Positions 1 to 64,000 of a DNA stretch of 64,000 nucleotides are shown here, one piece after another. This DNA comes from an uncultured Bacteroidota bacterium (GTDB lineage Bacteria; Bacteroidota; Bacteroidia; Bacteroidales; P3). A program made the position numbers and the translations under genes. The stretch is taken from the NCBI GenBank assembly GCA_902790215.1, contig CADAQX010000006.1, forward strand, positions 1-64,000, given 5' to 3'. Positions within the stretch are counted from its first letter, which is position 1. The number at the start of each line of letters is the position of its first letter. The notes under the pieces were generated by a model. That model saw only the letters and a list, made by a program, of their open reading frames with translations, was not told the origin of the DNA and searched no databases.

Positions 1-222
1 GGTGCTTTTCACCAAATGGAACCAGTTCCCCGCTTCCGGATGTTTAGAATAAATCAAGGCTTGCTTATCCTTCCACTCCCTGACAATGGACGTGTCGCAC
101 TTGGGGAAACCGGACAATTCATTAATCTGTCCTATCTGTCCACGGACAGAGGACACTCCTGCCATGACAAAACACAGCAGCAACACCCTTTTCGTCGAAA
201 ATAAACTTGTTTTCATCAGCAT
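1..222 (-). CDS. Secreted protein, N-terminal part only (runs off the window)
   Basis: Reading the minus strand from 222 gives 74 codons that stay open to the window edge. The product starts MLMKTSLFSTKR, followed by a hydrophobic stretch (VLLLCFVMAG) and a probable signal-peptidase region near SVRGQ, so it looks exported. ATG codons at 222 and 216 are in frame; the second gives the more typical MKTSLF start. The mature part (GQINELSGFPKCDTSIVREW and onward) does not resemble any family I recognise. A good Bacteroidota promoter lies just upstream, which supports a real gene. The C-terminal part and function lie outside the window. Confidence 0.7.
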   Translation of the reverse strand, partial: MLMKTSLFSTKRVLLLCFVMAGVSSVRGQIGQINELSGFPKCDTSIVREWKDKQALIYSKHPEAGNWFHLVKST

Positions 223-286
223 TTCATTATGTATATTGTTAATTACTAATTTTATACACAAAAAAAAACACACTTAATGCACATTA

Positions 287-318
287 CAAAAATACAACTA
301 AGATTTCTTTTTTGCAAA
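287..318 (-). promoter_or_regulatory. Bacteroidota promoter (-33/-7) of the leftmost gene
   Basis: On the minus strand TTTG (318-315) is followed after 20 bp by TATTTTTG (294-287), matching the TTTG-N19-21-TAnnTTTG pattern. It lies about 65-70 bp upstream of the start of the secreted-protein gene. Confidence 0.6.
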
Positions 319-349
319 TAATATTTCTTTTTTTGCAAAAAAGAAGGTA

Positions 350-546
350 ACCCCAAATCGGTCGTCAGGGTTTATGCCAGATTAGTATTTGTTTCGAGCA
401 GATTGGCCGCATCGCTGGCGAAGGCGTAGCGGGCTACGACGAGACAGAGATGTGGACAAGATGCCGAAAGAAATGCTGATATGGCATAAACAGACCTGAA
501 AAAACGAGAAAGGATATAAAAGTCGGCCTAATGACCGATTTGGGGT
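350..546. repeat. MITE-like element with 20-bp terminal inverted repeats
   Basis: The left end ACCCCAAATCGGTCGTCAGG (350-369) and the right end (527-546) are inverted copies with two mismatches. An inner inverted pair, TTTATGCCA near 370-380 and TGGCATAAA near 482-490, would extend the fold. The roughly 157-bp interior has no convincing reading frame. One terminal repeat recurs at about 59587-59605. No transposase is linked. It fills the gap between the leftmost gene and the CDF exporter gene. Confidence 0.6.
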
Positions 547-594
547 AAGGGCAGACATCCCAAAACTTACGATAGCGTGCCTTTGGCACGCAGG

Positions 595-1524
595 TCAGCA
601 GGTATGGCTGTGGCAGTGCGAGGCGGGGGTCTCCAACTCTAGAGTACTGTGGGCTATGCCTTCGGTGCGGAGCATCTCTTTCAGCCTGTAGGTGATGTCG
701 TCCAAGCGGCTGCTGTCGGCAATCACCACATGGGCAGTAAGCGCCGTCTCGGTGGTGCTGATAGACCAGATGTGCATGTGATGCACCCCCTCGACGCCCT
801 CAACGTCCTGCATCATGTCCGCCACAGCATCGGGGTCTATCCCCTCGGGCACTGCATCGACACTCATACGCAGGCTCTCGGAGAGCAGCTGCCACGTGGA
901 CACCAGTATTACCGCAGCGACAACAAGGCCGATGACGGGGTCGATAATCGTCCACCCGGTATGGGTGATGACTATGCCCGAAACCACTACACCCACAGAG
1001 ACCAGCGTGTCGGCCAGCATGTGGAGGAAAGCCCCGCGGGCGTTGATGTCGTGCTGTTTGCGCGAGAGCAACCAGGCCGTGAAGCCGTTGACAACGATTG
1101 CTGCCGCCGCCGTCCACGTGACGAGCAGACCATTGACCGGCGCAGGATGTGAGAATTTGTGGACACTCTCCACCACTATGCCACCCACAGCCACAAGCAG
1201 GATAATGGCGTTGAGCAGCGATATGAGTATCGAGCTCTTGCGGTAGCCGTAGGTGAAACGCTTGGTGGCATGGGTCTTCGACAGCCTGAACGCCACCAGG
1301 GCCAGCAAGAGGCAAAATACATCGCTGAGGTTGTGGCCCGCGTCGGAAAGCAACCCCATGGAATTGCCGGTAAACCCCGCCACAGCCTCGGCGGCTACAA
1401 AGAGCAGGTTGATGACTATGGCCACAAGATATGTGGTGCCCATTTGCTGCACTTCGGCCGTGCCGTGATGGTGATGGTGGTGATGGGCGTGGCCGTGATG
1501 AATATGATTTTCTTTGTCTTGCAT
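595..1524 (-). CDS. Cation diffusion facilitator (CDF) family metal exporter
   Basis: The 309-residue product is a typical CDF inner-membrane antiporter, which exports Zn2+ or a similar divalent cation in exchange for protons. It shows a His-rich N-terminus (residues 7-20 are mostly His), about six membrane segments, and the two intramembrane metal-site motifs SDAGHNLSD (TM2) and HMLAD (TM5). A cytoplasmic C-terminal domain of the CDF dimerisation type follows (GVEGVHHMHIWS), and the tail is HCHSHTC. I chose the ATG at 1524 (MQDKENHIHHGH) because the longer frame to 1737 runs through a duplicated leader with two copies of a -7 box. CzcD/ZitB-like function is likely; the metal cannot be told from sequence. 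Confidence 0.9.
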   Translation of the reverse strand: MQDKENHIHHGHAHHHHHHHGTAEVQQMGTTYLVAIVINLLFVAAEAVAGFTGNSMGLLSDAGHNLSDVFCLLLALVAFRLSKTHATKRFTYGYRKSSILISLLNAIILLVAVGGIVVESVHKFSHPAPVNGLLVTWTAAAAIVVNGFTAWLLSRKQHDINARGAFLHMLADTLVSVGVVVSGIVITHTGWTIIDPVIGLVVAAVILVSTWQLLSESLRMSVDAVPEGIDPDAVADMMQDVEGVEGVHHMHIWSISTTETALTAHVVIADSSRLDDITYRLKEMLRTEGIAHSTLELETPASHCHSHTC

Positions 1525-1652
1525 AATCTTGTGTTTTTCTGTTTTCAAGTGCAAAATTACATTGTTGTGCACATGCGGACAATCCTTATTTTTGGTGATT
1601 TTACTTTGTCTTGCATAATCTTGTGTTTTTCTGTTTTCAAGTGCAAAATTAC
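1505..1652. repeat. Tandem duplication (about 92-bp period) of the CDF gene leader and start
   Basis: A roughly 56-bp block at 1505-1560 recurs almost exactly at 1596-1652. Each copy has the minus-strand -7 box TAATTTTG (1559-1552 and 1651-1644) followed by an ATG with the same first codons (MQDK). The upstream copy opens a 19-codon frame from 1616 to 1557 (MQDKVKSPKIRIVRMCTTM) that stops just before the real leader. The duplication therefore created two promoter-like boxes and a short upstream reading frame. Confidence 0.75.
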
Positions 1653-1833
1653 TAATTTTTTTGCACACCTCAAAAGTGAGAAACTTTTGAGGAGGCCTTG
1701 ACAGGCCAGCAATGGCGGGGCATTGCTTTCTCCGCATCGCTATCGAAGGGCGTTCACTGGACGCCCTTCTTCACGCAACAATAACGTAACATTTTTTTAA
1801 CCGAAACGCAACCCACGGGTGGCGGCAGTGTGG

Positions 1834-1841
1834 TATCTTTG
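1834..1841 (+). promoter_or_regulatory. -7 box of the Na/Pi cotransporter gene
   Basis: TATCTTTG sits 37 bp before the ATG at 1879. No clear TTTG lies at the expected -33 spacing. Confidence 0.5.
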
Positions 1842-1878
1842 CATTTTGCAAAATTGAATCTATCAAACAAAAAAAGAC

Positions 1879-3606
1879 ATGGGATTTACTGACATTCTGA
1901 TTATTGTCATCAACTTTGCCGGTGCAGTGGCTGTGTTCCTTTTCGGCATGAAGCTGATGAGCGAGGGTTTGCAGAAGTTTGCCGGCAACAAGCTGCGCCT
2001 TGCAATGGGCAAAATGACGGGCAGCACTACGAGGGGCATTGTGACGGGCGCGGCAGTGACAACTCTGATCCAGTCGTCGTCGGCCACCACGGTGATGGTG
2101 GTGTCGTTTGTGAACGCAGGGCTGCTGACGCTGAGCGGAGCCGTGGCGGTGATTATGGGAGCCAATATCGGCACCACAGTGACGGCATGGCTTATCACGC
2201 TGCTGGGTCTGGGCGAAAGCGGCGGCGCGTTCAGCCTGCCGATGCTTTTCGGCGCCATTGCCCTGGCGTTCCTGTTCTCCAAACGCGACCGGCTGAAATC
2301 CATAGGCGAGTTTGTGATAGGTCTGGCTCTGCTGCTGGTGGGCATGGGCTTTCTGCAGCAGGCCATGCCCAATCTGGAGCAGTATCCTGATGCCCTGGAG
2401 GCTCTTGCCACCCTGTCGGGCTACGGCTTCTGGTCTATCCTTATCTTCGTGGTTGTAGGAGCGTTGCTCACCTGCATCGTCCAGGCTTCGGCGGCAGTGA
2501 TGGCCATCACGCTGGTGATGTGCTACAACGGCTGGATAGGGTTCGACGCCGCCGTGGCCTTGGTGATGGGTCAGAACATCGGCACCACCATCACGGCCAA
2601 CCTGGCAGCCATGGTGGCCAACACCAACGGCAAACGGGCGGCACGCGCCCATCTGGTGTTCAACGTGGTGGGCGTGATACTGACGCTCATCGTCTTCCGC
2701 CCGGTGCTGAACCTGATTGCCGACATGACCGTGGGGCTGACGGGCAGCAATCCCTACACTGCCGTGGGTGCCGAGGGCTACAAGCCCACGGCCATCCCGA
2801 TGGCCCTGTCGCTGTTCCACACGTTCTTTAATGTGGTGAACACGCTGATACTGGCTTGGTTCATCCCCGTCATCATCCGCATTGTGGAGTGGATGGTGAA
2901 GGAGAAGCCCGAGGACGAGGAATATACCTACCGTCTGAAATACATCGGCGGCAGCTGGACCAACACCCCCGAGCTGAACATCCAGGCGGCAGAACGCGAG
3001 ATTGCCGAGTTCTCGAAACGGGTGCTGCGCATGTACACGTTCCTGCCCGCGCTGCGCACAGCCAAGGACGACGACGAGTTTGACGCCACGGAGAAACGCA
3101 TTGAGAAATACGAGGAGATTACCGACCGCATGGAAATGGAAATCTCGCAGTTCCTCACCCACATCTCGGAAGGCGACATGTCGCACGAGGGTTCCCAGCG
3201 CATCAGCGCCATGCTCTGCGTGGTGGACAACCTCGAAAGTATGGGCGACACCATCTACCAGATTGCCGCCACCCGCAAGAACAAGCGGGAGGCCGCCGTG
3301 CACTTCGACCAGCACCTCAACGACAACCTGGAGCAGATGACCCGGCTGGTGCAGCACGCCCTCGACATCATGAACGACAACCTGAACGGCGACTACAACC
3401 GCATAGACCTGACCGACGCCACCGCGGCAGAGACGGAAATCAACCAGTTCCGCGACCAGCTGCGCGAGGAGCACCTCAACGCCTTGAAGAAGGGGAAATA
3501 CGACTTCGCCATAGGCAATGCCTACAGCAGCCTCTATGCCCTTTACGAAAAACTGGGAGATTTCGTTATCAATGTCAGCGAAGCACTAACAATTAAATTC
3601 AAATGA
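1879..3606 (+). CDS. Na+/phosphate cotransporter with C-terminal PhoU-like domain
   Basis: The 575-residue protein has two inverted Na_Pi_cotrans repeats. The first carries the signature LIQSSSATTVM (about residues 74-84) and the second the related CIVQASAAVMAITL (about 197-210). Eight or so hydrophobic segments cover residues 1-340. The remaining 230 residues are charged and helical with the look of a PhoU domain (about 380-560). It should act in the inner membrane, importing phosphate with sodium, with the PhoU-like part in the cytoplasm as a regulatory or trafficking module. It is monocistronic: it has its own -7 box and is followed by a hairpin-forming repeat. Confidence 0.92.
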   Translation: MGFTDILIIVINFAGAVAVFLFGMKLMSEGLQKFAGNKLRLAMGKMTGSTTRGIVTGAAVTTLIQSSSATTVMVVSFVNAGLLTLSGAVAVIMGANIGTTVTAWLITLLGLGESGGAFSLPMLFGAIALAFLFSKRDRLKSIGEFVIGLALLLVGMGFLQQAMPNLEQYPDALEALATLSGYGFWSILIFVVVGALLTCIVQASAAVMAITLVMCYNGWIGFDAAVALVMGQNIGTTITANLAAMVANTNGKRAARAHLVFNVVGVILTLIVFRPVLNLIADMTVGLTGSNPYTAVGAEGYKPTAIPMALSLFHTFFNVVNTLILAWFIPVIIRIVEWMVKEKPEDEEYTYRLKYIGGSWTNTPELNIQAAEREIAEFSKRVLRMYTFLPALRTAKDDDEFDATEKRIEKYEEITDRMEMEISQFLTHISEGDMSHEGSQRISAMLCVVDNLESMGDTIYQIAATRKNKREAAVHFDQHLNDNLEQMTRLVQHALDIMNDNLNGDYNRIDLTDATAAETEINQFRDQLREEHLNALKKGKYDFAIGNAYSSLYALYEKLGDFVINVSEALTIKFK

Positions 3607-3608
3607 AA

Positions 3609-3768
3609 GATTGCTTGATTGTCTGATTGCTTGATTGTCTGAGTGATTATTGATTGCTTGATTGTCTGATTGTTTAATTGTTTGAGTATTTTATCACTCA
3701 AGCATTTACACATTCAAGCATTCAGGCATTAATTCCAGCATTTACACATTCAAGCATTCAAGCAATAA
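3609..3768. repeat. Dispersed hairpin repeat, family A (copy 1)
   Basis: Short TTGATTGTCTGATTGC-like units on the left are mirrored by CATTCAAGCATTCAAGCAAT-like units on the right, giving a long imperfect inverted repeat directly after the Na/Pi gene. Related copies lie at 14359-14448 and 59668-59740. It may serve as a transcription terminator. Confidence 0.6.
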
Positions 3769-3905
3769 TATATTACAATTAAAAATCCTAATGCAAAATT
3801 ACGACACCACCATCAACTGTCCAATAACCATTGTTAGTGATTTTGTGCAAAAAAAACGCATCACATACTATAATCAGCTTTTGTGCGTTATCAGAGAAAA
3901 ACGCT

Positions 3906-5210
3906 ATGAAATTACGTATGCCTTTCCTTTTCTGCTTGGCTGTGTTGATTTGCGGGGTATCGGTTGCTCACGCCCAAAACGACTGGCTTACCGTCTATAT
4001 GGTCGATGGTCAGACCATCCAGATTGACGGAAACCAATACCCATACGGAACTGTTCGAAATAATGGAGATGCAGATGGCACCTGTCCCAATAATTTCAAT
4101 GGATATGCAGTAATCAGTGTGGACTCTGGAATGGCAATACACCTATACGGCCAATATTCTTTTAGAAACCTCAACGGATGGATTACCATTTGGGATGGCG
4201 ACACCAATGGCATACCGCTCAGTTGGAGGCTCACCGGAATCGGGACACTTAACGTCACTTCCACCAGTGGCAGAATAACCATCAGGGCTCAGACGGGTAC
4301 CGGCAATTTAGAACATTGCGGCTTCTTTTTCCACTATGCCGTTGCCGATCCTGACAGCTGCGCCAGTGTGATTGATTTGGCAGTAGATGATGCCTGCTGC
4401 GACTGTGAGCCCATGGAATACCAATTATACTGGCGATACAACTGGCAACCCCACCACTGGGAGGTGGAGTATGGCCCGCACGGCTTTGAATTGGGCAGCG
4501 GTACAGTCGTGGAGGTGGATGCAAACCAATGTGTTTTCAACCTCACCGAGCTTGAGTTTAACAGGTTGCTGCAACCTAACACTATATATGATTTCTATGT
4601 GCGCTCGGTGTGTGAAGACGGTTTGTATGGCGAATGGGACTCGGTGAGTTACCACACATACTGTGCCAGGGTGGATTCCATTACAGCATTGGAAGAGGAT
4701 GTCACGGTCACTCCTGACGGGCTTTTAGCGGGCTACAAGGCAACATGGCGCGACACCACCGACACAAGGCGGTGGTTTGTGTATTATCATCGGACAGGTT
4801 CAAATCCTTTTTGGGACAGTCCGTGCAAGTCTGCCTATGTAGACACGCCTTTGTATTGTTTTCCACCGCTTGCACCAAACATTCAATATTCATTTGTTGT
4901 GCAGTCCCTGTGCGATGGCTCAGGTGGCATTAAGCAATGGATTTACTTTACTACGGCGGATGTCGGCATCAACGAGACAGATGCTACAGACCTGTCGGTC
5001 AGTCCCAATCCCGCAGTTGGTCATTGCGTGGTAAGTCTTCCCGACAGCATGTCTGCCGAGTTAAAGCTGTATGGCTCCGACGGCCGTCTGTTGCAGACTG
5101 CTGCATACCACGGTGTTCCTGTCGAGTTGCAACTGCCCTCGCAAGGTGTATTCCTGCTACAAGCCACTACCGAAGCCGGCACAGTGACACGGAAGATTAT
5201 TAACAAGTAA
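3906..5210 (+). CDS. Secreted CUB-like/fibronectin-like protein with T9SS type A sorting domain
   Basis: The 434-residue product starts MKLRMPFLFCLAVL and has a signal peptide ending near VAHAQ. Residues 30-135 resemble a CUB-type beta-sandwich (VISVDSGMAIHLYG, ITIWDGDT). The middle (about 150-350) has fibronectin-III-like phrases such as NTIYDFYVRSVCEDG and NIQYSFVVQSLC. The last 75 residues (from LSVSPNPAVGHCVVSLP to TEAGTVTRKIINK) form a type IX sorting domain, so it should cross the outer membrane through the SprA translocon encoded at 39933-47096 and be attached or released at the surface. The start at 3906 places the signal peptide at the N-terminus; an in-frame ATG at 3831 would bury it. 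The ligand is unknown. Confidence 0.82.
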   Translation: MKLRMPFLFCLAVLICGVSVAHAQNDWLTVYMVDGQTIQIDGNQYPYGTVRNNGDADGTCPNNFNGYAVISVDSGMAIHLYGQYSFRNLNGWITIWDGDTNGIPLSWRLTGIGTLNVTSTSGRITIRAQTGTGNLEHCGFFFHYAVADPDSCASVIDLAVDDACCDCEPMEYQLYWRYNWQPHHWEVEYGPHGFELGSGTVVEVDANQCVFNLTELEFNRLLQPNTIYDFYVRSVCEDGLYGEWDSVSYHTYCARVDSITALEEDVTVTPDGLLAGYKATWRDTTDTRRWFVYYHRTGSNPFWDSPCKSAYVDTPLYCFPPLAPNIQYSFVVQSLCDGSGGIKQWIYFTTADVGINETDATDLSVSPNPAVGHCVVSLPDSMSAELKLYGSDGRLLQTAAYHGVPVELQLPSQGVFLLQATTEAGTVTRKIINK

Positions 5211-5214
5211 CCCT

Positions 5215-6000
5215 ATGGCTATTTTTTCGCATTGTCTACCTATTTGTTCTCTGACGGTGCTTTTGGTGGGCAGATGTACTTTGCCATCCATTCCTAACGA
5301 GGGAGGCGACACGGTTTCCATCCCATCAAACCTGGAGATTCCCGCTTACGGCACGGAGGAACACATCATCGAGTACAACGGTTTCACGGTCTCCTACAAC
5401 CACACCACGCTGGTGCCGAACTGGGTGGCCTACGAACTTACCGCCGAGGAACTGGAGGTGAAATACGACAGCCGCAGCTCCAACTTCAGCCGCGACCCCA
5501 ATCTGAGGGGGAAACAGGCCTCGCGCGAGGACTACTCCCACAGCGGCTGGGACAAGGGCCACATGGCTCCCAAGGCCGACCTGCGATGGAGCGAAAAGAG
5601 CTATTGGCAGAGCCATTATTTCCCCAACATCTGCCCCCAGAACCACCAGCTGAACGGCGGCGACTGGAACACGCTGGAGAAAACCGTGCGCCGCTGGGCA
5701 AGGCAATACGGCCGGGTGTGGATAGTGTGCGGCCCGGTGTTCGACTCATGCCGCCACGGCACCATCGGGCAGGCTCAGGTGCATGTGCCCGACGCTTTCT
5801 TCAAAGCATTGCTTGTCCACGACGGGAAAGAGTACCGCGCTGTGGCATACATCATGCCCAACGAGGGCAAGCACCATCCGCTGCGCCACTATGCCTGCAG
5901 CGTTGACCAACTGGAGGAGTTGATAGGTCGGGACTTGTTCCCTGCCTTGGATGACGAAACCGAGGCCAAGGTGGAAGCCTCGGTGAGGGGGATTGATTAG
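5215..6000 (+). CDS. DNA/RNA non-specific endonuclease (NUC family), exported
   Basis: The 261-residue protein contains the NUC active-site motif DKGHMAPKADLRW (usually DRGH; His is the general base) around residues 120-132. The metal-binding Asn region PNICPQNHQLNGGDWNTLE follows about 20 residues later. The N-terminus (CLPICSLTVLLVGRC) is hydrophobic and ends in a possible lipobox Cys, so it is either a lipoprotein or a secreted nuclease. It should cleave DNA and RNA without sequence preference, probably for nucleotide scavenging. It begins 5 bp after the T9SS cargo gene, suggesting co-transcription, and its stop overlaps the stop of the convergent receptor gene. Confidence 0.85.
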   Translation: MAIFSHCLPICSLTVLLVGRCTLPSIPNEGGDTVSIPSNLEIPAYGTEEHIIEYNGFTVSYNHTTLVPNWVAYELTAEELEVKYDSRSSNFSRDPNLRGKQASREDYSHSGWDKGHMAPKADLRWSEKSYWQSHYFPNICPQNHQLNGGDWNTLEKTVRRWARQYGRVWIVCGPVFDSCRHGTIGQAQVHVPDAFFKALLVHDGKEYRAVAYIMPNEGKHHPLRHYACSVDQLEELIGRDLFPALDDETEAKVEASVRGID

Positions 6001-8453
6001 CCCTGGCCGCCGCCCGATTCCTCGGTGGCGCCGGTCTTGGCACGGCTTTCCAGCTCCATCTTGCCAAAGCGCAGCGTGAGGCCGAAGGTGATGTAGCGGC
6101 TGTTCCATTTGTTCTGGCTGGTGGTGCTCATATAGGGGTTCTCGGTAGTTGAGCCCCATCCATTCCAATTGAAGATGTCGTTGCAGTTGAGGTAGAGCGA
6201 CAGCTTGCGGTCGAAGAAGTCGGCGCTGGCTCCGAGGTTGATGCCCTTGCGGGGTTCGCTGATGTACATCAGGCTCCAAGGGCTGATGGCACGGCTGCTG
6301 TAGTCGCCCGACACGAAGAGCTCCACCTTGTTCCACACCTTGGTCCACACTTTCAAGCGCACATTCCACGAGGGCATGCCTTTCTCCACCCACTCGTCGG
6401 GACGCACCTGCAGGTTGTACCACCTGTAGGCCACGCCGCCGTTGAGGCGTACGTTGAAGAAACCCGAGGGACGGTACATGACGTTGAAGTTGAGGTCGGC
6501 CTGCCGAGTGTCGCCTACATTGTAAGGCTTGGTGTACGACACAACTCTCCCGAAGAAATCGACATAGCGGGCATCGGGCAACGAGCCGCGCTTGTCCGCC
6601 TCGGCCCTGTAGGTGGCCGAAACGCCCACGGAGCCGAATTTCTCAAAATACTTGTTCCACGAGGCATCGACATTGTGGGAATAGGAAGGTTGCAGCAGCG
6701 GGTTTCCCGTTGAGTAGCTCTCTATGCCGAAGTTCTCATACCGGCTCAAACTCTCGGCATTGGGCTTGTTGGTGTGCATGGTGTAGCCGAGGCTGAAGTT
6801 GTGCATGTCCTTGGTGCGGTAGCTGAGGTGCACGGAGGGCGAGGCGGTGAAGTGATGCACGGCCGTGTCATACTCCGGAAGACCGTCGTGGCTGGAAGAG
6901 CTGTAGGCATATCTGCCACGCAGACCCAGTTTCATGGTAAAGTTGCCCCACTTGCGGCGCCAAGTCAGGTAGGCCGACACATCGCGGTCGTGGGTGCGGC
7001 TGCTGTCGGAGCGCAGGATGTCGCAGTAGTAGTTGCCGTCGGCATCCATGGTATCGCGCAGATACAGTTCGTATCCCCCGCCCATACCCAGATCCAGGCC
7101 TGTCTCTATTTCGCCCTGCTCGCTGTAGGGGTATGAGTAGTCGATACCTATGGAGCCATTGCCGCTCAAGTCGTTCGAGGCTATCTGGTGGTCGTAGTTC
7201 ATTTGGGGCTGGTAATCATAATGGCGCCAACTGGTTTCGTTGCGTTTCCACGACCACCAGTTGCCATCGAGGTTGATAGAATACTGATGCCCTTTCTTGT
7301 CGAACTTGTGGGTGTACCACAGCCCGCCGAAACCGCCGTTGTTGCTGCCGGAGGATTGCGAACCTGCGAGATAGCTCATATTATGCGGCGTGCCGACGAT
7401 GTCGTAGTCGGTGCGCGTCGTGGTGTCGTCGGTCTTGTCATTGCTGAAGCTTGGATAGGTGCCAAACCAGCCGCTGATGCTGTTCATCGAGTCAAACTCA
7501 TAGCTGGCGTTGAGGTTGCCCCAGATATTGTGGTGCCACGAACGGGTGCCCGAGTGGTTCTGCCATTCACGTGCGGGATGGAGACTGTCGTACATCATGA
7601 CTCCAGTTGACTGTCCCGCGCGTTTCCAGTCCGACCCGCTATAGCTGAGGTAGGCGCTGATGTTGAACTTCTCGTTGCTATAGACATACGACACCCACGG
7701 CGAGATGGAGGGGCGCGACGACCCGTTGGCGCCGAAGCTGACAAAGGAGTTCTTCAGCATCCGCTGGTTGGTGACGATGTTCACCACCGGGCCTTCGGAG
7801 CCATAGCGCGCCGAGGGGTTCTTGATGACCTCGATGCGGTCGATGCTGTTGGCCGGAAGGGTTTTGATGTACTGTTTGAGGGCTTCGCCTTCCAGGTGCG
7901 AGGGGCGGTCATTAATCCACACTGTCACCGACGAGCCGTTGAGGGTCACGTTGCCCTCTACATCGACTTCCACGCCGGGGGCGTTCTGCAGGGCGTCGCT
8001 GGCGTTGCCGGTCTGGATGCTGGCGTCCTCGCTGACATTGTAGAGGTCCTTCTCGCCATCGACGGCATACATCGGTTTCTTCTCCACAATCTTCACCACG
8101 TCGAGGAGCATGGCCCCTTCGGTCAGCACCGTGGTGCCCATGTCAATCTTGCCGAGCCCCGTGGGGCCGCCGTCGCGTGTGTTCGGCACCGCCACAAACA
8201 CCGTGCCGTAGCCCATGGCCGAGATGCGCAGCACCGTGGCCACAGTGTCGTTATTCAGACTGTAAACCCCTTTGTCGTCGGTCACCGTGCCGCGCACAAA
8301 CGTGCTGTCGTCGGCACGCAGCATGGCAATGTTGGCATACATCACCGGCTGACGGTCCTTCTCGTTGATTAGCTTCCCAGTCACAATATGTTGGGCGCCA
8401 CACACGGTGGACACCACTGTGAACATGATAATTAGCAATAATTTCCGCGTCAT
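5997..8453 (-). CDS. TonB-type outer-membrane beta-barrel receptor with carboxypeptidase-like N-domain
   Basis: The 818-residue protein has a signal peptide (MTRKLLLIIMFTVVSTVCGAQ) and then a CarboxypepD_reg-like beta-sandwich (about 22-105, HIVTGKLINEKDRQPVMYAN). A plug-like region follows (about 110-240) with DALQNAPGVEVDVEGNV and IDRIEVIKNPSARYGSEG. The rest is a long beta-barrel rich in alternating aromatic and polar residues, of the outer-membrane barrel type found in Bacteroidota. A SusD partner is absent, so substrate uptake in the SusCD manner is not supported. It should sit in the outer membrane and import or bind an unknown ligand. It is convergent with the endonuclease gene and shares 3-4 bp with it. 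Confidence 0.85.
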   Translation of the reverse strand: MTRKLLLIIMFTVVSTVCGAQHIVTGKLINEKDRQPVMYANIAMLRADDSTFVRGTVTDDKGVYSLNNDTVATVLRISAMGYGTVFVAVPNTRDGGPTGLGKIDMGTTVLTEGAMLLDVVKIVEKKPMYAVDGEKDLYNVSEDASIQTGNASDALQNAPGVEVDVEGNVTLNGSSVTVWINDRPSHLEGEALKQYIKTLPANSIDRIEVIKNPSARYGSEGPVVNIVTNQRMLKNSFVSFGANGSSRPSISPWVSYVYSNEKFNISAYLSYSGSDWKRAGQSTGVMMYDSLHPAREWQNHSGTRSWHHNIWGNLNASYEFDSMNSISGWFGTYPSFSNDKTDDTTTRTDYDIVGTPHNMSYLAGSQSSGSNNGGFGGLWYTHKFDKKGHQYSINLDGNWWSWKRNETSWRHYDYQPQMNYDHQIASNDLSGNGSIGIDYSYPYSEQGEIETGLDLGMGGGYELYLRDTMDADGNYYCDILRSDSSRTHDRDVSAYLTWRRKWGNFTMKLGLRGRYAYSSSSHDGLPEYDTAVHHFTASPSVHLSYRTKDMHNFSLGYTMHTNKPNAESLSRYENFGIESYSTGNPLLQPSYSHNVDASWNKYFEKFGSVGVSATYRAEADKRGSLPDARYVDFFGRVVSYTKPYNVGDTRQADLNFNVMYRPSGFFNVRLNGGVAYRWYNLQVRPDEWVEKGMPSWNVRLKVWTKVWNKVELFVSGDYSSRAISPWSLMYISEPRKGINLGASADFFDRKLSLYLNCNDIFNWNGWGSTTENPYMSTTSQNKWNSRYITFGLTLRFGKMELESRAKTGATEESGGGQG

Positions 8454-8480
8454 AATAAGAAAATTTAGAAGATTGCTTGA

Positions 8481-8563
8481 AAAAGTTGAGAGTTGAAAGT
8501 TGAGAGTTGAGAATTATCCGGGTGCGGCAGCAACTTTCAACTTTCAATTTTCAATTTTCAATT
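8481..8563. repeat. Dispersed repeat, family B (copy 1)
   Basis: Units of about eight bases (TTGAGAGTTGAAAG and its complement) flank a core, GAGAATTATCCGGGTGCGGC, forming an imperfect hairpin between two minus-strand genes. The same core recurs inside folK (15239-15256) and in the long repeats at 26078 and 59740. Confidence 0.65.
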
Positions 8564-8579
8564 CGTCAAGCAATCATTG

Positions 8580-9968
8580 TCAGCTGTTCATGGTCTGCTC
8601 TATCTCGGCAACGGTCTTGGGGATGGGTTTGCCCAGCACCCGGCAGCCGTCGGCGGTGACGAGGATGTCGTCCTCGATGCGGATGCCGCCGAAGTCTTTC
8701 CACTTCTCCAGCTCGTCGAAATTGATATAGTCTTTGTTGGTTCCCTGGGCGTTCCACTGGTCGATGAGTGCGGGGATAAAGTAGCAACCGGGCTCGTCGG
8801 TGATGACAAAGCCGGGCTGCAGACGGCGGCCGCAGCGCAGGCTGCCCAGGCCGAACTGGCTGCTGGGGCGTGTCTCGTCGTCGTAGCCTACGTTGATTTG
8901 GCCGTAGTTCTCCATGTCGTGCACGTCGAGGCCCATCATGTGGCCGAGGCCGTGGGGCATGAGAAGGCTGTGGGCGCCGTTGGCCACGATGTCGTCGAGG
9001 TTGCCCTTGAGGATGCCAAGGTCTTTGTAGCCTTGTGCCAGGATGCGACTGGCGGCGGTGTGCACCTCCTGATAGGTGATGCCGGGGCGGGTAACACGGA
9101 TGGCCTCGAGGTTGGCGTTGAGGACAATCTCGTAAATAGCCTTCTGGCGAGCATCGAAACGGCCTCCCACAGGCACCGTGCGGGTGATATCGGAGCAATA
9201 GCTCATCTCAGTTTCGCAGCCTGCGTCCATGACGAGCATGCGGCCCAGTTCGAGTTTGTGGTTGTGGTTGTGGTTGTGAAGTGTTTCGCCGTGGATGGTC
9301 ATGATGACGGGGAAGGAGACGGGGCCGTTGCCTTTCCATGCCTCGCCCTGCATGAAACCTGCCAGCTCGTACTCGTAACGGCCGGGCATAGCCATCTTCA
9401 TGGCCCCGACATGCATGTTGTAGGCGGTGGCGATGGCCTTTTCGATTTCGGCTATCTCTTCGTCGCTCTTGATGCTGCGTTGCTTGACACAGGCCAGGAT
9501 AAGCTCCATGGAGGCGTAGTTCTTGACGGCGTCGAACTTGTGACCCAGCAGCACACTGAGCTGACGCTGGTTGTCGGCACGGTAGGGCGGCAGGTAATGG
9601 ATGCGGCGCGCCTCGCCGATGGTCTTGTTGCAGAGGGTCTGCAGGGCAGCGAGGTCACCGCTGTTCGCCACACCCACGCTGGCGGCCAGTTCCTTGACGC
9701 TGGGCAGGGGGCCTGTCCAGATGACATCGTCGATGTCGTAGTCGTTGGCGAAGACATAGTCTTTGCCATTGTCACAGTCGAGCACACCTACCAGGTCTTC
9801 GCGCTGGAGGCCGAAGAAATAGAGGAAGGTGCTGTCCTGACGGAACCAATAGGTGTTGTCGGGGTAATTGCAGGGTGCTTCGTGGTTGCCCTGGATGATG
9901 ATAAGCCCGTGGCCTACGTCCTTGCGCAGCTGTTCACGACGGGCGATATAAGTCTCTTTTTTGAACAT
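8580..9968 (-). CDS. Xaa-Pro aminopeptidase (aminopeptidase P, peptidase M24B)
   Basis: The 462-residue protein has an N-terminal AMP_N domain (about 1-140) and a C-terminal pita-bread M24 domain. The five metal ligands of the family are visible: Asp in VMDAGCE, Asp in SDITRTVPVGG, His in HGLGHMMGLDVHD, Glu in ITDEPGCY and Glu in GGIRIEDDIL. It removes an N-terminal residue that precedes proline from peptides, using two Mn2+ or similar ions, most likely in the cytoplasm, since no signal peptide is seen. The start MFKKETYIARREQLRK is the natural beginning of the AMP_N domain. A family B repeat separates it from the downstream receptor gene on the same strand. Confidence 0.93.
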   Translation of the reverse strand: MFKKETYIARREQLRKDVGHGLIIIQGNHEAPCNYPDNTYWFRQDSTFLYFFGLQREDLVGVLDCDNGKDYVFANDYDIDDVIWTGPLPSVKELAASVGVANSGDLAALQTLCNKTIGEARRIHYLPPYRADNQRQLSVLLGHKFDAVKNYASMELILACVKQRSIKSDEEIAEIEKAIATAYNMHVGAMKMAMPGRYEYELAGFMQGEAWKGNGPVSFPVIMTIHGETLHNHNHNHKLELGRMLVMDAGCETEMSYCSDITRTVPVGGRFDARQKAIYEIVLNANLEAIRVTRPGITYQEVHTAASRILAQGYKDLGILKGNLDDIVANGAHSLLMPHGLGHMMGLDVHDMENYGQINVGYDDETRPSSQFGLGSLRCGRRLQPGFVITDEPGCYFIPALIDQWNAQGTNKDYINFDELEKWKDFGGIRIEDDILVTADGCRVLGKPIPKTVAEIEQTMNS

Positions 9969-9984
9969 GTTGATATATTTTTAG

Positions 9985-10155
9985 TTATTCATTTCTACCC
10001 AGTTTAATTAGTGAAATCACCATAAAGAATAACGGATTAAACACGTTTTTATTATTTACAAGTTTAATGTACGAAACCTTTTCCTGGGTTTCAATGTTAT
10101 GTATCGTCTTGACGCGGACGATGTAGGCTCCTGAAGGGACGCGATTTTCAACCAT
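9985..10155 (-). pseudogene. Orphan remnant of a T9SS sorting-domain tail
   Basis: A minus-strand frame encodes MVENRVPSGAYIVRVKT and then EKVSYIKLVNN, which resembles the last strands of a type A sorting domain (SGxYxVRVxT...xxxxKLV), and then runs on to a stop at 9985. An in-frame stop lies a few codons upstream and no body or signal peptide exists. It sits between aminopeptidase P and a complete T9SS cargo gene, so it is probably what is left of a deleted cargo gene. The match is by eye only. Confidence 0.45.
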
Positions 10156-10262
10156 ATTGATGAAAAATCAGTCATACGTTATATAAGAGCGAATTTTAAT
10201 TCTTAAATTCTTAATTTCCAAAGGTGTGTGATTGATTCAGTAGTAGGAGTGTGTTGTATCTT

Positions 10263-12728
10263 TTATTTCCGGCCGTATTGTTTCATGAGGCGGAAGGTGA
10301 GTTCTCGGCCGTCGGCGGTGGTGACGGTGAGGAGGTAGGCGGCAGGGGGACGGCTGGTGAGGTCGAGGGTGTAGCGGTCAGGGCCTGTGGGGGTGAGCAC
10401 CACCTCTTCGCGGCGGCCCTGCATGTCGGTGAGCCACGCGGTGACAACGCCGTCGTGCGACTGCAGTGCACTGCCGCTCACTTTCATGTTGTAGCGTTGG
10501 TGGTAGGGGAAGCGGCAGGTCTCATATTGCGGGAAGGGAGCCCCCGGGCTGGTGTAGAGCACCATATCCACGTCGCTGGTGTCGCTTGGGCGCGGCCGTT
10601 GGTACGGCAGTGGCGGTGCGGGCGGTATTTGGGCGAGGTCGATGGTCACCTTGCCGCTTGTGGGGTTGGGGTATGCCTTGGCCTGACCGTCGGCGGTGAC
10701 GGTGGCGATGCCGACGTTGCCCACGGTGAGCAGGCGTTGCACCGGCTCGGCGGGGAAGTACTGGTAGTCGCCGTCCTGCGTGGCGGTGAGCCATGCGTAG
10801 CCGTCTGCCACAAGGTGCAGCCTGTCGCCCTCGGCGTAGGCAATGGTGCTGTCGCTACTGGTGTACGACACGGGCAGCCCGCTGGTAGCGGTGGCGGTGA
10901 GCGTCACGGGGCTGTCCGCCAAGGCAAACACCAAGTCCTGCTGCCATTCAATCGTCTGCTCCTGCCTGTCAGAAGGGTGCACATAAGGCCGCGCAAACTC
11001 CGGGTCTACATACTTGGCGATATACACCTGACTGGAACCCTGATTGTGGGTTGTTATTGTGTCGAAAGTCGCACTCTCAACCAGACTACCTGTAAGATAT
11101 ACAACACTGTCTATGACAATGGGGGAGTATAATTCTTTTCTTGGACCATGAACGTTGTAACGGGATATTACGCCAATCTCGTGTCCGTTGTAGTCCCACG
11201 CTAAAAAAGCCACATCCCAACTACTGTAGTCCGTATACCATGTTGTATCGCAGAAAACCATACTGAAAAGGTATGCATTTTGGGCAAGAACCCTGTTGTT
11301 GCATGCCGTCAAGGAAGGGACGCTTCCCTTCCCCTCATTTCCCGGATGCCTTACTCCGTATGAGAGAAGCCTGAGATCGTCCAAGTTTAGACGAAGCCAG
11401 AAGCTTGTTTCATTGGGGAAATCAAGTGTGTCTTGATTATAAAAAATATGGTCGACAGTGTCATAACGAGGTGTCCATCCAACTAATCCCGATACAAATA
11501 TTGTATTTGTGTTGTTATCGATATACGGATACATTAACCAAGCCAGCGGACGAGCATTTGAAATATTACTGATTGAGCATGACAATTGAGCCAAGCCGGT
11601 TGTTTCCAGATTGGAGTTGTATTTAATAATCCATTTCGGCATGGTGAGAGAATCACCCAAGTACAGGGAATTGGGACTGAAAATTCTCAAATGGGAAGGC
11701 ATTTCTGTTCCTTGCATTGCCAAATACAAATTGTTTTGTGCATCAACCAAAAAAGAATTCACCTTAATAGTACCACATTGTCGGTTCAATGTTGAATCGA
11801 ACATATACACAGCATCCAGTATGCTGTCGAAATGGGGGGAGAACTTCAGGATTTGCTGGTTCCACCGCGCTGTGGGGTGCGGTATGGGGTATGTCAGAAT
11901 ATGAGCACTGTCAACCACTATCTTCATCGCCCCGATGGTGCCTTCCCAAAGCCTCCAATAACGGCGTCTATCAGGACATGTGTCACAACGTCCACTTTTC
12001 TCATCCGCATGGACACTGCGAATGACATAGATATTGCCCTCGGAATCAATGTTGAAATTCTCTCCTGAAAGAAGACTGGTACTCAAACACACAAGATGGC
12101 TGTTTCCCATAAACCTTGGGGTCAGATCATTCCCCAAGGTATCGGTAAATCCCACACGGACAAAATGCTGCTCGGTGACATTACCGTCAAAGTCAAATGT
12201 GATAAAAGCATTTACCTGTCTACTCACACTGTCGTTATTGGGTATCAGATAGTCACTGTTGCCTGTCAACAGAGTGTCTAAATAATACAAGTTTCTGTAC
12301 TCATTATAGCCTCCGACATCGTATGGTGTATAAAGCATCACCATAGCCATAATACAGCTGTCACCCATCATGCGCAACGCATATGCATAGTCGGAAACCT
12401 TGCCATTATAGATGGCTTTATGCCACAGCAGTTCTCCCGACGGGGAGAGTTTGGCTATCACAACGGCACTATTGCGCGGTGTGACGATGACTTCGCGCGG
12501 GAGGAGGTTGACCCCGCATAACTGGGCTTGCGGCGAGAATTCGCCGAGGATGTAAAGGTTGCCCGCTGTGTCGACACACGAGCCCTTCAGATTGTTTGCT
12601 GCCACTCCCGAAGAGATATCCGGCCCCGTGTAGGTTCTTACCCACTCAAAACCCTGCGCCCTTAGGGAATTGAGTATTAAGAATTGAAAATTGAGAATCA
12701 AGAAAGCTAATAAGATGATTTTTTTCAT
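10263..12728 (-). CDS. Large secreted protein with T9SS type A sorting domain
   Basis: The 821-residue protein has a signal peptide (about 1-25), then a long beta-rich body with phrases typical of SBBP/beta-propeller-like proteins (DTAGNLYILGEFSP, DSEGNIYVIRSVH, DAQNNLYLAMQG). Near residues 600-670 lies an MBG/Ig-like stretch (SGLPVSYTSSDSTIAYAEGD). The C-terminus (from ATVTADGQAKAYPNPTSGKV to TFRLMKQYGRK) is a type IX sorting domain, here lengthened by a proline-rich insertion. It should be exported through SprA. The signal peptide LILNFQFLILNSL is encoded by DNA resembling the family B repeat units. Function is unknown; it reads like a surface protein reporting on or binding substrate. It is divergent from glnA. 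Confidence 0.78.
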   Translation of the reverse strand: MKKIILLAFLILNFQFLILNSLRAQGFEWVRTYTGPDISSGVAANNLKGSCVDTAGNLYILGEFSPQAQLCGVNLLPREVIVTPRNSAVVIAKLSPSGELLWHKAIYNGKVSDYAYALRMMGDSCIMAMVMLYTPYDVGGYNEYRNLYYLDTLLTGNSDYLIPNNDSVSRQVNAFITFDFDGNVTEQHFVRVGFTDTLGNDLTPRFMGNSHLVCLSTSLLSGENFNIDSEGNIYVIRSVHADEKSGRCDTCPDRRRYWRLWEGTIGAMKIVVDSAHILTYPIPHPTARWNQQILKFSPHFDSILDAVYMFDSTLNRQCGTIKVNSFLVDAQNNLYLAMQGTEMPSHLRIFSPNSLYLGDSLTMPKWIIKYNSNLETTGLAQLSCSISNISNARPLAWLMYPYIDNNTNTIFVSGLVGWTPRYDTVDHIFYNQDTLDFPNETSFWLRLNLDDLRLLSYGVRHPGNEGKGSVPSLTACNNRVLAQNAYLFSMVFCDTTWYTDYSSWDVAFLAWDYNGHEIGVISRYNVHGPRKELYSPIVIDSVVYLTGSLVESATFDTITTHNQGSSQVYIAKYVDPEFARPYVHPSDRQEQTIEWQQDLVFALADSPVTLTATATSGLPVSYTSSDSTIAYAEGDRLHLVADGYAWLTATQDGDYQYFPAEPVQRLLTVGNVGIATVTADGQAKAYPNPTSGKVTIDLAQIPPAPPLPYQRPRPSDTSDVDMVLYTSPGAPFPQYETCRFPYHQRYNMKVSGSALQSHDGVVTAWLTDMQGRREEVVLTPTGPDRYTLDLTSRPPAAYLLTVTTADGRELTFRLMKQYGRK

Positions 12729-12790
12729 AATGATAAAGAGTTGATAGGCAATATTTAATTCATTTTATTGTTTTTTAGCATTGGAAAATG

Positions 12791-12798
12791 CAAAGTTA
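12791..12798 (-). promoter_or_regulatory. -7 box of the large T9SS cargo gene
   Basis: TAACTTTG on the minus strand lies about 63 bp upstream of the ATG at 12728. It is back to back with the glnA -7 box 13 bp away. Confidence 0.45.
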
Positions 12799-12811
12799 CA
12801 AAAAAAATTCG

Positions 12812-12819
12812 TATCTTTG
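12812..12819 (+). promoter_or_regulatory. -7 box of glutamine synthetase gene
   Basis: TATCTTTG lies 27 bp upstream of the ATG at 12847. Its upstream half overlaps the promoter of the divergent cargo gene. Confidence 0.6.
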
Positions 12820-12846
12820 CAGCCCCAATTAAAAAAAGTTTTCAAT

Positions 12847-14352
12847 ATGAGACAAGAAGATTTAAAACTCAATCCCAACCGTCTGGTGCAATTCCTTCAG
12901 AAACCGATGCGTGAATTCACCAAGGCCGATATCCTCAAGGTCATCGAGGAGTTTGAAATAGAGATGATCAAGTTCCGCTACATGGCGAACGACGGGCGAC
13001 TGAAAACCCTGAATTTCGTCATCAACAGCATGGAGCATGCCGACGAGATCCTCACTTCGGGCGAGCGCGTGGACGGCAGCAGCCTGTTCCCGTTTCTGGA
13101 GGCCGGCAGCAGCGATTTGTACGTGATTCCGCGTTTCCGCACCGCTTTCATCGACCCGTTTGCCGACATCCCCACTCTCGACATTCTGTGTAATTTCTAC
13201 ACCAAGGACGGCGAGCCGTTCGACATGGCGCCGGAGTACACCCTGGCCAAGGCCGGCAAGGCTTTCCGCGAGGCTACGGGCGGCATGGAGTTTGAGGTGA
13301 TGGGCGAGCTGGAGTACTACGTCATCGCTCCCAAGGAGGAGCAGTATATGACCGCCGACCAGCGCGGCTACCACGCCTCGACACCTTTCTGCAAGTTTGA
13401 GAATTTCCGCACCGAGGCGATGAAACTGATTGCCGAATGCGGCGGACTGATTAAGTACGGTCACAGCGAGGTGGGAAACTTCTGCGTGGACGACTTAATG
13501 TATGAGCAGAACGAAATCGAGTTCCTGCCCACTACGCTGGAAGATGCTGCCGACCAGCTGGTGATAGCCAAATGGATTATGCGCACACTGGGCTACCAGT
13601 ACGGCATCACCGTCACCTTCGCCCCCAAGATTACCGTGGGCAAGGCCGGCAGCGGCATGCATATCCACACCCGCATCACGAAGGACGGGAAGAACATGTA
13701 TATCGGTGAGAACGGCTTGACTGAGGTGGCCCACAAGGCCATTGCCGGTATTCTGGACCTTGCCGGTTCACTCACCGCCTTCGGCGACACCAACCCCACC
13801 AGCTATTTCCGCCTGGTGCCCCATCAGGAGGCTCCCACCAACATCTGCTGGGGCGACCGCAACCGCAGCGCCATGGTGCGCGTTCCGCTGGGCTGGACCA
13901 AAGGCAGCGGCAACATGATGGCGCACTGCAACCCGCTGGAGAAGGACGAGGCCGTGGATTTCTCCTACAAACAGACCATCGAGCTGCGCACTCCCGACGG
14001 CAGCGCCAATGTGTATCTGCTGCTGGCCGGCATGACCGTGGCCGCCCGTCACGGTTTCGAGATGGAGAACGCCGTGCAGTATGCCAAGGAACGCTATGTG
14101 AGCGTGAACATCTTCGAGCACGAGGATGTGCTGAACCGCCTGGATGTGCTGCCCGACAGCTGCGCCGCCAGCGCCGACATCCTGGAACGCGACCGCGCCA
14201 TCTACGAGGAGAAAGGCATCTTCGCCCCCGCCCTTATCGACGGCATTCTGAAGGAGCTGCGTTCCTACAACGACCGCACCCTGCGCGCTGAGATTGGCAC
14301 CAACCCGCACAAGATTCTCGAACTGGTGGAGTCGTTCATCCATTGCGGATAA
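12847..14352 (+). CDS. glnA: Glutamine synthetase, type I-like (about 500 residues)
   Basis: The 501-residue protein makes glutamine from glutamate, ammonia and ATP in the cytoplasm. It has the beta-grasp N-domain (about 15-110) and the catalytic domain. The catalytic part includes MEFEVMGELEYYVI (metal-binding Glu), NEIEFLPTTLEDAADQ, the nucleotide/ammonia region GKAGSGMHIHTRI, and the conserved loop GDRNRSAMVRVPLGW. The length fits bacterial GSI-like enzymes and is well short of the roughly 700-residue GSIII also common in Bacteroidota. The ATG at 12847 follows a -7 box; an upstream in-frame ATG at 12787 precedes that box and is unlikely. A hairpin repeat (family A) follows and may end the transcript. 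Confidence 0.93.
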   Translation: MRQEDLKLNPNRLVQFLQKPMREFTKADILKVIEEFEIEMIKFRYMANDGRLKTLNFVINSMEHADEILTSGERVDGSSLFPFLEAGSSDLYVIPRFRTAFIDPFADIPTLDILCNFYTKDGEPFDMAPEYTLAKAGKAFREATGGMEFEVMGELEYYVIAPKEEQYMTADQRGYHASTPFCKFENFRTEAMKLIAECGGLIKYGHSEVGNFCVDDLMYEQNEIEFLPTTLEDAADQLVIAKWIMRTLGYQYGITVTFAPKITVGKAGSGMHIHTRITKDGKNMYIGENGLTEVAHKAIAGILDLAGSLTAFGDTNPTSYFRLVPHQEAPTNICWGDRNRSAMVRVPLGWTKGSGNMMAHCNPLEKDEAVDFSYKQTIELRTPDGSANVYLLLAGMTVAARHGFEMENAVQYAKERYVSVNIFEHEDVLNRLDVLPDSCAASADILERDRAIYEEKGIFAPALIDGILKELRSYNDRTLRAEIGTNPHKILELVESFIHCG

Positions 14353-14358
14353 CCTTTT

Positions 14359-14448
14359 GAATGCTTGATTGCTTGATTGTGTTAATGTTTGAGTGCTGGC
14401 GCAGCCAATATACTCAAGCATTTAGACAATCAAGCATTCAAACAATAA
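14359..14448. repeat. Dispersed hairpin repeat, family A (copy 2)
   Basis: ATGCTTGATTGCTTGATTGT on the left and ACAATCAAGCATTCAAACAAT on the right form a long imperfect stem just after glnA, resembling the elements at 3609 and 59668. It may act as a terminator. Confidence 0.6.
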
Positions 14449-14494
14449 TTCAATTTCACAATTCACAATATTAATAACTAAAAACACAACAAAA

Positions 14495-14956
14495 ATGAAA
14501 AAAACACTGCTTGTTGCCTTATTGGCTTGTTTAACCATCATGTTTGCCTCGTGCAAAAAGGAGAAAACCCTGAACGGAACAACATGGAAGACCCACACCA
14601 CAACAACCCAGCAGGTGGGTGAGGGTGCCCTGTCCCTTACCGCCAACATTACCTTCGACGGCACGATGTCGTTCACAGATGCCACCAATGGCAGTATGAC
14701 CCTCACCGTAAGCGGCACCGTGGAGGGCATGGGCATGTCGAACCCCATCGAGTCCCAGAGCCAGACAAGGACTTTCACCTACACTTTCGACGGTGAAAAG
14801 GGCACGCTGACCGGAAAAGACCACACCGGAGCGGAATCCACCCTTCCATTCACCTACAACAAGAAGGACAACACCATCACCGCCTCCGAGAACATGGTTG
14901 ACGAGGAGACCGGCCTATCGCTGAAAGTGGTACTGGTGTTCACCGAGGCGAAATAA
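14495..14956 (+). CDS. Small lipoprotein, lipocalin-like beta-barrel candidate
   Basis: The 153-residue product starts MKKTLLVALLACLTIMFASC, a classical lipobox (FASC) with the acceptor Cys at residue 20. The rest is Thr-rich, with alternating beta strands (NITFDGTMSFTDATNGSMTL, RTFTYTFDGEKGTLTGK), as in small lipocalin-like lipoproteins of Bacteroidota. It should be anchored in the outer or inner membrane. Its stop overlaps the start of folK by one base, so the two are translationally close. No specific function can be given. Confidence 0.8.
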   Translation: MKKTLLVALLACLTIMFASCKKEKTLNGTTWKTHTTTTQQVGEGALSLTANITFDGTMSFTDATNGSMTLTVSGTVEGMGMSNPIESQSQTRTFTYTFDGEKGTLTGKDHTGAESTLPFTYNKKDNTITASENMVDEETGLSLKVVLVFTEAK

Positions 14957-15510
14957 TGCCAACTCTCTATCTGCTGATTGGCGGCAACCAAGACGACCGC
15001 CTACAGACAATTACCCAAGCGGCAGACCTGATACGTCAGCGTATCGGGTCTGTCGTTGCTTGCTCCCACATCTATGAGACCGCCCCGTGGGGAACGTTTG
15101 CCGACGGGGAAAAGCCGCTGGACTTCTATAACCAGGCGCTGGAGGTGTCCACCACCCTTTCGCCACACAAGGCCCTGAAGGAGGCTTTGGACATTGAGCA
15201 CCAACTGGGACGGAGACGAAAAGAAATCGGAAGTTCGATGCCGCACCCGGATAATCCCCAATGCTCAATGCTCAATTCTAAGCTTTATTCCAGCAGACCC
15301 ATTGACATTGACTTGATTTTCTACGGTGATGCCGTCATTGACACCCCCAAGCTGACCATCCCTCATCCCCGTATGCATCTGCGGCGCTTTGTGCTGCAAC
15401 CCATGTGCGAAATCGCACCCTATTACATACATCCCATTTTAAACAAAACATTGACAGAACTGTTGAACGAATGTACCGACACATCATCCTGCTTGTGCTG
15501 CTCGCTGTAG
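14956..15510 (+). CDS. folK: 2-amino-4-hydroxy-6-hydroxymethyldihydropteridine diphosphokinase (HPPK) with repeat-derived insert
   Basis: The 184-residue protein transfers pyrophosphate from ATP to the pterin in folate synthesis. HPPK hallmarks are present: LIGGNQDDR at the N-terminus, VACSHIYETAPWG, DFYNQALEVST, then RPIDIDLIFYGDAVID and IPHPRMHLRRFVLQPMCEIAP. Between GRRRK and SRPIDID lies an unusual stretch of about 22 residues (EIGSSMPHPDNP and onward). It is encoded by the core of the family B repeat (15239-15256) and replaces the short WGPR-like linker of normal HPPKs, in frame. The flanking catalytic motifs are intact, so activity is possible but not certain. The 3' end overlaps the following receptor gene by 40 bp. 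Confidence 0.87.
   Translation: MPTLYLLIGGNQDDRLQTITQAADLIRQRIGSVVACSHIYETAPWGTFADGEKPLDFYNQALEVSTTLSPHKALKEALDIEHQLGRRRKEIGSSMPHPDNPQCSMLNSKLYSSRPIDIDLIFYGDAVIDTPKLTIPHPRMHLRRFVLQPMCEIAPYYIHPILNKTLTELLNECTDTSSCLCCSL
15226..15285 (+). repeat. Family B repeat core inside the folK reading frame (copy 2)
   Basis: GCCGCACCCGGATAAT followed by AATGCTCAATGCTCAATTC matches the core and flank of the non-coding family B repeats. Here it is read through in frame within folK. Edges are approximate. Confidence 0.65.
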
Positions 15511-17942
15511 CACCGGCCATTCATGCCCAGTACACCATCAGCGGCACCATCACCGACAACGCCACAGGCGAAACGCTGATAGGAGCCACCATCCTCGACA
15601 CCCGAAGCGGAAAGGGCACCACTTCCAACGTGAACGGGCGCTACACCCTCACCCTCAAGGAGAGCACTGCCACCCTGCGCATCACGTTTGTGGGCTATGA
15701 ACCCATCCTCGACACCATCCAACTGAAGAAGAACACAACGCGCAACTACAAGCTGCGCCCCAGCATCCAGCTGAAAGAGGTGGTGGTGAGGGCGCAACGC
15801 ATCAACGCCCGCGAGTCGTCGCAGATGTCAGCACTGGAAATGCCCGTGGAGCAGCTGAAGGCCGTGCCCGTGCTGTTTGGCGAGGCCGACATCATGAAAG
15901 CCCTGCAGCTGCTGCCCGGCGTGCAGAGCGGCAACGAGGGCACCGGCGGCATGTATGTGCGCGGCGGCGGCCCCGACGAGAACCTCTTCCTTCTGGACGG
16001 CATACCGCTGTACAACGTGAACCACCTGGGCGGTTTCTTCTCCGCCTTCAACGCCGACGCCGTCAAGAACGTGACACTCTACAAGGGCAGTTTCCCCGCC
16101 CGCTTCGGAGGCAGGCTGTCGAGTGTGCTGGACGTGACCACCAACAACGGTAACGACCGCGAGATACACGGCAACGCATCCATCGGCTTTATTTCAGCCA
16201 AACTGAATGTCGAGGGACCCATCGTCAAGGAGAAAACCACTTTCTGCTTCTCGGCACGGCGCACCTATGCCGACTTCCTGATGCGGCCGCTGGTGAAACG
16301 CCTCGCCACCGATGTGGACGGCAAGACGAAACTTGTGGCGGGCTACTATTTCTACGACCTCAACGGGAAGGTGACTCACAAGTTCTCCGACAAAAGCCGC
16401 CTCTACGCCACGTTCTACCATGGCAAAGACGACGTCTATACCAAGGTGCGCACAGAGAGCAGCCTGGCCGAAGACCAATACCTCGACTTTGCCAACAACT
16501 GGGGCAACACCGTGGGCGGACTGCGATGGAACTATGTGTTGGGACCCAAGCTGTTCATGAACCTCACGGCCTCCTATACACAATACAACAACCGCATGGT
16601 GGTGGGCATTGAAAAGGATGCCATCCTGGACGACGGCAGCGAGCAGGTATCGACCGTGAAGGGCAACTACCTGTCGTCGATCTACGACCTTACGGGCCGC
16701 GTGGATTTCTCCTACACCCCCACGCCCGACCACAACATACAATTCGGCACCTACTACACCCGGCACTGGATACGCCCCAGCGTGGCAAGCGGCAGCATCG
16801 ACTATTTCGACCAGATACAGATGAACTCGGCCTGGCAGATGGACACCGTCATACAGGAAGACACGGTGCGCGCCAACGAGGCGGTCTTCTTTGCCGAGGA
16901 CGACTGGAGCATCAACGATGTATTCAAAATCAACTACGGCCTTCACATCAGCGGATTCGGCGTGGAGGACGTGTTCTATCCTTCGGTGCAGCCCCGCATC
17001 TCAGGGCGTGCGCTGCTGGGCGACAACCTGTCGGTGAAAGTGGGCTACGCCTACATGTCGCAATACATGCACCTCCTCTCCACCACCAGCATCAGCCTGC
17101 CCACCGACCTGTGGGTGCCCTCCACCAAACGCATACCGCCCATGACCGCGCACCAGATGGCGGCAGGCATTGTCTATAACACCGACATCGGCGTTGACCT
17201 CTCGGTCGAAGGCTACTACAAGCACATGAACGACATCATCGAATACAAGGACGGCGCCACCTCCTTCGGCAGCACCGTGGGTTGGGAAGAGCTGGTCTGC
17301 CTGGGCAAAGGCTGGACCTACGGCGTGGAATTTCTCGCCCAGCGCAACTATGGCAACCTGACGGGCTGGATAGCCTATACCTGGAGCCGCACCACCCACC
17401 TCTTCGACCGCCCCGGCCAAGAGCTTAACAACGGCAAGCCTTTCCCCGCCAAATACGACCGCCGCCACGACCTCTCCATCGTGCTCACCTATAAGTTCAA
17501 CAAGAACTTCGACATCAGCGGCACGTGGGTCTTCAGCACCGGCAACACCGCCACCCTCTCGATGGAGAAATACCCCGTCGCTTCCGACGACCCCGACGCC
17601 TACAACAACTCTCCCCGCACAAGCAACACCCTGTCGCACGTCAGCAGCCGCAACAACTTCCGCATGCCCAACTACCACCGTGCCGACATCAGTGTGAACT
17701 TCCACCGCACCTTTAATCAAAACAAACACGCGCTGTCCGAAACCCCGGACCAGGAGGCTCCCGTATGGAGACCCAAGATGCGCCGCACCCTCAACATCAG
17801 CGTCTATAACCTCTACAACCACGCCAACCCCTACCTCACCTATACCAGCAGCCAATACTCCTATCAGGGCTACAGCAAGGCCCTCGTGCAGCTCTCCATT
17901 TTCCCCATCCTGCCATCCATTGCCTACACCCTTTATTTTTAA
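15471..17942 (+). CDS. TonB-dependent outer-membrane receptor
   Basis: The 823-residue protein has a signal peptide (MYRHIILLVLLAVAPAIHAQ), a CarboxypepD_reg-like domain (about 21-105, YTISGTITDNATGETLIGAT) and a TonB plug. The plug (about 110-235) shows VPVLFGEADIMKALQLLPGV, GGMYVRGGGPDENLFLLDGI and YKGSFPARFGGRLSSVLDV. A 22-strand-type barrel ends with an aromatic residue (IAYTLYF). It should import a ligand in a TonB-dependent way. The DUF4249 lipoprotein gene begins 3 bp after its stop, a recurrent pair in Bacteroidota in which the lipoprotein probably caps the receptor. I chose 15471 because it places the signal peptide at the N-terminus; the gene overlaps the end of folK. Confidence 0.92.
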   Translation: MYRHIILLVLLAVAPAIHAQYTISGTITDNATGETLIGATILDTRSGKGTTSNVNGRYTLTLKESTATLRITFVGYEPILDTIQLKKNTTRNYKLRPSIQLKEVVVRAQRINARESSQMSALEMPVEQLKAVPVLFGEADIMKALQLLPGVQSGNEGTGGMYVRGGGPDENLFLLDGIPLYNVNHLGGFFSAFNADAVKNVTLYKGSFPARFGGRLSSVLDVTTNNGNDREIHGNASIGFISAKLNVEGPIVKEKTTFCFSARRTYADFLMRPLVKRLATDVDGKTKLVAGYYFYDLNGKVTHKFSDKSRLYATFYHGKDDVYTKVRTESSLAEDQYLDFANNWGNTVGGLRWNYVLGPKLFMNLTASYTQYNNRMVVGIEKDAILDDGSEQVSTVKGNYLSSIYDLTGRVDFSYTPTPDHNIQFGTYYTRHWIRPSVASGSIDYFDQIQMNSAWQMDTVIQEDTVRANEAVFFAEDDWSINDVFKINYGLHISGFGVEDVFYPSVQPRISGRALLGDNLSVKVGYAYMSQYMHLLSTTSISLPTDLWVPSTKRIPPMTAHQMAAGIVYNTDIGVDLSVEGYYKHMNDIIEYKDGATSFGSTVGWEELVCLGKGWTYGVEFLAQRNYGNLTGWIAYTWSRTTHLFDRPGQELNNGKPFPAKYDRRHDLSIVLTYKFNKNFDISGTWVFSTGNTATLSMEKYPVASDDPDAYNNSPRTSNTLSHVSSRNNFRMPNYHRADISVNFHRTFNQNKHALSETPDQEAPVWRPKMRRTLNISVYNLYNHANPYLTYTSSQYSYQGYSKALVQLSIFPILPSIAYTLYF

Positions 17943-17945
17943 CCA

Positions 17946-18893
17946 ATGAAAAGATATTCAATTATAGCCGTCATCATGCTTGCCCTCTCCTCGTGCGAGA
18001 AAGTCATCCCGTTCGACACCTCCATCTCCGAACACGAGATGGTGCTGAATGCCGTCCCGTCAGCCGAGAAACAGCTCTTTGTCTATTTCGCCAACACCCG
18101 CTTTTTCCTCGACACCACCAACAACCAGCCCCTCGGGGGCATCGACATGGTCATGTCAATCAACGGCAACGACTACCGTCCCACCACAGTCAACCGCTGC
18201 AGATACTTCTTCGACTACACCGTGCAGGAAGAGGACAGCCTTGCCATCCGCATTAACGCAGGCGACCACTCCGTCGCCGCACACACCACCGTGCCGCGCA
18301 TGCCACGCATCAGCCAGCCCGTGGCCTTCACCAACGACACCGGAGCCTTCCACCTGCTGATTGTCAACTTCAACATCAACGACTACCCCGACCGCAAGGA
18401 CTACTACTGCATCACCCTGCGGCAGCGCGACAGCGGCAGCCGCTACAGCCACTATTTCGAGCGCTATGACACCATCGACACCACCTACGCCACCTTCTTC
18501 CTCTGCAACGACAAGGCGCTCATCGACCCGTTCATCTCTGCCAATCTCTCGGTGTCGGGCTTCTCTCCCTTCAACCAGCTGCTCACAACCGACGACAACA
18601 TCAACGGCCAGAACCACAACACCACCCTGACGGTCATACGTCTCACCGACACCAACGAGGTGGTGCCTTACATCCACCAGTACACCCTCGATGTCGAGAC
18701 TGTCAGCCCTGAGCGTTACCGTTACCTTCAGGAGATTTCCACTGCCACCAGCATGATGCAGCTTATCACCGAGCCGCCCGCCATCTACAGCAACGTCAGC
18801 GGTGCCCTCGGAATCTTTGCCGCCAACGCGCGCCGCACCTTCCCCCTCATCACCCTCACCGGCGGCACCCTGCCGCCCCCACAGGAACAGTGA
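17946..18893 (+). CDS. DUF4249 family lipoprotein, partner of the TonB receptor
   Basis: The 315-residue product starts MKRYSIIAVIMLALSSCEKV (lipobox LSSC, Cys 17). It continues with the DUF4249-like opening PFDTSISEHEMVLNAVPS and short Ig-like beta strands. These proteins are encoded next to TonB receptors with a CarboxypepD_reg domain, exactly as here (3-bp gap), and are thought to be surface lipoproteins of the transport complex. It is followed 3 bp later by shikimate kinase, so folK, receptor, DUF4249 and the kinase may share one transcript. Confidence 0.85.
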   Translation: MKRYSIIAVIMLALSSCEKVIPFDTSISEHEMVLNAVPSAEKQLFVYFANTRFFLDTTNNQPLGGIDMVMSINGNDYRPTTVNRCRYFFDYTVQEEDSLAIRINAGDHSVAAHTTVPRMPRISQPVAFTNDTGAFHLLIVNFNINDYPDRKDYYCITLRQRDSGSRYSHYFERYDTIDTTYATFFLCNDKALIDPFISANLSVSGFSPFNQLLTTDDNINGQNHNTTLTVIRLTDTNEVVPYIHQYTLDVETVSPERYRYLQEISTATSMMQLITEPPAIYSNVSGALGIFAANARRTFPLITLTGGTLPPPQEQ

Positions 18894-18896
18894 CCC

Positions 18897-19397
18897 ATGC
18901 GCATCTACCTCATAGGCTACATGTACAGTGGCAAGACCACCGTCGGGCACAAACTGGCCGTCAGTCTCGGCTACCAGTGGCTCGACCTCGACCAAGCGTT
19001 TGAAACCTTCTTCCACACCTCCATCCCCATCTTCTTCAAACGCTATGGCGAGGAGGCTTTCCGCAAACTGGAGCAGAAACTGCTGCACGCCACCGCCGAC
19101 AACGACAACACCGTTGTCTCCACCGGCGGCGGCACCCCCTGCTTCTTCGACAACATGCAATGGATTAACCAGCACGGCAAATCAGTCTATTTCGACGTAT
19201 CGGTAGAGACCCTTCTGCGCCGCGCCGCCCAATCAAAGAAACCGCGTCCCATCCTGGCCGGCATGACCGAGGAGGAACGCGCCCTCTACATCCGGCAGCA
19301 ACTGGATGCCCGGATGCCCTACTATCAAAAAGCCCAGATTATTTTCCCTGCCGACCAACCCGACCTCGACCAGCTGGTGCGGATTGTCAAAGGCTAA
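18897..19397 (+). CDS. aroK: Shikimate kinase
   Basis: The 166-residue cytoplasmic kinase phosphorylates shikimate at O3 in the aromatic amino acid pathway. The P-loop GYMYSGKTTVG (residues 7-17), the shikimate-binding LDLDQAFE (Asp of the DxD-type motif), the FRKLE element and the GGGTPCF loop are all visible, and the length is normal. It overlaps the stop codon of the convergent radical SAM gene. The other aromatic-pathway gene in the window (DAHP synthase-chorismate mutase, 21033-22118) lies close by on the opposite strand. Confidence 0.93.
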   Translation: MRIYLIGYMYSGKTTVGHKLAVSLGYQWLDLDQAFETFFHTSIPIFFKRYGEEAFRKLEQKLLHATADNDNTVVSTGGGTPCFFDNMQWINQHGKSVYFDVSVETLLRRAAQSKKPRPILAGMTEEERALYIRQQLDARMPYYQKAQIIFPADQPDLDQLVRIVKG

Positions 19398-20440
19398 ACA
19401 ATGCGGTGCAGACTGCACGACAGCAAGTCGCCGTTGTCGTCGTACAGGTGCAGCCCGTTTCCTTCGCAGTAGCGCCACACCTTGCAGTCGGCGCACTGCC
19501 CTTTCTTGGTCCAGCGGCGGTCGCGGTAAGGCTCGAACCGGTTCTGCCACACCTCCCAAAGATTGTCCTTGTAGATATTGCCCTGGTGCATATTGCTGCG
19601 GATGCTGGTGCAGCCCGAAATGCTGCCGTCACACAGCACCGAAGCCACCTCGATGCCCGCACGGCAGAAGAAGAAATTGTCCCTCACCTGCCTCTCATAG
19701 CGGCCCAGATATCCCTCGCAGGCATAGTTGCAGATGATGCGTCCCTCTTCCCTCGTGCGCTTCACAAAGTCCAGCACGCCGGTGAACCGCTCGTTGTCCA
19801 ACTGCAGCTCCGGGTCGTGGGCGGCACGCCCCATGGGGAAAATGGCAAAGAGCCGCCACCGTTTCGTACCCAGCGAAATCAAATACTCCTTTATCTGCTC
19901 CAGCTGGCCGTAGTTGCGCGGATTGACACAGGTCACCACATCCCACATGATGTCGGGTGTCTGCCCCAGCAGCCGGATGGCCTCGCTGGCATGGGCAAAA
20001 CTGCCGCGGGTCTGCCGCATCCAGTTGTGCTCCTCTTCCAGCCCGTCGAGGCTGATGGTGATGGAATGCATGCCGCTGGCCAATAGGCTGTCCAGCCGCC
20101 GCGCATCCAGCAGGTAGCCGTTGCTCACCACCCCCCAGGGGAACTCGCGCCTGTACAGCTCCAGCCCGCAGGCCTCCAGGTCGGGGCGCAGCAACGCCTC
20201 GCCGCCGGTGAATATCACAAACACCTCATGGGGGTTGACATGCGGCGTGATGTCGTCGATAGCCTTGAAGAAATCCTTCGCCGGCATGTCGGGGGTCTGT
20301 GTGCTCACCTTGCAATCGCTGCCGCAATGCCTGCAGTGCATATTGCACCGCAGCGTACACTCCCAGAAGAGCGTGCGCAGCGGATGCATCTTGGCATAAT
20401 TGTGGCGGTACTGCCGCCACACCTCCTGCTTCAAATCCAT
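19394..20440 (-). CDS. Radical SAM/SPASM protein of the rSAM-lipoprotein system (TIGR04133-like)
   Basis: The 348-residue enzyme has the radical SAM cluster motif CNMHCRHC at residues 32-39 (C32, C36, C39), preceded by WECTLR. A partial TIM barrel follows (FTGGEALLRPDLE, GVVSNGYLLD, SISLDGLEEEHNWMR). The Cys-rich C-terminal SPASM domain (about 255-345) shows CRAGIEVASVLCDGSISGC and CADCKVWRYCEGN for auxiliary Fe-S clusters. It sits 15 bp downstream of a putative lipoprotein gene; this pairing matches the arrangement I recall as TIGR04133 (enzyme) with TIGR04134 (lipoprotein). It probably modifies a protein or peptide; the lipoprotein is the obvious candidate. No substrate is proven. Confidence 0.85.
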   Translation of the reverse strand: MDLKQEVWRQYRHNYAKMHPLRTLFWECTLRCNMHCRHCGSDCKVSTQTPDMPAKDFFKAIDDITPHVNPHEVFVIFTGGEALLRPDLEACGLELYRREFPWGVVSNGYLLDARRLDSLLASGMHSITISLDGLEEEHNWMRQTRGSFAHASEAIRLLGQTPDIMWDVVTCVNPRNYGQLEQIKEYLISLGTKRWRLFAIFPMGRAAHDPELQLDNERFTGVLDFVKRTREEGRIICNYACEGYLGRYERQVRDNFFFCRAGIEVASVLCDGSISGCTSIRSNMHQGNIYKDNLWEVWQNRFEPYRDRRWTKKGQCADCKVWRYCEGNGLHLYDDNGDLLSCSLHRIV

Positions 20441-20455
20441 AGACAGCCCTGCTGA

Positions 20456-21019
20456 CTACTTTCTCACCTTCTTCACCGTGATGTCCACGTCCTTGATGCG
20501 GGTGCCCATATACCAGCCCCTGCGGGTGCCGGCAGCCTCGCCTTCGGCAAAGTTCACCTCCAGCATCTGGCTTTCGTACTCGCCGTTCTTGCTGCCATCC
20601 ACATCACGCACTATCACGTGCTGCATCTCGTTGGGCACATCGCGCATCTGGCATTCAAACACACCCTCGGCATTGGTGGTGTCGCCAGCCGAATTGATGT
20701 AGTCTCTTACAAACTCGTTATCATCCTGCATGTTGTCGGGAGTGATATCCACTGTCCCGTTGACCAGCACCACCTGCATGCCGCTCACAGGGTTGCCCTG
20801 CGCGTCAATCACGCGGCCTTTGAGCACAAAGTCCATGGTCGGCACACCGTACATCAGCACAGCGCGCTCCCTCGGGTCAGGCTGGCTCACTGTAGAGTCC
20901 GGCTCGGGAACCACAGGCTCCTTGGCAAAGTCCTTGGGGCTGTGGCATCCGGCCATTCCCAGCGTGCCCATCAGCGACATCAGCAACCAGTCTTTCAGTT
21001 TCAAAAAACGAATCTTCAT
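20456..21019 (-). CDS. Radical SAM-associated putative lipoprotein (TIGR04134-like)
   Basis: The 187-residue product starts MKIRFLKLKDWLLMSLMG and has a lipobox ending in MAGC. Then come a Pro-rich linker (VVPEPDSTVSQPDP), the phrase YGVPTMDFVLKGRVIDAQGN and a carboxypeptidase-regulatory-like fold with VSGMQVVLVNGTVD and AEGVFECQMRDVP. The VPTMDF and GRVxDxxGNPVxGxxV elements fit the lipoprotein family paired with TIGR04133 radical SAM enzymes, and that enzyme gene follows directly. I chose 21019 because it keeps a compact lipoprotein signal; an in-frame ATG at 21043 would overlap the DAHP synthase gene. Confidence 0.8.
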   Translation of the reverse strand: MKIRFLKLKDWLLMSLMGTLGMAGCHSPKDFAKEPVVPEPDSTVSQPDPRERAVLMYGVPTMDFVLKGRVIDAQGNPVSGMQVVLVNGTVDITPDNMQDDNEFVRDYINSAGDTTNAEGVFECQMRDVPNEMQHVIVRDVDGSKNGEYESQMLEVNFAEGEAAGTRRGWYMGTRIKDVDITVKKVRK

Positions 21020-21032
21020 CTGTTGTAGTATT

Positions 21033-22118
21033 TTAATTATCAATTTTCAACTTTTCCATTTCCATCTCCTGCACCCTGACACTCTCGGCATGAATCTTCT
21101 CGAAAAACCCCTTCACAAACTCCGCATCAAGGCCCAACTGCTGTGCCGTCTCCATGCGCTGCCGCAACAGGGCGTCCCACCGCTTGGGCTGAAACACGGC
21201 CAGATTCCCCTCCATCTTGATGCGGGCAATCTGTCTCGACACCGCAAAACGGGATGCCAACAGCTGCAACACCTCCGTGTCCAGGCAGTCTATCTGCTCA
21301 CGCAGCATCCTCAACTCCTCGTCGGCCACTACACTGTCCGTACTCCGCATCACCAATCCACCTATCAGCACAGCCAGCTCATCGGGACTCAGCTGCTGTC
21401 CGGCATCCGTCAACGCCACAGAAGGCTGCGGATGAACCTCAATCATCAGCCCGTCAAAGCCCAAGTTCAGTGCCGTCTGCGACAATGTGGCAATCGGCTT
21501 GCGCCTGCCCGCAATATGGCTCGGGTCGCACAGGATAGGCACCTCCGGCATCGTCCTCCTCAACTCTATGGGCACTTCCCACAGCGGGTTATTCCTGTAG
21601 CCGTCGTTTCGGAACACATCAAAACCGCGATGCACCGCAGTCAAATCTGTCAACCCTACCTGACGGCACCGCTCAATGGCACCCATCCACAGCCGCACAT
21701 CCGGGCTCGGCGCATTCTTCACCATCACCGGCAGTCCTGTGCCGCGCAGTGCCTCGGTCAACTCCTGCACCATAAACGGGCTCGCCGTCGTGCGGGCGCC
21801 AATCCACACCGCATCCATGCCATAGCGCAAGACCAGCTCCACATGCTCCGGCAATGCCACCTCGCAGCAGAAACGCATCCTGTCGCCCCCGCACTCGCGC
21901 CGCACGGCATCCACTGCCCCGCGGCACTCCGCCACCCACTGCAGCGCTGTCTCGCCATAGCCCTCGAAGCCTCCCGGCCGCGTGCGCGGCTTCCACACCC
22001 CGCAGCGAATCATCGACACCTGTGGCAAGCGCGCCAGCGCCTCGGCAACAGCCGACAGCTGCCCGCGGCTCTCCACACTGCAAGGCCCCGCTACGATATA
22101 TGGCACACTTTCTCTCAT
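21033..22118 (-). CDS. Bifunctional DAHP synthase / chorismate mutase
   Basis: The 361-residue fusion catalyses the first step of the shikimate pathway (PEP plus erythrose-4-phosphate to DAHP) and the chorismate-to-prephenate step. The N-terminal barrel shows YIVAGPCSVES, IRCGVWKPRTRPGGFEGYG, VMVKNAPSPD and PILCDPSHIAGRRKPIA. From about residue 265 an AroQ-type chorismate mutase helix bundle follows (LRMLREQIDCLDTEVLQLLA, RFAVSRQIARIKM). This fusion is usual in Bacteroidales. The start at 22118 (MRESVPYIV) is preferred over 22130 as it begins closer to the barrel. The last codons (EKLKIDN) read through family-B-like repeat sequence. It heads the minus-strand run with the rSAM pair. Confidence 0.92.
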   Translation of the reverse strand: MRESVPYIVAGPCSVESRGQLSAVAEALARLPQVSMIRCGVWKPRTRPGGFEGYGETALQWVAECRGAVDAVRRECGGDRMRFCCEVALPEHVELVLRYGMDAVWIGARTTASPFMVQELTEALRGTGLPVMVKNAPSPDVRLWMGAIERCRQVGLTDLTAVHRGFDVFRNDGYRNNPLWEVPIELRRTMPEVPILCDPSHIAGRRKPIATLSQTALNLGFDGLMIEVHPQPSVALTDAGQQLSPDELAVLIGGLVMRSTDSVVADEELRMLREQIDCLDTEVLQLLASRFAVSRQIARIKMEGNLAVFQPKRWDALLRQRMETAQQLGLDAEFVKGFFEKIHAESVRVQEMEMEKLKIDN

Positions 22119-22166
22119 ACCACCATACAACTCAATCTACATATACTATTATTTTTGCATTATCTC

Positions 22167-22955
22167 TTAGAAATGCCCTGTGTATGGACACACTATATAT
22201 GTGACATCCTTTAGATCAACTCCAAGATTAGAAAAACCGCTGCTTACAACTATTTCTTTCTTTCCATCTATAACTAAGTAACGGTCATGGTGACTGTTCA
22301 CCCTCAAATCTTTCTCCTCGATTGTCCATGCGTAAAACCTGCACAACTGTTTTCCTATATCCTTGTGGTCATATATTATACTGCCATTCCCACCATACTC
22401 ATCTCTGTTATGTATTACTATTCGAACCTCCTTATTTTGTGGGAGAATTCTTGACAATGCGTCCAACGCATTTGCACTTGTCGTCGCAGAGAGATATTTA
22501 TCAAACACAATTATCTCTTTTGCATCCTTGCACAGACTCTTAATATGGCTTATCGCCTTCTGTCGGCTTTCGTGGGCATAATAAGACCCGGCCACGACCG
22601 TCCTTATTTTCTCGGATGAATTATGGATATTTACATACGGAAATGACTCCTTACTAGTTGATAAGATTCCTTGGTAGAATGTATGAGCCGCAAGTTCCTC
22701 TAAACCAAGACCATTCACACCCTTATGCTGTAATTGGATTTCCAGTCCTCTCGGCATATCTATTTTCAACCTTTCTGCTTGTGCCTTGTTATAAAGAAAA
22801 GGTTTTATATGGTATGACAACAATTCCTGTATAACTCTGCTATTATATATATCACCTACCCCCACACATTCTTCCGGATTCATGTATTTATGGTATTCCC
22901 TAAATAAATCATCCTCCAACACAAAACTATAATTATATTTCAACTCCAGTTTCAT
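22167..22955 (-). CDS. PLD-like phosphodiesterase domain protein of a three-gene putative defence cassette
   Basis: The 262-residue protein is AT-rich in coding and not obviously similar to a named family over most of its length. At the C-terminus (about 222-245) is HHDRYLVIDGKKEIVVSSGF followed by SNLG. This resembles the HxKx4Dx6GSxxN active site of phospholipase D-like nucleases, with Arg for Lys. A Rossmann-like segment before it (KEIIVFDKYLSATT, VRIVIHNRD) fits the PLD fold. Only one such motif is present, so a dimer would be needed. No signal peptide or membrane segment is seen. Its start overlaps the ATPase stop by 4 bp, so the two are probably translationally coupled. Inferred role: the nuclease effector of the cassette. 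Confidence 0.68.
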   Translation of the reverse strand: MKLELKYNYSFVLEDDLFREYHKYMNPEECVGVGDIYNSRVIQELLSYHIKPFLYNKAQAERLKIDMPRGLEIQLQHKGVNGLGLEELAAHTFYQGILSTSKESFPYVNIHNSSEKIRTVVAGSYYAHESRQKAISHIKSLCKDAKEIIVFDKYLSATTSANALDALSRILPQNKEVRIVIHNRDEYGGNGSIIYDHKDIGKQLCRFYAWTIEEKDLRVNSHHDRYLVIDGKKEIVVSSGFSNLGVDLKDVTYIVCPYTGHF

Positions 22956-23962
22956 GCATCAACCTCCATTAACTCATTCAGTGTAGCATCAAAGAAACCG
23001 TCTGGGAACGGTACTGCATATTTCCCACCGCGCTTCAATGGAATAACATCAAATGGTGAAATAATATCTCTTTTATACAAAATAGTCACTTCATCATGTC
23101 TCAATTCATTAGCGTACACCGCATACTGCACACGGTTGATCAAATGTTCACAATGCGTTTCAATAATCACTTGAACACCTGCATGTGCTATAAAAGCAAA
23201 AAACTCACCGAGCTTCGCTTGCGCCGATGGATGTAAATGTATCTCAGGGTTTTCAATAACAACCACATCACCTTTCTTTGCCCTCAAACATGTGATGAGA
23301 ATCTCTGCAATGAAAGTCACTCCTGTACCAAGGTTAGATGGAGTAATGTTAGGTATACCATCACTCTCATACGTAACACTTATTATTTCTTGACCGGACA
23401 AAACTTCTGTACGTATACGTATGCTTTGCTCTAATATATACGACATCCATCTGTCAATCTGATACCCCAAGGTTTTTGATTCTTCATATCGGTACAATTC
23501 CTCTATCACAGGATTTGACTTCTCCCACTGATATGTGCCAAAAGAGTCCATCCCATCAGGTGAGATGGATAAATCTCCTTCTGATTTTGTTGCTGTAATA
23601 TCTCTAATATATCGGTTTGCCGATAAGTAATATAATCCATTACCATACCCAATGGGAATGGTCAGATCTTTTTTTACATCACTTTTAGTGGGTTGCATTA
23701 TCATCTCCTCTATTCCAGCACTACCATAGTCTACAATTATAGAGATATTGTCATCGGTAATATAACGACACTTAATGATCTCGTATTTTTTAGAGATACT
23801 ACCTATCACCTGTTTTAGGTGAAATGATTCTGGCAACAGCAGTGCATGAAGCAAAGAGCTCTTTCCCGTGGAGTTCAGCCCTGTTACAATTGTCAATGGC
23901 TTTAGTTCTATATCTGCATTATCAATACATTTATAGTTTTTTATTTTCACTCTTTCTATCAT
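22952..23962 (-). CDS. AAA/ABC-class ATPase (AAA_21/DUF3696-like) of the putative defence cassette
   Basis: The 336-residue ATPase starts MIERVKIKNYKCIDNADIEL, the usual opening of SMC/RecF-like ATPases. It has Walker A GLNSTGKSSLL (28-38), a signature-like SNLGTGV, Walker B with VVVIENPEIHLHPSAQAKLG and a switch His in IETHCEHLINR. The last residues (VPFPDGFFDATLNELMEVDA) match the DUF3696-type tail seen in stand-alone ATPases of defence and mobile loci. It overlaps the DUF262 gene by 32 bp upstream and the PLD-like gene by 4 bp downstream. Inferred role: nucleotide-driven sensing or loading of DNA, controlling the partner effector. Confidence 0.85.
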   Translation of the reverse strand: MIERVKIKNYKCIDNADIELKPLTIVTGLNSTGKSSLLHALLLPESFHLKQVIGSISKKYEIIKCRYITDDNISIIVDYGSAGIEEMIMQPTKSDVKKDLTIPIGYGNGLYYLSANRYIRDITATKSEGDLSISPDGMDSFGTYQWEKSNPVIEELYRYEESKTLGYQIDRWMSYILEQSIRIRTEVLSGQEIISVTYESDGIPNITPSNLGTGVTFIAEILITCLRAKKGDVVVIENPEIHLHPSAQAKLGEFFAFIAHAGVQVIIETHCEHLINRVQYAVYANELRHDEVTILYKRDIISPFDVIPLKRGGKYAVPFPDGFFDATLNELMEVDA

Positions 23963-25091
23963 ATTCTTGCGCTTTGGAAATAATAAAATCGAATCTTTTT
24001 AAAAGTTTTCCTCCCGACTCATTCTTACCATTAAACAACTCGGTTTCATCTGCATCCTTTTTCAAACGGTTAAAATCCACATTAGAAAAATCCCCACGCA
24101 AATCCTCCCCATTCATAAACAAAAAGCCAAGCGATTCAAATAATAACATATTAATCGGTCTTCTTTGCTTATCACTACTCCTCTGTGCAAATCGAAAAGC
24201 ATCGCTGCCAATTATTGTATATATCTTGCGCATGGCCATCAAAAAAACATTCTTTATTCGGTTCATCTCAACCTCTGACATTTGGTTGTTAATATACTCC
24301 ATACTTTTAGCCAAAAATTCCTCAATATCACCCTTGTATTCAATCGGCTTACTAATTTTATCGAAACGATGAGTCAGGAGCATATAGAATGAAATCAGCC
24401 TTAAAATAACATATTCATCCTTTTTTCGATTAGACGAAATGCCACGCCCTGTGGCATTTAAGAATTCTTTCGTCTTTGCCAATTCATTTATTAACTTTGT
24501 CGATTTACCATGGTACAGCGCATTTCGCATTTCCTGATTATTCAATCTCACCCCACCTCGATTTACCCTGTCAAAAATATCATATTTTACACGCTCACTG
24601 GTAGGTGGCTTGATGATATAAAAATACAACTGATACCCACGTATCTGCATTTGCATTTTGGGGGACAAATCGCTGAAAAAAACATTCCTATACTGTTTAT
24701 CCGTCAATATTGTAAGATTCTTTAATTTGAATTTCCCACTGAGGAAATCCAATATTGTTGACAATCGTTGTTTTCCGTCTACCACTTGATATTTCCCTTC
24801 ATTGGTTTCGAAAAGATATATTACAGGTAACGGTATCCCCATAAGTATTGACTCTATTAGTTCGCATTTCCTCTGAGGATTCCAAACGTCTCCCCTTTGA
24901 AATTCCGGATTAATCATTATCATATTACCCTCATTAACAAGAGATCTAATAAAGTCTACCGCCCACTGGTTTTTATCAATGTTTACCTTTGCAGCCGGAT
25001 AAACATTGTCTTTGGAATCTGATAATTCTAACGGACTTTCCTCTGAGGGGCATAAATCGACCTCACCTTCTAAAATATCTTCTTTACTCAT
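23931..25091 (-). CDS. DUF262 (ParB/Srx-fold) protein of the putative defence cassette
   Basis: The 386-residue protein contains the DUF262 core: PEFQRGDVWNPQRKCELIES (from about residue 62), ILMGIPLPVIYLFE, and the nucleotide-handling motif VVDGKQRLST (103-112, the DGQQR-type motif). The rest is helical. The C-terminal HNH (DUF1524) domain of GmrSD-type restriction enzymes is absent, so cleavage would have to come from a partner. The start at 25091 (MSKEDILEGE) is 9 codons inside the window-supported frame and follows its own promoter. Family knowledge: DUF262 proteins act in defence (GmrS, BrxU, SspE). Its place as first gene of the cassette suggests a sensor or NTPase role; this is inference. 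Confidence 0.87.
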   Translation of the reverse strand: MSKEDILEGEVDLCPSEESPLELSDSKDNVYPAAKVNIDKNQWAVDFIRSLVNEGNMIMINPEFQRGDVWNPQRKCELIESILMGIPLPVIYLFETNEGKYQVVDGKQRLSTILDFLSGKFKLKNLTILTDKQYRNVFFSDLSPKMQMQIRGYQLYFYIIKPPTSERVKYDIFDRVNRGGVRLNNQEMRNALYHGKSTKLINELAKTKEFLNATGRGISSNRKKDEYVILRLISFYMLLTHRFDKISKPIEYKGDIEEFLAKSMEYINNQMSEVEMNRIKNVFLMAMRKIYTIIGSDAFRFAQRSSDKQRRPINMLLFESLGFLFMNGEDLRGDFSNVDFNRLKKDADETELFNGKNESGGKLLKRFDFIISKAQEYDRKSENKKL

Positions 25092-25114
25092 CAAAATCAA
25101 ATCTTATTAAAATG

Positions 25115-25149
25115 CAAAGATACCACTTTTTTTCTAATTAATAAAAAAA
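25115..25149 (-). promoter_or_regulatory. Promoter of the DUF262-ATPase-PLD cassette
   Basis: Minus-strand TATCTTTG (25122-25115) has a T-rich TTTT-like -33 box at about 25143-25149, 20 bp upstream. It starts right after the rpmA terminator, so the cassette has an independent promoter. Confidence 0.6.
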
Positions 25150-25173
25150 GCGTGCAGTTTTGCACGCTTTTTT
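25142..25173 (-). terminator. Intrinsic terminator after rpmA
   Basis: GCGTGCA (25150-25156) pairs with TGCACGC (25161-25167) around a 4-base loop, with A/T runs on both sides, so it works for the minus-strand rplU-rpmA transcript and could act in both directions. Confidence 0.75.
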
Positions 25174-25193
25174 CATAAGTTCATAATACATTT

Positions 25194-25457
25194 TTATTCT
25201 TTCGTGTCGGGAATGACAGACACATAGGAACGGTCCTCGCGGCCTTTCTTGAAATTGACGGTGCCGTCGCAGAGAGCGAAGAGGGTGTGATCCCTGCCCA
25301 TGCCGACGTTGTTGCCGGGGTTGTGGACGGTGCCGCGCTGGCGGACGATGATGTTACCGGCGATGCAATGCTGACCACCGAAGATTTTAACGCCCAAACG
25401 TTTGCTTTCGGATTCGCGACCGTTGCTGGAACTACCTACACCTTTTTTGTGAGCCAT
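25194..25457 (-). CDS. rpmA: 50S ribosomal protein L27
   Basis: The 87-residue basic protein starts [20 protein letters not shown]. The flexible N-terminal tail, which reaches toward the peptidyl transferase centre, is followed by the conserved [20 protein letters not shown] and [13 protein letters not shown]. No Firmicutes-style N-terminal extension is present. It follows rplU by 37 bp on the same strand, the standard rplU-rpmA order. Confidence 0.97.
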
Positions 25458-25494
25458 GATATAATGTTTTTAAAAGGTTTTACAATACTGTGAA

Positions 25495-25803
25495 TTAGTT
25501 GATGCTGTCAATCTTGATCTGAGTCAGATAGTCGCGATGGCCGTTCATCTTCTGATAGCCCTTGCGGCGGATTTTCTTGAAGACCAAAACCTTCTCACCC
25601 TTGAGGTGTTTCAGCACGGTGGCCTTTACGTTAGCGCCGGCGATGTAGGGTTGTCCAACCTGAACGTTGCCGTCATTGTCTTTAAGCATCACGGTGTCAA
25701 AAGAAACCTCGCTGCCCTCTTCGTTCTGAAGACGGTTGACGAAAATCTTCTGATCTTGTGCGACCTTGAATTGCTTTCCTGCGATTTCTACGATTGCGTA
25801 CAT
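25495..25803 (-). CDS. rplU: 50S ribosomal protein L21
   Basis: The 102-residue protein starts MYAIVEIAGKQFKVAQDQKI and ends with the typical KKIRRKGYQKMNGHRDYLT. Upstream in-frame codons lead to 25875 but cross the promoter, so 25803 is the start. The protein binds 23S rRNA in the large subunit, and its gene leads the rplU-rpmA operon. Confidence 0.97.
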   Translation of the reverse strand: MYAIVEIAGKQFKVAQDQKIFVNRLQNEEGSEVSFDTVMLKDNDGNVQVGQPYIAGANVKATVLKHLKGEKVLVFKKIRRKGYQKMNGHRDYLTQIKIDSIN

Positions 25804-25872
25804 TTTCTTATTTATGTTTATTAATTGATTTATTGCATGTTTACGGATATAGCGTATCCACGAAACAGACTG

Positions 25873-25903
25873 CAAAGATACAACTAATTTTCAAATCCAC
25901 AAA
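25873..25903 (-). promoter_or_regulatory. Promoter of rplU-rpmA
   Basis: Minus-strand TTTG (25903-25900), 19-bp spacer and TATCTTTG (25880-25873) form a textbook Bacteroidota promoter about 70 bp upstream of rplU. Confidence 0.75.
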
Positions 25904-26077
25904 CTTTTTCTCTCAAAACCCGCATTTTTTATCATTCATTAAGAAATCAACGGTGCAGCAACACACCCTCTTTCTGGGATTATTGCTCCGTCGTTGCAAA
26001 ATTGTTCCCTCTCCGGCGTTCCCTTTGCTTATCAAAAAGGCATGAGTCTGGAATGGACATCCCTCCCGTCAGGACAA

Positions 26078-26432
26078 GGCACAGTGAGACGCTTGCCGCT
26101 TCGCGCGGAATTTACTTTTTATTCTGTGAGGGATTGCGCCAACTTGCGTCAACGTTCCTCACCGTTCCGATAGTGTCGCATATTTGTCACCAACATAAAA
26201 ATTGAAAATTGAAAATTGAAAATTGAAAGTTGCTGCCGCACCCGGATAATTCTCAACCCTAAACTTTCAACTCTCAACTTTCAACTCTCAACTATCAGAG
26301 TTCGAGGTTACATCGTTCTTTGTCTTATTGTTTTTCGATATGTTTCCCTCATTTTTCCCTTTCTGAAACGGAAAAAGAGTGGAAAACGAGCGAATAACGA
26401 GCGAATAAATGACGACGCTTGAGCGATTGCAG
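26078..26432. repeat. Long dispersed repeat, family C (copy 1)
   Basis: This roughly 355-bp stretch aligns by eye along its whole length, in inverted orientation, with 59740-60064. It embeds a family B hairpin at about 26199-26296. Both ends carry CAAGCGTC-type sequence in the same orientation rather than inverted termini. No reading frame is shared between the copies, so it is non-coding: a mobile remnant or a structured element. Confidence 0.75.
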
Positions 26433-26602
26433 GTATAGCAATCAAAGATTATACTTGTCATGCTTAAATATTAACATTTATTAGGTACTCGATAGTGGGA
26501 GAACATAAGGTTCATAGCAATTGACAAAAAAAATATATCACACTCAATCAACATAGTACCACCTATAAAGCAAAAAAAAACTATTTATCAATAGAATAAT
26601 TG

Positions 26603-26610
26603 TATATTTG
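26603..26610 (+). promoter_or_regulatory. -7 box upstream of the 57-residue peptide gene
   Basis: TATATTTG lies 50 bp before the ATG at 26661. A fitting -33 box is not evident. Confidence 0.45.
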
Positions 26611-26660
26611 CATCTTCATAAGTCCAAAGAAATTAATAATAATCTAATTCCAAAAAGATA

Positions 26661-26834
26661 ATGACACAGAACAAGAAACAGGAGTACACCACTCCGAAAA
26701 TAAAAGTAGTTTCCTTTCTTATCGAGAGAGGATTCGCTGGCACAGATCTGACCACAGACAAAGCCTACAACGAAGATGAAGGTTCTGACATTGGAACCCA
26801 GAAATTCAATAACACCACATGGGGAACCTTTTAG
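26661..26834 (+). CDS. 57-residue peptide, unknown function
   Basis: ATG at 26661 to TAG at 26834 encodes 57 residues beginning MTQNKKQEYTTPKIKVVSFL, then IERGFAGTDLTTDKAY, an acidic stretch (NEDEGSD) and the end NNTTWGTF. It has no signal peptide. The layout (KPxVxVxSFxxExGFAxT followed by an acidic tail) resembles short conserved Bacteroidales proteins often found ahead of surface lipoprotein or fimbrial genes. It follows a -7 box by 50 bp and precedes the fimbrillin-like gene by 46 bp, suggesting one transcript. No catalytic role is visible. Confidence 0.6.
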   Translation: MTQNKKQEYTTPKIKVVSFLIERGFAGTDLTTDKAYNEDEGSDIGTQKFNNTTWGTF

Positions 26835-26880
26835 CATGTATTACCCTTACAGGTAGTTTCACTTTTAAATATTTAAGAAC

Positions 26881-28599
26881 ATGAAAATAAGAACAATATC
26901 AATCATAGCAGCCGCTATAGGTATATTTATGGCTGTGGGCTGCAAGAAAGAAAGCGAAGGAATAACCCTTGGAGCAAGCATTGCAAACGACGATAACCTC
27001 ACCAAAGTACATCTTTCCACCACCGACCAACCATTGTGGGACAATGGTGACCCCGTGTGGGTAAATGGTGACGACACGAGAACGATTTCCGATATCAGCA
27101 ACACCGACGGCACCAATGCGAAAATAAAGGGTGTGACGACAAGTTCTTCCTATTTGGCAATCTATCCTGCCGATATGGCTGCTGGCACTGCTAGCAATGC
27201 CAGCATCATCATCCGCCCCGACCAGACCTATGAGTCAGGTAAAATAAAGTTTCCCATGGTCGCTTATTCCAACAACAAGCATCTGTTCTTCTACAACCTC
27301 TGCTCGCTGGTGAAAGTGTCCGTGTCAAACAACCTTAGCAACAACACCTCGATAACGTTGAAGAAAATCAGCGTGCGTTCCTCGGTCAACCTCCTCTGTG
27401 GCACAATGGCACTCACAGTTAATAACAACGGCACCGTAACAGCCGGCACACCCACCAATGGTGGGAAAGAGGTGGAGCTCGACCTCGGCAGCGGTGTGAG
27501 TGTAGCAAACGGAAACACATCACAGGACTTCTACATTGCTGTAGCTCCGTTTGCCTCGGAGAAAAACATCACCATTACTATCACTACTACCGACAACAAA
27601 ATCTTCAGCCGCACCCGTACAATCTCCTCTTTAGACATCAACACCATTGCTTCTGCCCGCTTGAATTTAGCAAGTACAGACAAGTTGGATCCTATCGGTG
27701 CCACAACAGTAGGCACCCTGAAAGTAATCTCCGCCCCTGGCAACTTACAGTATAAAAATCACACGTGGAATTTTGGTGAATTTAGATTTGCCGAACATCA
27801 ATATGATTTTATCGGCAGCAGCAGCGTTACTGGCACTGTTAGCGGTTCTAACAACCTTATCTATGCAAAAACAAATACTTCTCATACTTTCGCCACCAAT
27901 AACAACGGGACCGGTGATAAGTGGATTGACCTCTTTGGTTGGGGCACAAGTGGAGCAAATAACTGGGCATCAGGAGGTCAAGCCATTATTGAAAGATCTG
28001 GCCATTATGTTAGACTTGGTTGTTATGCCAATACTACCAGCTCTAACTATGGTCCCAACTATAGTTCTTCCAATGACGCTTCTATAGCTAATACAGTTTA
28101 TGACTGGGGTGTGAACGGTAGTTATTATTTGGGTACTGGCTGGCGCACACTGACCGCAGATGAATGGGATTTTTTGATGAAAACCCGCAGTGCCTCTTCC
28201 CTCAACGGCACTGATGATGCCCGTTTTGCCTGTGTAACGCTGCATATTGGTGACAAAGATATTAAGGGAACCTTTATCTTCCCCGACCATCTCCACTGGC
28301 CAATTGGAGTGCCCTATCCCACCACAATCAACGCAGCCAACACAGCATTTAGTCCCACATACACCTCTTCTCAATGGGATTTGTTAGAAGCAGAAGGAGT
28401 ATGGTTCCTGCCTGCCGCAGGATATAGAAGCGGCACGAACACATTCAGCAATATTCAAACCAACGGTTATTACTGGACTACCGATTGCCATGCCACTAAT
28501 AATAGCGTTGCCAGATATATGGATGTATGCACTGGCACACGATATTATCACGAAAAAAAATACGGTTGTTCCGTCCGCTTGGTAAAGGATGTGCAATAA
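26881..28599 (+). CDS. Fimbrillin-like surface lipoprotein
   Basis: The 572-residue protein starts MKIRTISIIAAAIGIFMAVGC (lipobox AVGC). The N-terminal half resembles the fimbrillin/FimA-like beta-sandwich of Bacteroidales: WDNGDPVWVNGDDTRTISDI, AIYPADMAAGTAS and a phrase on FYNLCSLVKVSVSN. The C-terminal half (about 260-572) has GWRTLTADEWDFLMKTRSAS, FPDHLHWPIG and GYYWTTDCHATNNSVARYMD ending in GCSVRLVKD, like the FISUMP-type domain found in surface proteins of Fibrobacter and Bacteroidota. It should be lipid-anchored on the cell surface, possibly as an adhesin or pilus-like subunit. A strong terminator follows. Confidence 0.72.
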   Translation: MKIRTISIIAAAIGIFMAVGCKKESEGITLGASIANDDNLTKVHLSTTDQPLWDNGDPVWVNGDDTRTISDISNTDGTNAKIKGVTTSSSYLAIYPADMAAGTASNASIIIRPDQTYESGKIKFPMVAYSNNKHLFFYNLCSLVKVSVSNNLSNNTSITLKKISVRSSVNLLCGTMALTVNNNGTVTAGTPTNGGKEVELDLGSGVSVANGNTSQDFYIAVAPFASEKNITITITTTDNKIFSRTRTISSLDINTIASARLNLASTDKLDPIGATTVGTLKVISAPGNLQYKNHTWNFGEFRFAEHQYDFIGSSSVTGTVSGSNNLIYAKTNTSHTFATNNNGTGDKWIDLFGWGTSGANNWASGGQAIIERSGHYVRLGCYANTTSSNYGPNYSSSNDASIANTVYDWGVNGSYYLGTGWRTLTADEWDFLMKTRSASSLNGTDDARFACVTLHIGDKDIKGTFIFPDHLHWPIGVPYPTTINAANTAFSPTYTSSQWDLLEAEGVWFLPAAGYRSGTNTFSNIQTNGYYWTTDCHATNNSVARYMDVCTGTRYYHEKKYGCSVRLVKDVQ

Positions 28600-28630
28600 C
28601 CCGCTGACGACAGATGTCGCACCAAATATC

Positions 28631-28668
28631 AAGGCCGCCTCTTAACATGGGGTGGCCTTTGTTTTTTC
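28631..28668 (+). terminator. Intrinsic terminator after the fimbrillin-like gene
   Basis: AAGGCCGCCTC (28631-28641) pairs with GGGGTGGCCTT (28649-28659), an 11-bp stem with two G-T pairs, followed by a T-rich run (TGTTTTTT). Confidence 0.8.
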
Positions 28669-28766
28669 TGCCACTTGTGGACACCTCACTGAGGAGTATT
28701 ATTTCAGACCGCTATATTTTACAACAAGGCACCAGAAAGTCTTTTTGCACCTAATGTGTATTCCGT

Positions 28767-28799
28767 TTTGCATTATATCGAAAAAAAACCATATCTTTG
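28767..28799 (+). promoter_or_regulatory. Promoter of the first BspA-like gene
   Basis: TTTG (28767-28770), a 21-bp spacer and TATCTTTG (28792-28799), 39 bp before the ATG at 28839. Confidence 0.65.
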
Positions 28800-28838
28800 C
28801 AGCCGCATACAACAATAAAAAGGGAAAGGACACACGAT

Positions 28839-30368
28839 ATGAAACGACTACATGCAATACTGACACTTATCGTGGCTGCAATGGCCGTGCTGACTGCTGG
28901 TTGCCAAAAGGAGAAAGAATCTGGCACCGTCACTCTGACTGCCGAAATACAAGAAACACTGAGCGGCAACGGGAAGGTCTTCATCGATGGCGATACCCCT
29001 TGTTGGCATAACGACGACGAGGTGTTTATCAACAACGCGGCCTACGCCGTCACATCAGCATCGGGCTCTTTGGCACAGATTGAGAATGTGATGCCTGCCA
29101 ATAGCTACCAAGCCATCTTTCCCGCCGGAATTGTGGCCAAAAGCAGCCCAAGCAGTGATAACAGCATTAAAGTGACCCTCCCCTCAATGCAGACCTACCG
29201 AATTGCTGATGGCCACCAGCAACTGGATTTGCCAATGGGAGCCAGTCTGACCAGCGGCAACACACTGCGTTTCTACAACCTTTGCTCCATCGTGCGAGTG
29301 ACAGTCCACAACCAATTGAACCATGAGCTTCTGCTGGACGGTATAAAACTCAAAGCCAAGAATGCAAAACTTAGCGGCTCGGGCATTGCAACAATCAGCA
29401 GAAACACGTTCGACAGCATCAGCATGTCCGATAGCGCACAAAACAGCGTGAGGCTGGACTTTACCACCGACTGCCCTGCTACGGTGGAGGCACAAGGTAC
29501 TGGCTCCTTCGACATCGTGGTGCCACCATTCACTCCCGACGATGTGACGCTATCGCTCTACACTCCCGACGGATATATGTGCGAAATGGTGATGGAAGGG
29601 ATGTCATTGGCTCGGAACACCATTGCCTCAGTGACGCTGGATGTAACGGCGTTGACTGAAGCCCCTGCCGAATTGATAAGCGGTCCAGCCTTTAACTATG
29701 CCATCCCTAAGCTCAAAAATGTCTCAACGGTGGTGTTTGAATACAACAGTCCTGTCACATCCGGCACCCTGCTCTCCACCCCGGACTCCCCTTTCCCCAT
29801 CTATGGCAATCTTGATGGAACCACATGGAGGGTCTCGACAAGAGCCTGCCAGATTCATGCAAATCCAAATTGCTCTCGCATGTTTGAATCTGACTATGGT
29901 TTAAGTGCGGATCAACATGGAAGATATTATTATGAACGTCTCAAATTGGTAGAAATTGATTTTGGAAACAGATTTATCACTGATAATGTGACTGATATGA
30001 GCTACATGTTTATTCTAAGTGGGGAATTGACAAGTATTGACCTCTCCAATTTCAACACCGAGAAAGTAACGGATATGAGTGGCATGTTTTGGTGTTGTTG
30101 GAAATTGACAAGGTTGGATGTCTCAAGTTTCAACACCGTGAATGTGACCGACATGAGCGAAATGTTTTGGGGTTGCGAAAGCATGACAAACCTGAACCTC
30201 TCTCATTTTGACATGAGTGGTGTGTCCAATAAACAATGCATGTGCCGTAACCTTTCCACCGAATCCGGTGCCTGTACCATCACCTGCCCGGCAGCAGTGC
30301 GGACAGCCTTGGAACACGGGACAGACCTGCCCACTTCCGAGGTTGTCTTCACTTGGGTGACGCCGTGA
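28839..30368 (+). CDS. BspA-like (DUF285) surface lipoprotein, tandem copy 1
   Basis: The 509-residue protein starts MKRLHAILTLIVAAMAVLTAGC (lipobox TAGC). The N-terminal 270 residues resemble the fimbrillin-like sandwich of its neighbour (HNDDEVFINNAAYAVTSASG, FYNLCSIVRVTVHN). The C-terminus carries DUF285/BspA repeats of about 23-25 residues (VTDMSYMFILSGELTSIDLS, NFNTEKVTDMSGMFW, NVTDMSEMFWGCESMTNLNL). It should be surface-anchored by lipid. It is a near-duplicate of the next gene, with fewer BspA units. Confidence 0.78.
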   Translation: MKRLHAILTLIVAAMAVLTAGCQKEKESGTVTLTAEIQETLSGNGKVFIDGDTPCWHNDDEVFINNAAYAVTSASGSLAQIENVMPANSYQAIFPAGIVAKSSPSSDNSIKVTLPSMQTYRIADGHQQLDLPMGASLTSGNTLRFYNLCSIVRVTVHNQLNHELLLDGIKLKAKNAKLSGSGIATISRNTFDSISMSDSAQNSVRLDFTTDCPATVEAQGTGSFDIVVPPFTPDDVTLSLYTPDGYMCEMVMEGMSLARNTIASVTLDVTALTEAPAELISGPAFNYAIPKLKNVSTVVFEYNSPVTSGTLLSTPDSPFPIYGNLDGTTWRVSTRACQIHANPNCSRMFESDYGLSADQHGRYYYERLKLVEIDFGNRFITDNVTDMSYMFILSGELTSIDLSNFNTEKVTDMSGMFWCCWKLTRLDVSSFNTVNVTDMSEMFWGCESMTNLNLSHFDMSGVSNKQCMCRNLSTESGACTITCPAAVRTALEHGTDLPTSEVVFTWVTP

Positions 30369-30412
30369 AGTTGCCAACGAAACATCAGCATTCCGAACCA
30401 ACACACCAGCAC

Positions 30413-30444
30413 TTTTACACTTTCAAAAAAAGTTTGTATCTTTG
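30413..30444 (+). promoter_or_regulatory. Promoter of the second BspA-like gene
   Basis: TTTT (30413-30416), a 20-bp spacer and TATCTTTG (30437-30444), within the duplicated intergenic region. Confidence 0.6.
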
Positions 30445-30499
30445 CCATCGGAAAAGCTATTCTTGCGACTGTCTTTTTTAACAATAAAAAATTTTAGAT

Positions 30500-32101
30500 A
30501 TGAAACGACAACATGCAATACTGACACTTATCGTGGCTGCGATGGCCGTGCTGACTGCAGGTTGCCAAAAGGACAAAGAGTCCGTCACTCTGACTGCCGA
30601 AATACAAGAAACACTGAGCGGCAACGGAAAGGTCTTCATCGATGGCGATACCCCTTGCTGGCATAACGGCGACGAGGTGTTTATCAACAACGCGGCCTAC
30701 CCCGTCACATCAGCATCGGGCACTTTGGCACAGATTGAGAATGTGGTGCCTGCCAATAGCTACCAAGCCATCTTTCCCGCCGGGATTGTGTCCGAAAGCA
30801 GCCCAAGCAGTGATAACAGCATTAAAGTGACCCTTCCCTCAATGCAGACCTACCGAATTGCTGACGGTCGCCAGCAACCGGATTTGCCGATGGGAGCCAG
30901 TCTGACTAGCGGCAACACCCTGCGATTCTACAGCCTTTGCTCCATCGTGCGAGTGACAGTCCACAACCAATTGAACCGTGAGCTTCTGCTGGGCGGTATA
31001 AAACTCAAAGCCAAGAATGCAAAACTTAGCGGCTCGGGCATTGCAACAGTCAGCAGATACGCTTTCGACAGCATCAGCATGTCCAAGAAAGCACAAAACT
31101 ACGTGAGACTGGACTTTACCACCGACTGCCCTGCTACGGTGGAGAAACAAGGTACTGGCACTTTCGACATCGTTGTGCCACCATTCACTACCGACGATGT
31201 GACGCTCACGCTCTACACTTCCGACGGATATATGTGCGAAGTGTTGAAGGAAGGAATGTCATTGGCTCGGAACACCATTGCCTCGGTGACGCTGGATGTA
31301 TCGGCGTTGACCGAAGCCCCTGTCGAATTGATAAGTGGTCCGGCCTTTAATGCTGCCATGAAGAATAAACATGTCTCAAAGGTGGTGTTTGAATACAACA
31401 GCCCCGTTTCATCCGGCACCCTGCTCTCCACCCCAGACTCCCCTGTCCCCATCTATGGCAATCTTGATGGTACCACATGGAGGGTTTCGACAAGAGCCAG
31501 CCAGATTCATGCAAATCCAGATTGCTCTAACATGTTTGAATCTGAATATGGTGTGAGTATGGATTTTCATGGGAGATATTATTATTATGAATCTCTCAAA
31601 TTGGTAGAAATTGATTACGGGAACAGATTCATCACTGATAATGTGACTAATATGAGATGCATGTTTTGTCTTAGTGGAGAACTGACAAGTATTGACCTCT
31701 CCAATTTCAACACCGAGAAAGTAACGGATATGTTTTTCATGTTTGCGGATTGTCATAGCCTAACGAACTTGGATCTTTCCAACTTCAACACCGAGAATGT
31801 GACGAATATGAGCAGTATGTTTGGGGGTTGTGAGAAATTGACGAGGCTGGACATCTCAAACTTCAGCACCGAAAAAGTGACCGACATGAGCGAAATGTTT
31901 TGGGGTTGCGAAAGCATGACAAACCTGAACCTCTCTCATTTTGACATGAGTGGTGTGTCCAAAAAACAATGCATGTGCCGTAACCTTTCCACCGAATCCG
32001 GTGCCTGTACCATCACCTGCCCGACAGCTGTGCGGACAGCCTTGGAAAACGGGACAGACCTGCCCACTTCCGGCGTTGTCTTCACTTGGGTGACGCCGTG
32101 A
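30500..32101 (+). CDS. BspA-like (DUF285) surface lipoprotein, tandem copy 2
   Basis: The 533-residue product is nearly the same as copy 1 through the lipobox (MKRQHAILTLIVAAMAVLTAGC) and the fimbrillin-like N-domain. It has one more BspA unit before the shared ending (DMFFMFADCHSLTNLDLSNF, NTENVTNMSSMFGGCEKLTR). The last 50 residues, from CESMTNLNLSHFDMSG to the C-terminus, match copy 1 closely. The intergenic DNA downstream of each copy (starting GAAGTTGCCAACGAAACATC) is also duplicated. Repeat-number change between copies is typical of surface antigens. Ligand unknown. Confidence 0.78.
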   Translation: MKRQHAILTLIVAAMAVLTAGCQKDKESVTLTAEIQETLSGNGKVFIDGDTPCWHNGDEVFINNAAYPVTSASGTLAQIENVVPANSYQAIFPAGIVSESSPSSDNSIKVTLPSMQTYRIADGRQQPDLPMGASLTSGNTLRFYSLCSIVRVTVHNQLNRELLLGGIKLKAKNAKLSGSGIATVSRYAFDSISMSKKAQNYVRLDFTTDCPATVEKQGTGTFDIVVPPFTTDDVTLTLYTSDGYMCEVLKEGMSLARNTIASVTLDVSALTEAPVELISGPAFNAAMKNKHVSKVVFEYNSPVSSGTLLSTPDSPVPIYGNLDGTTWRVSTRASQIHANPDCSNMFESEYGVSMDFHGRYYYYESLKLVEIDYGNRFITDNVTNMRCMFCLSGELTSIDLSNFNTEKVTDMFFMFADCHSLTNLDLSNFNTENVTNMSSMFGGCEKLTRLDISNFSTEKVTDMSEMFWGCESMTNLNLSHFDMSGVSKKQCMCRNLSTESGACTITCPTAVRTALENGTDLPTSGVVFTWVTP

Positions 32102-32161
32102 AGTTGCCAACGAAACATCAGCACTCCGAGCTGACACACCAGCGCTTTCAAAAAAAGTTCG

Positions 32162-32169
32162 TATCTTTG
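32162..32169 (+). promoter_or_regulatory. -7 box of the LiaF-like gene
   Basis: TATCTTTG lies 67 bp before the ATG at 32237, in the third copy of the duplicated intergenic block. The -33 box of the preceding copy is lost by a short deletion. Confidence 0.5.
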
Positions 32170-32236
32170 CAATCGTGAAAAGCAGTTGGCTTTATCCTTA
32201 TACATTTGTCTAATTTGCTAATTTAAAAGAGATAGT

Positions 32237-32914
32237 ATGAAACGTAACAACAAAATCATCTGGGGGTCCGCGCTGGTGGTGTGCGGCATTATCTGGCTTG
32301 TGTGCATTTGTCTCCACATCAATATTCTGTTTAATGGGTGGTGGACGCTGTTCATCATCGTACCCTGCATTTGCGCCTTGATTGGCAATAACGATAAGAC
32401 GGGTCCTGCCATCGGCTTGGGCGTGGGCGTACTGCTTTTGCTTGCCGAACAGAACGTCATCGACTGGGACATGTTCTGGAAGATAGGCTTGGCCGTGCTT
32501 GTCATTGCGCTGGGGCTCGGTATGATTTTCGGCAACAGAAGAAAAGATGCCGACCTTCCGCCGATGAAGACGCTTTCCCGCAACGGGAAGAATATCCGTG
32601 TGGTGAATGCCTCGTTTGGCGAGCAAAACCTCTGTTTTGGCGGCGAGGTGTTCGAGGGGGCCGATGTTGTTGCCTCTTTCGCCTCAGTGCATCTGGACCT
32701 GCGCGGTGCCATCATCAACGAGGATGTGGAGCTTAATGTGGACTGCAAGTTTGCGGGGCTGGTCATTTCCGCCCCTACCGACCTGCTTGTCAAGGTTACG
32801 GCAAATGCCACCTTCGGCGGGGTGGATGACAAGCGCCAGGTATTTGTTTCCGACCACACCCACACGCTCTATATCTCCGGCGCATGCGTGTTCTCGGGGA
32901 TAGAGATTAAGTGA
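32237..32914 (+). CDS. LiaF-like membrane protein (LiaF transmembrane and C-terminal domain)
   Basis: The 225-residue protein has four hydrophobic segments (about 8-28, 33-50, 56-74, 80-100) of the LiaI/LiaF_TM kind. A soluble beta-helical C-terminus follows (KNIRVVNASFGEQNLCFGGE, FEGADVVASFASVHLDLRGA, ANATFGGVDDKRQVF) of the LiaF family. In Firmicutes such proteins modulate the response to cell-wall stress, but no LiaRS kinase or regulator is nearby here, so a sensor role is only inferred. It ends in a perfect inverted repeat shared with the convergent M23 gene. Confidence 0.78.
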   Translation: MKRNNKIIWGSALVVCGIIWLVCICLHINILFNGWWTLFIIVPCICALIGNNDKTGPAIGLGVGVLLLLAEQNVIDWDMFWKIGLAVLVIALGLGMIFGNRRKDADLPPMKTLSRNGKNIRVVNASFGEQNLCFGGEVFEGADVVASFASVHLDLRGAIINEDVELNVDCKFAGLVISAPTDLLVKVTANATFGGVDDKRQVFVSDHTHTLYISGACVFSGIEIK

Positions 32915-32939
32915 TTATCTGAATAATCGGAATATTCTG

Positions 32940-32972
32940 AATATTCTGAATAATCTGATTATTCAGAATATT
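32940..32972. terminator. Bidirectional hairpin between convergent genes
   Basis: AATATTCTGAATAAT (32940-32954) and its exact complement (32958-32972) are separated by 3 bases. The right arm overlaps the stop codon of the M23 peptidase gene. It probably ends both transcripts. Confidence 0.65.
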
Positions 32973-34725
32973 ATCGTTTTAGGTTATAGGAGAGTTCTGT
33001 CTCGTTGCCGCAGCAGTCGGTGAGGAAGATGCGGAGGTCGAGGGCTGAGACGTTCTTGTCTATTTGATTGAGGTCGATGCTGAGGGTGGCATATTTGCCG
33101 TCGAATTCAGCAAGCACCCATTCCCCGTTGACAAAGCAGCGGTATTCCCGTATGCCCGAGAGGTCGTCGCTCATTTTCATGCGCAGCACGCGGGCAGAGA
33201 CCTTCCCCCCTGCCTTGAAGTTGAGGGGTTTGATGGTGGGCGGTGTCACATCATTGGCCACGACGAAGTTGCCAAAATCGCGCACGTCGGCCTCGAGCCA
33301 GCGGCCAGGCTTGCCCTCCACCTTGCGCTCCACGACACGTGTAGGCAGCGCAGACAGTTTGTCGTCTTTGAGCTTGCATAGCACCAGTTGCTCGGGTTCG
33401 TAGCCCACAACGAGGGGAACACGCAGCTGCCAAGTGCGATGCGGGGGATAGGGACTTTGCCAGGGCTTGACGGTATAGATGGGCGAGATATAGCGGCGGT
33501 CTTTCTGGATTCCGTGGACAAGGAGGTCGTTGTAATAGACCATGCCTGCGGGCATGTCTATCTGATAGTCGCCGCGGCTGACACTGACAGGCCAGCGCAC
33601 GGTGAGGCTGTCGGTGAAGAGATGGTACGAGGGATGCTCGGGCACGTCGTGCATGGGCACAAGGGTTTCGAGGCTGTTGCGCACATAGAAACTACGTACA
33701 CTCCGGTTGCCGTTGAAGTCGGACACTGCCACCGTGATGCGGTGCAGCATGGTGTCGGATGAGATAAAGCCCACACTGCCGTCGCCATAGGTACGTGCCG
33801 GGCGTACGGGGTCGCCCTCCAAGCGGCGCGTCAAGATGTAAGGGCGACGGGTGGCGAGATAATAGTCATAGTCGAGCTGTGCATTGATGGCACGTGTCTC
33901 GGAGTAGGTGATGATGTCCATTTTGTATTGAAAGAAGGGACGCCCGTCAACCCAGATGTCGATGCGGTCGAAGCCGTTGTTGGGGGTGGAGCCATCGGAC
34001 TGGTCGGAGGCATAGACGCCGATGTAGAAACGTCCCAGCACAGAGATGGGGTTGACGGCAGTGCCCAGGCGCGAGTCCTTGCCGCTGAGTTCCACCTGAT
34101 AGGGGGTCTTGCTGCTGTTGACGCGGCTGTTCTTGTCCACCGGAAGCAAGCGTATGCCTTTGATGGCGGGCGGGTTGTTGTCCACGAGCGTGATGCCGTA
34201 CTGCAGCGGGTTGAGGCTTTGCTGTGTGCGGGTGTTGCGCACCTCGTAGTGCAGGTGGGGACCACCACTCATGCCACTGTTGCCGGCATAGGCTATCAGC
34301 TCACCCCGCTTGACGGGCAGCACACCTTCGGCCACGGTAGTGTCGAAGGCATAGCACTGGTGGGCAGCCTGAAAGCGGCGCACATACTTGGCTATGTCCC
34401 CGTGGTATCCATCGAGATGCAGATAGACCGTGGTAATATTTCCGGCATGATTGATGTACAACATCTTACCCCCATCGTAAGCAGAAATGCGGATGCGCGA
34501 CACATAGCCGTCGGCGGGAGCATAGACCGGCGTTCCCACACCATCATCGCCTCCTATGCGCAGGTCGATGCCACTGTGGAAATGATTGGTGCGTATCTCG
34601 GCAAAAGTGCCTGAGGGAGCGGCAGGAATATGCAGTGGGTTGTCCAGTTTGGGCGGTTGCTGCGAGGACACACTCATCGAGCAGAGGGAGAGAAGAGTCA
34701 GAAAGAATAATCGTATAATCGGCAT
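32971..34725 (-). CDS. M23 family metallopeptidase, exported
   Basis: The 584-residue protein starts MPIIRLFFLTLLSLCSMSVS (signal peptide). The N-terminal 180 residues carry the M23 LytM fold with the zinc ligands HFHSGID and HLHYEVRN (HxxxD and HxH types), so it should cut peptidoglycan cross-links in the periplasm. The remainder is a long beta-rich region (for example GSVGFISSDTMLHRI, LVVGYEPEQL) with no clear domain; such long M23 proteins are known in Bacteroidota. It lies at the downstream end of the minus-strand block after recN and is bounded by a hairpin on the other side. Confidence 0.87.
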   Translation of the reverse strand: MPIIRLFFLTLLSLCSMSVSSQQPPKLDNPLHIPAAPSGTFAEIRTNHFHSGIDLRIGGDDGVGTPVYAPADGYVSRIRISAYDGGKMLYINHAGNITTVYLHLDGYHGDIAKYVRRFQAAHQCYAFDTTVAEGVLPVKRGELIAYAGNSGMSGGPHLHYEVRNTRTQQSLNPLQYGITLVDNNPPAIKGIRLLPVDKNSRVNSSKTPYQVELSGKDSRLGTAVNPISVLGRFYIGVYASDQSDGSTPNNGFDRIDIWVDGRPFFQYKMDIITYSETRAINAQLDYDYYLATRRPYILTRRLEGDPVRPARTYGDGSVGFISSDTMLHRITVAVSDFNGNRSVRSFYVRNSLETLVPMHDVPEHPSYHLFTDSLTVRWPVSVSRGDYQIDMPAGMVYYNDLLVHGIQKDRRYISPIYTVKPWQSPYPPHRTWQLRVPLVVGYEPEQLVLCKLKDDKLSALPTRVVERKVEGKPGRWLEADVRDFGNFVVANDVTPPTIKPLNFKAGGKVSARVLRMKMSDDLSGIREYRCFVNGEWVLAEFDGKYATLSIDLNQIDKNVSALDLRIFLTDCCGNETELSYNLKR

Positions 34726-34777
34726 AATTGAAAATTGAAAGTTGAAAATTGATAATTGAAAAAAATCATTTACACAT

Positions 34778-36436
34778 TCACTTATCCTTTATTAATTCGC
34801 GAGCAGTTTGGAGGGCTGCCGCAGTGGGTGGATTGGAGGAGAGCATGACGGCTATTTCAGTCACATGCTCATCGGGGGAAAGCTGTCGTATGCGGGATAT
34901 TGTCGCCTTGTCCTCCACGGCTTTCGACACCTTGAAATGCTGTCCTGCCTTGGCGGCAATCTGAGGCAGGTGGGAGATGGCAATGACCTGCATGTGCCCG
35001 GCCATGTGCCGCATGATGACGCCCACGGCCACGGAGATGTCGCCAGAAACACCGCTGTCTATCTCGTCAAAGATGATTGTCGGCAACAGACTGCGACGTG
35101 TGACCAGTGACTTTATGGCCAGCATGAGGCGCGACAGTTCTCCACCCGAGGCCACATCGGCCAATGGGCGCGGCACGCCTCCGTAGTTGGCATTGAAAAG
35201 CAGCCGCACCGTATCGTGGCCCATGGGGCCATAGTCCAGCGCAGGCGCGATGTCGGCCACAATGCGGGCCGAGCCCATACCCACTTGCGAGAGCACCGGC
35301 ATCAGCTGTTTCTCGAGCGTGACACCTGCTTTGCGGCGGCTTGCCGTGAGGCTGTCGGCGCACTTCTGCATCTGTGCGAAGATTTTGTCCACCTGCTCCA
35401 TGAGGCTGCGGATGCGGTCGTCGAGACTGTCGGCATCCTGCAGCTGCCTTTCAAGATTCTGTCGGATATCGAGCAGAGCGGCAATGGAGTCAACCCCGTG
35501 TTTCTTCTGAAGACGGTAGATAAGGTCAAGCCGCTCGTTTACCTCGGCCTGCCGCTCGGGCGAATACTGAATCCTGTCGTCGAGGCTTGCCACCTCCGAG
35601 AGTATGTCCTGCACCTCGATAAGGCAGGAGTCGAGCCGGGAGCAGAGAGATTCAATTCCGTCGTGATACGGAGCCACCTGCTGCAGGGCGCTGCGCGAAG
35701 CGGAAAGGCGCGGGACAACCCCGTCGTCCTCCTGTCCATCGCACATGACAGCCACTCGGCCCAAGGCCTCTTTGATTGTCTCGGCGTGTTCGAGCAAATG
35801 CGCTTCCTCTTCCAGTTCGTGCTGTTCGTCGGCATCCAAATGGGCAGCGCACAGCTCGTTGTAGAGAAAGAGGTTATAGTCGCGTGCCTTGTTGTTCTCG
35901 GCATCCTGGGCGGTAAGTTTCTCCAGTTCGTGTTTCAGTGCAGAATACTGCCGATATAGCTCTTGGTATTGCGGCAGGGGAGAGTCGGCGGCAAGGGTGT
36001 CGAGCAACTGTGTCTGGAAAGTGCTCTCGGTGAGGGTGAGCGTCTGGTATTGCGAGTGGATATCGAGGATGTGGGCTCCGAGTTCCTTCAGAAACTGCAG
36101 GTTGGCAGGGCTGTCGTTGACGAAGGCGCGGCTCTTGGCCGAAGGGAGAATCTCCCGCCGCAGGATGAGGGTGTCGTCGTAGTCGGCATCGTAGCGTTCA
36201 AAGAGTGGCTCGAGTCCCAGCCCAGCAATATCGAAAGTGGCCTCAACAACACATTTGCTGTCTTTGTCGGAGAGCACCTGCGTATCAGCACGCTGCCCCA
36301 ACAGCAGACCCAGAGCACCCAACAGGATAGACTTTCCCGCACCCGTCTCGCCGGTGATGACCACAAAGCCCTTGTCGAAAGCAATATCCGTCTCGCGAAT
36401 CAGTGCGTAGTTTTCAATATGCAGTGTCTTCAGCAT
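34778..36436 (-). CDS. recN: DNA repair ATPase RecN
   Basis: The 552-residue SMC-like protein starts MLKTLHIENYALIRETDIAF. Walker A GETGAGKSILLGAL follows at about 30-43, and two coiled-coil arms fill the middle (KLTAQDAENNKARDYNLFL region, NERLDLIYRLQKKHGVDS). Near the C-terminus are the signature DVASGGELSRLMLAIKSLV, Walker B TIIFDEIDSGVSG and the switch His in QVIAISHLPQIAAKAG. It acts on broken DNA ends in double-strand break repair in the cytoplasm. I chose 36436 over the longer in-frame start because it begins exactly at the family's N-terminus. It lies 16 bp after sufS. Confidence 0.93.
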   Translation of the reverse strand: MLKTLHIENYALIRETDIAFDKGFVVITGETGAGKSILLGALGLLLGQRADTQVLSDKDSKCVVEATFDIAGLGLEPLFERYDADYDDTLILRREILPSAKSRAFVNDSPANLQFLKELGAHILDIHSQYQTLTLTESTFQTQLLDTLAADSPLPQYQELYRQYSALKHELEKLTAQDAENNKARDYNLFLYNELCAAHLDADEQHELEEEAHLLEHAETIKEALGRVAVMCDGQEDDGVVPRLSASRSALQQVAPYHDGIESLCSRLDSCLIEVQDILSEVASLDDRIQYSPERQAEVNERLDLIYRLQKKHGVDSIAALLDIRQNLERQLQDADSLDDRIRSLMEQVDKIFAQMQKCADSLTASRRKAGVTLEKQLMPVLSQVGMGSARIVADIAPALDYGPMGHDTVRLLFNANYGGVPRPLADVASGGELSRLMLAIKSLVTRRSLLPTIIFDEIDSGVSGDISVAVGVIMRHMAGHMQVIAISHLPQIAAKAGQHFKVSKAVEDKATISRIRQLSPDEHVTEIAVMLSSNPPTAAALQTARELIKDK

Positions 36437-36452
36437 GAATTCTTCATCGTAT

Positions 36453-37646
36453 TTAGTCCAACATCGGAGCAATGCGGTTGAGGGCATTGACGAGAGCGTC
36501 TATGTCGTCTCGTTTGGTATAGCAGGCAAAGCTGGCACGCACCGTTCCGGGGATGCCGTAGCGGTCCATGACGGGCTGCGTGCAGTGGTGTCCGGTGCGC
36601 ACGGCAATGCCCAGTTTGTCGAGCAGCGTGCCCACATCATAGGGATGGGCGTTGCCCAGCAGGAAAGAGACAACCCCGGCTTTGTGCGGAGCCGTGCCAA
36701 AGAACCGCATGCCCGGCACCTCTTTGAGTTGTTTCATGGCATAGTGCAGCAGCTCCTCCTCATGGCGGGCAATGCTTTCAATGCCCTGTTCTTTCATAAA
36801 GTCAATGGCGGCACCCAATCCCAGCACGTCGCCCACCGAGGGGGTTCCCGCCTCGAAACGGAAAGGCAGCTCGTTGTATGTCGTGCGCTCAAAAGTCACA
36901 TCCTTTATCATTTCGCCACCGCCTTGATAAGGAGGCAGCTGCCCAAGGATTTCCTCACGTCCGTACATCACGCCCACACCCATCGGGGCATACATCTTGT
37001 GCCCGGAGAAACAGTAGAAATCGCACCCCAGTGCCTGCACGTCCACAGGCATGTGAGCAACAGCCTGGGCACCGTCAATCAGCACGGGCACACCATGGGC
37101 ATGAGCCATCGCCACAATCTCTTTCACGGGGTTCACCGTGCCCAGCGTGTTGGACACATGACAGCAGGCCACCATGCGCGTGCGCTTAGTGAACAACGAT
37201 TCATACACCTGCAGGTCAAGCACACCCTCGTCGCTGAAAGGGATAACCTTCAGGCGTGCACCCGCCCTCTCGCAGGCCAGCTGCCAAGGCACGATGTTGC
37301 TGTGGTGCTCCATGCCCGACACAATCACCTCGTCGTACTCGCGGAGTCCCTGGCCAAAAGAGGAGGCCACCAGATTGATGCTCTCCGTAGTGCCGCGGGT
37401 GAAGACAATCTCACTACTGCTGCGGGCATTGATAAACTGCTGCACCTGCCGGCGTACCTCCTCGTAGCGTTCTGTGGCACGGGCGGCCAGATAATGAGCG
37501 CCACGGTGGATATTGCTGTTCAGCGTCAGATAGTAATTGGTGAGCGCATCAATCACCTGCCTCGGCTTCTGAGTCGTGGCGGCATTGTCGAGATACACCA
37601 ACGGATGGTTATATACAGTCGTGTCAAGTATTGGAAAATCCATCAT
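36453..37646 (-). CDS. sufS: Cysteine desulfurase, SufS class
   Basis: The 397-residue PLP enzyme releases sulfur from cysteine for Fe-S cluster assembly. Hallmarks: LVYLDNAATTQKPRQVIDAL, FTRGTTESINLVA, the PLP-binding Lys in FSGHKMYAPMGVG, and the catalytic Cys in RTGHHCTQPVMDRYG near residue 360. The short group II (SufS) C-terminal loop is present. The other suf genes (sufBCD, sufE) are not in the window. Its 5' end overlaps the stop of a small membrane-protein gene by 4 bp. Confidence 0.93.
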   Translation of the reverse strand: MMDFPILDTTVYNHPLVYLDNAATTQKPRQVIDALTNYYLTLNSNIHRGAHYLAARATERYEEVRRQVQQFINARSSSEIVFTRGTTESINLVASSFGQGLREYDEVIVSGMEHHSNIVPWQLACERAGARLKVIPFSDEGVLDLQVYESLFTKRTRMVACCHVSNTLGTVNPVKEIVAMAHAHGVPVLIDGAQAVAHMPVDVQALGCDFYCFSGHKMYAPMGVGVMYGREEILGQLPPYQGGGEMIKDVTFERTTYNELPFRFEAGTPSVGDVLGLGAAIDFMKEQGIESIARHEEELLHYAMKQLKEVPGMRFFGTAPHKAGVVSFLLGNAHPYDVGTLLDKLGIAVRTGHHCTQPVMDRYGIPGTVRASFACYTKRDDIDALVNALNRIAPMLD

Positions 37647-37816
37647 ATATTTTCAGTTTTATAGAAGAACCACATCACCACAAGACCGAGCGTAAGCAAT
37701 CCGAGAAATATAAAGAACGCCCAGCTGCATCCGGGCTTGGGCAGCGGCCTGTCCTTGCGCATAAAGGCACGCGCAAAATCAATCTTTCTGTCTATGTCGT
37801 GGTTGTCTTCAGCCAT
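37643..37816 (-). CDS. Small single-pass membrane protein, 57 residues
   Basis: The product starts MAEDNHDIDRKIDFARAFMR. A charged N-terminal half is followed by a single membrane segment (WAFFIFLGLLTLGLVVMWFF, about 34-53). The start at 37816 gives a compact protein; the longer frame to 37885 overlaps the DedA gene. It sits 5 bp after DedA and overlaps the sufS start by 4 bp, so co-translation with sufS is likely. Its function is unknown. Confidence 0.65.
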   Translation of the reverse strand: MAEDNHDIDRKIDFARAFMRKDRPLPKPGCSWAFFIFLGLLTLGLVVMWFFYKTENI

Positions 37817-37821
37817 ATCGT

Positions 37822-38589
37822 TCACTTCTTTGCCTTGTTTTTCCTTATGATAGCCCGCACCACAAAGAAGGCCACCACCGCACAAAACAGCACCACAATG
37901 ATGACCGACAGCTGGTGATTGTATTTCTCAATCACCGACAAGTCGGCAGCCTGGTAAGCCAACCATCCCAGCAATGCCAGCACAACATTCCACACCGCAG
38001 CACCAAGGAAAGTAAACAGCGTGAAGGTGCCCAGGTTCATCTTGGACAAACCCGCAGGGATGGATATCAGCTGCCGGATAACCGGAATCAAGCGTCCCAC
38101 CAACGTGGACACGATGCCATGATCGTTGAAATACGTCTCGGCACGCTGAACCTTCTCCTTCGAGAGCCTTAGCAGGTGTCCCACCTTGCTCTCAGCAAAG
38201 GCATAGACAATTGGGCGGCCCAGCCACCGCGAAAGGAAATAGTTGATATATGCACCCAGCAGAGCGCCCAGCGTTCCGATAAGCACAATGAGCCATATCT
38301 TCATGCCGCTCTTGGTCTCGGGGTTGCAAGCCACATACACGGCCGGCGGGATAACCACTTCGGACGGAAAGGGTACAAACGAACTCTCAAGCGTCATCAG
38401 CAGTCCCACCGTCGTATAGTTCATGTGGGCATCATACCACGTCAGCACATGCGCTACAAATCCTGACGAAGAGCTGTCGGCACCAATCACCTCCTCGGCA
38501 ACCGACTGCTGCCCGTTCTCGGATGCAACAACAGCACCGAACCCTGCCATAAAGAATAAAAGAAACAATACAAATCTTTTCATGTTCAT
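37822..38589 (-). CDS. DedA family (VTT domain) membrane protein
   Basis: The 255-residue protein has a signal-like N-terminal helix and the VTT domain typical of DedA proteins: ESSFVPFPSEVVIPPAVYVA (the loop with conserved Pro and Glu), GALLGAYINYFLSRWLGRP, and VGRLIPVIRQLISIPAGL with the conserved Arg. Members work in inner-membrane lipid flipping and envelope homeostasis. The start may be MNMKRF at 38589 or MKRF at 38583. It lies in the minus-strand run between the TPR protein and the small membrane protein. Confidence 0.87.
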   Translation of the reverse strand: MNMKRFVLFLLFFMAGFGAVVASENGQQSVAEEVIGADSSSSGFVAHVLTWYDAHMNYTTVGLLMTLESSFVPFPSEVVIPPAVYVACNPETKSGMKIWLIVLIGTLGALLGAYINYFLSRWLGRPIVYAFAESKVGHLLRLSKEKVQRAETYFNDHGIVSTLVGRLIPVIRQLISIPAGLSKMNLGTFTLFTFLGAAVWNVVLALLGWLAYQAADLSVIEKYNHQLSVIIVVLFCAVVAFFVVRAIIRKNKAKK

Positions 38590-38608
38590 GTTATATTATT
38601 GGAATAAT

Positions 38609-39898
38609 CTATTTTAACAACAACGTTACCAAATCAATATCGTTCCGCATATCGGGATACTGCGTCAACAAAGTCTGCCCCAGCGACGGGAAGCGGTGCT
38701 TCTCAGAAAGCAGCAAGTCCAAGAGTCTTTCCCTCTTGCCCATCTTGAAATAGCAATAGCACAATCGGGTGACAAACGGGAACGGATCCTCGGCATCAAT
38801 ACGCGACTCCTCCAGCAGTGCCGCTGCCTGTGCAAAACGCAGCGTCCGCAAATACAAGTCGGCCAGACACAGCCAATGAGAATCGGTGTCGGGATCCAGG
38901 TCGATGGCGCGGCGATAATAACCCGCTGCCTCCTCGTCGTAGCCCAGACTCTCACTGCATAGACCCAGATTGTTCCATGCCAAAGCGTACGACGGGTCTT
39001 CGTTCAAGGCATCATGCAGATAGGTCGAGGCTGTATGGTAGTTGCCGGCATCAAGATACAAACGGCCAATACTGTAGAGAACATACGGCCTGTCGGGCGC
39101 CGACTCAAGTGCATCGCGCAATGCCTGCACCGCACGCCCAAAGTCGCCCATCCGACGGCAACAGTCTGAGAGGCCAAAGTAGGCATCGGTCTGTGTCTTG
39201 TCGATTGCGACAGCATACTCATAGGCATCCGCCGCCTTTTCGTACAGACCCATCCATCCATACACACAACCCAGGCAATACCAGGCGCCATTGGAATAGG
39301 GATGTTCCATCACCTGTTTGCTGAAGAATGCCTCCGCATCCTCGTGACGGCCCAGCGCATCCCACGTACATGCAAGGTTATAGAGCGACCGTTGCTCGTT
39401 GGGATCCTCGGCCACAGCCTTGCGGTAGTAGCGCACAGCCTGTTCCATATCCCCCAGTTTATAGTACTCGTCGGCCACATTGCCGTATATCGTCCCCAGC
39501 TCATACCCGTCGACAGCCGCCTTCAGATAATATGATATCGATTTACGACCCTGGTCCGTCATACTGTATAAGGCACCCAGCGCATAGCACACATCCGTGT
39601 CGTTGGGTGAATGGTTCTCCAGTTCCTGGAGCAGTTTCAAAGCCTTCCCGTACTGACCCTGAATGCCCAGCAGATGAGCTCGGCGCAACCGTATCCCGTC
39701 GTTAGTCGGGAACAGACGCTCGCCCATGCTCACAGCAGCCTCCAGACCCTCCACATCATAGACCTCCATATAGTAGTCGGCAACCACTTCAAGCTGGTCC
39801 ACGTCCAAAAAACCGCCTCCCTCATCCCGCTGTTTCTCAAAGCGCAGAACAAGTTCGCGAACCTTTGGCTCAAAATCCTTAAAACGGTCTAACTTCAT
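38609..39898 (-). CDS. Tetratricopeptide repeat (TPR) protein
   Basis: The 429-residue soluble protein is built of about ten TPR units, for example CYALGALYSMTDQGRKSISY, YGNVADEYYKLGDMEQAVRY, YNLACTWDALGRHEDAEAFF, YSIGRLYLDAGNYHTASTYL and WNNLGLCSESLGYDEEAAGY. No signal peptide is present, so it is cytoplasmic and probably a scaffold. It sits immediately after sprA; its partner is unknown. The start at 39898 (MKLDRFKDFEPKV) is preferred to the frame that begins 5 codons earlier. Confidence 0.88.
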   Translation of the reverse strand: MKLDRFKDFEPKVRELVLRFEKQRDEGGGFLDVDQLEVVADYYMEVYDVEGLEAAVSMGERLFPTNDGIRLRRAHLLGIQGQYGKALKLLQELENHSPNDTDVCYALGALYSMTDQGRKSISYYLKAAVDGYELGTIYGNVADEYYKLGDMEQAVRYYRKAVAEDPNEQRSLYNLACTWDALGRHEDAEAFFSKQVMEHPYSNGAWYCLGCVYGWMGLYEKAADAYEYAVAIDKTQTDAYFGLSDCCRRMGDFGRAVQALRDALESAPDRPYVLYSIGRLYLDAGNYHTASTYLHDALNEDPSYALAWNNLGLCSESLGYDEEAAGYYRRAIDLDPDTDSHWLCLADLYLRTLRFAQAAALLEESRIDAEDPFPFVTRLCYCYFKMGKRERLLDLLLSEKHRFPSLGQTLLTQYPDMRNDIDLVTLLLK

Positions 39899-39932
39899 TT
39901 TCAATATTATCAATAATTAATTGACATCTTTT

Positions 39933-42900
39933 TTAGAAACTAAATCTAACAGTGATACCACCCTTGGTGGTGGAGTTGGGGTAGGAATTGGAGATATAGG
40001 GAGTGTTGATATTCGTCTGGAAGAAAGCACGCAACGTCAACGACGTGGACAGAGCATATTCTGCCGACAGCTCAGCCATCCAGACCTCGCTGCCTGACGA
40101 CACCTGGCTCGACCGTCTGATGTCGTTTCGGTCGCTCTGGTTGATTTTGCGAATCAGAGTCTTATTGCTGTTATATGTTAGATTGAGTTGCAAAACTATG
40201 TCGCTCTTCAAATGATGTATCGTCTCCCCCACTTTCACATCGAAAGCCACATCCTTGAAACGGTATCCCCCACCCACGGTGATACCGTTGCGTGTGGTTT
40301 CGGTCAACTGGTTGTTCGAGAATCCCAGAGAGAGGGTTCTGTTCTTCTGCATGGAGAAATTCAGCTGTACACTGTTGGTCATGCTCATCGAAAGGCGCAA
40401 AAGAGGATTGAACTGTTCGTTTATCTGCACTCCCTCCATACTCACCGGGGCGATGAAATCGTCCGACCCGTTGAGCACCGTCTCTTTTCCATAGTCGTAC
40501 CCCTCCCGACCCGATATCGCTGCATCGGTGTAGAAACTGCCTATGCTGTAGGTAGAGGAATAGCGGTGCGACAGCGAGATGTTGTTGAACCATTTCTTCA
40601 AAGCCTTTATCTTGTTCAACCCGTTGTACGAAATCGACCAGTTGGGCAACGGCATTTTGAGGAACGGAGAGAAGGCATAGCTGCCGGCATCCTTGCCCAG
40701 ATAGGTGGCAAGGAAGCTGGTCAGCAGAACTGTTTGCTGGTTGGCCCCGTAGCCGAAGGGATAGTACTCGCCATTCATTGTGTCAAGAACCATCTCATCG
40801 CAACGCGGATCGCTGTTTGCCGCAGCCAGCCTGTCGGCCACCACTCTGCGATTGCCCAGGAAAGTGGCGTACAATTCATCGGTCGAAACAAAAGCCGTTG
40901 CCATGCTCCAGCAGGTGGTGGTGTAGGACCCTGCCATAACATATGACAACGGACCCTCCACCGCATCGGAGATACTCATATACTTGTAGTAGTACTCATC
41001 GTGCATCTGATAGTTTTGATTGGCACTCAAATCTATCTTAAAGTCGCGTATGGGCTCGATTGTTGCCTGCATAGTCAGCATCTTGCTGTTTGTATTCTGG
41101 TGGGCACTGTTCATCAAGGTGTCGGTGGAGAGCAGGTTATCGTCCCGCAATCTGTCCACCAGTCCATTGTTATATCCCATTACGAATGCAGGGCCCGGCA
41201 TCCAGCCATTTCTTGGATCCATGCCCAAGAAACTCGCCGTACCCATATATCCAGGCAGAACAGCACCCATTGAATTGCTATACTGCACCGAGAAGGACTT
41301 GAGCCCTGTAACAAAACGGATAGCAAAATTGCCCAATTCGCCCAAGACCTCGGCAGTGTGCGCCCTGCGCACTGAGTCAGGGTTCTTCGCCCTTGCTATA
41401 GAGTCTTGTACAGCCTTCTCCTTCTCTTTTTTCGTCATGCGTTTGGGGTCTTTGGGCTGTGTACTGTTTTTCTGCTTATATGCATTCTTGATAAAGTCAA
41501 AACGGTTGTAAAGGGTCTGCATTGTGCCGGACACTGATGCCTGCAGCTGTGTGGAGCTGTTTAATGTGCTGCCCTGCGACGCCAACGCCTGGGTGGTGCC
41601 CATAAAGTTGTACGTAGTCCGATAGGAAACAGGGACGCGGAGAAAATCGAGGTAAGGCAATTTATTGATAGGGACTTCCCAAGTGGCATTGACCGCCTGC
41701 TGGAAATTCTGCATTGTTCCTCCATGCAAAAGCGACTGGCTGATGGCATCGCGGCTTTCGCGTGTGTCAACACGTCCGATAGGCTCGTCTATGCGGGCAT
41801 TGGCTGTGGCGCTGTACTGCAAGTGCAGGCTTTTGCTTATATCCCATTGCAAGCCATATTCACGCCGCCATGTAAACTGCTTGTAGTAGGTCGGCCTCAA
41901 TATCACCAGGGCAGCGCCCTTCTTCCGCAACAGGGTCTCTTCATAATCGCGATATACCTCGGTACTGAAGGAGATGTTTTTCGGCTTGTAGTAAAGATTG
42001 AAATCCTTGATGAATTTCCCGTTCTTGCTATTGACGAACTTGGAGCTGGACTTGGCAAAGGGTGCAAACAGTCCCGGCTCGCGCGGCGTGTAGGCATAGG
42101 TAAATCCCCCTCGGTGCTGGTCTTTGTTGAAATAGGCGAGTTCATCGTTCGACGACCGCTCCCGGCTGTAGGAATATGAGAAGGTGAAGTTCTCTATATC
42201 ATAGAAATGGGGTTTCAGCGCTTTCTTGCCAGTACGCTCTTTGCGCATATTGGTAAGCGTCAGGTTGGTGGTGGTGTGTCTCTCCTGCGCCATGTTTCTG
42301 ACGCTGTCGCGACTGTCCTTGTCGGGATAGGTTTTCAAGTCTTCCCGCAGCCGTACATCGGGGTCCATGGGGTTGTATTCGGGACTGCCCACCTGCTTGT
42401 TCCAGTCGAGATACAAAGGTATGTGAACGCCCCAGTCTTCGGGCAGGAACTTACCCAGCTCCATATCCAGAGTCGATTGCATCTGGAGGGTGTTGATCAA
42501 CTCAAGAGACGTGGGTTTCTCTTCCAGATTGCCAAAGCCCGAGGTGCGGTAGGAACCATATAGCGACAGATTGCCAAGGTCGGCCAGATTGGTGCGTGCC
42601 AATGCCATAGCTGCCCAGCCTCCCCTATTGTTGAAATCTGTCAAACGGAGCTCGTTGATCCATACGATGCAGGACTTCGGCATCATGTCGTTGCCGTCGT
42701 CAAGGGACTCTTTCTTTGGATTGCGGACTCCGACCATAATCACCTTCACCTTGCCTAGATTGGGAGTGCCCAGAACAGTGTACTTCCTTCCATCCACGTA
42801 TTCACTGTAAAGCAGCTGGCTGCTATAGGAAAGGTCGCCGTTGCGGATAAGCCTGTTACGGTTTGTCTTGATATCGACGAGTTTGGTGAGGTCAATCTCG

Positions 42901-45900
42901 ACGTTGTTTTCGCGCGGCCAGATGGCATAAGGGTCGTCTTTGCCCACACCCCAGTCGCTGAACTTCAGCGGTACTTCGTATTCATAGTAGTTGTTTGTGT
43001 AGTCGCTGCCGAGACGTACAAAGAGGACGAGGTCGTCATCCTCCATGGTAGAGGCCTCCGATTTTTTCTCGGCATGGACAAACATCTTTAGCTTGCCATA
43101 GTTGCGTAGGTCATACTGGGTGCTGCGATATACCGCGCGTGCATCGCCCGAAGCAAGGTCGTTAATGTCGAGGGAGAGTGCCTGTTCATTGAGGCGTATG
43201 GCCTCGGTGGAGGTGGTGAACCACTCCTCACGCTCGATGTCGGGCGGCAGCACATAGGGCACCGGGTAGCGGCTGCCGTTCTCCTCGATATTGACAGTGC
43301 TGATGCTGAAGGTGGTGTTGGAACCCGTGCCGGTGGGGTAGTCTCCCGGCTGCAGCAGGTTCTCGGTATATTTGCGCCAAGTGGCATAGACCAGCTCGAG
43401 AGTGGCAAAACGTAGTATAATGGGTTCTTCGAATTCATTGAGGAACATACGCATAAAGCGTATGGATTGGAATCCGTTCAGTTTGCCGACAAGCTGGTCG
43501 TATTCGCGGATGGGTATCCGAAACTGATACCACCTGCAGGTGGTGGTGGTACCGTTGGCCAGCATGACGTTCTCGGCTTCCTGAATATCCACTATGTGGT
43601 TCTGCCCGATGACCATCTTCGCAGGGTCAAGTTCGATGAGGTACTGATAGTAGTTCTCACCTTCGCTGAGGGTGTTGTCCTTGTTGATATCCTCGACATT
43701 GGGGTAAATGGAGGCTGCGGTGGTATAGGTTTCGGTGTTGTCGGCATCGACGGTGGAGTTGCCTTCGGGATTGTTGTAGTATTTATAGCGGTCGTTAATC
43801 TTCACGTTCTGTTCATCGTAGTCAGAACCGCGGTAGTAGTGGAAGTCGTCGCCGGAGGGGTCGGCCACTGCCATCTCATAGGCTCGCGAAGAGGTGCCGT
43901 GGAGAAGGGCAATCTCGTTGATATAGCCCGCAAAGAAACTTTGCTCATCGATGCTGCCGTGCGTGCTGCTGAGGCCGTCGTAGCCGATGTCCTGATATTT
44001 GCGGGATGACTCATCGTTGTAGAATGCGTTGACAATAGGCTGCGTGTTAGGCACACGCCCCCAAATGGTTGTGTCCACACCAGTCACTTCGGGGGAGGTA
44101 GGTAGTCCGTTCTCGAAACTCTTGCGTCCATCACGAAGAATGTCCTCGCTGATGTCGCCCAAGTTGATGTAGAGTTTACCTCCGCTGTGGTTGGGGTTTT
44201 CAATGAAGGGGTCCATGAGCCAGAACTCGATGGTCTCGATGTTCTGTGTCTCGAAGTCGGTGTAGTCCAATTCGCGCATGATACCGCCCCAGCGGCTGCG
44301 GGGCTGGGCGAGGAAACCGTTGGCGTTGAGACCTGCACTAAACTGAGTGGGTGCCACATCGTAGTTGTAGGGACCGCGTTCGGAGGGGTAGTAGGCAAGG
44401 TTGAGTTCGTAGATGTTGATGAGTTCACCTTTGGCGAGCTGCTTGTTGGGGAAAACCTCCTGCTCGCTGATGCGGCGGGCGTAGGGTTGGGAGCGGTCGT
44501 CTTCGTTGATGTTGCGCGGACATTCGCTGCTGTAGAAGATATTGTCTATCCTGTACCAGGCCAGTTTTGCACGGTTGAATCCATAGGCAAGTCCCGTACT
44601 GGGTGCCGTTTCGGGGAACATGGGGAGCGAGAGGCGGTAGTCCTGCGGGGTGGAAGCAAGATGCCAATAGGTGACGCCTTTGAGGTCGATGCTGCTTTCG
44701 GCGCCTTCAAAGTCATCGACGTAGGTGACGCTACCCTCCTTGCTTCCGGTGGATGCAAGACCGGGGATGAACTGGGCAAACTCGGCGCTGACACTGAGGT
44801 TAGAGGGGGCTTTGGTATCGATGCCGGGCAGCATATCGACCAGCTTGGTGATGAAGGGTGCCTCGTGACGATAGTTGAGGTCAAAGCCCCAGATGCTATT
44901 GCTGGTGGGCTCTTCGCCAAAGTTGTTTTTCTGGGTAAGGGGCTTTTCGTAGAGGTTCATGAAGGTGGCACCGATATTGAAGTCGGGCTGCAGTTCGTAG
45001 TTGACGTGGGCACCCGCCATAGTTTTGGTCATCATGCTGAAGGAGTTGTTCTCGCTACTGACACTGATGGGCGTACCGGAGGAGAGGATGCTTTCGTTGA
45101 CGATACGCACGGTACCCATGGTATAATCGACGGTGTAGTCAACATTCTCGATAAGGGGCATGCCGCCGGCAGTGACGGTGACGGAGCCAGGCGAGACGCT
45201 GTAGCCGAGGGAGATTTCGCCGCTGACAGTGGAGGAGTAGTAGCCTTCAAGGTAGAACTTGTTTTTGTCGGCATACTGCTGGGCAAGCGTCCGTGTCATG
45301 GTGTAGAGGGAGTCGAAGCAGTATTCCTGCGCGAAGTCATCGTCGCCGAGGAGTTGTCGGAGGTCGCGACCGAAGGGTTCCACATAGGGGAAGAAGATGC
45401 GGCCGGTGGTGGCCTGGATGGTGCCTCCTTTGTAGGCGGCGCTGTCGAACCAGTCGAAAACACCGTCGGCGTAGTAGTAGTTTTGCGAAGCATCCATGCG
45501 GTCGAGGCCGAAGAGTTCTATGAGGGGTATGCCCTCCTTGGGACCCGAGGTGAAATAGCCGATGCCCACACCGCCTTCGCGGCTTTCGTAGAGGATGTTG
45601 AGGCGGAAATTCTCGCGTCCTATCTGTGTGCTGCGGAGGAAATAGACGTTTTTCATCATCAGCCGCCACAGGGGGCTGCGGGTGTCGATGCGGGTACCTT
45701 TGATGAGTTTGACAATAAGGGTATGCGGGTCGTTGACTCCGTCGGTGGTAAGTTCGCCCACCTGATAGACGGTGGTGTCGCCGATTACCTGATACTGGAA
45801 GGCGACGGCCAGCACCTGGTCGGCGCTGAGGGGCTGGCTGAGGGAGATGAAGCCGAGCTGTTCGTTGTAGGTGTATTCGCTGCTGTTGAGCAACCGGGCA

Positions 45901-47096
45901 CTCTGGATTTTCTCAAAGTCGCTGCCTGACACAAATCCCATGCCTTCCATATAGGCAGTGACATTGTCGATACTGCGGACGGCACCCGTGTTGATGATGT
46001 CGAAGAGGTTGTTGCTCCCGTTGGTGGGTTTCACCGAGCGGCCTCCCACAAGGCGGTTACTATAGGGGGTGTTCTCACCCAAATCGGTAAGTGCAAGGAT
46101 ATTGCGGTTGTTGGTCACCGCAGCGCCCACATTGGTGCGCCACACCTCCATGCGGATGATTTTGATGTTGGTGTTGGGGGTGGGCAGTGTGGACATCGCC
46201 TTGTTGTAGTTGTCGTAGAAGTACTGGGCGATGAAGTAGTGGCGGTTCTCCTCGTATTCGTCGGCACGTATCTGGAATTCCTGCGTGGAGGCGCCGCCCT
46301 GCACACGCATATTCTCAGTGCTAGTTTCTTTCTGAGAAACAACAGCATCGACGGTGAGTTTGCCGAACTTGAGCTTGGTGTGGACGCCGAAGAGTTCCTG
46401 GCTGCCGTGAATGAGGGTGGTGTTGAGGGGGAAGGAGATATTGGCCGCCTCGAAAAGCTGGAGGATGTCGTCTTCCTTGCCCTCGTATTTGAGCTTGATT
46501 TTGTTCTCGAAGTCGAAGGTGGCCTGGGTGTTCCAGTTGATGTCGAAGTCGAAGAGGTCGCCTATCTTGGCATTGAGGCTCACCTGGATGTTCTCGTCAA
46601 AATCGAAACGGGTGACACTTCGGCGGTTGGCATCGAGGTTGTAGTCGTCGCGGAAATTGTTCACAATCTGGAAGGTGAGGTCTGCGCTTCCGGTGGGGTT
46701 GATGCTGATGTCGGGTATGGCGAGAAGACCATCCACCTTCTTGCTGATTTCGCTGAATCCGGGTATGCGGCTGAGGAGTCCGTCGTCCGAGGCAGTGTCA
46801 CCCACAGCGGATTTCTCGTTCCAGTACTTCTTCATGAGCTGGTCCATCTGGTAACTCTGGTACTCCTCGAAGGTCATATACTCGCGGCTGATGACCATAT
46901 CGCCCAAGCGCGTCACTTTGATATACGAGCCGCTTTGGGCATCGTATTCCACTGTGGTTTCGGGTCCGTTGGGAGTCTGGGCGTGCACCGGTGCCGGCAC
47001 TGCCCACAGCACCATCATCAGCAGCAATGCCACGATGCCACAGGAAAGGTTTGAGAACCTCCCCGCATGGATTGATTTATGGAACAACGATGCCAA
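39933..47096 (-). CDS. sprA: Cell surface protein SprA, outer-membrane translocon of the type IX secretion system
   Basis: This 2387-residue product is the largest gene of the window. The N-terminus has a signal peptide (about 20-40, ending APVHAQ). Then follow SprA_N-like sequence (GSYIKVTRLGDMVISREYMT), FSEISKKVDGLLAIPDISIN, and long stretches of amphipathic beta strands expected for the giant 36-strand barrel, such as RFDFDENIQVSLNAKIGDLF. The terminus ends in TTKGGITVRFSF. SprA (Sov in Porphyromonas) forms the exit channel for proteins with a C-terminal sorting domain; several such cargo genes occur in this window. It lies 10 bp after ruvA and may share its transcript. Confidence 0.95.
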   Translation of the reverse strand: MASLFHKSIHAGRFSNLSCGIVALLLMMVLWAVPAPVHAQTPNGPETTVEYDAQSGSYIKVTRLGDMVISREYMTFEEYQSYQMDQLMKKYWNEKSAVGDTASDDGLLSRIPGFSEISKKVDGLLAIPDISINPTGSADLTFQIVNNFRDDYNLDANRRSVTRFDFDENIQVSLNAKIGDLFDFDINWNTQATFDFENKIKLKYEGKEDDILQLFEAANISFPLNTTLIHGSQELFGVHTKLKFGKLTVDAVVSQKETSTENMRVQGGASTQEFQIRADEYEENRHYFIAQYFYDNYNKAMSTLPTPNTNIKIIRMEVWRTNVGAAVTNNRNILALTDLGENTPYSNRLVGGRSVKPTNGSNNLFDIINTGAVRSIDNVTAYMEGMGFVSGSDFEKIQSARLLNSSEYTYNEQLGFISLSQPLSADQVLAVAFQYQVIGDTTVYQVGELTTDGVNDPHTLIVKLIKGTRIDTRSPLWRLMMKNVYFLRSTQIGRENFRLNILYESREGGVGIGYFTSGPKEGIPLIELFGLDRMDASQNYYYADGVFDWFDSAAYKGGTIQATTGRIFFPYVEPFGRDLRQLLGDDDFAQEYCFDSLYTMTRTLAQQYADKNKFYLEGYYSSTVSGEISLGYSVSPGSVTVTAGGMPLIENVDYTVDYTMGTVRIVNESILSSGTPISVSSENNSFSMMTKTMAGAHVNYELQPDFNIGATFMNLYEKPLTQKNNFGEEPTSNSIWGFDLNYRHEAPFITKLVDMLPGIDTKAPSNLSVSAEFAQFIPGLASTGSKEGSVTYVDDFEGAESSIDLKGVTYWHLASTPQDYRLSLPMFPETAPSTGLAYGFNRAKLAWYRIDNIFYSSECPRNINEDDRSQPYARRISEQEVFPNKQLAKGELINIYELNLAYYPSERGPYNYDVAPTQFSAGLNANGFLAQPRSRWGGIMRELDYTDFETQNIETIEFWLMDPFIENPNHSGGKLYINLGDISEDILRDGRKSFENGLPTSPEVTGVDTTIWGRVPNTQPIVNAFYNDESSRKYQDIGYDGLSSTHGSIDEQSFFAGYINEIALLHGTSSRAYEMAVADPSGDDFHYYRGSDYDEQNVKINDRYKYYNNPEGNSTVDADNTETYTTAASIYPNVEDINKDNTLSEGENYYQYLIELDPAKMVIGQNHIVDIQEAENVMLANGTTTTCRWYQFRIPIREYDQLVGKLNGFQSIRFMRMFLNEFEEPIILRFATLELVYATWRKYTENLLQPGDYPTGTGSNTTFSISTVNIEENGSRYPVPYVLPPDIEREEWFTTSTEAIRLNEQALSLDINDLASGDARAVYRSTQYDLRNYGKLKMFVHAEKKSEASTMEDDDLVLFVRLGSDYTNNYYEYEVPLKFSDWGVGKDDPYAIWPRENNVEIDLTKLVDIKTNRNRLIRNGDLSYSSQLLYSEYVDGRKYTVLGTPNLGKVKVIMVGVRNPKKESLDDGNDMMPKSCIVWINELRLTDFNNRGGWAAMALARTNLADLGNLSLYGSYRTSGFGNLEEKPTSLELINTLQMQSTLDMELGKFLPEDWGVHIPLYLDWNKQVGSPEYNPMDPDVRLREDLKTYPDKDSRDSVRNMAQERHTTTNLTLTNMRKERTGKKALKPHFYDIENFTFSYSYSRERSSNDELAYFNKDQHRGGFTYAYTPREPGLFAPFAKSSSKFVNSKNGKFIKDFNLYYKPKNISFSTEVYRDYEETLLRKKGAALVILRPTYYKQFTWRREYGLQWDISKSLHLQYSATANARIDEPIGRVDTRESRDAISQSLLHGGTMQNFQQAVNATWEVPINKLPYLDFLRVPVSYRTTYNFMGTTQALASQGSTLNSSTQLQASVSGTMQTLYNRFDFIKNAYKQKNSTQPKDPKRMTKKEKEKAVQDSIARAKNPDSVRRAHTAEVLGELGNFAIRFVTGLKSFSVQYSNSMGAVLPGYMGTASFLGMDPRNGWMPGPAFVMGYNNGLVDRLRDDNLLSTDTLMNSAHQNTNSKMLTMQATIEPIRDFKIDLSANQNYQMHDEYYYKYMSISDAVEGPLSYVMAGSYTTTCWSMATAFVSTDELYATFLGNRRVVADRLAAANSDPRCDEMVLDTMNGEYYPFGYGANQQTVLLTSFLATYLGKDAGSYAFSPFLKMPLPNWSISYNGLNKIKALKKWFNNISLSHRYSSTYSIGSFYTDAAISGREGYDYGKETVLNGSDDFIAPVSMEGVQINEQFNPLLRLSMSMTNSVQLNFSMQKNRTLSLGFSNNQLTETTRNGITVGGGYRFKDVAFDVKVGETIHHLKSDIVLQLNLTYNSNKTLIRKINQSDRNDIRRSSQVSSGSEVWMAELSAEYALSTSLTLRAFFQTNINTPYISNSYPNSTTKGGITVRFSF

Positions 47097-47106
47097 CGCT
47101 TCTGCC

Positions 47107-47679
47107 TTATATCCGTTTTAATGCTTCTTTTATCAATTCCTCTACGGTCAGTGAACCATCCAAGGACTGCAGCACCTTGTCCGCCGCTGCCTTGGGGAAT
47201 CCCAGCATGACTAAGGCACCCAGTGCCTCTTCTTTACTCTGGGACATGACCGCAGATGCTTTGCCCGGTTCCGCGCCGAGAGCCGACACCTTGTCCTGCA
47301 GTTCCAGCACGATACGCTGCGCCGTCTTGGCCCCCACGCCTTTCACGCGCTGCACCATTTTGGCATCCTGCGAGGCAATGGCATCGCCCAGCTCTTTCAC
47401 CGAGAGAGAGGAGAGCATCATCCGCGCCGTAGCGGCACCCACACCGCTGACACTTATCAGCAGCCGGAACATCTCGCGCTCTGCCTGGCTGTAAAAACCA
47501 TAGAGCAGATAGGCATCCTCGCGGATCACCTCGTGAATCCACAGCCGCACCTCCTGCTTTTCCTGTATGGCACTGTATGTATTGAGCGTTATCTCGGTCA
47601 GGTAGCCCGCACCGCCGCAGTCAATCACAGCGGTGGCTGGGGTCAGGGATGTCAGTTTTCCAGATAAGTATTCGTACAT
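47107..47679 (-). CDS. ruvA: Holliday junction branch migration protein RuvA
   Basis: The 190-residue protein has the OB-fold domain I (MYEYLSGKLTSLTPATAVID), two helix-hairpin-helix motifs in domain II (LLISVSGVGAATARMMLSSL and RVKGVGAKTAQRIVLEL) and the C-terminal domain III (EALGALVMLGFPKAAADKVL) that contacts RuvB. It binds four-way junctions as a tetramer during recombination repair. It is 21 bp after the beta-helix lipoprotein gene and 10 bp before sprA. Confidence 0.95.
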   Translation of the reverse strand: MYEYLSGKLTSLTPATAVIDCGGAGYLTEITLNTYSAIQEKQEVRLWIHEVIREDAYLLYGFYSQAEREMFRLLISVSGVGAATARMMLSSLSVKELGDAIASQDAKMVQRVKGVGAKTAQRIVLELQDKVSALGAEPGKASAVMSQSKEEALGALVMLGFPKAAADKVLQSLDGSLTVEELIKEALKRI

Positions 47680-47700
47680 GTTCTAAAGGTTCTAAATCGT

Positions 47701-49068
47701 TCACTGTTCTACGTCGTCATATTGATAGCCAATACCCTGTGCCGGCGAGTCTTCCTCAAGGTGGAAGTCGCCCTCGGCAGGTTCGACAAACCTGGGGTCT
47801 TCGTCCCACTCGCCGCCGCGCACGATGGAGTGCGTAACGGTGGCAGAGGCATCGATCCGGTCGTCAAGATCCACCAACAGCTCTCCGCTATCGCGGCTGC
47901 CATATACGATGCAGTCGGTCAATTCGGCACGCATGGGATAGAGGTATCGGGTGTCGTTATAGTCGAGGTAGTTGGTAATAATGACCGCAGGCAGTTTTCG
48001 TGTCTCATAACGCCAGTAGTTGGCAAAGGTGCAGTGGGAGAAACTGTAGTCGCCGCCATACTGCAACACGGCCACTGCGCTGCCGCAGTTGGTCACCAGC
48101 AGGTTGTCGCCCTCTATGCGGGCGGTCTGCCCCATCAACCCCACATGGGTGTGGTTGCGAATCTGCGTATTGCTGATGCGCAACGTGGGATTGGTGTTGG
48201 CACAGCTGTCGGCAAGAATGCCCACATAGCCGTTCTCAATCACAGCGTGGTCTATCACATTGTCCTTGCTGCCAAGCGAAAGCCACACATAGCCCCATTG
48301 GCCGGGCAGTTTATCATAGCGACCGTCGTGCCTCACCGAAGTGAACAGCACAGGCTGTTCCGCCGTTCCATGCACGTCGAGTGTGGCGCTGTCATACACC
48401 CACAGCACCGCATCGTTGTGGAAATACAGCTCGTCGCCCGCCTGCAGATGCAGGGTGTTTCGCGAGTCAACAACCGCATAGCCAATAACGACATGCGGCA
48501 AATCGTGTCGCCAGTTCTCACAGTCTATCACGCTGTAGGCGTAGGGTTTGCCGAAAGTCGGGTCAATAAGGGGTGTCCCGTCGGAGGTGTGCAATGTGTC
48601 AGTGGGCACATGATATACAGCGTTGCGCCCGTATGCCGTCAATGGCAGGCGGTGCACAGCGCCCTCGGTCTTGAACTGCACGGCATCCTCTATCAAGAAC
48701 GGTTCGGTGGCCAGATTGGGCTTGATATTGGCACGCACAAAGACAAAGATGCTGTCGCCTGCCGCAATATCGACATTGCGGGCCACCATCCCCGTGTCGC
48801 CATCCACATTCAGGCGGAAACGCGACTGATACCCTCCGGCAAGCGTCACCTCGCTCAGACGCACAGCCTCGTCACCGCGGTTATACACCTTAAACTGGCG
48901 CGTGGTGGTGCCCATCTGGGTGAACACCGTATCAAACGCCATCGTGTCGCACGAGAACTCCAGCTCCGCCATGTCCGAGGCAAAACGCTCCTCCTTCTGG
49001 CACGAAGCCAGCATCGACAACAACAGTGTTGCCGTAATCAGCGCAATATGGAGAAGCCTTCTTTGCAT
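47701..49068 (-). CDS. Lipoprotein with parallel beta-helix features
   Basis: The 455-residue product starts MQRRLLHIALITATLLLSML with lipobox ASC (LASC). An N-terminal Ig-like region (ELEFSCDTMAFDTVFTQMGT, YNRGDEAVRLSEVTL) is followed by repeats typical of a right-handed beta-helix (DSATLDVHGTAEQPVLFTSV, RISNTQIRNHTHVGLMGQTA, NLLVTNCGSAVAVLQYGG). It should be anchored outside the cytoplasm. Its place ahead of ruvA and sprA on the same strand suggests it is transcribed first, and a link to envelope or T9SS work is possible but unproven. Confidence 0.77.
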   Translation of the reverse strand: MQRRLLHIALITATLLLSMLASCQKEERFASDMAELEFSCDTMAFDTVFTQMGTTTRQFKVYNRGDEAVRLSEVTLAGGYQSRFRLNVDGDTGMVARNVDIAAGDSIFVFVRANIKPNLATEPFLIEDAVQFKTEGAVHRLPLTAYGRNAVYHVPTDTLHTSDGTPLIDPTFGKPYAYSVIDCENWRHDLPHVVIGYAVVDSRNTLHLQAGDELYFHNDAVLWVYDSATLDVHGTAEQPVLFTSVRHDGRYDKLPGQWGYVWLSLGSKDNVIDHAVIENGYVGILADSCANTNPTLRISNTQIRNHTHVGLMGQTARIEGDNLLVTNCGSAVAVLQYGGDYSFSHCTFANYWRYETRKLPAVIITNYLDYNDTRYLYPMRAELTDCIVYGSRDSGELLVDLDDRIDASATVTHSIVRGGEWDEDPRFVEPAEGDFHLEEDSPAQGIGYQYDDVEQ

Positions 49069-49082
49069 ATTTCTCGATTTAG

Positions 49083-49170
49083 TTGAGAACTGAAATTTGA
49101 GAATTGAGAGTCATTGCTTGCGTCAGCATAATTCTCCATTCTCCATCCTCAATTCTCCATTACAATTTAC
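49083..49170. repeat. Family-B-like repeat units upstream of the beta-helix lipoprotein gene
   Basis: Short units such as TTGAGAATTGAGAG and their complements (CTCCATCCTCAATTCTCC) form an imperfect inverted repeat before the gene at 49068. The conserved family B core is missing. Confidence 0.4.
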
Positions 49171-49245
49171 CATAACGCAAAACCGTCGGGAATATTATAG
49201 CAGGCAGGAAAAATAAATGGACATCGGGAATATCCTAACCGACAG

Positions 49246-49697
49246 CCATCGGGACTACGGGCATCCTGCCCGTCAACCTAAGCCATCAGGGTTACGGGCA
49301 ACCTGCCCGTCATCCTAAGCCATCAGGGTTACGGGCAACCTGCCCGTCATCATAAGCCATCAGGGCTACGAGCAACCTGCCCGTCATCCTAAGCCATCGG
49401 GGCCACGGGCAACCTGCCCGTCATCCTAAGCCATCGGGGGCTACGGGTAACCTGCCCGTCATCCTACAGCCATCGGGGGCTACGGGCAACCTGCCCGTCA
49501 TCCTACAGCCATCGGGGCTACGGGCAACCTGCCCGTCATCCTAAGCCATCGGGGCTACGGGCAACCTGCCCGTCATCCTAAGACATCGGGGCCACGGGCA
49601 ACCTGCCCGTCACCCTAAGCCATCAGGGTTACGGGCAACCTGCCCGTCATCCTACAGCCAAAGGGGCTACGGGCAACCTGCCCGTCATCCTAAGCCA
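49246..49697. repeat. Twelve-copy tandem repeat of about 37 bp
   Basis: Units of the form GCTACGGGCAACCTGCCCGT plus CATCCTAAGCCATCGG repeat twelve times with few changes. Each unit has a small hairpin (CGGGCA-ACC-TGCCCG). The period is not a multiple of three and no long frame spans it, so it is non-coding. The units touch each other with no unique spacers, so this is a minisatellite, not a CRISPR array. Confidence 0.85.
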
Positions 49698-49836
49698 GAT
49701 GGACATAAACACGACAACAATTCCTACCTATTTTTACAAAAAATAATAACGCACAATCACCCATAAACCAGCAATTAACACCTCACAACCAAACCATGCT
49801 AACATACATAATCATAATAAATCAAAAAAAAATTCA

Positions 49837-49844
49837 TATTTTTG
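49837..49844 (+). promoter_or_regulatory. -7 box of the lipoprotein gene at 49886
   Basis: TATTTTTG lies 41 bp before the ATG. No clear -33 box. Confidence 0.5.
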
Positions 49845-49885
49845 CAAACGAAAATTAAAGAATATTAATCTATAAACATCTTAAC

Positions 49886-50434
49886 ATGAAAAAACTTACA
49901 TTGATTATTGCCGCCATTCTTTTCTGCGGCTCCGTTTTCACCTCCTGCAAAAAAGATCCCAGTGGGAATTCTGGCTCGAACAGCAAGAAACTTGTTGAAG
50001 TCAGAGTCAACCAGACCCTCAGCCTTGCCTCCAGCAGTAACGATGCCTTGAATCGTGCCTACGACGTGAAAGTGATTTATTTCGATGCTGGAAACCAGAT
50101 TGCCACCCACAACTTCACTCCCAATGATCTCGGCTGGATTGGAGAATGTGTCCACACCACCTTCCCCTGCAAAGCCGGTTTCCGTCTGTACGCCACTCCC
50201 AAGTCCGACCTCTCAGGCGTTGCCGAGAATGAGAAGTTCAACATCGATGGCACTTTCAAATTTACCATCGTAGCCAAATACTCCGATGGCTCCACAGAAA
50301 ATCTGAAGGCAACGGAAGACGGAATTTCCTATACTGGATTGTTGCCCCACAATGGACGCGTAATCAAGTCACTCCGTTTTGCCTACGAAATAGATCAGAA
50401 TGGCAAACTCCAGTCAACTGAAATCGAAGAATAA
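49886..50434 (+). CDS. Putative surface lipoprotein, unknown function
   Basis: The 182-residue product starts MKKLTLIIAAILFCGSVFTS and then C (lipobox FTSC). The mature part has beta-rich stretches (LVEVRVNQTLSLASS, AYDVKVIYFDAGNQIATHNF, FKFTIVAKYSDGSTENL) with no domain that I recognise. It should be membrane-anchored. It is monocistronic with its own promoter and a strong terminator. The large tandem repeat lies just upstream. Confidence 0.75.
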   Translation: MKKLTLIIAAILFCGSVFTSCKKDPSGNSGSNSKKLVEVRVNQTLSLASSSNDALNRAYDVKVIYFDAGNQIATHNFTPNDLGWIGECVHTTFPCKAGFRLYATPKSDLSGVAENEKFNIDGTFKFTIVAKYSDGSTENLKATEDGISYTGLLPHNGRVIKSLRFAYEIDQNGKLQSTEIEE

Positions 50435-50498
50435 AAAATCACGCTAGTATATCTAGCTACGTTTTTTCCATACAGCCTTGACGAGGCTGAATCTCAGA

Positions 50499-50534
50499 AG
50501 CCCCAGACAGCACATCGCTAGTCTGGGGCTTTTG
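50499..50534 (+). terminator. Intrinsic terminator after the lipoprotein gene
   Basis: AGCCCCAGAC (50499-50508) pairs perfectly with GTCTGGGGCT (50521-50530), followed by TTTTGTGTC. Confidence 0.82.
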
Positions 50535-50540
50535 TGTCTT

Positions 50541-50676
50541 TTCCTGATTTTGGTTGACAGCTTTTGCTTACCATTCTTACTGGTTAGGTTGACAGTTTCC
50601 TGAAGGGGTTGACATCTGCAGCGGTATGGAGCGCGCCTTATGCCGAACTGTTACACTGTTACAACTGTAACAACTG
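50541..50676. repeat. Direct repeat, family E (left copy)
   Basis: Starts with TTCCTGATTTT and contains GGGGTTGACATCTG and TGTTACACTGTTACA. A longer copy in the same orientation lies at 52699-52886. The two copies flank the decayed thioredoxin-like/DUF1573 pair. Confidence 0.55.
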
Positions 50677-50760
50677 AAAAAAAACAATTCGACTTTACAA
50701 TTCCCATTAACCGATTTAAACTTGGCAGAGCCATCTATTTTATAACCCTTCACAGTGGGT

Positions 50761-51120
50761 TCATTTGGAAGTGTTATAACGAACTATAATATGGTCTGTT
50801 TTGCCTGGAATGATTGGCTTCCTGTCGAACATAGGAGTAGTGCAGCCACAGGATGAAGAGGCTCCAGAAATAACCAATGGGGCGTTGCCCGTGTTCTTGA
50901 ATGTGAATGTGCATATGCCATTGCCATGTTGATTTATTGTGCCATAATCGTATTCTGTCTGGTTGAATACTATACACAGAGCGGATCCTTGTGCTTGGAC
51001 ATCGGTTTTCAATGCAATTGTCAACACCAAAAGAGCTACAACTTGCAAGTGGATGATCTTGCATTGTGTTCCAACTTCCAGCAATGTTCGTTTTTCAGAA
51101 TTGTTTATTTGTTTCATCAT
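50761..51120 (-). CDS. DUF1573 domain protein, shortened at the C-terminus
   Basis: The 119-residue product has a hydrophobic export signal (about 25-50) and the DUF1573 beta-sandwich opening: EYDYGTINQHGNGICTFTFK, NTGNAPLVISGASSSCGCTT, then PIIPGKTDHIIVRYNTSK. The fold normally continues with two or three more strands, so the protein looks truncated by the early stop at 50761. It overlaps the 3' end of the thioredoxin-like pseudogene by 26 bp (start choice MMKQINN at 51120; 51138 also possible). Confidence 0.55.
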   Translation of the reverse strand: MMKQINNSEKRTLLEVGTQCKIIHLQVVALLVLTIALKTDVQAQGSALCIVFNQTEYDYGTINQHGNGICTFTFKNTGNAPLVISGASSSCGCTTPMFDRKPIIPGKTDHIIVRYNTSK

Positions 51121-52336
51121 GGTGATTTTCGTAGTCATGTTTCATTTTTATTATTGTTTCTGTAAGGTCGGGGATATATTCACATTCGTTATGAAATACA
51201 AGGTCGCCATTGGGAGCAAACAGATATATTGATGGCCAGCAACTGGCTTTCAATTTGGAACCTATTCCACGTGCTGAGTAGAGGATATCTTGAGCGGCCC
51301 ACCTTTCGGCATATTTCCTGAACTGTGGTGTCACCCCACCTTTGGGGTTTATGCAGTATAGCCTGACCCCTTCTTTTTCTATCTATCTGTATCCAAGGCT
51401 GTCAACCTCTTTTTGCAAATGCTTGAGGAAACTGACACATGGAGGGCATCCGTAAATCCAAAGGTCTATCAACACCCACCCTGTACTCTGCCGCAGATAT
51501 GTAGTGTCGCCATCGTATCCCACCAATGGATAGTTCATGAGTTCGTTGGTCATGTCTGTGTTCCCTGAGTATGTACCGATAAGTGATGGAGCGACCGTTT
51601 GTGTATAATCATATTTTGTAAAGTTAGCATAGCGCGGGGAATTAATATCGAAGATATTTGAATCGGTATTTCTCTGCTTGAACGGCATCACGTTACAGAA
51701 ACGGAACTCCTCGAAATAAGTAGTGTCTAAGCCGTGAAACACAACAATCTTGTCAACCAAGTGGCTTCTGTCGTTGCAGTACATGATAATGCTATCCGTT
51801 ATTGGAATGTCATATTGCTCCGTTTGCTCATTGTACTGATGACCGGTAAGCATATGCTGGTGAGCAACGAAGTACGATGTATCCCCCAAAAAGGTATGAT
51901 AAACGCTATCCGTTTCAGCGAACAGATTTGTATAGGAAGGATTGAGGTAGAACGGTGCATACATAATCAACTTGTGCTGGTAGTGGTCGCGAATGTAGTA
52001 ATACATGTTCATGCCGTTTTTCCGTATCTGATACTCTCTTGGCCCGAATGAAATATTGCCGTGTAGTTCGTCGACCAACCAAAGGGAGTCGTTGCTGACT
52101 CTAAGAGCAAAGGCACCATTTTGGAGCATTGTGACCTCGGAGGAGTCGGCCTCTACATAGGAAGTGTCTATGTATGTTGTGTCAACAAGTTTTTTCGAGT
52201 AAATCAAGGTAAAGCTGATTGTTTTTGCTTTCTCGTACTTCCTGGATGCAAAGTCAGTCCAGAATGAGTGGTTATTTTGCGCATAGGAACATACAAAACC
52301 TATGGCGGAGACTAATATTGCAAGTATTTTTTTCAT
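51095..52336 (-). pseudogene. Thioredoxin-like (TlpA type) exported protein with an in-frame amber stop
   Basis: The 5' part (52336 to 51383) encodes a 317-residue exported protein (MKKILAILVSAIGFVCSYAQ) ending in the redox motif WIYGCPPCVSFLKHLQKEVD. It then meets a TAG at 51385-51383. The same frame continues with IEKEGVRLYCINPKGG, then GIGSKLKASCWPSIYLFAPN and HNECEYIPDLTETI to 51095, the rest of a thioredoxin fold. One C-to-T change (CAG to TAG) would explain it. TAG is an ordinary stop in this genome (for example the endonuclease and radical SAM genes), so read-through is unlikely. Confidence 0.75.
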
Positions 52337-52511
52337 GACTTACTGGTGATGGGTTCTATTTATCCACTTTCTGGTCATCCAAACAGACAGAACCCATAAA
52401 TCTGCCGGACAATCCTTGTTTAACATTTGTTTTGCGACTGACGTTTCCTTAAAACAAAAGTTCCACCCTGGTTCGTTAATCTGACGGGAAGCGTGGTGGA
52501 AACTGACAATG

Positions 52512-52519
52512 CAAAGATA
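52512..52519 (-). promoter_or_regulatory. -7 box upstream of the thioredoxin-like pseudogene
   Basis: TATCTTTG on the minus strand, about 176 bp upstream of the ATG at 52336, implying a long leader. Confidence 0.45.
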
Positions 52520-52698
52520 CAACTTTTTTTTCATTCCAACGCTATTTTTTTAACATTTTCTTCATTACATTTATTATCACTCGATTATTTTACTATCTTT
52601 TTACAAGACAATTCTGCCGAGTCACCGCTATTTTTCCAAGTTCAATCCGTTTTTTGTCCTTTTTTGCCCACTTTTTATCCCTCGCCGAATGTTTGGAT

Positions 52699-52886
52699 TT
52701 CCTGATTTTAGTTGTCAGTTTTTTGCTTTAAAATAGGGTTGCTCCCATTCGGTCGCGACCTCACTTCCTGATGCGGTTGTCACTCGTTGTACTGAAAAGG
52801 TTGACAATCACCTGACAACGTTGACAATTTCCTGAGGGGGTTGACATCTGTGGCGGATTGTGTTACACTGTTACAGTGTTACAGTT
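52699..52886. repeat. Direct repeat, family E (right copy)
   Basis: TTCCTGATTTT at the left, then GGGGTTGACATCTG and TGTTACACTGTTACA, as in the left copy at 50541-50676, with about 50 extra bases in the middle. Confidence 0.55.
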
Positions 52887-53000
52887 AAAAATGCAACTGT
52901 AGCACTGTGGCACTGAGACGGTCAAATCCAAAGCGACCGTGAAGTGTATTAGATGCTCCTTTTTAACATTTCCGCGAGCCCCTTTTTCGTCCGTTTCTGC

Positions 53001-53044
53001 GAGCGAAGGTAGAGCGAAGGCACAGCGAAGGCAGAGCGAAGGCA
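53001..53044. repeat. Four-copy 11-bp tandem repeat
   Basis: Units like GAGCGAAGGCA recur four times in a row in a gene-free stretch. The region 52890-53316 holds no other feature that I can support. Confidence 0.6.
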
Positions 53045-53316
53045 CTCCGGCTCCGTTTTCACCCCAAAAGGGCTCTGTCTCGTGGGTCAATTTTAACATT
53101 TGACAACCTCCAAAATTATTCAAATAAAACAATGCTCGGCAATGAGAATTCATGGTAATAACTTTTAAAACATGAATTATCATTAATTGTCATGAATTTA
53201 TGGTCATTACATGGCAATTCGTGTTAAATATTCAATAATGATTATTAGTACTGCGACCCTTTTAGGGGCAATTTTTAGATATCGCCGTTTGATGGATAGC
53301 GGTTCCATGCGTCGGC

Positions 53317-54621
53317 TCACCTGACATACAGGTCGAACACTTCGTTGAGGCGGCGGGAGCAGACGGGACAGAACGGGGCATAGTCGCGCATCATGCAGTG
53401 CATCACCGGGCGGTAGATGCCTTTGGCGTGATAGCCCGCTCCTTCATAGACCCCAAGGGGGCCGTTCTGGTTGCGCGGCACCGTTTCGTCGGCAGGCGTG
53501 GGGACAGGCGTCCCCGCCGGCAGCATCGACTGCCATTTGGCCCCGAAATCAACCAGCGTAGTGATATTGGGCTCCACAGGTTCCTGCTCCATTGTGTGCA
53601 TGTCGCCATAGCTTAAATCCTCGTCAACATATTCGTCCGCCAAACCGCCGATGGAGTGTCCCAGCTCGTGGGGCAGCACCATAAAGGCCATCTCGTTGAG
53701 CGAGCTCATGGCATAGAAATTATAAATGGCACCGCCGCCGTAGGTGGAGCTGTTGGCCATGATGATGATATGGTCGCAAGGGGTATTGCCTATGGCATCG
53801 TGCAGCCGGAAAAGCCTCATCGTCATCAGGTAGCGGTCGGCGCCGAAGGTGTTGTACGACGCACCCACCAGGCTGTTCACCTCAATCCCCTTGCCCGGGT
53901 CGGTGATGCCCGATTCCTGTCCCGAAAGGGGCACTCCCCACACATTGAAATCGTCCCGGCGGCTGCGGAAAGGCTCCTGTCCCAACAGGTAGTCGCAGAA
54001 CGAGCGGAAATCGCGCCTCATCTTCAGGCTGTCGGCCGGACCATAGCCTTCAGGCACTATGACCACATCAATCTTTTTGTGCGGGTTGCCCTTGTACTGA
54101 AGTCTCTCCGGCTCCGTCGCTATGCGTAACGACGACTTGCGGCGAAGCTGCACCATTGCCGAATCGGGGTCGAAACGATAGCTGAACTGCGAATGCATTC
54201 TTTGGTCGCCGCCTCGTTTCTGGAAACAGATTTCCACCGTGCGCCTGGGCCAGGGAACACGCACCACTTCCTCGAAAGCAGCAACGCTGTCGGCCCCCTG
54301 CGGGGTGTCGCGATATTCACGGAACAAGGTGTTGTAGCCCCTGCTGTAAAGCTCCCGGCCACTCTTTGCATCTCTCACCACAATTCGGTAGTCTCCGTTA
54401 TCGAAAGGGTCTAAAAGTTGCGTCAGCGAGCCCGCCCAAAGGGATAACCTCTCATGCGAAAGCGACCCTATCGTGTCGTGCTGGCGATTGCCCACCCGGA
54501 GGTAGTCAATCCTCAGCGTGGCATCGGTGAAATATTGCTTAAAGCGCACATTCTGAGCCTGCAATTCAAAGCAGCAACCCAGTGTGGAAATCAGTAGAAC
54601 GATTGCAATTTTCTTCTTCAT
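53317..54621 (-). CDS. M64 family metallopeptidase, secreted
   Basis: The 434-residue protein has a signal peptide (MKKKIAIVLLISTLGCCFEL) and an N-terminal M64_N-like domain (about 25-130, ATLRIDYLRVGNRQHDTIGS). The catalytic part (about 165-430) shows IDVVIVPEGYGPADSLKMRR, the zinc motif HELGHSIGGLADEY near residue 310, and a Cys-rich end (MHCMMRDYAPFCPVCSRRLN). M64 peptidases include the IgA-cleaving enzyme of Clostridium ramosum; the substrate here is not known. It is the outermost gene of this block and stands divergent from the TsaC/YciO-type gene. Confidence 0.9.
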   Translation of the reverse strand: MKKKIAIVLLISTLGCCFELQAQNVRFKQYFTDATLRIDYLRVGNRQHDTIGSLSHERLSLWAGSLTQLLDPFDNGDYRIVVRDAKSGRELYSRGYNTLFREYRDTPQGADSVAAFEEVVRVPWPRRTVEICFQKRGGDQRMHSQFSYRFDPDSAMVQLRRKSSLRIATEPERLQYKGNPHKKIDVVIVPEGYGPADSLKMRRDFRSFCDYLLGQEPFRSRRDDFNVWGVPLSGQESGITDPGKGIEVNSLVGASYNTFGADRYLMTMRLFRLHDAIGNTPCDHIIIMANSSTYGGGAIYNFYAMSSLNEMAFMVLPHELGHSIGGLADEYVDEDLSYGDMHTMEQEPVEPNITTLVDFGAKWQSMLPAGTPVPTPADETVPRNQNGPLGVYEGAGYHAKGIYRPVMHCMMRDYAPFCPVCSRRLNEVFDLYVR

Positions 54622-54689
54622 AGGGATACTAAAACGGAAAAAACAACCATTTAGTATTGCGAAAAGCCTTGTATTCCTAAAAAAGTTCG

Positions 54690-54697
54690 TATCTTTG
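54690..54697 (+). promoter_or_regulatory. -7 box of the TsaC/YciO-type gene
   Basis: TATCTTTG only 9 bp before the ATG at 54707, so the transcript may be nearly leaderless. Confidence 0.5.
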
Positions 54698-54706
54698 CAA
54701 ATTCAA

Positions 54707-55348
54707 ATGATTACTAAGATATATACCGACAACCCCAATCCACGCGAAGTCAGGCGTGTGGCCGACCTGCTACAGCAGGGCGGCATTGTTGTGCTGCCTA
54801 CCGACACGCTCTATGCCTTTGCGTGCAGCATGGAGTTTAAGCGCTCCGTCGAAACCATTGCCCAGTTAAAAGGCTTTTCGCTGAAGAAAGCCAAGTATTC
54901 GATGCTCTGCGGCTCGCTGAGCATGGTCTCCGAGTATGTGCGGCCCATGGACAAGGACACCTACGCCCTGCTGCGCAGCTGTCTGCCCGGCCCCTACACC
55001 TTCATCATGGACGCCAACAACAATGTGCCGCGCAACTATCTCAACCCCAACAAGACCATCGGTGTGCGCGTACCGGCCAACCCCATCCTGCAGGCGGTGA
55101 TAGAGGCCGTGGGCTGCCCGCTGATAGGCACTTCGGTGCGCCGTGTGGATGAGGCTGTGGAGAAGGAGTACCTCACCGACCCCGAACTCATCCACGAGAC
55201 TTTCGGCCATCGCGTCGATCTGGTGGTGGACGGCGGCATAGGCGAGGATGAGCCCTCAACGGTGGTGGACTGCGCCGGGGGCGACATCGAAGTGGTTCGC
55301 CGAGGCCGCAGCACCGAGGCGGGCGAGGCAATGCTTATGAACCTGTAA
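54707..55348 (+). CDS. TsaC/Sua5/YciO-family L-threonylcarbamoyladenylate synthase-like protein
   Basis: The 213-residue protein has the YrdC fold: GGIVVLPTDTLYAFACSMEF, LKGFSLKKAKYSMLCGSLSM, LLRSCLPGPYTFIMDANNNV and TIGVRVPANPILQAVIEAVG. It ends near DEPSTVVDCAGGDIEVVRRG and lacks the Sua5 C-terminal domain. It resembles the YciO branch common in Bacteroidota, so it may make threonylcarbamoyl-AMP for the t6A modification of tRNA or be a relative of unknown role. The start at 54707 follows a -7 box; in-frame codons further upstream belong to the promoter. Confidence 0.82.
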   Translation: MITKIYTDNPNPREVRRVADLLQQGGIVVLPTDTLYAFACSMEFKRSVETIAQLKGFSLKKAKYSMLCGSLSMVSEYVRPMDKDTYALLRSCLPGPYTFIMDANNNVPRNYLNPNKTIGVRVPANPILQAVIEAVGCPLIGTSVRRVDEAVEKEYLTDPELIHETFGHRVDLVVDGGIGEDEPSTVVDCAGGDIEVVRRGRSTEAGEAMLMNL

Positions 55349-55371
55349 AGACCTTTCACTTCCCCAAAGAC

Positions 55372-55860
55372 ATGAAAATAACCATCGGAAACAACCAAGA
55401 CCTCTACTCCGGTCCCTTTGGCTTCCTTGCCCAGCTGGTGGTGATGGCTCTTGCCACCGTGCTGGCCGCATATCTGCTGCCGGGTGTACGCATCGACTCC
55501 GTGGGCGCAGCCATCCTCACCGCAGCCGTCATATCGCTGCTCAACAACTTCATCCGACCCATTCTTATCGTCCTCACCCTCCCCTTCACCATCTTCAGCA
55601 TGGGGCTGTTCCTGCTCATCATCAATGCTTTCATCATCATGCTCACCGCCGGGCTTGTGTCCTCTTTCCATATCAACGGTTTCTGGGACGCCCTGCTCTT
55701 CAGCCTGCTGCTCACCCTTTTCAACTACCTGCTTGAAATACCCAACCGCATCACTCGCCGCCCCAAGTACCAGCCTTCCGACACACCCTCGCACGACCTG
55801 CATACCGACACCGACGAGGACGGTTTCACCCCCTATGAGGAAATCCACGACGACAACTAA
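55372..55860 (+). CDS. Small membrane protein, holin-4-superfamily type
   Basis: The 162-residue protein has four hydrophobic segments in residues 15-120 (LAQLVVMALATVLAAYLLPG, ILTAAVISLLNNFIRPILIV, FSMGLFLLIINAFIIMLTAG, ALLFSLLLTLFNYLLEIP) and an acidic tail (HTDTDEDGFTPYEEIHDDN). This matches the YvlD/phage_holin_4_2 superfamily, whose bacterial members are ordinary inner-membrane proteins. No phage gene is nearby. It lies 23 bp after the TsaC/YciO-type gene. Confidence 0.82.
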   Translation: MKITIGNNQDLYSGPFGFLAQLVVMALATVLAAYLLPGVRIDSVGAAILTAAVISLLNNFIRPILIVLTLPFTIFSMGLFLLIINAFIIMLTAGLVSSFHINGFWDALLFSLLLTLFNYLLEIPNRITRRPKYQPSDTPSHDLHTDTDEDGFTPYEEIHDDN

Positions 55861-55884
55861 TTTTATCATTCAACCCTTATAACC

Positions 55885-56766
55885 ATGCAAACCTTCACAA
55901 CCACTGCGGCCCTCACCGCCGCAATCAACGAAGCCAAGCAAGCCAACCGCACCATAGGCCTGGTGCCCACCATGGGCGCCCTGCACGAAGGCCACCTCTC
56001 GCTTATCCGCCGCGCCCGGCAGGAGAACGACCTGGTAGTGGTCAGCATCTTCGTCAACCCCATCCAGTTCAACAACAAGGAGGACCTTGCCAAATACCCG
56101 CGCACCCTCGAAGCCGACTGCGCCGCAGCCGCTTCGGCCGGTGCCGACATCGCCTTCGCACCCTCGGTAGAGGAGATGTATCCCGAACCCGTCACCACCG
56201 TCTATCACTTCGGCCCCATCGAAGAGGTGATGGAGGGTCCCCGCCGTCCCGGCCATTTCTCAGGGGTAGCTGTTGTGGTGCGCCGTCTCTTCGACCTGAC
56301 GCAGCCCACACGCGCTTACTTCGGCGAGAAAGATTTTCAGCAAATTGCCATCATCCGCAACCTGCTGGAGCAGATTAAGTACCCCATCGAGCTGGTGCCC
56401 TGCCCCATTGTCCGCGCCGACGACGGGCTGGCGCTCAGCAGCCGCAATATGCGCCTCAGCCCCGAGGCACGCGCTGTCGCCCCCAACATCTACGCCACCC
56501 TGGTGCAGGCTGTCGAGATGTCGGAATACGAGGATGTCGAGAGCGTCCGCGACTGGGTACTGGACACCCTCAGCACGTTCCACGAGGTGAACAGTCTGCC
56601 CAACGGGCTCCGCTTCGAACCCGAATACTTCGAGATAGTGAACGACACCACTCTCCAGCCCATCAACGACTGGAACGACGCCCCCGGTGTGGTGGGCTGC
56701 ATAGCCGTCTGGCTCGACGGTGTCCGTCTTATCGATGTCATCCGCTTCCTCCCCGAAGAGGAATAG
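55885..56766 (+). CDS. panC: Pantoate-beta-alanine ligase (pantothenate synthetase)
   Basis: The 293-residue enzyme joins pantoate to beta-alanine with ATP in pantothenate and CoA synthesis. Signatures: VPTMGALHEGHLSLIRRARQ (HIGH-type motif), VSIFVNPIQFNNKEDLAKYP, ADIAFAPSVEEMYP, YFGEKDFQQIAIIRNL, and DGLALSSRNMRLSPEARAVA (KMSKS-type loop). It lies 24 bp after the membrane-protein gene in the same orientation. Confidence 0.95.
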   Translation: MQTFTTTAALTAAINEAKQANRTIGLVPTMGALHEGHLSLIRRARQENDLVVVSIFVNPIQFNNKEDLAKYPRTLEADCAAAASAGADIAFAPSVEEMYPEPVTTVYHFGPIEEVMEGPRRPGHFSGVAVVVRRLFDLTQPTRAYFGEKDFQQIAIIRNLLEQIKYPIELVPCPIVRADDGLALSSRNMRLSPEARAVAPNIYATLVQAVEMSEYEDVESVRDWVLDTLSTFHEVNSLPNGLRFEPEYFEIVNDTTLQPINDWNDAPGVVGCIAVWLDGVRLIDVIRFLPEEE

Positions 56767-56819
56767 TAATATCCCAGCCGGGCGGCGTTCCGCCGCCCGG
56801 CTCAAACCCATAAACCACT

Positions 56820-57980
56820 ATGAAAAGAATCCTGCTCTCCCTCTTAGCATTTGTTTTCCTGTGCAGCTGCCAGAAACCCCAGCCGGACAACCCCGTTGAG
56901 CCGCCACAGGTCGATACCATCAAGTACTACGAGCAGTGCCTCTTCCGTCCTGGCGACTACGGCAGCACCAACTGGCGCATTCCCGCCATCTGCTGCCTGC
57001 CCGACGGAACGCTCCTCATCACCTGCGACCGCCGCAAATACAACGAGACCGACCTGCCCGAAGACATCGACATCGTCTCGCGCCGCAGCACCGACAACGG
57101 CCGCACGTGGAGCGAGCCCGTCACCATCGCCCAAGGCACCGGCCGCAAGCACGGCTTCGGCGATGCCGCCCTCGTGGTGTGCGACAACGGCGACGTTGTA
57201 TGCGTCTTTGTGGGAGGCAACGGACTCTTTGCCTCGTCCGAGAGCGACCCCATCCGCAGCTATGTATGCCGCAGCACCGACGGAGGCCAGTCTTGGTCCA
57301 CCCCCGAGGACATCACCGCACAGCTCTGGGGCAGCCAAGCCACCAACGCCGCCTGCCGCAACTACCGCGCCTCATTCTTCGGGTCAGGCAACGGACTGCG
57401 CCTTAAACGCGGAGAGCATGCCGGACGCATCATGTTTGCCGCCGCCATGTGCCGCAAAGCCAACAACACGCTGGATAACTTCGTAGTCTATAGCGACGAC
57501 AACGGCCACACCTGGCAGGTGTCCGACCGCGCCTACAGCGGCGGCGACGAAGCCAAACTCATGGAACTCACCGACGGGCGCGTACTCATCAGCGTGCGAC
57601 AGAGCGGAGCCCGTGGCTACAACCACTCCTCCGACGGCGGCAAGACCTGGGGCACCCAAGGCCGTTGGGAATGCATGAAGACCAATGCCTGCAACGGCGA
57701 CATGCTGCGCATTGCAGCCACCGACCGCGGCGACAGCCGCAACATACTCCTGCACAGCGTACCCAACTCGATGGAGCGCCGCGATGTAAGCATCTTCGTC
57801 AGCTATGACGAAGGCGCCACCTGGCAAGACCCCGTGCTGCTCTTCAACGGTCCTTCGGTCTATTCCTCCCTCACCCTGCTCAAAAACGGCAGCGTAGGCG
57901 TCTTCCTCGAGGAAAACCCCAACGGCGCCTGCGAACTCTGGTACCAGAACTGGCCCCTCGACAGCCTCCTCCGGCAATAA
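56820..57980 (+). CDS. Sialidase (BNR/Asp-box exo-alpha-sialidase), lipoprotein
   Basis: The 386-residue product starts MKRILLSLLAFVFLCSC (lipobox, Cys 17). Then come the FRIP-type motif NWRIPAICCLPDG (with the Arg of the triad) and Asp-boxes STDNGRTWS, STDGGQSWS, YSDDNGHTWQ, SSDGGKTWG and YDEGATWQD. This is the GH33-like beta-propeller layout. It should release sialic acid or related sugars at the cell surface; sialic acid use genes are not in the window. It follows panC by 53 bp and ends with a strong terminator. Confidence 0.88.
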   Translation: MKRILLSLLAFVFLCSCQKPQPDNPVEPPQVDTIKYYEQCLFRPGDYGSTNWRIPAICCLPDGTLLITCDRRKYNETDLPEDIDIVSRRSTDNGRTWSEPVTIAQGTGRKHGFGDAALVVCDNGDVVCVFVGGNGLFASSESDPIRSYVCRSTDGGQSWSTPEDITAQLWGSQATNAACRNYRASFFGSGNGLRLKRGEHAGRIMFAAAMCRKANNTLDNFVVYSDDNGHTWQVSDRAYSGGDEAKLMELTDGRVLISVRQSGARGYNHSSDGGKTWGTQGRWECMKTNACNGDMLRIAATDRGDSRNILLHSVPNSMERRDVSIFVSYDEGATWQDPVLLFNGPSVYSSLTLLKNGSVGVFLEENPNGACELWYQNWPLDSLLRQ

Positions 57981-57997
57981 CCATTCAAACAGCGCAA

Positions 57998-58035
57998 AAC
58001 ACAGCAACACCCACAAGGTCTTGCTGTGTTTTTTT
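57998..58035 (+). terminator. Intrinsic terminator after the sialidase gene
   Basis: AACACAGCAA (57998-58007) pairs with TTGCTGTGTT (58021-58030), followed by a T run. Confidence 0.82.
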
Positions 58036-58129
58036 ACAAAATAAAGTCTCTTTCAACAAAAAAAGGCAATTTGCGTTATTTACGAAGATCCCCACACACT
58101 TGCTTTCCGGAGGGGTACGCGATTTCAGA

Positions 58130-59254
58130 TTAGGGTAGTATAAACTCCTCCACATTCTCAGGAGTCACCACCTTAAAACTGGTATCTGGGTAATTATCTG
58201 CAAACCCCTTGGGGACAAGTGCGGGTTTTCGTGGATTATACTTAAACTCGAAGGCACTCAAAACCCCATCGCACTCCTCCAGATAGTCTATTTCTTTCTG
58301 CTCACGGGTTCGCCAAAAATAGCGGTTGCACCAACGGTGAGTATATTCATTGTACTTCAGCCGCTCCGAAACAATAAAATTCTCCCACAAGGCACCCACA
58401 TCCATCCTCATCTCAACCTGAGAAAAGTTTGCAATGAGCGAATTGCGTATTCCATTATCATAAAAATAGATTTTCTTGCTGTTCTTTAGCTCATTGCGCA
58501 TATTGCGGCTGAATGATGGCAGTCGAAAAATAATGTATGACTTCTCAAGCACATCAATGTACGACTCCACAGTCTTGACATCAATCCCCACCGTGTTTGC
58601 CAATTCGGAGTACGACACCTGTGACCCCACCTGATAAGACAATGCCTGCATGAGCGCCACCAACTTATCCGACTTCTTAACCTGTCCCAACGTCAACACA
58701 TCTTTATACAGATAACTATCCGTCAACTCCTTCAATACCCTCTGCTCATTGCCGACCGTTGTCACCACCTCTGGATAGTACCCATAAACCAGCCTATGGG
58801 GAAGAAGTCTCCGTTCGGTCAGCAATCCATGATGGGCAACCATCTCGCCAAAACTAAGCGGATAGAGTTTATACTCCCATTTGCGGCCTGTCAATGGTTC
58901 ATTCAAGCGGTTGGCAAGCTCGAAAGAAGAACTACCTGTTGCAACAAGCTGGACATCCGGCATCTGGTCAGTGATGACCTTCATCCGCAGCCCAATATCT
59001 TTCACCCGTTGGGCCTCGTCAATCACCAAAACACGTTTCTCCCCCAAAAGGCTATACATCCGTGCCGCAGTCATGCCCTCCATCATCGCCTGAGTGTCCA
59101 CATCGTCACCCCAAAGCCACAAAACATTATCCGAATTCTCAAATATCTGTCGCAAGAGCGTCGTTTTCCCTGTCTGCCGACTCCCCATCAGCACGACGGC
59201 TTTACCTTTAAACAATTGGCTTTCAATATCATTATGTAGTATTCTCTGTATCAT
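58130..59254 (-). CDS. ATP-binding protein, AAA_14 plus DUF4143
   Basis: The 374-residue protein has Walker A GSRQTGKTTLLRQIFE (about 24-39) and Walker B RVLVIDEAQRVKDIG. The AAA_14 arginine region follows (TGSSSFELANRLNEPLTGRK), then the DUF4143 half with YKLYPLSFGEMVAHHGLLTE, SYLYKDVLTLGQVKKSDKL, SYSELANTVGIDVKTVESYI and the nuclease-like end IDYLEECDGVLSAFEFKYNP. The last phrase (ID-x-E...EFK) has the look of a PD-(D/E)XK remnant typical of DUF4143. The family is widespread and may act in DNA or stress transactions; its role is not settled. Its upstream region has an operator-like dyad. Confidence 0.87.
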   Translation of the reverse strand: MIQRILHNDIESQLFKGKAVVLMGSRQTGKTTLLRQIFENSDNVLWLWGDDVDTQAMMEGMTAARMYSLLGEKRVLVIDEAQRVKDIGLRMKVITDQMPDVQLVATGSSSFELANRLNEPLTGRKWEYKLYPLSFGEMVAHHGLLTERRLLPHRLVYGYYPEVVTTVGNEQRVLKELTDSYLYKDVLTLGQVKKSDKLVALMQALSYQVGSQVSYSELANTVGIDVKTVESYIDVLEKSYIIFRLPSFSRNMRNELKNSKKIYFYDNGIRNSLIANFSQVEMRMDVGALWENFIVSERLKYNEYTHRWCNRYFWRTREQKEIDYLEECDGVLSAFEFKYNPRKPALVPKGFADNYPDTSFKVVTPENVEEFILP

Positions 59255-59274
59255 TATAGCAGTATTTTACAATG

Positions 59275-59282
59275 CAAAGATA
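59275..59282 (-). promoter_or_regulatory. -7 box of the AAA/DUF4143 gene
   Basis: TATCTTTG on the minus strand about 20 bp upstream of the ATG at 59254. Confidence 0.55.
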
Positions 59283-59301
59283 CAACTTTTATGGAATTAA
59301 A

Positions 59302-59359
59302 TCCACAAAAGTTTAAACATTTGTGGATTTGATTCCACAAATGTGGCAACTTTTGTGGA
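59302..59359. promoter_or_regulatory. Operator-like cluster of four TTTGTGGA boxes
   Basis: The boxes lie at 59302-59309 (minus), 59320-59327 (plus), 59334-59341 (minus) and 59352-59359 (plus), start-to-start 18, 14 and 18 bp. The two central ones form a perfect 11-bp dyad (ACATTTGTGGA and its complement, 6-bp spacer). It is directly upstream of the AAA/DUF4143 promoter and may bind a regulator, possibly the protein itself. Confidence 0.5.
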
Positions 59360-59417
59360 TTTCAATGTTAAATGCACAGGCTCCACCGGACCCACACAAC
59401 CCTGTGGGAGGTAAAAT

Positions 59418-59585
59418 TGCAAACCCACCCTAACATACAACATCCCTACAACAGGTAAGTCCGAAGGACTGTCAGATTACAGACGGGGGTGCAACCCCCG
59501 TTTATCATTGCGACAAAACAAAGCCCCGAAAGGGCGACAGACCGCCAACAACGCATAGCGTGTCACCCCTTCGTGGTTCCGTTAA
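59418..59585. repeat. Direct repeat, family D (left copy)
   Basis: Contains ATACAACAT, AAGTCCGAAGGACTGTCAG, a hairpin with ACGGGGGT...ACCCCCGT and the end CATAGCGTGTCACCCCTTCG. A second copy, same orientation, lies at 60096-60265. Both are non-coding. Confidence 0.65.
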
Positions 59586-59586
59586 A

Positions 59587-59605
59587 CCCAAATCGGTCAT
59601 TAGGG
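59587..59605. repeat. Solo terminal repeat of the MITE-like element seen at 350-546
   Basis: CCCAAATCGGTCATTAGGG matches the terminal inverted repeat at 350 and 527 with the right-end sequence variant. The interior and second end are missing, so it is a remnant. Confidence 0.5.
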
Positions 59606-59667
59606 TTTCCCACTTGACATGACGTGGCCGAGGAAGTCCATCCCTTCGTCACAGAGGGACACTCGCT

Positions 59668-59740
59668 GATTGCTTGATTGTTTGAGTAATTTGACCGCGT
59701 CAGCCACTCAAGCATTAACACATTCAAGCATTCATGCAAT
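59668..59740. repeat. Dispersed hairpin repeat, family A (copy 3)
   Basis: TGATTGCTTGATTGTTTGAG on the left and CTCAAGCATTAACACATTC on the right form an imperfect stem, as at 3609 and 14359. Confidence 0.6.
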
Positions 59741-60064
59741 CTCTCTCAAGCGTCGTCATTTATTCGATCGTTATTCGATCGTTTTCCACTCGTTTTCCCT
59801 TTCACAAAGGGAAATATGAGGGAAACATATCGGAAAACGATATGATAAAGAACGACGCAACATCAAACCCAGAAAGTTGAGTGTTGAAAGTTGAGAGTTG
59901 AATGTAGAGAGTTGAGAATCATCTGGGTGCGGCAGCAACTCTCAATTTTCAATTTTTATGTTGGGGACAAATATGCGACATTATCAGAACGCTGAGGAAA
60001 GTTGGCGTAACCCTTCACAGAATAAAAAGTAAATTACGCGCGAAGCGGCAAACGTCTCACCGTG
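59740..60064. repeat. Long dispersed repeat, family C (copy 2)
   Basis: Aligns, inverted, with 26078-26432 from end to end (CTCAAGCGTCGTCATTTATT at one side and GCGCGAAGCGGCAAACGTCT at the other). It includes a family B hairpin at about 59872-59962. It carries no plausible gene. Confidence 0.75.
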
Positions 60065-60095
60065 TTCGCCAGCTGTATTGGACTGATAAGGTTGC

Positions 60096-60265
60096 AAGTC
60101 GCAAACCGCACAAACATACAACATACGGACAATCCAAAAGTCCGAAGGACTGTCAGATTACAGACGGGGGTATAACCCCCGTTCATCATTGTGACAAAAA
60201 CAAAGCCCTGAAAGGGCGACAGACCGCCAACAATGCATAGCGTGTCACCCCTTCGGAGTTCCTGT
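60096..60265. repeat. Direct repeat, family D (right copy)
   Basis: Same landmarks as the left copy (AAGTCCGAAGGACTGTCAG, ACGGGGGTATAACCCCCGT, CATAGCGTGTCACCCCTTCG). The stretch 60266-60357 holds short palindromes (for example GTCCCCGTCGGGGAC) but no gene. Confidence 0.65.
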
Positions 60266-60357
60266 TTAATCAATACCTTTTGTGCAGGGGTCCACACCCC
60301 TGCCTGTGTTCTGCCGTCCCCGTCGGGGACTTATTGGGCAAATAGTTTATCAAACAA

Positions 60358-62844
60358 TCATCGAACCACCACAATCCTGCGGGCAGGAGCGTCGCCAATC
60401 CGAATCAGATATGTTCCTGTGGCAGGTACGTCAAACCGCAACAGCGTGCCCTCATCCCTTTTTATGGCAAGCACTCGGCCATACAGGTCGTAGACCATCA
60501 CGTTGTTACCTTCTGCGCCTTCCACTACAATCTGGCCATTCTGCTGATAGCATTTGAACTTATTCTCTACAACTTCTTCAACACCCTCATCTTCCCCATT
60601 GTCCGAGGCGAAATAAGCCACCAAGTGGGTATCTTGCAGCACCACGATATACCGAGGATTATCAGTATTCCCGTCGTTCCAGTGGTCAAAATGATAGCCA
60701 TGATAGGCGTTAGCCTGAACCTGAGCCTCTCTATAGTCACAAGTCGGTTCAGTGACAATGGTAACCATGCCACTAGCAGAGTTGCTACTCGTAGCGGAGA
60801 AATCATACACCAACTCCTCTTGAATATCAAATCTAAACCAATAGGCAGCATTCTCGTATGCATTAGCGGCATCACAAGGGACATTTAAAATGACATCGTT
60901 GCTCAGGCCATTAAAAGTGTTTACATACACTGTCGGTGGATTCTCCGATTTTGAAGTCATGCGAACCATCTGTGTACATCCGATGAAAGCACCATCCCCA
61001 ATCTTTGTTAACCCTGAACCAAAAGTTGTGTTTGTAATATGGTCACATCCCTGAAAAGCACTATCACTAATCCGGACAACAGAATTTGGTATAGATAGTG
61101 ACGTTAGACCATGGCAATCAAAAAAAAGATATTGAGGTATTACAGTTACACTATCCCCAAAGTTCAACGAGGTTAAATTAGGGCATGTGTTGAAACCTAC
61201 AGTAGGGACATAGCTTGTACCTAAGTCACCAGTATAGGCGCAGTTTTTAGCATTATAATTTATGCTAGCCAACCCATCACAATTATAAAATACTCCATAA
61301 CCAACAGAGAGAACTGGACTAGGAATGGTAATTGAAGTCAAACCGCTACAACCGGCAAAAGCGTAAGCCCCAATAGAAGTAACAGAATCAGGGATTGAAA
61401 TAGATTGTATTTCGCTACAATCATAAAACAGATAGGGCGGTATATTTGTCACATTATTACCAATGTTCACCGTTGAAATATTTGAGCAACCATAGAAAGC
61501 ATTATTACTATATCCACCTGAGTTTGTACAACTTGTTGCATTATAATTCACAGTTGTAAGTCCACTGCAATTATAAAAAGCCCTTTCTCCAATAGTGTTA
61601 ATTGAACTTCCGATAGTGACGGAGGTCATTCCACTGCAACCAGCGAAAGCATATCCCCCAATGGAGATGACTGAATTGGGAATGATAACCGATTGTATTG
61701 CACAACATCCATCAAACAGATGATCTGGGATATTTGTCACATTGTCACCGATGTTCACAGTTGAGAGATTTAAGCAGTTTGAGAAAACATAATTGTCAGA
61801 TGGATGCCAATTGTATATACAATTTGTTGCATTATAATTTACTGTTGCAAGTCTACTGCAATCGCAGAAAGCATAATCCCCAATTGTGCCAACAGAATTG
61901 CCAATGGTGACAGAGATCAAATTACTGCAATTATAAAAAGCATACTCTTCAATAGTGGTGACACTATTGGGAATAATGATTGATGTCAGTTCACTGCAAT
62001 CGTAAAATGCATCAGTCCCAATAGTAACAACGGAATTGCCAATGATGGCGGAAGACAAACCGCTGCAATGCGCGAAAGAACTACCCCCAATTGAGGTTAC
62101 AGAATTAGGTATGGTAACAGAAGTTAATCCACTACAATGGGAGAAAGCACCACCACCAATTGTGGTAACAGAATTACCTATTGTTACGGAAGACAAGCCG
62201 CTGCAACCATAGAAAGCAGAATTACCAATTGTGATGACCGAGTCTGGAATGATCATAGATTGAATTTCACGACATCCATAAAAAAGATATGGCGGTATAC
62301 TCGTCACATTATTACCGAAATTCACTGTTGAAATACTTGAACATCCACGGAACGCTCGAGTATTATTACTACCATAATAATTGTATTCACCTGCATATGT
62401 GCAATTTGTTGCATTATAATTTACTATTATAAGCCCACTACACCCCCAAAATGCGCAATCTCCAATATTGCTAACCAAACAACCAATAGTGACGGAGGAC
62501 AAGCCAGTGCAACCAGCGAAAGCACGAGTACCAATTGTGGTGACAATATTAGGAATAGTGACAGATGTCAAGTCAATACAACTATAAAAAGCATAATTCC
62601 CTATAGAAATGATAGAGTAGACCTGTCCACTATATATGACACTATCAGGGATAATAAGGTTTCCTGTCGGTTTGGTGAAGCTACCCCAATAAGAAGAACT
62701 ACTTTCAGGAAATGTCACCTCAACACCTCCATTAACAATATTATAATATAAAGTCTGTCCTGTAGGCGCAACGGCACTAAAAGAGTATGCACATACACCT
62801 TGCACTATTGCCATTAATACGAGAATTGATAATAGACGTTTCAT
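60358..62844 (-). CDS. Leucine-rich repeat (LRR_5/BspA-type) surface protein with T9SS-like C-terminus
   Basis: The 828-residue protein has a signal peptide (MKRLLSILVLMAIVQGVCAY) and about twenty LRR_5 units of roughly 23 residues. Examples are SIGNYAFYSCIDLTSVTIPN, TIGTRAFAGCTGLSSVTIG and PNSVTSIGGSSFAHCSGLSS. A beta domain (about 690-770, YHGYHFDHWNDGNTDNPRYI) follows. The C-terminal 75 residues (VMVYDLYGRVLAIKRDEGTL, VPATGTYLIRIGDAPARRI) look like a type IX sorting domain, so it is probably displayed through SprA. Its DNA is AT-rich and repetitive compared with the housekeeping block. The start at 62844 puts the signal first; an in-frame start at 62898 would add 18 polar residues. Confidence 0.82.
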   Translation of the reverse strand: MKRLLSILVLMAIVQGVCAYSFSAVAPTGQTLYYNIVNGGVEVTFPESSSSYWGSFTKPTGNLIIPDSVIYSGQVYSIISIGNYAFYSCIDLTSVTIPNIVTTIGTRAFAGCTGLSSVTIGCLVSNIGDCAFWGCSGLIIVNYNATNCTYAGEYNYYGSNNTRAFRGCSSISTVNFGNNVTSIPPYLFYGCREIQSMIIPDSVITIGNSAFYGCSGLSSVTIGNSVTTIGGGAFSHCSGLTSVTIPNSVTSIGGSSFAHCSGLSSAIIGNSVVTIGTDAFYDCSELTSIIIPNSVTTIEEYAFYNCSNLISVTIGNSVGTIGDYAFCDCSRLATVNYNATNCIYNWHPSDNYVFSNCLNLSTVNIGDNVTNIPDHLFDGCCAIQSVIIPNSVISIGGYAFAGCSGMTSVTIGSSINTIGERAFYNCSGLTTVNYNATSCTNSGGYSNNAFYGCSNISTVNIGNNVTNIPPYLFYDCSEIQSISIPDSVTSIGAYAFAGCSGLTSITIPSPVLSVGYGVFYNCDGLASINYNAKNCAYTGDLGTSYVPTVGFNTCPNLTSLNFGDSVTVIPQYLFFDCHGLTSLSIPNSVVRISDSAFQGCDHITNTTFGSGLTKIGDGAFIGCTQMVRMTSKSENPPTVYVNTFNGLSNDVILNVPCDAANAYENAAYWFRFDIQEELVYDFSATSSNSASGMVTIVTEPTCDYREAQVQANAYHGYHFDHWNDGNTDNPRYIVVLQDTHLVAYFASDNGEDEGVEEVVENKFKCYQQNGQIVVEGAEGNNVMVYDLYGRVLAIKRDEGTLLRFDVPATGTYLIRIGDAPARRIVVVR

Positions 62845-62920
62845 AAGTAATTTGTTTGTTGTTTTATTTGTCAATTTAATATCCGGAGTAGTGGACATTT
62901 CCTTACATATTTTGCAAGGT

Positions 62921-62965
62921 ATATAAAAAAGAAGCGCGGGAATCTGCTACTTTGCTTATCCCGCT
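62921..62965 (-). terminator. Terminator-like hairpin in the leader of the LRR gene
   Basis: On the minus strand AGCGGGA (62965-62959) can pair with TCCCGCGCT (62941-62933; two bases bulged), followed by a T-rich TTCTTTTTTATAT (62933-62921). It lies upstream of the coding start, so it could attenuate transcription. Its left arm competes with an alternative helix. Confidence 0.45.
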
Positions 62966-63016
62966 CTGTTAGGCCTTCGCATTGCCCTTTAGCCTAGAAT
63001 AAGCAATGCCGAAGCC
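62952..63016 (-). promoter_or_regulatory. Candidate antiterminator and competing helices in the LRR gene leader
   Basis: On the RNA of the minus strand, GGGATAAGCAA (62962-62952) can pair with TTGCTTATTCT (63006-62996), which would break the terminator. A rival helix pairs GGCTTCGGCATTGC (63016-63003) with GCAATGCGAAGGCC (62985-62972) and would free the terminator. The two share 63003-63006. This is the layout of a riboswitch or attenuator, but the pairing is by eye only. Confidence 0.4.
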
Positions 63017-63202
63017 CACGCGTTGTGAATATAGTAAGGATACTATACGCCAACCATGGACGTAGAACATTGCGTTATTGCGAAGCTAAAGATGAAGTTG
63101 CGAAGTTCAACAGAGCCGCAGATAAAACGCCGTTACAACGTCTTTCTTATATGTCCTGTCTCCCACCCCTAACCCTTGCGGGCTTCGGGGTGTTTGACTT
63201 TG

Positions 63203-63233
63203 CAAAATTACAAAGATTATTTGAATTGACAAA
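63203..63233 (-). promoter_or_regulatory. Promoter upstream of the LRR gene leader
   Basis: Minus-strand TTTG (63233-63230), 19-bp spacer and TAATTTTG (63210-63203). It implies a leader of roughly 350 bases before the ATG at 62844. The interval 62845-63330 holds no supported gene on either strand. Confidence 0.55.
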
Positions 63234-63329
63234 ATAATAATGCTAAACGTATGAATTATAGCAAGGGGTGCTTGTCTGCCCCATGCTTAATTCACCGCAC
63301 TATTTGTGGTAATAAGAAAAACCTTTGGT

Positions 63330-63737
63330 CTATCGCTGAGCAGATTTGATTAACTGTTCGATAGCGTCAATCATCTGTTTGGCTGGTGCAATCCGCTGTT
63401 TTAGGTCATCCGGATCTACATCGTAGGTACAATTATACTCACTTTCCTCTCGCATCGACTCCAATTGAGAATATAACGTTCCGAAAGAATTAGGCAACGC
63501 ACCTGTCTTGATATAGTAATTGGAGAAAAGGATGTGCGAGCCTTTATGGCTATTGACTTGATGCTTGTCGGAAATCAGCAGTCCACTCACGGCATGAAAG
63601 ATTGCATAATAAAGTCGGCCTGCAGCACCACTCCAAAATTCTTTTTCCAGCAGTACTAAAGCCTCTTCGTAGGCTCGGCGAGCTTTCTCTATCTCTATGC
63701 GTACAACAATGTCGCGTTCTTCGTCGGATAAACTCAT
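63330..63737 (-). CDS. HEPN domain protein, likely toxin of an MNT-HEPN pair
   Basis: The 135-residue helical protein has the HEPN features EKARRAYEEALVLLEKEFWS and the core AAGRLYYAIFHAVSGLL, with an R-x6-H arrangement as in ribonuclease-type HEPN toxins. The C-terminal helices include DPDDLKQRIAPAKQMIDAIE. It starts at 63737 (MSLSDEERDIV), overlapping the stop of the nucleotidyltransferase gene as ATGA. In known type VII systems the HEPN RNase is silenced when its partner AMPylates it. The longer frame to 63800 belongs to the partner gene's DNA. Confidence 0.8.
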   Translation of the reverse strand: MSLSDEERDIVVRIEIEKARRAYEEALVLLEKEFWSGAAGRLYYAIFHAVSGLLISDKHQVNSHKGSHILFSNYYIKTGALPNSFGTLYSQLESMREESEYNCTYDVDPDDLKQRIAPAKQMIDAIEQLIKSAQR

Positions 63738-64000
63738 TTCAATACTATTTTGTCTCGTTCTACATTCTTGTAAAAAGGAGAGAATGTCCACGACTCCCAT
63801 CGGTGGCGGGGATAGGCGTGGGTGTTTATTTCAGCCCCCCAGTCTAACCCTTCTAAGAATAGGTCGTAAACATAATGCTCATAATCCTCGTCGGAAATGC
63901 GTTCGGTGTTAAGCAGCAGAAGAAGGTCATAGTCGCTATCGGGATGTGCGTCGCCCCGTGCCCGGGAGCCATACAGCCACAGAGAACTGCCTTCCGGCAG
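63734..64000 (-). CDS. Minimal nucleotidyltransferase (MNT), partial, likely antitoxin
   Basis: The frame runs from the window end to a TGA at 63736-63734 and encodes 88 residues, lacking its N-terminus. The signature LYGSRARGDAHPDSDYDLLL gives the GSx-R-G-D...SDxD nucleotidyltransferase active site (two Asp residues). Then come NTERISDEDYEHYVYDL and WESWTFSPFYKNVERDKI. With the overlapping HEPN gene it fits an MntA-HepT-type toxin-antitoxin operon, in which MNT AMPylates the toxin. Confidence 0.8.
   Translation of the reverse strand: MPEGSSLWLYGSRARGDAHPDSDYDLLLLLNTERISDEDYEHYVYDLFLEGLDWGAEINTHAYPRHRWESWTFSPFYKNVERDKIVLK

Follow-up and report, generated by a model that had tools for sequence, protein, structure and literature searches.

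A probable Menshen-type operon with a PLD-like third protein, located between rpmA and a DAHP synthase/chorismate mutase gene in an uncultured Bacteroidota bacterium

The window analysed here is a stretch of 64,000 nucleotides from an uncultured Bacteroidota bacterium (order Bacteroidales). It contains a cassette of three minus-strand genes located between rpmA and a gene for DAHP synthase/chorismate mutase (aro; Table 1). The three open reading frames are intact and contain no internal stops, and the overlaps of 32 and 4 bp given in a preliminary description of this DNA were borne out. The nsnA frame as a whole spans 23931-25100 and has alternative starts, an ATG at 25091 and a TTG at 25100. 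The cassette is AT-rich relative to both flanks, as had been described, with a GC content of 0.373 vs 0.606 for aro and 0.549 for rpmA, and less so when compared with the rplU open reading frame (0.446). Among the larger open reading frames between rpmA and aro, no gene besides the three and no integrase was recognised, and no notable repeat was found in the flanks.

Table 1. Features of the cassette and of its upstream edge (positions in the window)
Feature	Position	Strand	Description
nsnA	23931..25091	-	DUF262 (ParB/Srx-like NTPase) protein, motif DGKQR; PADLOC NsnA, Pfam GmrSD_N
nsnB	22952..23962	-	SMC/OLD-like ABC ATPase; PADLOC NsnB, Pfam AAA_15/AAA_21
nsnC	22167..22955	-	N-terminal NsnC region (~9-113) and predicted C-terminal PLD-fold domain (~115-257; H223, R225, D230, S239)
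TATCTTTG box	25115..25122	-	Candidate Bacteroidota-type -7 promoter box 5' of nsnA
rpmA terminator hairpin	25141..25176	-	Retained 5' of the cassette, where it marks the right edge of the insertion; MFE -20.5, z -6.1; relatives have empty sites

A promoter had been proposed at 25115-25149. A TATCTTTG box of the Bacteroidota -7 type does occur there and comes after the strong rpmA terminator hairpin. The window holds 44 copies of TANNTTTG vs 29.6 expected, and one match on its own is therefore weak evidence for a promoter.

Genomes of the same genus were used to examine the insertion site. In six congeners, chosen because they carry both genes in the orientation of the window, rpmA and the DAHP synthase/chorismate mutase gene adjoin on the same strand and the site is empty: their coding matches are 102-153 nt apart, vs 3078 nt in the window. 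In several other congeners the aro gene adjoins rpmA on the opposite strand. Given these empty sites, the best reading is that this lineage acquired the cassette. A further congener (G028; L132, C57, ~640-8950) holds ~8.3 kb of other open reading frames at the rpmA-aro site, including, by eye, one sigma-factor-like and one lipoprotein-like frame, and the site may therefore be a repeated insertion point.

Several other features of the window were recorded. A 569-aa SMC_N/AAA_23 ATPase is encoded at 34778-36487 (minus strand), flanked by genes for an M23 peptidase and for an aminotransferase class V protein (SspA/DndA matches). It is similar to MADS mad3 (4.9e-26) and may be a RecN-like protein. 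Two adjoining DUF285 (leucine-rich-repeat-like) proteins, presumably of the BspA type, are encoded at 28797-32101 (plus strand), and an open reading frame of 2387 aa occupies 39933-47096 (minus strand).

PADLOC assigns the three genes to the families NsnA (1.5e-100, residues 30-373 of 389), NsnB (1.7e-72, residues 1-333 of 336) and NsnC (model PDLC03880, 3.6e-49, residues 8-256 of 262), symbols that we take to be those of the Menshen genes (Millman et al. 2022). As in Menshen, a DUF262 gene, an AAA/OLD-like ATPase gene and a third gene adjoin on one strand in identical order; the difference is that the third protein here ends in a predicted PLD-fold domain. The preliminary description had offered the trio as an undescribed system. 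This was rejected, as all three genes have near-full-length matches to families that are already catalogued together. A literature search by the Nsn symbols returned nothing relevant. Menshen "domain polymorphism" is reported to be the subject of a 2025 article by Li et al. (NAR gkaf357).

The DUF262 domain of NsnA is recognised by Pfam (GmrSD_N, 5.6e-28), and the D, G, Q and R of its DGKQR motif are invariant in all 21 aligned NsnA rows. Mutation or deletion of the DUF262 gene leads to loss of Menshen protection (PMC10952713, Mariano and Blower 2023). The domain, with its DG(Q/K)QR motif, is shared with GmrSD, BrxU and SspE. In contrast to the nucleases of those systems, NsnA has no HNH or DUF1524 match in Pfam at E<=1, in line with the preliminary description; the cassette has its nuclease candidate in a PLD protein of its own and includes an ABC ATPase in addition. 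NsnA proteins at four other loci (L063 5529-7250, L064 5876-7681, L055 5166-6533 and L056 2876-4258) have 117-240 residues before the DUF262 match, compared with 51 in the window, and these extra parts have no Pfam match at the cut-off. Such variable N-terminal parts are perhaps target readers.

NsnB is an AAA-type ATPase, as had been supposed (AAA_15 7.5e-24, AAA_21 1.2e-17). It carries a Walker A motif (GLNSTGKSS), a Walker B-type motif (VIENPE) and an H-loop-type motif (ETH), in which G28, N30, G33, K34, S35, E237, N238, P239, E240 and H270 are invariant in 21 of 21 rows. The DUF3696-like tail that had been ascribed to it is weakly supported, with a Pfam E-value of 0.18, under the cut-off. 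NsnB shares SMC/OLD-type ABC ATPase similarity with the ATPases of Gabija, PARIS and Septu (GajA, AriA and PtuA) but differs in its length of 336 aa and in a Pfam scan without a TOPRIM family.

NsnC has no Pfam match at E<=1, and PDB sequence searches with the single protein or with a profile gave chance-level matches only. Within PADLOC, a second NsnC model matches residues 9-113 (1.8e-5) and DrmC, which we take to be a PLD protein, matches residues 115-245 (4.3e-6). An AlphaFold model built from four sequences reached a mean pLDDT of 65.6 (moderate confidence), with block means of 76-79 over residues 121-150, 77-79 over 231-260 and 40-53 over 181-220; residues 218-223, including H223, are below 50. 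When this model was compared with the PDB by Foldseek, 54 chains matched at E<=0.001, and the 50 listed all belong, as far as is known, to proteins of the PLD fold. MITD1 was best (1.2e-6) and accounted for the five best matches, with NucT (2.3e-5), SauUSI (1.0e-4), Nuc (5.0e-4), PLD3 and TDP1 also present; the query-normalised TM-scores of the listed matches are low (0.26-0.36). The Foldseek viral library gave four matches at E<=0.001, two of them named PLD-superfamily proteins. The model thus supports a PLD fold for the C-terminal half, which the preliminary description had suggested from the sequence. Sequence comparison backs the fold less strongly, through the DrmC match and a weak MIT_C match.

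The motif residues were examined in an alignment of seven NsnC rows, comprising the window and six others that are 24-37% identical to it; three are near-copies from Campylobacter, one of these truncated. H223, D224, R225, Y226, S239, G240 and K249 are invariant in all seven, and D230 is kept in six, the exception being L071 with N. Of the HDR...D...SN cluster pointed out earlier, the H, D, R and S are thus fully conserved and the second D (D230) nearly so, but the N is not conserved. The canonical PLD catalytic motif is HxK(x)4D(x)6GS. NsnC has HxR(x)4D followed by SSG/TSG, with the K of HxK replaced by R, and this replacement, together with the additional N-terminal NsnC region, distinguishes it from the single-motif nucleases NucT and Nuc and from the PLD-like domain of MITD1, with which its C-terminal half shares the predicted fold. 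NsnC is a probable phospholipase-D-type nuclease. Cleavage itself we infer, because the motif has HxR in place of HxK, the model is of low confidence around H223, the TM-scores are low, and MITD1 has a membrane-binding PLD fold that is not known to be catalytic.

PLD-type NsnC is rare in Bacteroidota. The window protein matches 2 of 395 genomes at E<=1e-8, one being its own and the other G445, which has the same locus as Parabacteroides acidifaciens 426-9; at E<=1e-7 it matches these two genomes again among 393 of the order. An NsnC profile matched 12 of 99 genomes at E<=0.001, 11 of them over part of the profile only (E 1.9e-6 to 8.1e-4); these 11 are assumed to be other PLD proteins. Among 59 genomes of the genus, its own included, this genome alone has a strong full-length match. 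The preliminary description had proposed counting how often the genes co-occur, and the trio does recur in the same order. Of 72,556 plasmid records, 19 match NsnC, all from Campylobacter, and of the four inspected, those of C. peloridis and C. jejuni carry adjoining DUF262, AAA and NsnC genes with small overlaps or close spacing. A scan of named genomes gave three loci, two of which, from P. acidifaciens and the gill symbiont of Bathymodiolus japonicus, hold the full trio, likewise closely spaced or slightly overlapping, with the same NsnC type (the Parabacteroides locus, present as L065 and L069 with an identical protein, was counted once).

Incomplete loci were also seen. In two C. coli plasmids (L017 1711-2295, L018 4926-5509), NsnC is N-terminally truncated or broken and no NsnA or NsnB occurs in the stretch inspected around it, which suggests decay or an orphan effector. 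The third named locus, a Candidatus Parabeggiatoa contig (L071 4647-6630), has NsnB and the NsnC with N for the motif Asp, and no NsnA was found there by phmmer. Carriage by phages or other viruses was considered and rejected: none of 50,697 phage records matches NsnC at E<=1e-5, and two pattern scans of viral contigs confirmed no NsnC.

The third gene of the operon varies, and the NsnA-NsnB pair is more constant. At E<=1e-40, 45 of the 395 Bacteroidota genomes have a match to the NsnB family. With at most five candidates scored per genome, 61 places were listed, of which 20 were inspected (ranks 1-17, 18, 22 and 24); one of the remaining 41 is the window itself. NsnA lies directly upstream of NsnB in 17 of the 20, which are ranks 1-17, and is absent from the other three (L066-L068). 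One of these, L066 (698-4401), has a tandem of NsnB-like ATPase genes, encoding 514 and 688 aa, and NsnB matches also lie side by side in further genomes of its genus (G146, G275, G358, G409 and G417). Third genes were sought from -80 to +200 nt relative to the NsnB stop, with a length of at least 80 aa. All 17 NsnA-NsnB loci have one directly downstream, of 239-347 aa and starting at -70 to +17 nt. The window NsnC matches the third gene of one locus (G445) and leaves the other 16 unmatched (phmmer E<=1e-4). Ten of these 16 were scanned, and nine match NsnC models, L061 being without such a match. One of the ten has a C-terminal YoeB toxin domain (5.4e-16), and no Pfam match above the cut-off was obtained for the remaining nine. 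In an NsnB tree of 21 rows, the five PLD-type loci, two of which are Campylobacter near-copies, form one clade (100/99), and in an NsnA tree of 21 rows they group weakly (70/85). The PLD type of NsnC therefore appears to travel with its own NsnA and NsnB.

A mechanism can be proposed for the cassette. Most likely, NsnB (ABC ATPase) and NsnA (DUF262 NTPase) would form a complex that senses the infection, by recognising phage DNA or its replication state, and licenses NsnC. The N-terminal half of NsnC would dock on this complex. Nucleic acid would then be cut by the single-motif PLD domain at the C-terminus, in a dimer to which each subunit contributes one His. Taken together with this mechanism, it is quite likely that the cassette is a complete Menshen-type (NsnA-NsnB-NsnC) antiphage operon with a PLD-like effector, inserted between rpmA and the DAHP synthase/chorismate mutase gene. 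A wider claim is possible but rather less likely than not. It states that the PLD-ended NsnC defines a distinct Menshen subtype spanning Bacteroidota, Campylobacterota and Pseudomonadota, with a dimeric single-motif PLD nuclease that has a non-canonical His-Asp-Arg site and is controlled by a DUF262/ABC-ATPase pair, a pair which in other members of the family drives toxins like YoeB.

The alternative that comes closest leaves the Menshen assignment in place and changes the role of NsnC. The PLD-like domain would not be a nuclease but would bind nucleic acid or membrane, as MITD1 does, to recruit or block, and killing or cleavage would be brought about otherwise. The MITD1 chains at the head of the Foldseek matches, a weak Pfam MIT_C match (0.011) in one of the seven aligned NsnC proteins, and H-D-R in place of HxK all speak for it. 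However, NucT, SauUSI, PLD3, TDP1 and Nuc, which we take to be enzymes, match as well, H223 is invariant in every row, and the third protein with a YoeB domain makes an enzymatic effector at the third position plausible. We regard the non-nuclease role as unlikely.

Decay of the locus must also be weighed. A degenerate, silent relic of Menshen could be suspected from the restriction of a strong full-length NsnC to this one genome within the genus and from the broken, solitary NsnC genes of the C. coli plasmids. The three full-length reading frames, the conserved NTPase and HDRY motifs and the promoter-like box upstream argue against it, and a relic is very improbable. Still less credible is a new three-gene system that is unrelated to Menshen and merely shares widespread DUF262, AAA and PLD domains. 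DUF262 and AAA_21 are indeed common in many defence systems (the PADLOC list includes PD-T4-2, AriA, GajA and others), but the Nsn models lead the next non-Nsn PADLOC family by ~220 bits for NsnA, 144 bits for NsnB and 141 bits for NsnC, near full length. In sum, the cassette is a real member of the Menshen type that was acquired and is probably functional.

As the discovery of a system, the cassette adds little because Menshen has already been catalogued. Its interest lies in the family, where NsnA and NsnB, a putative sensing and licensing pair, are kept while the third protein varies, and one kind of complex may therefore activate effectors of very different kinds. The PLD type offers a compact set in which to ask what NsnA and NsnB detect and how the effector is released.
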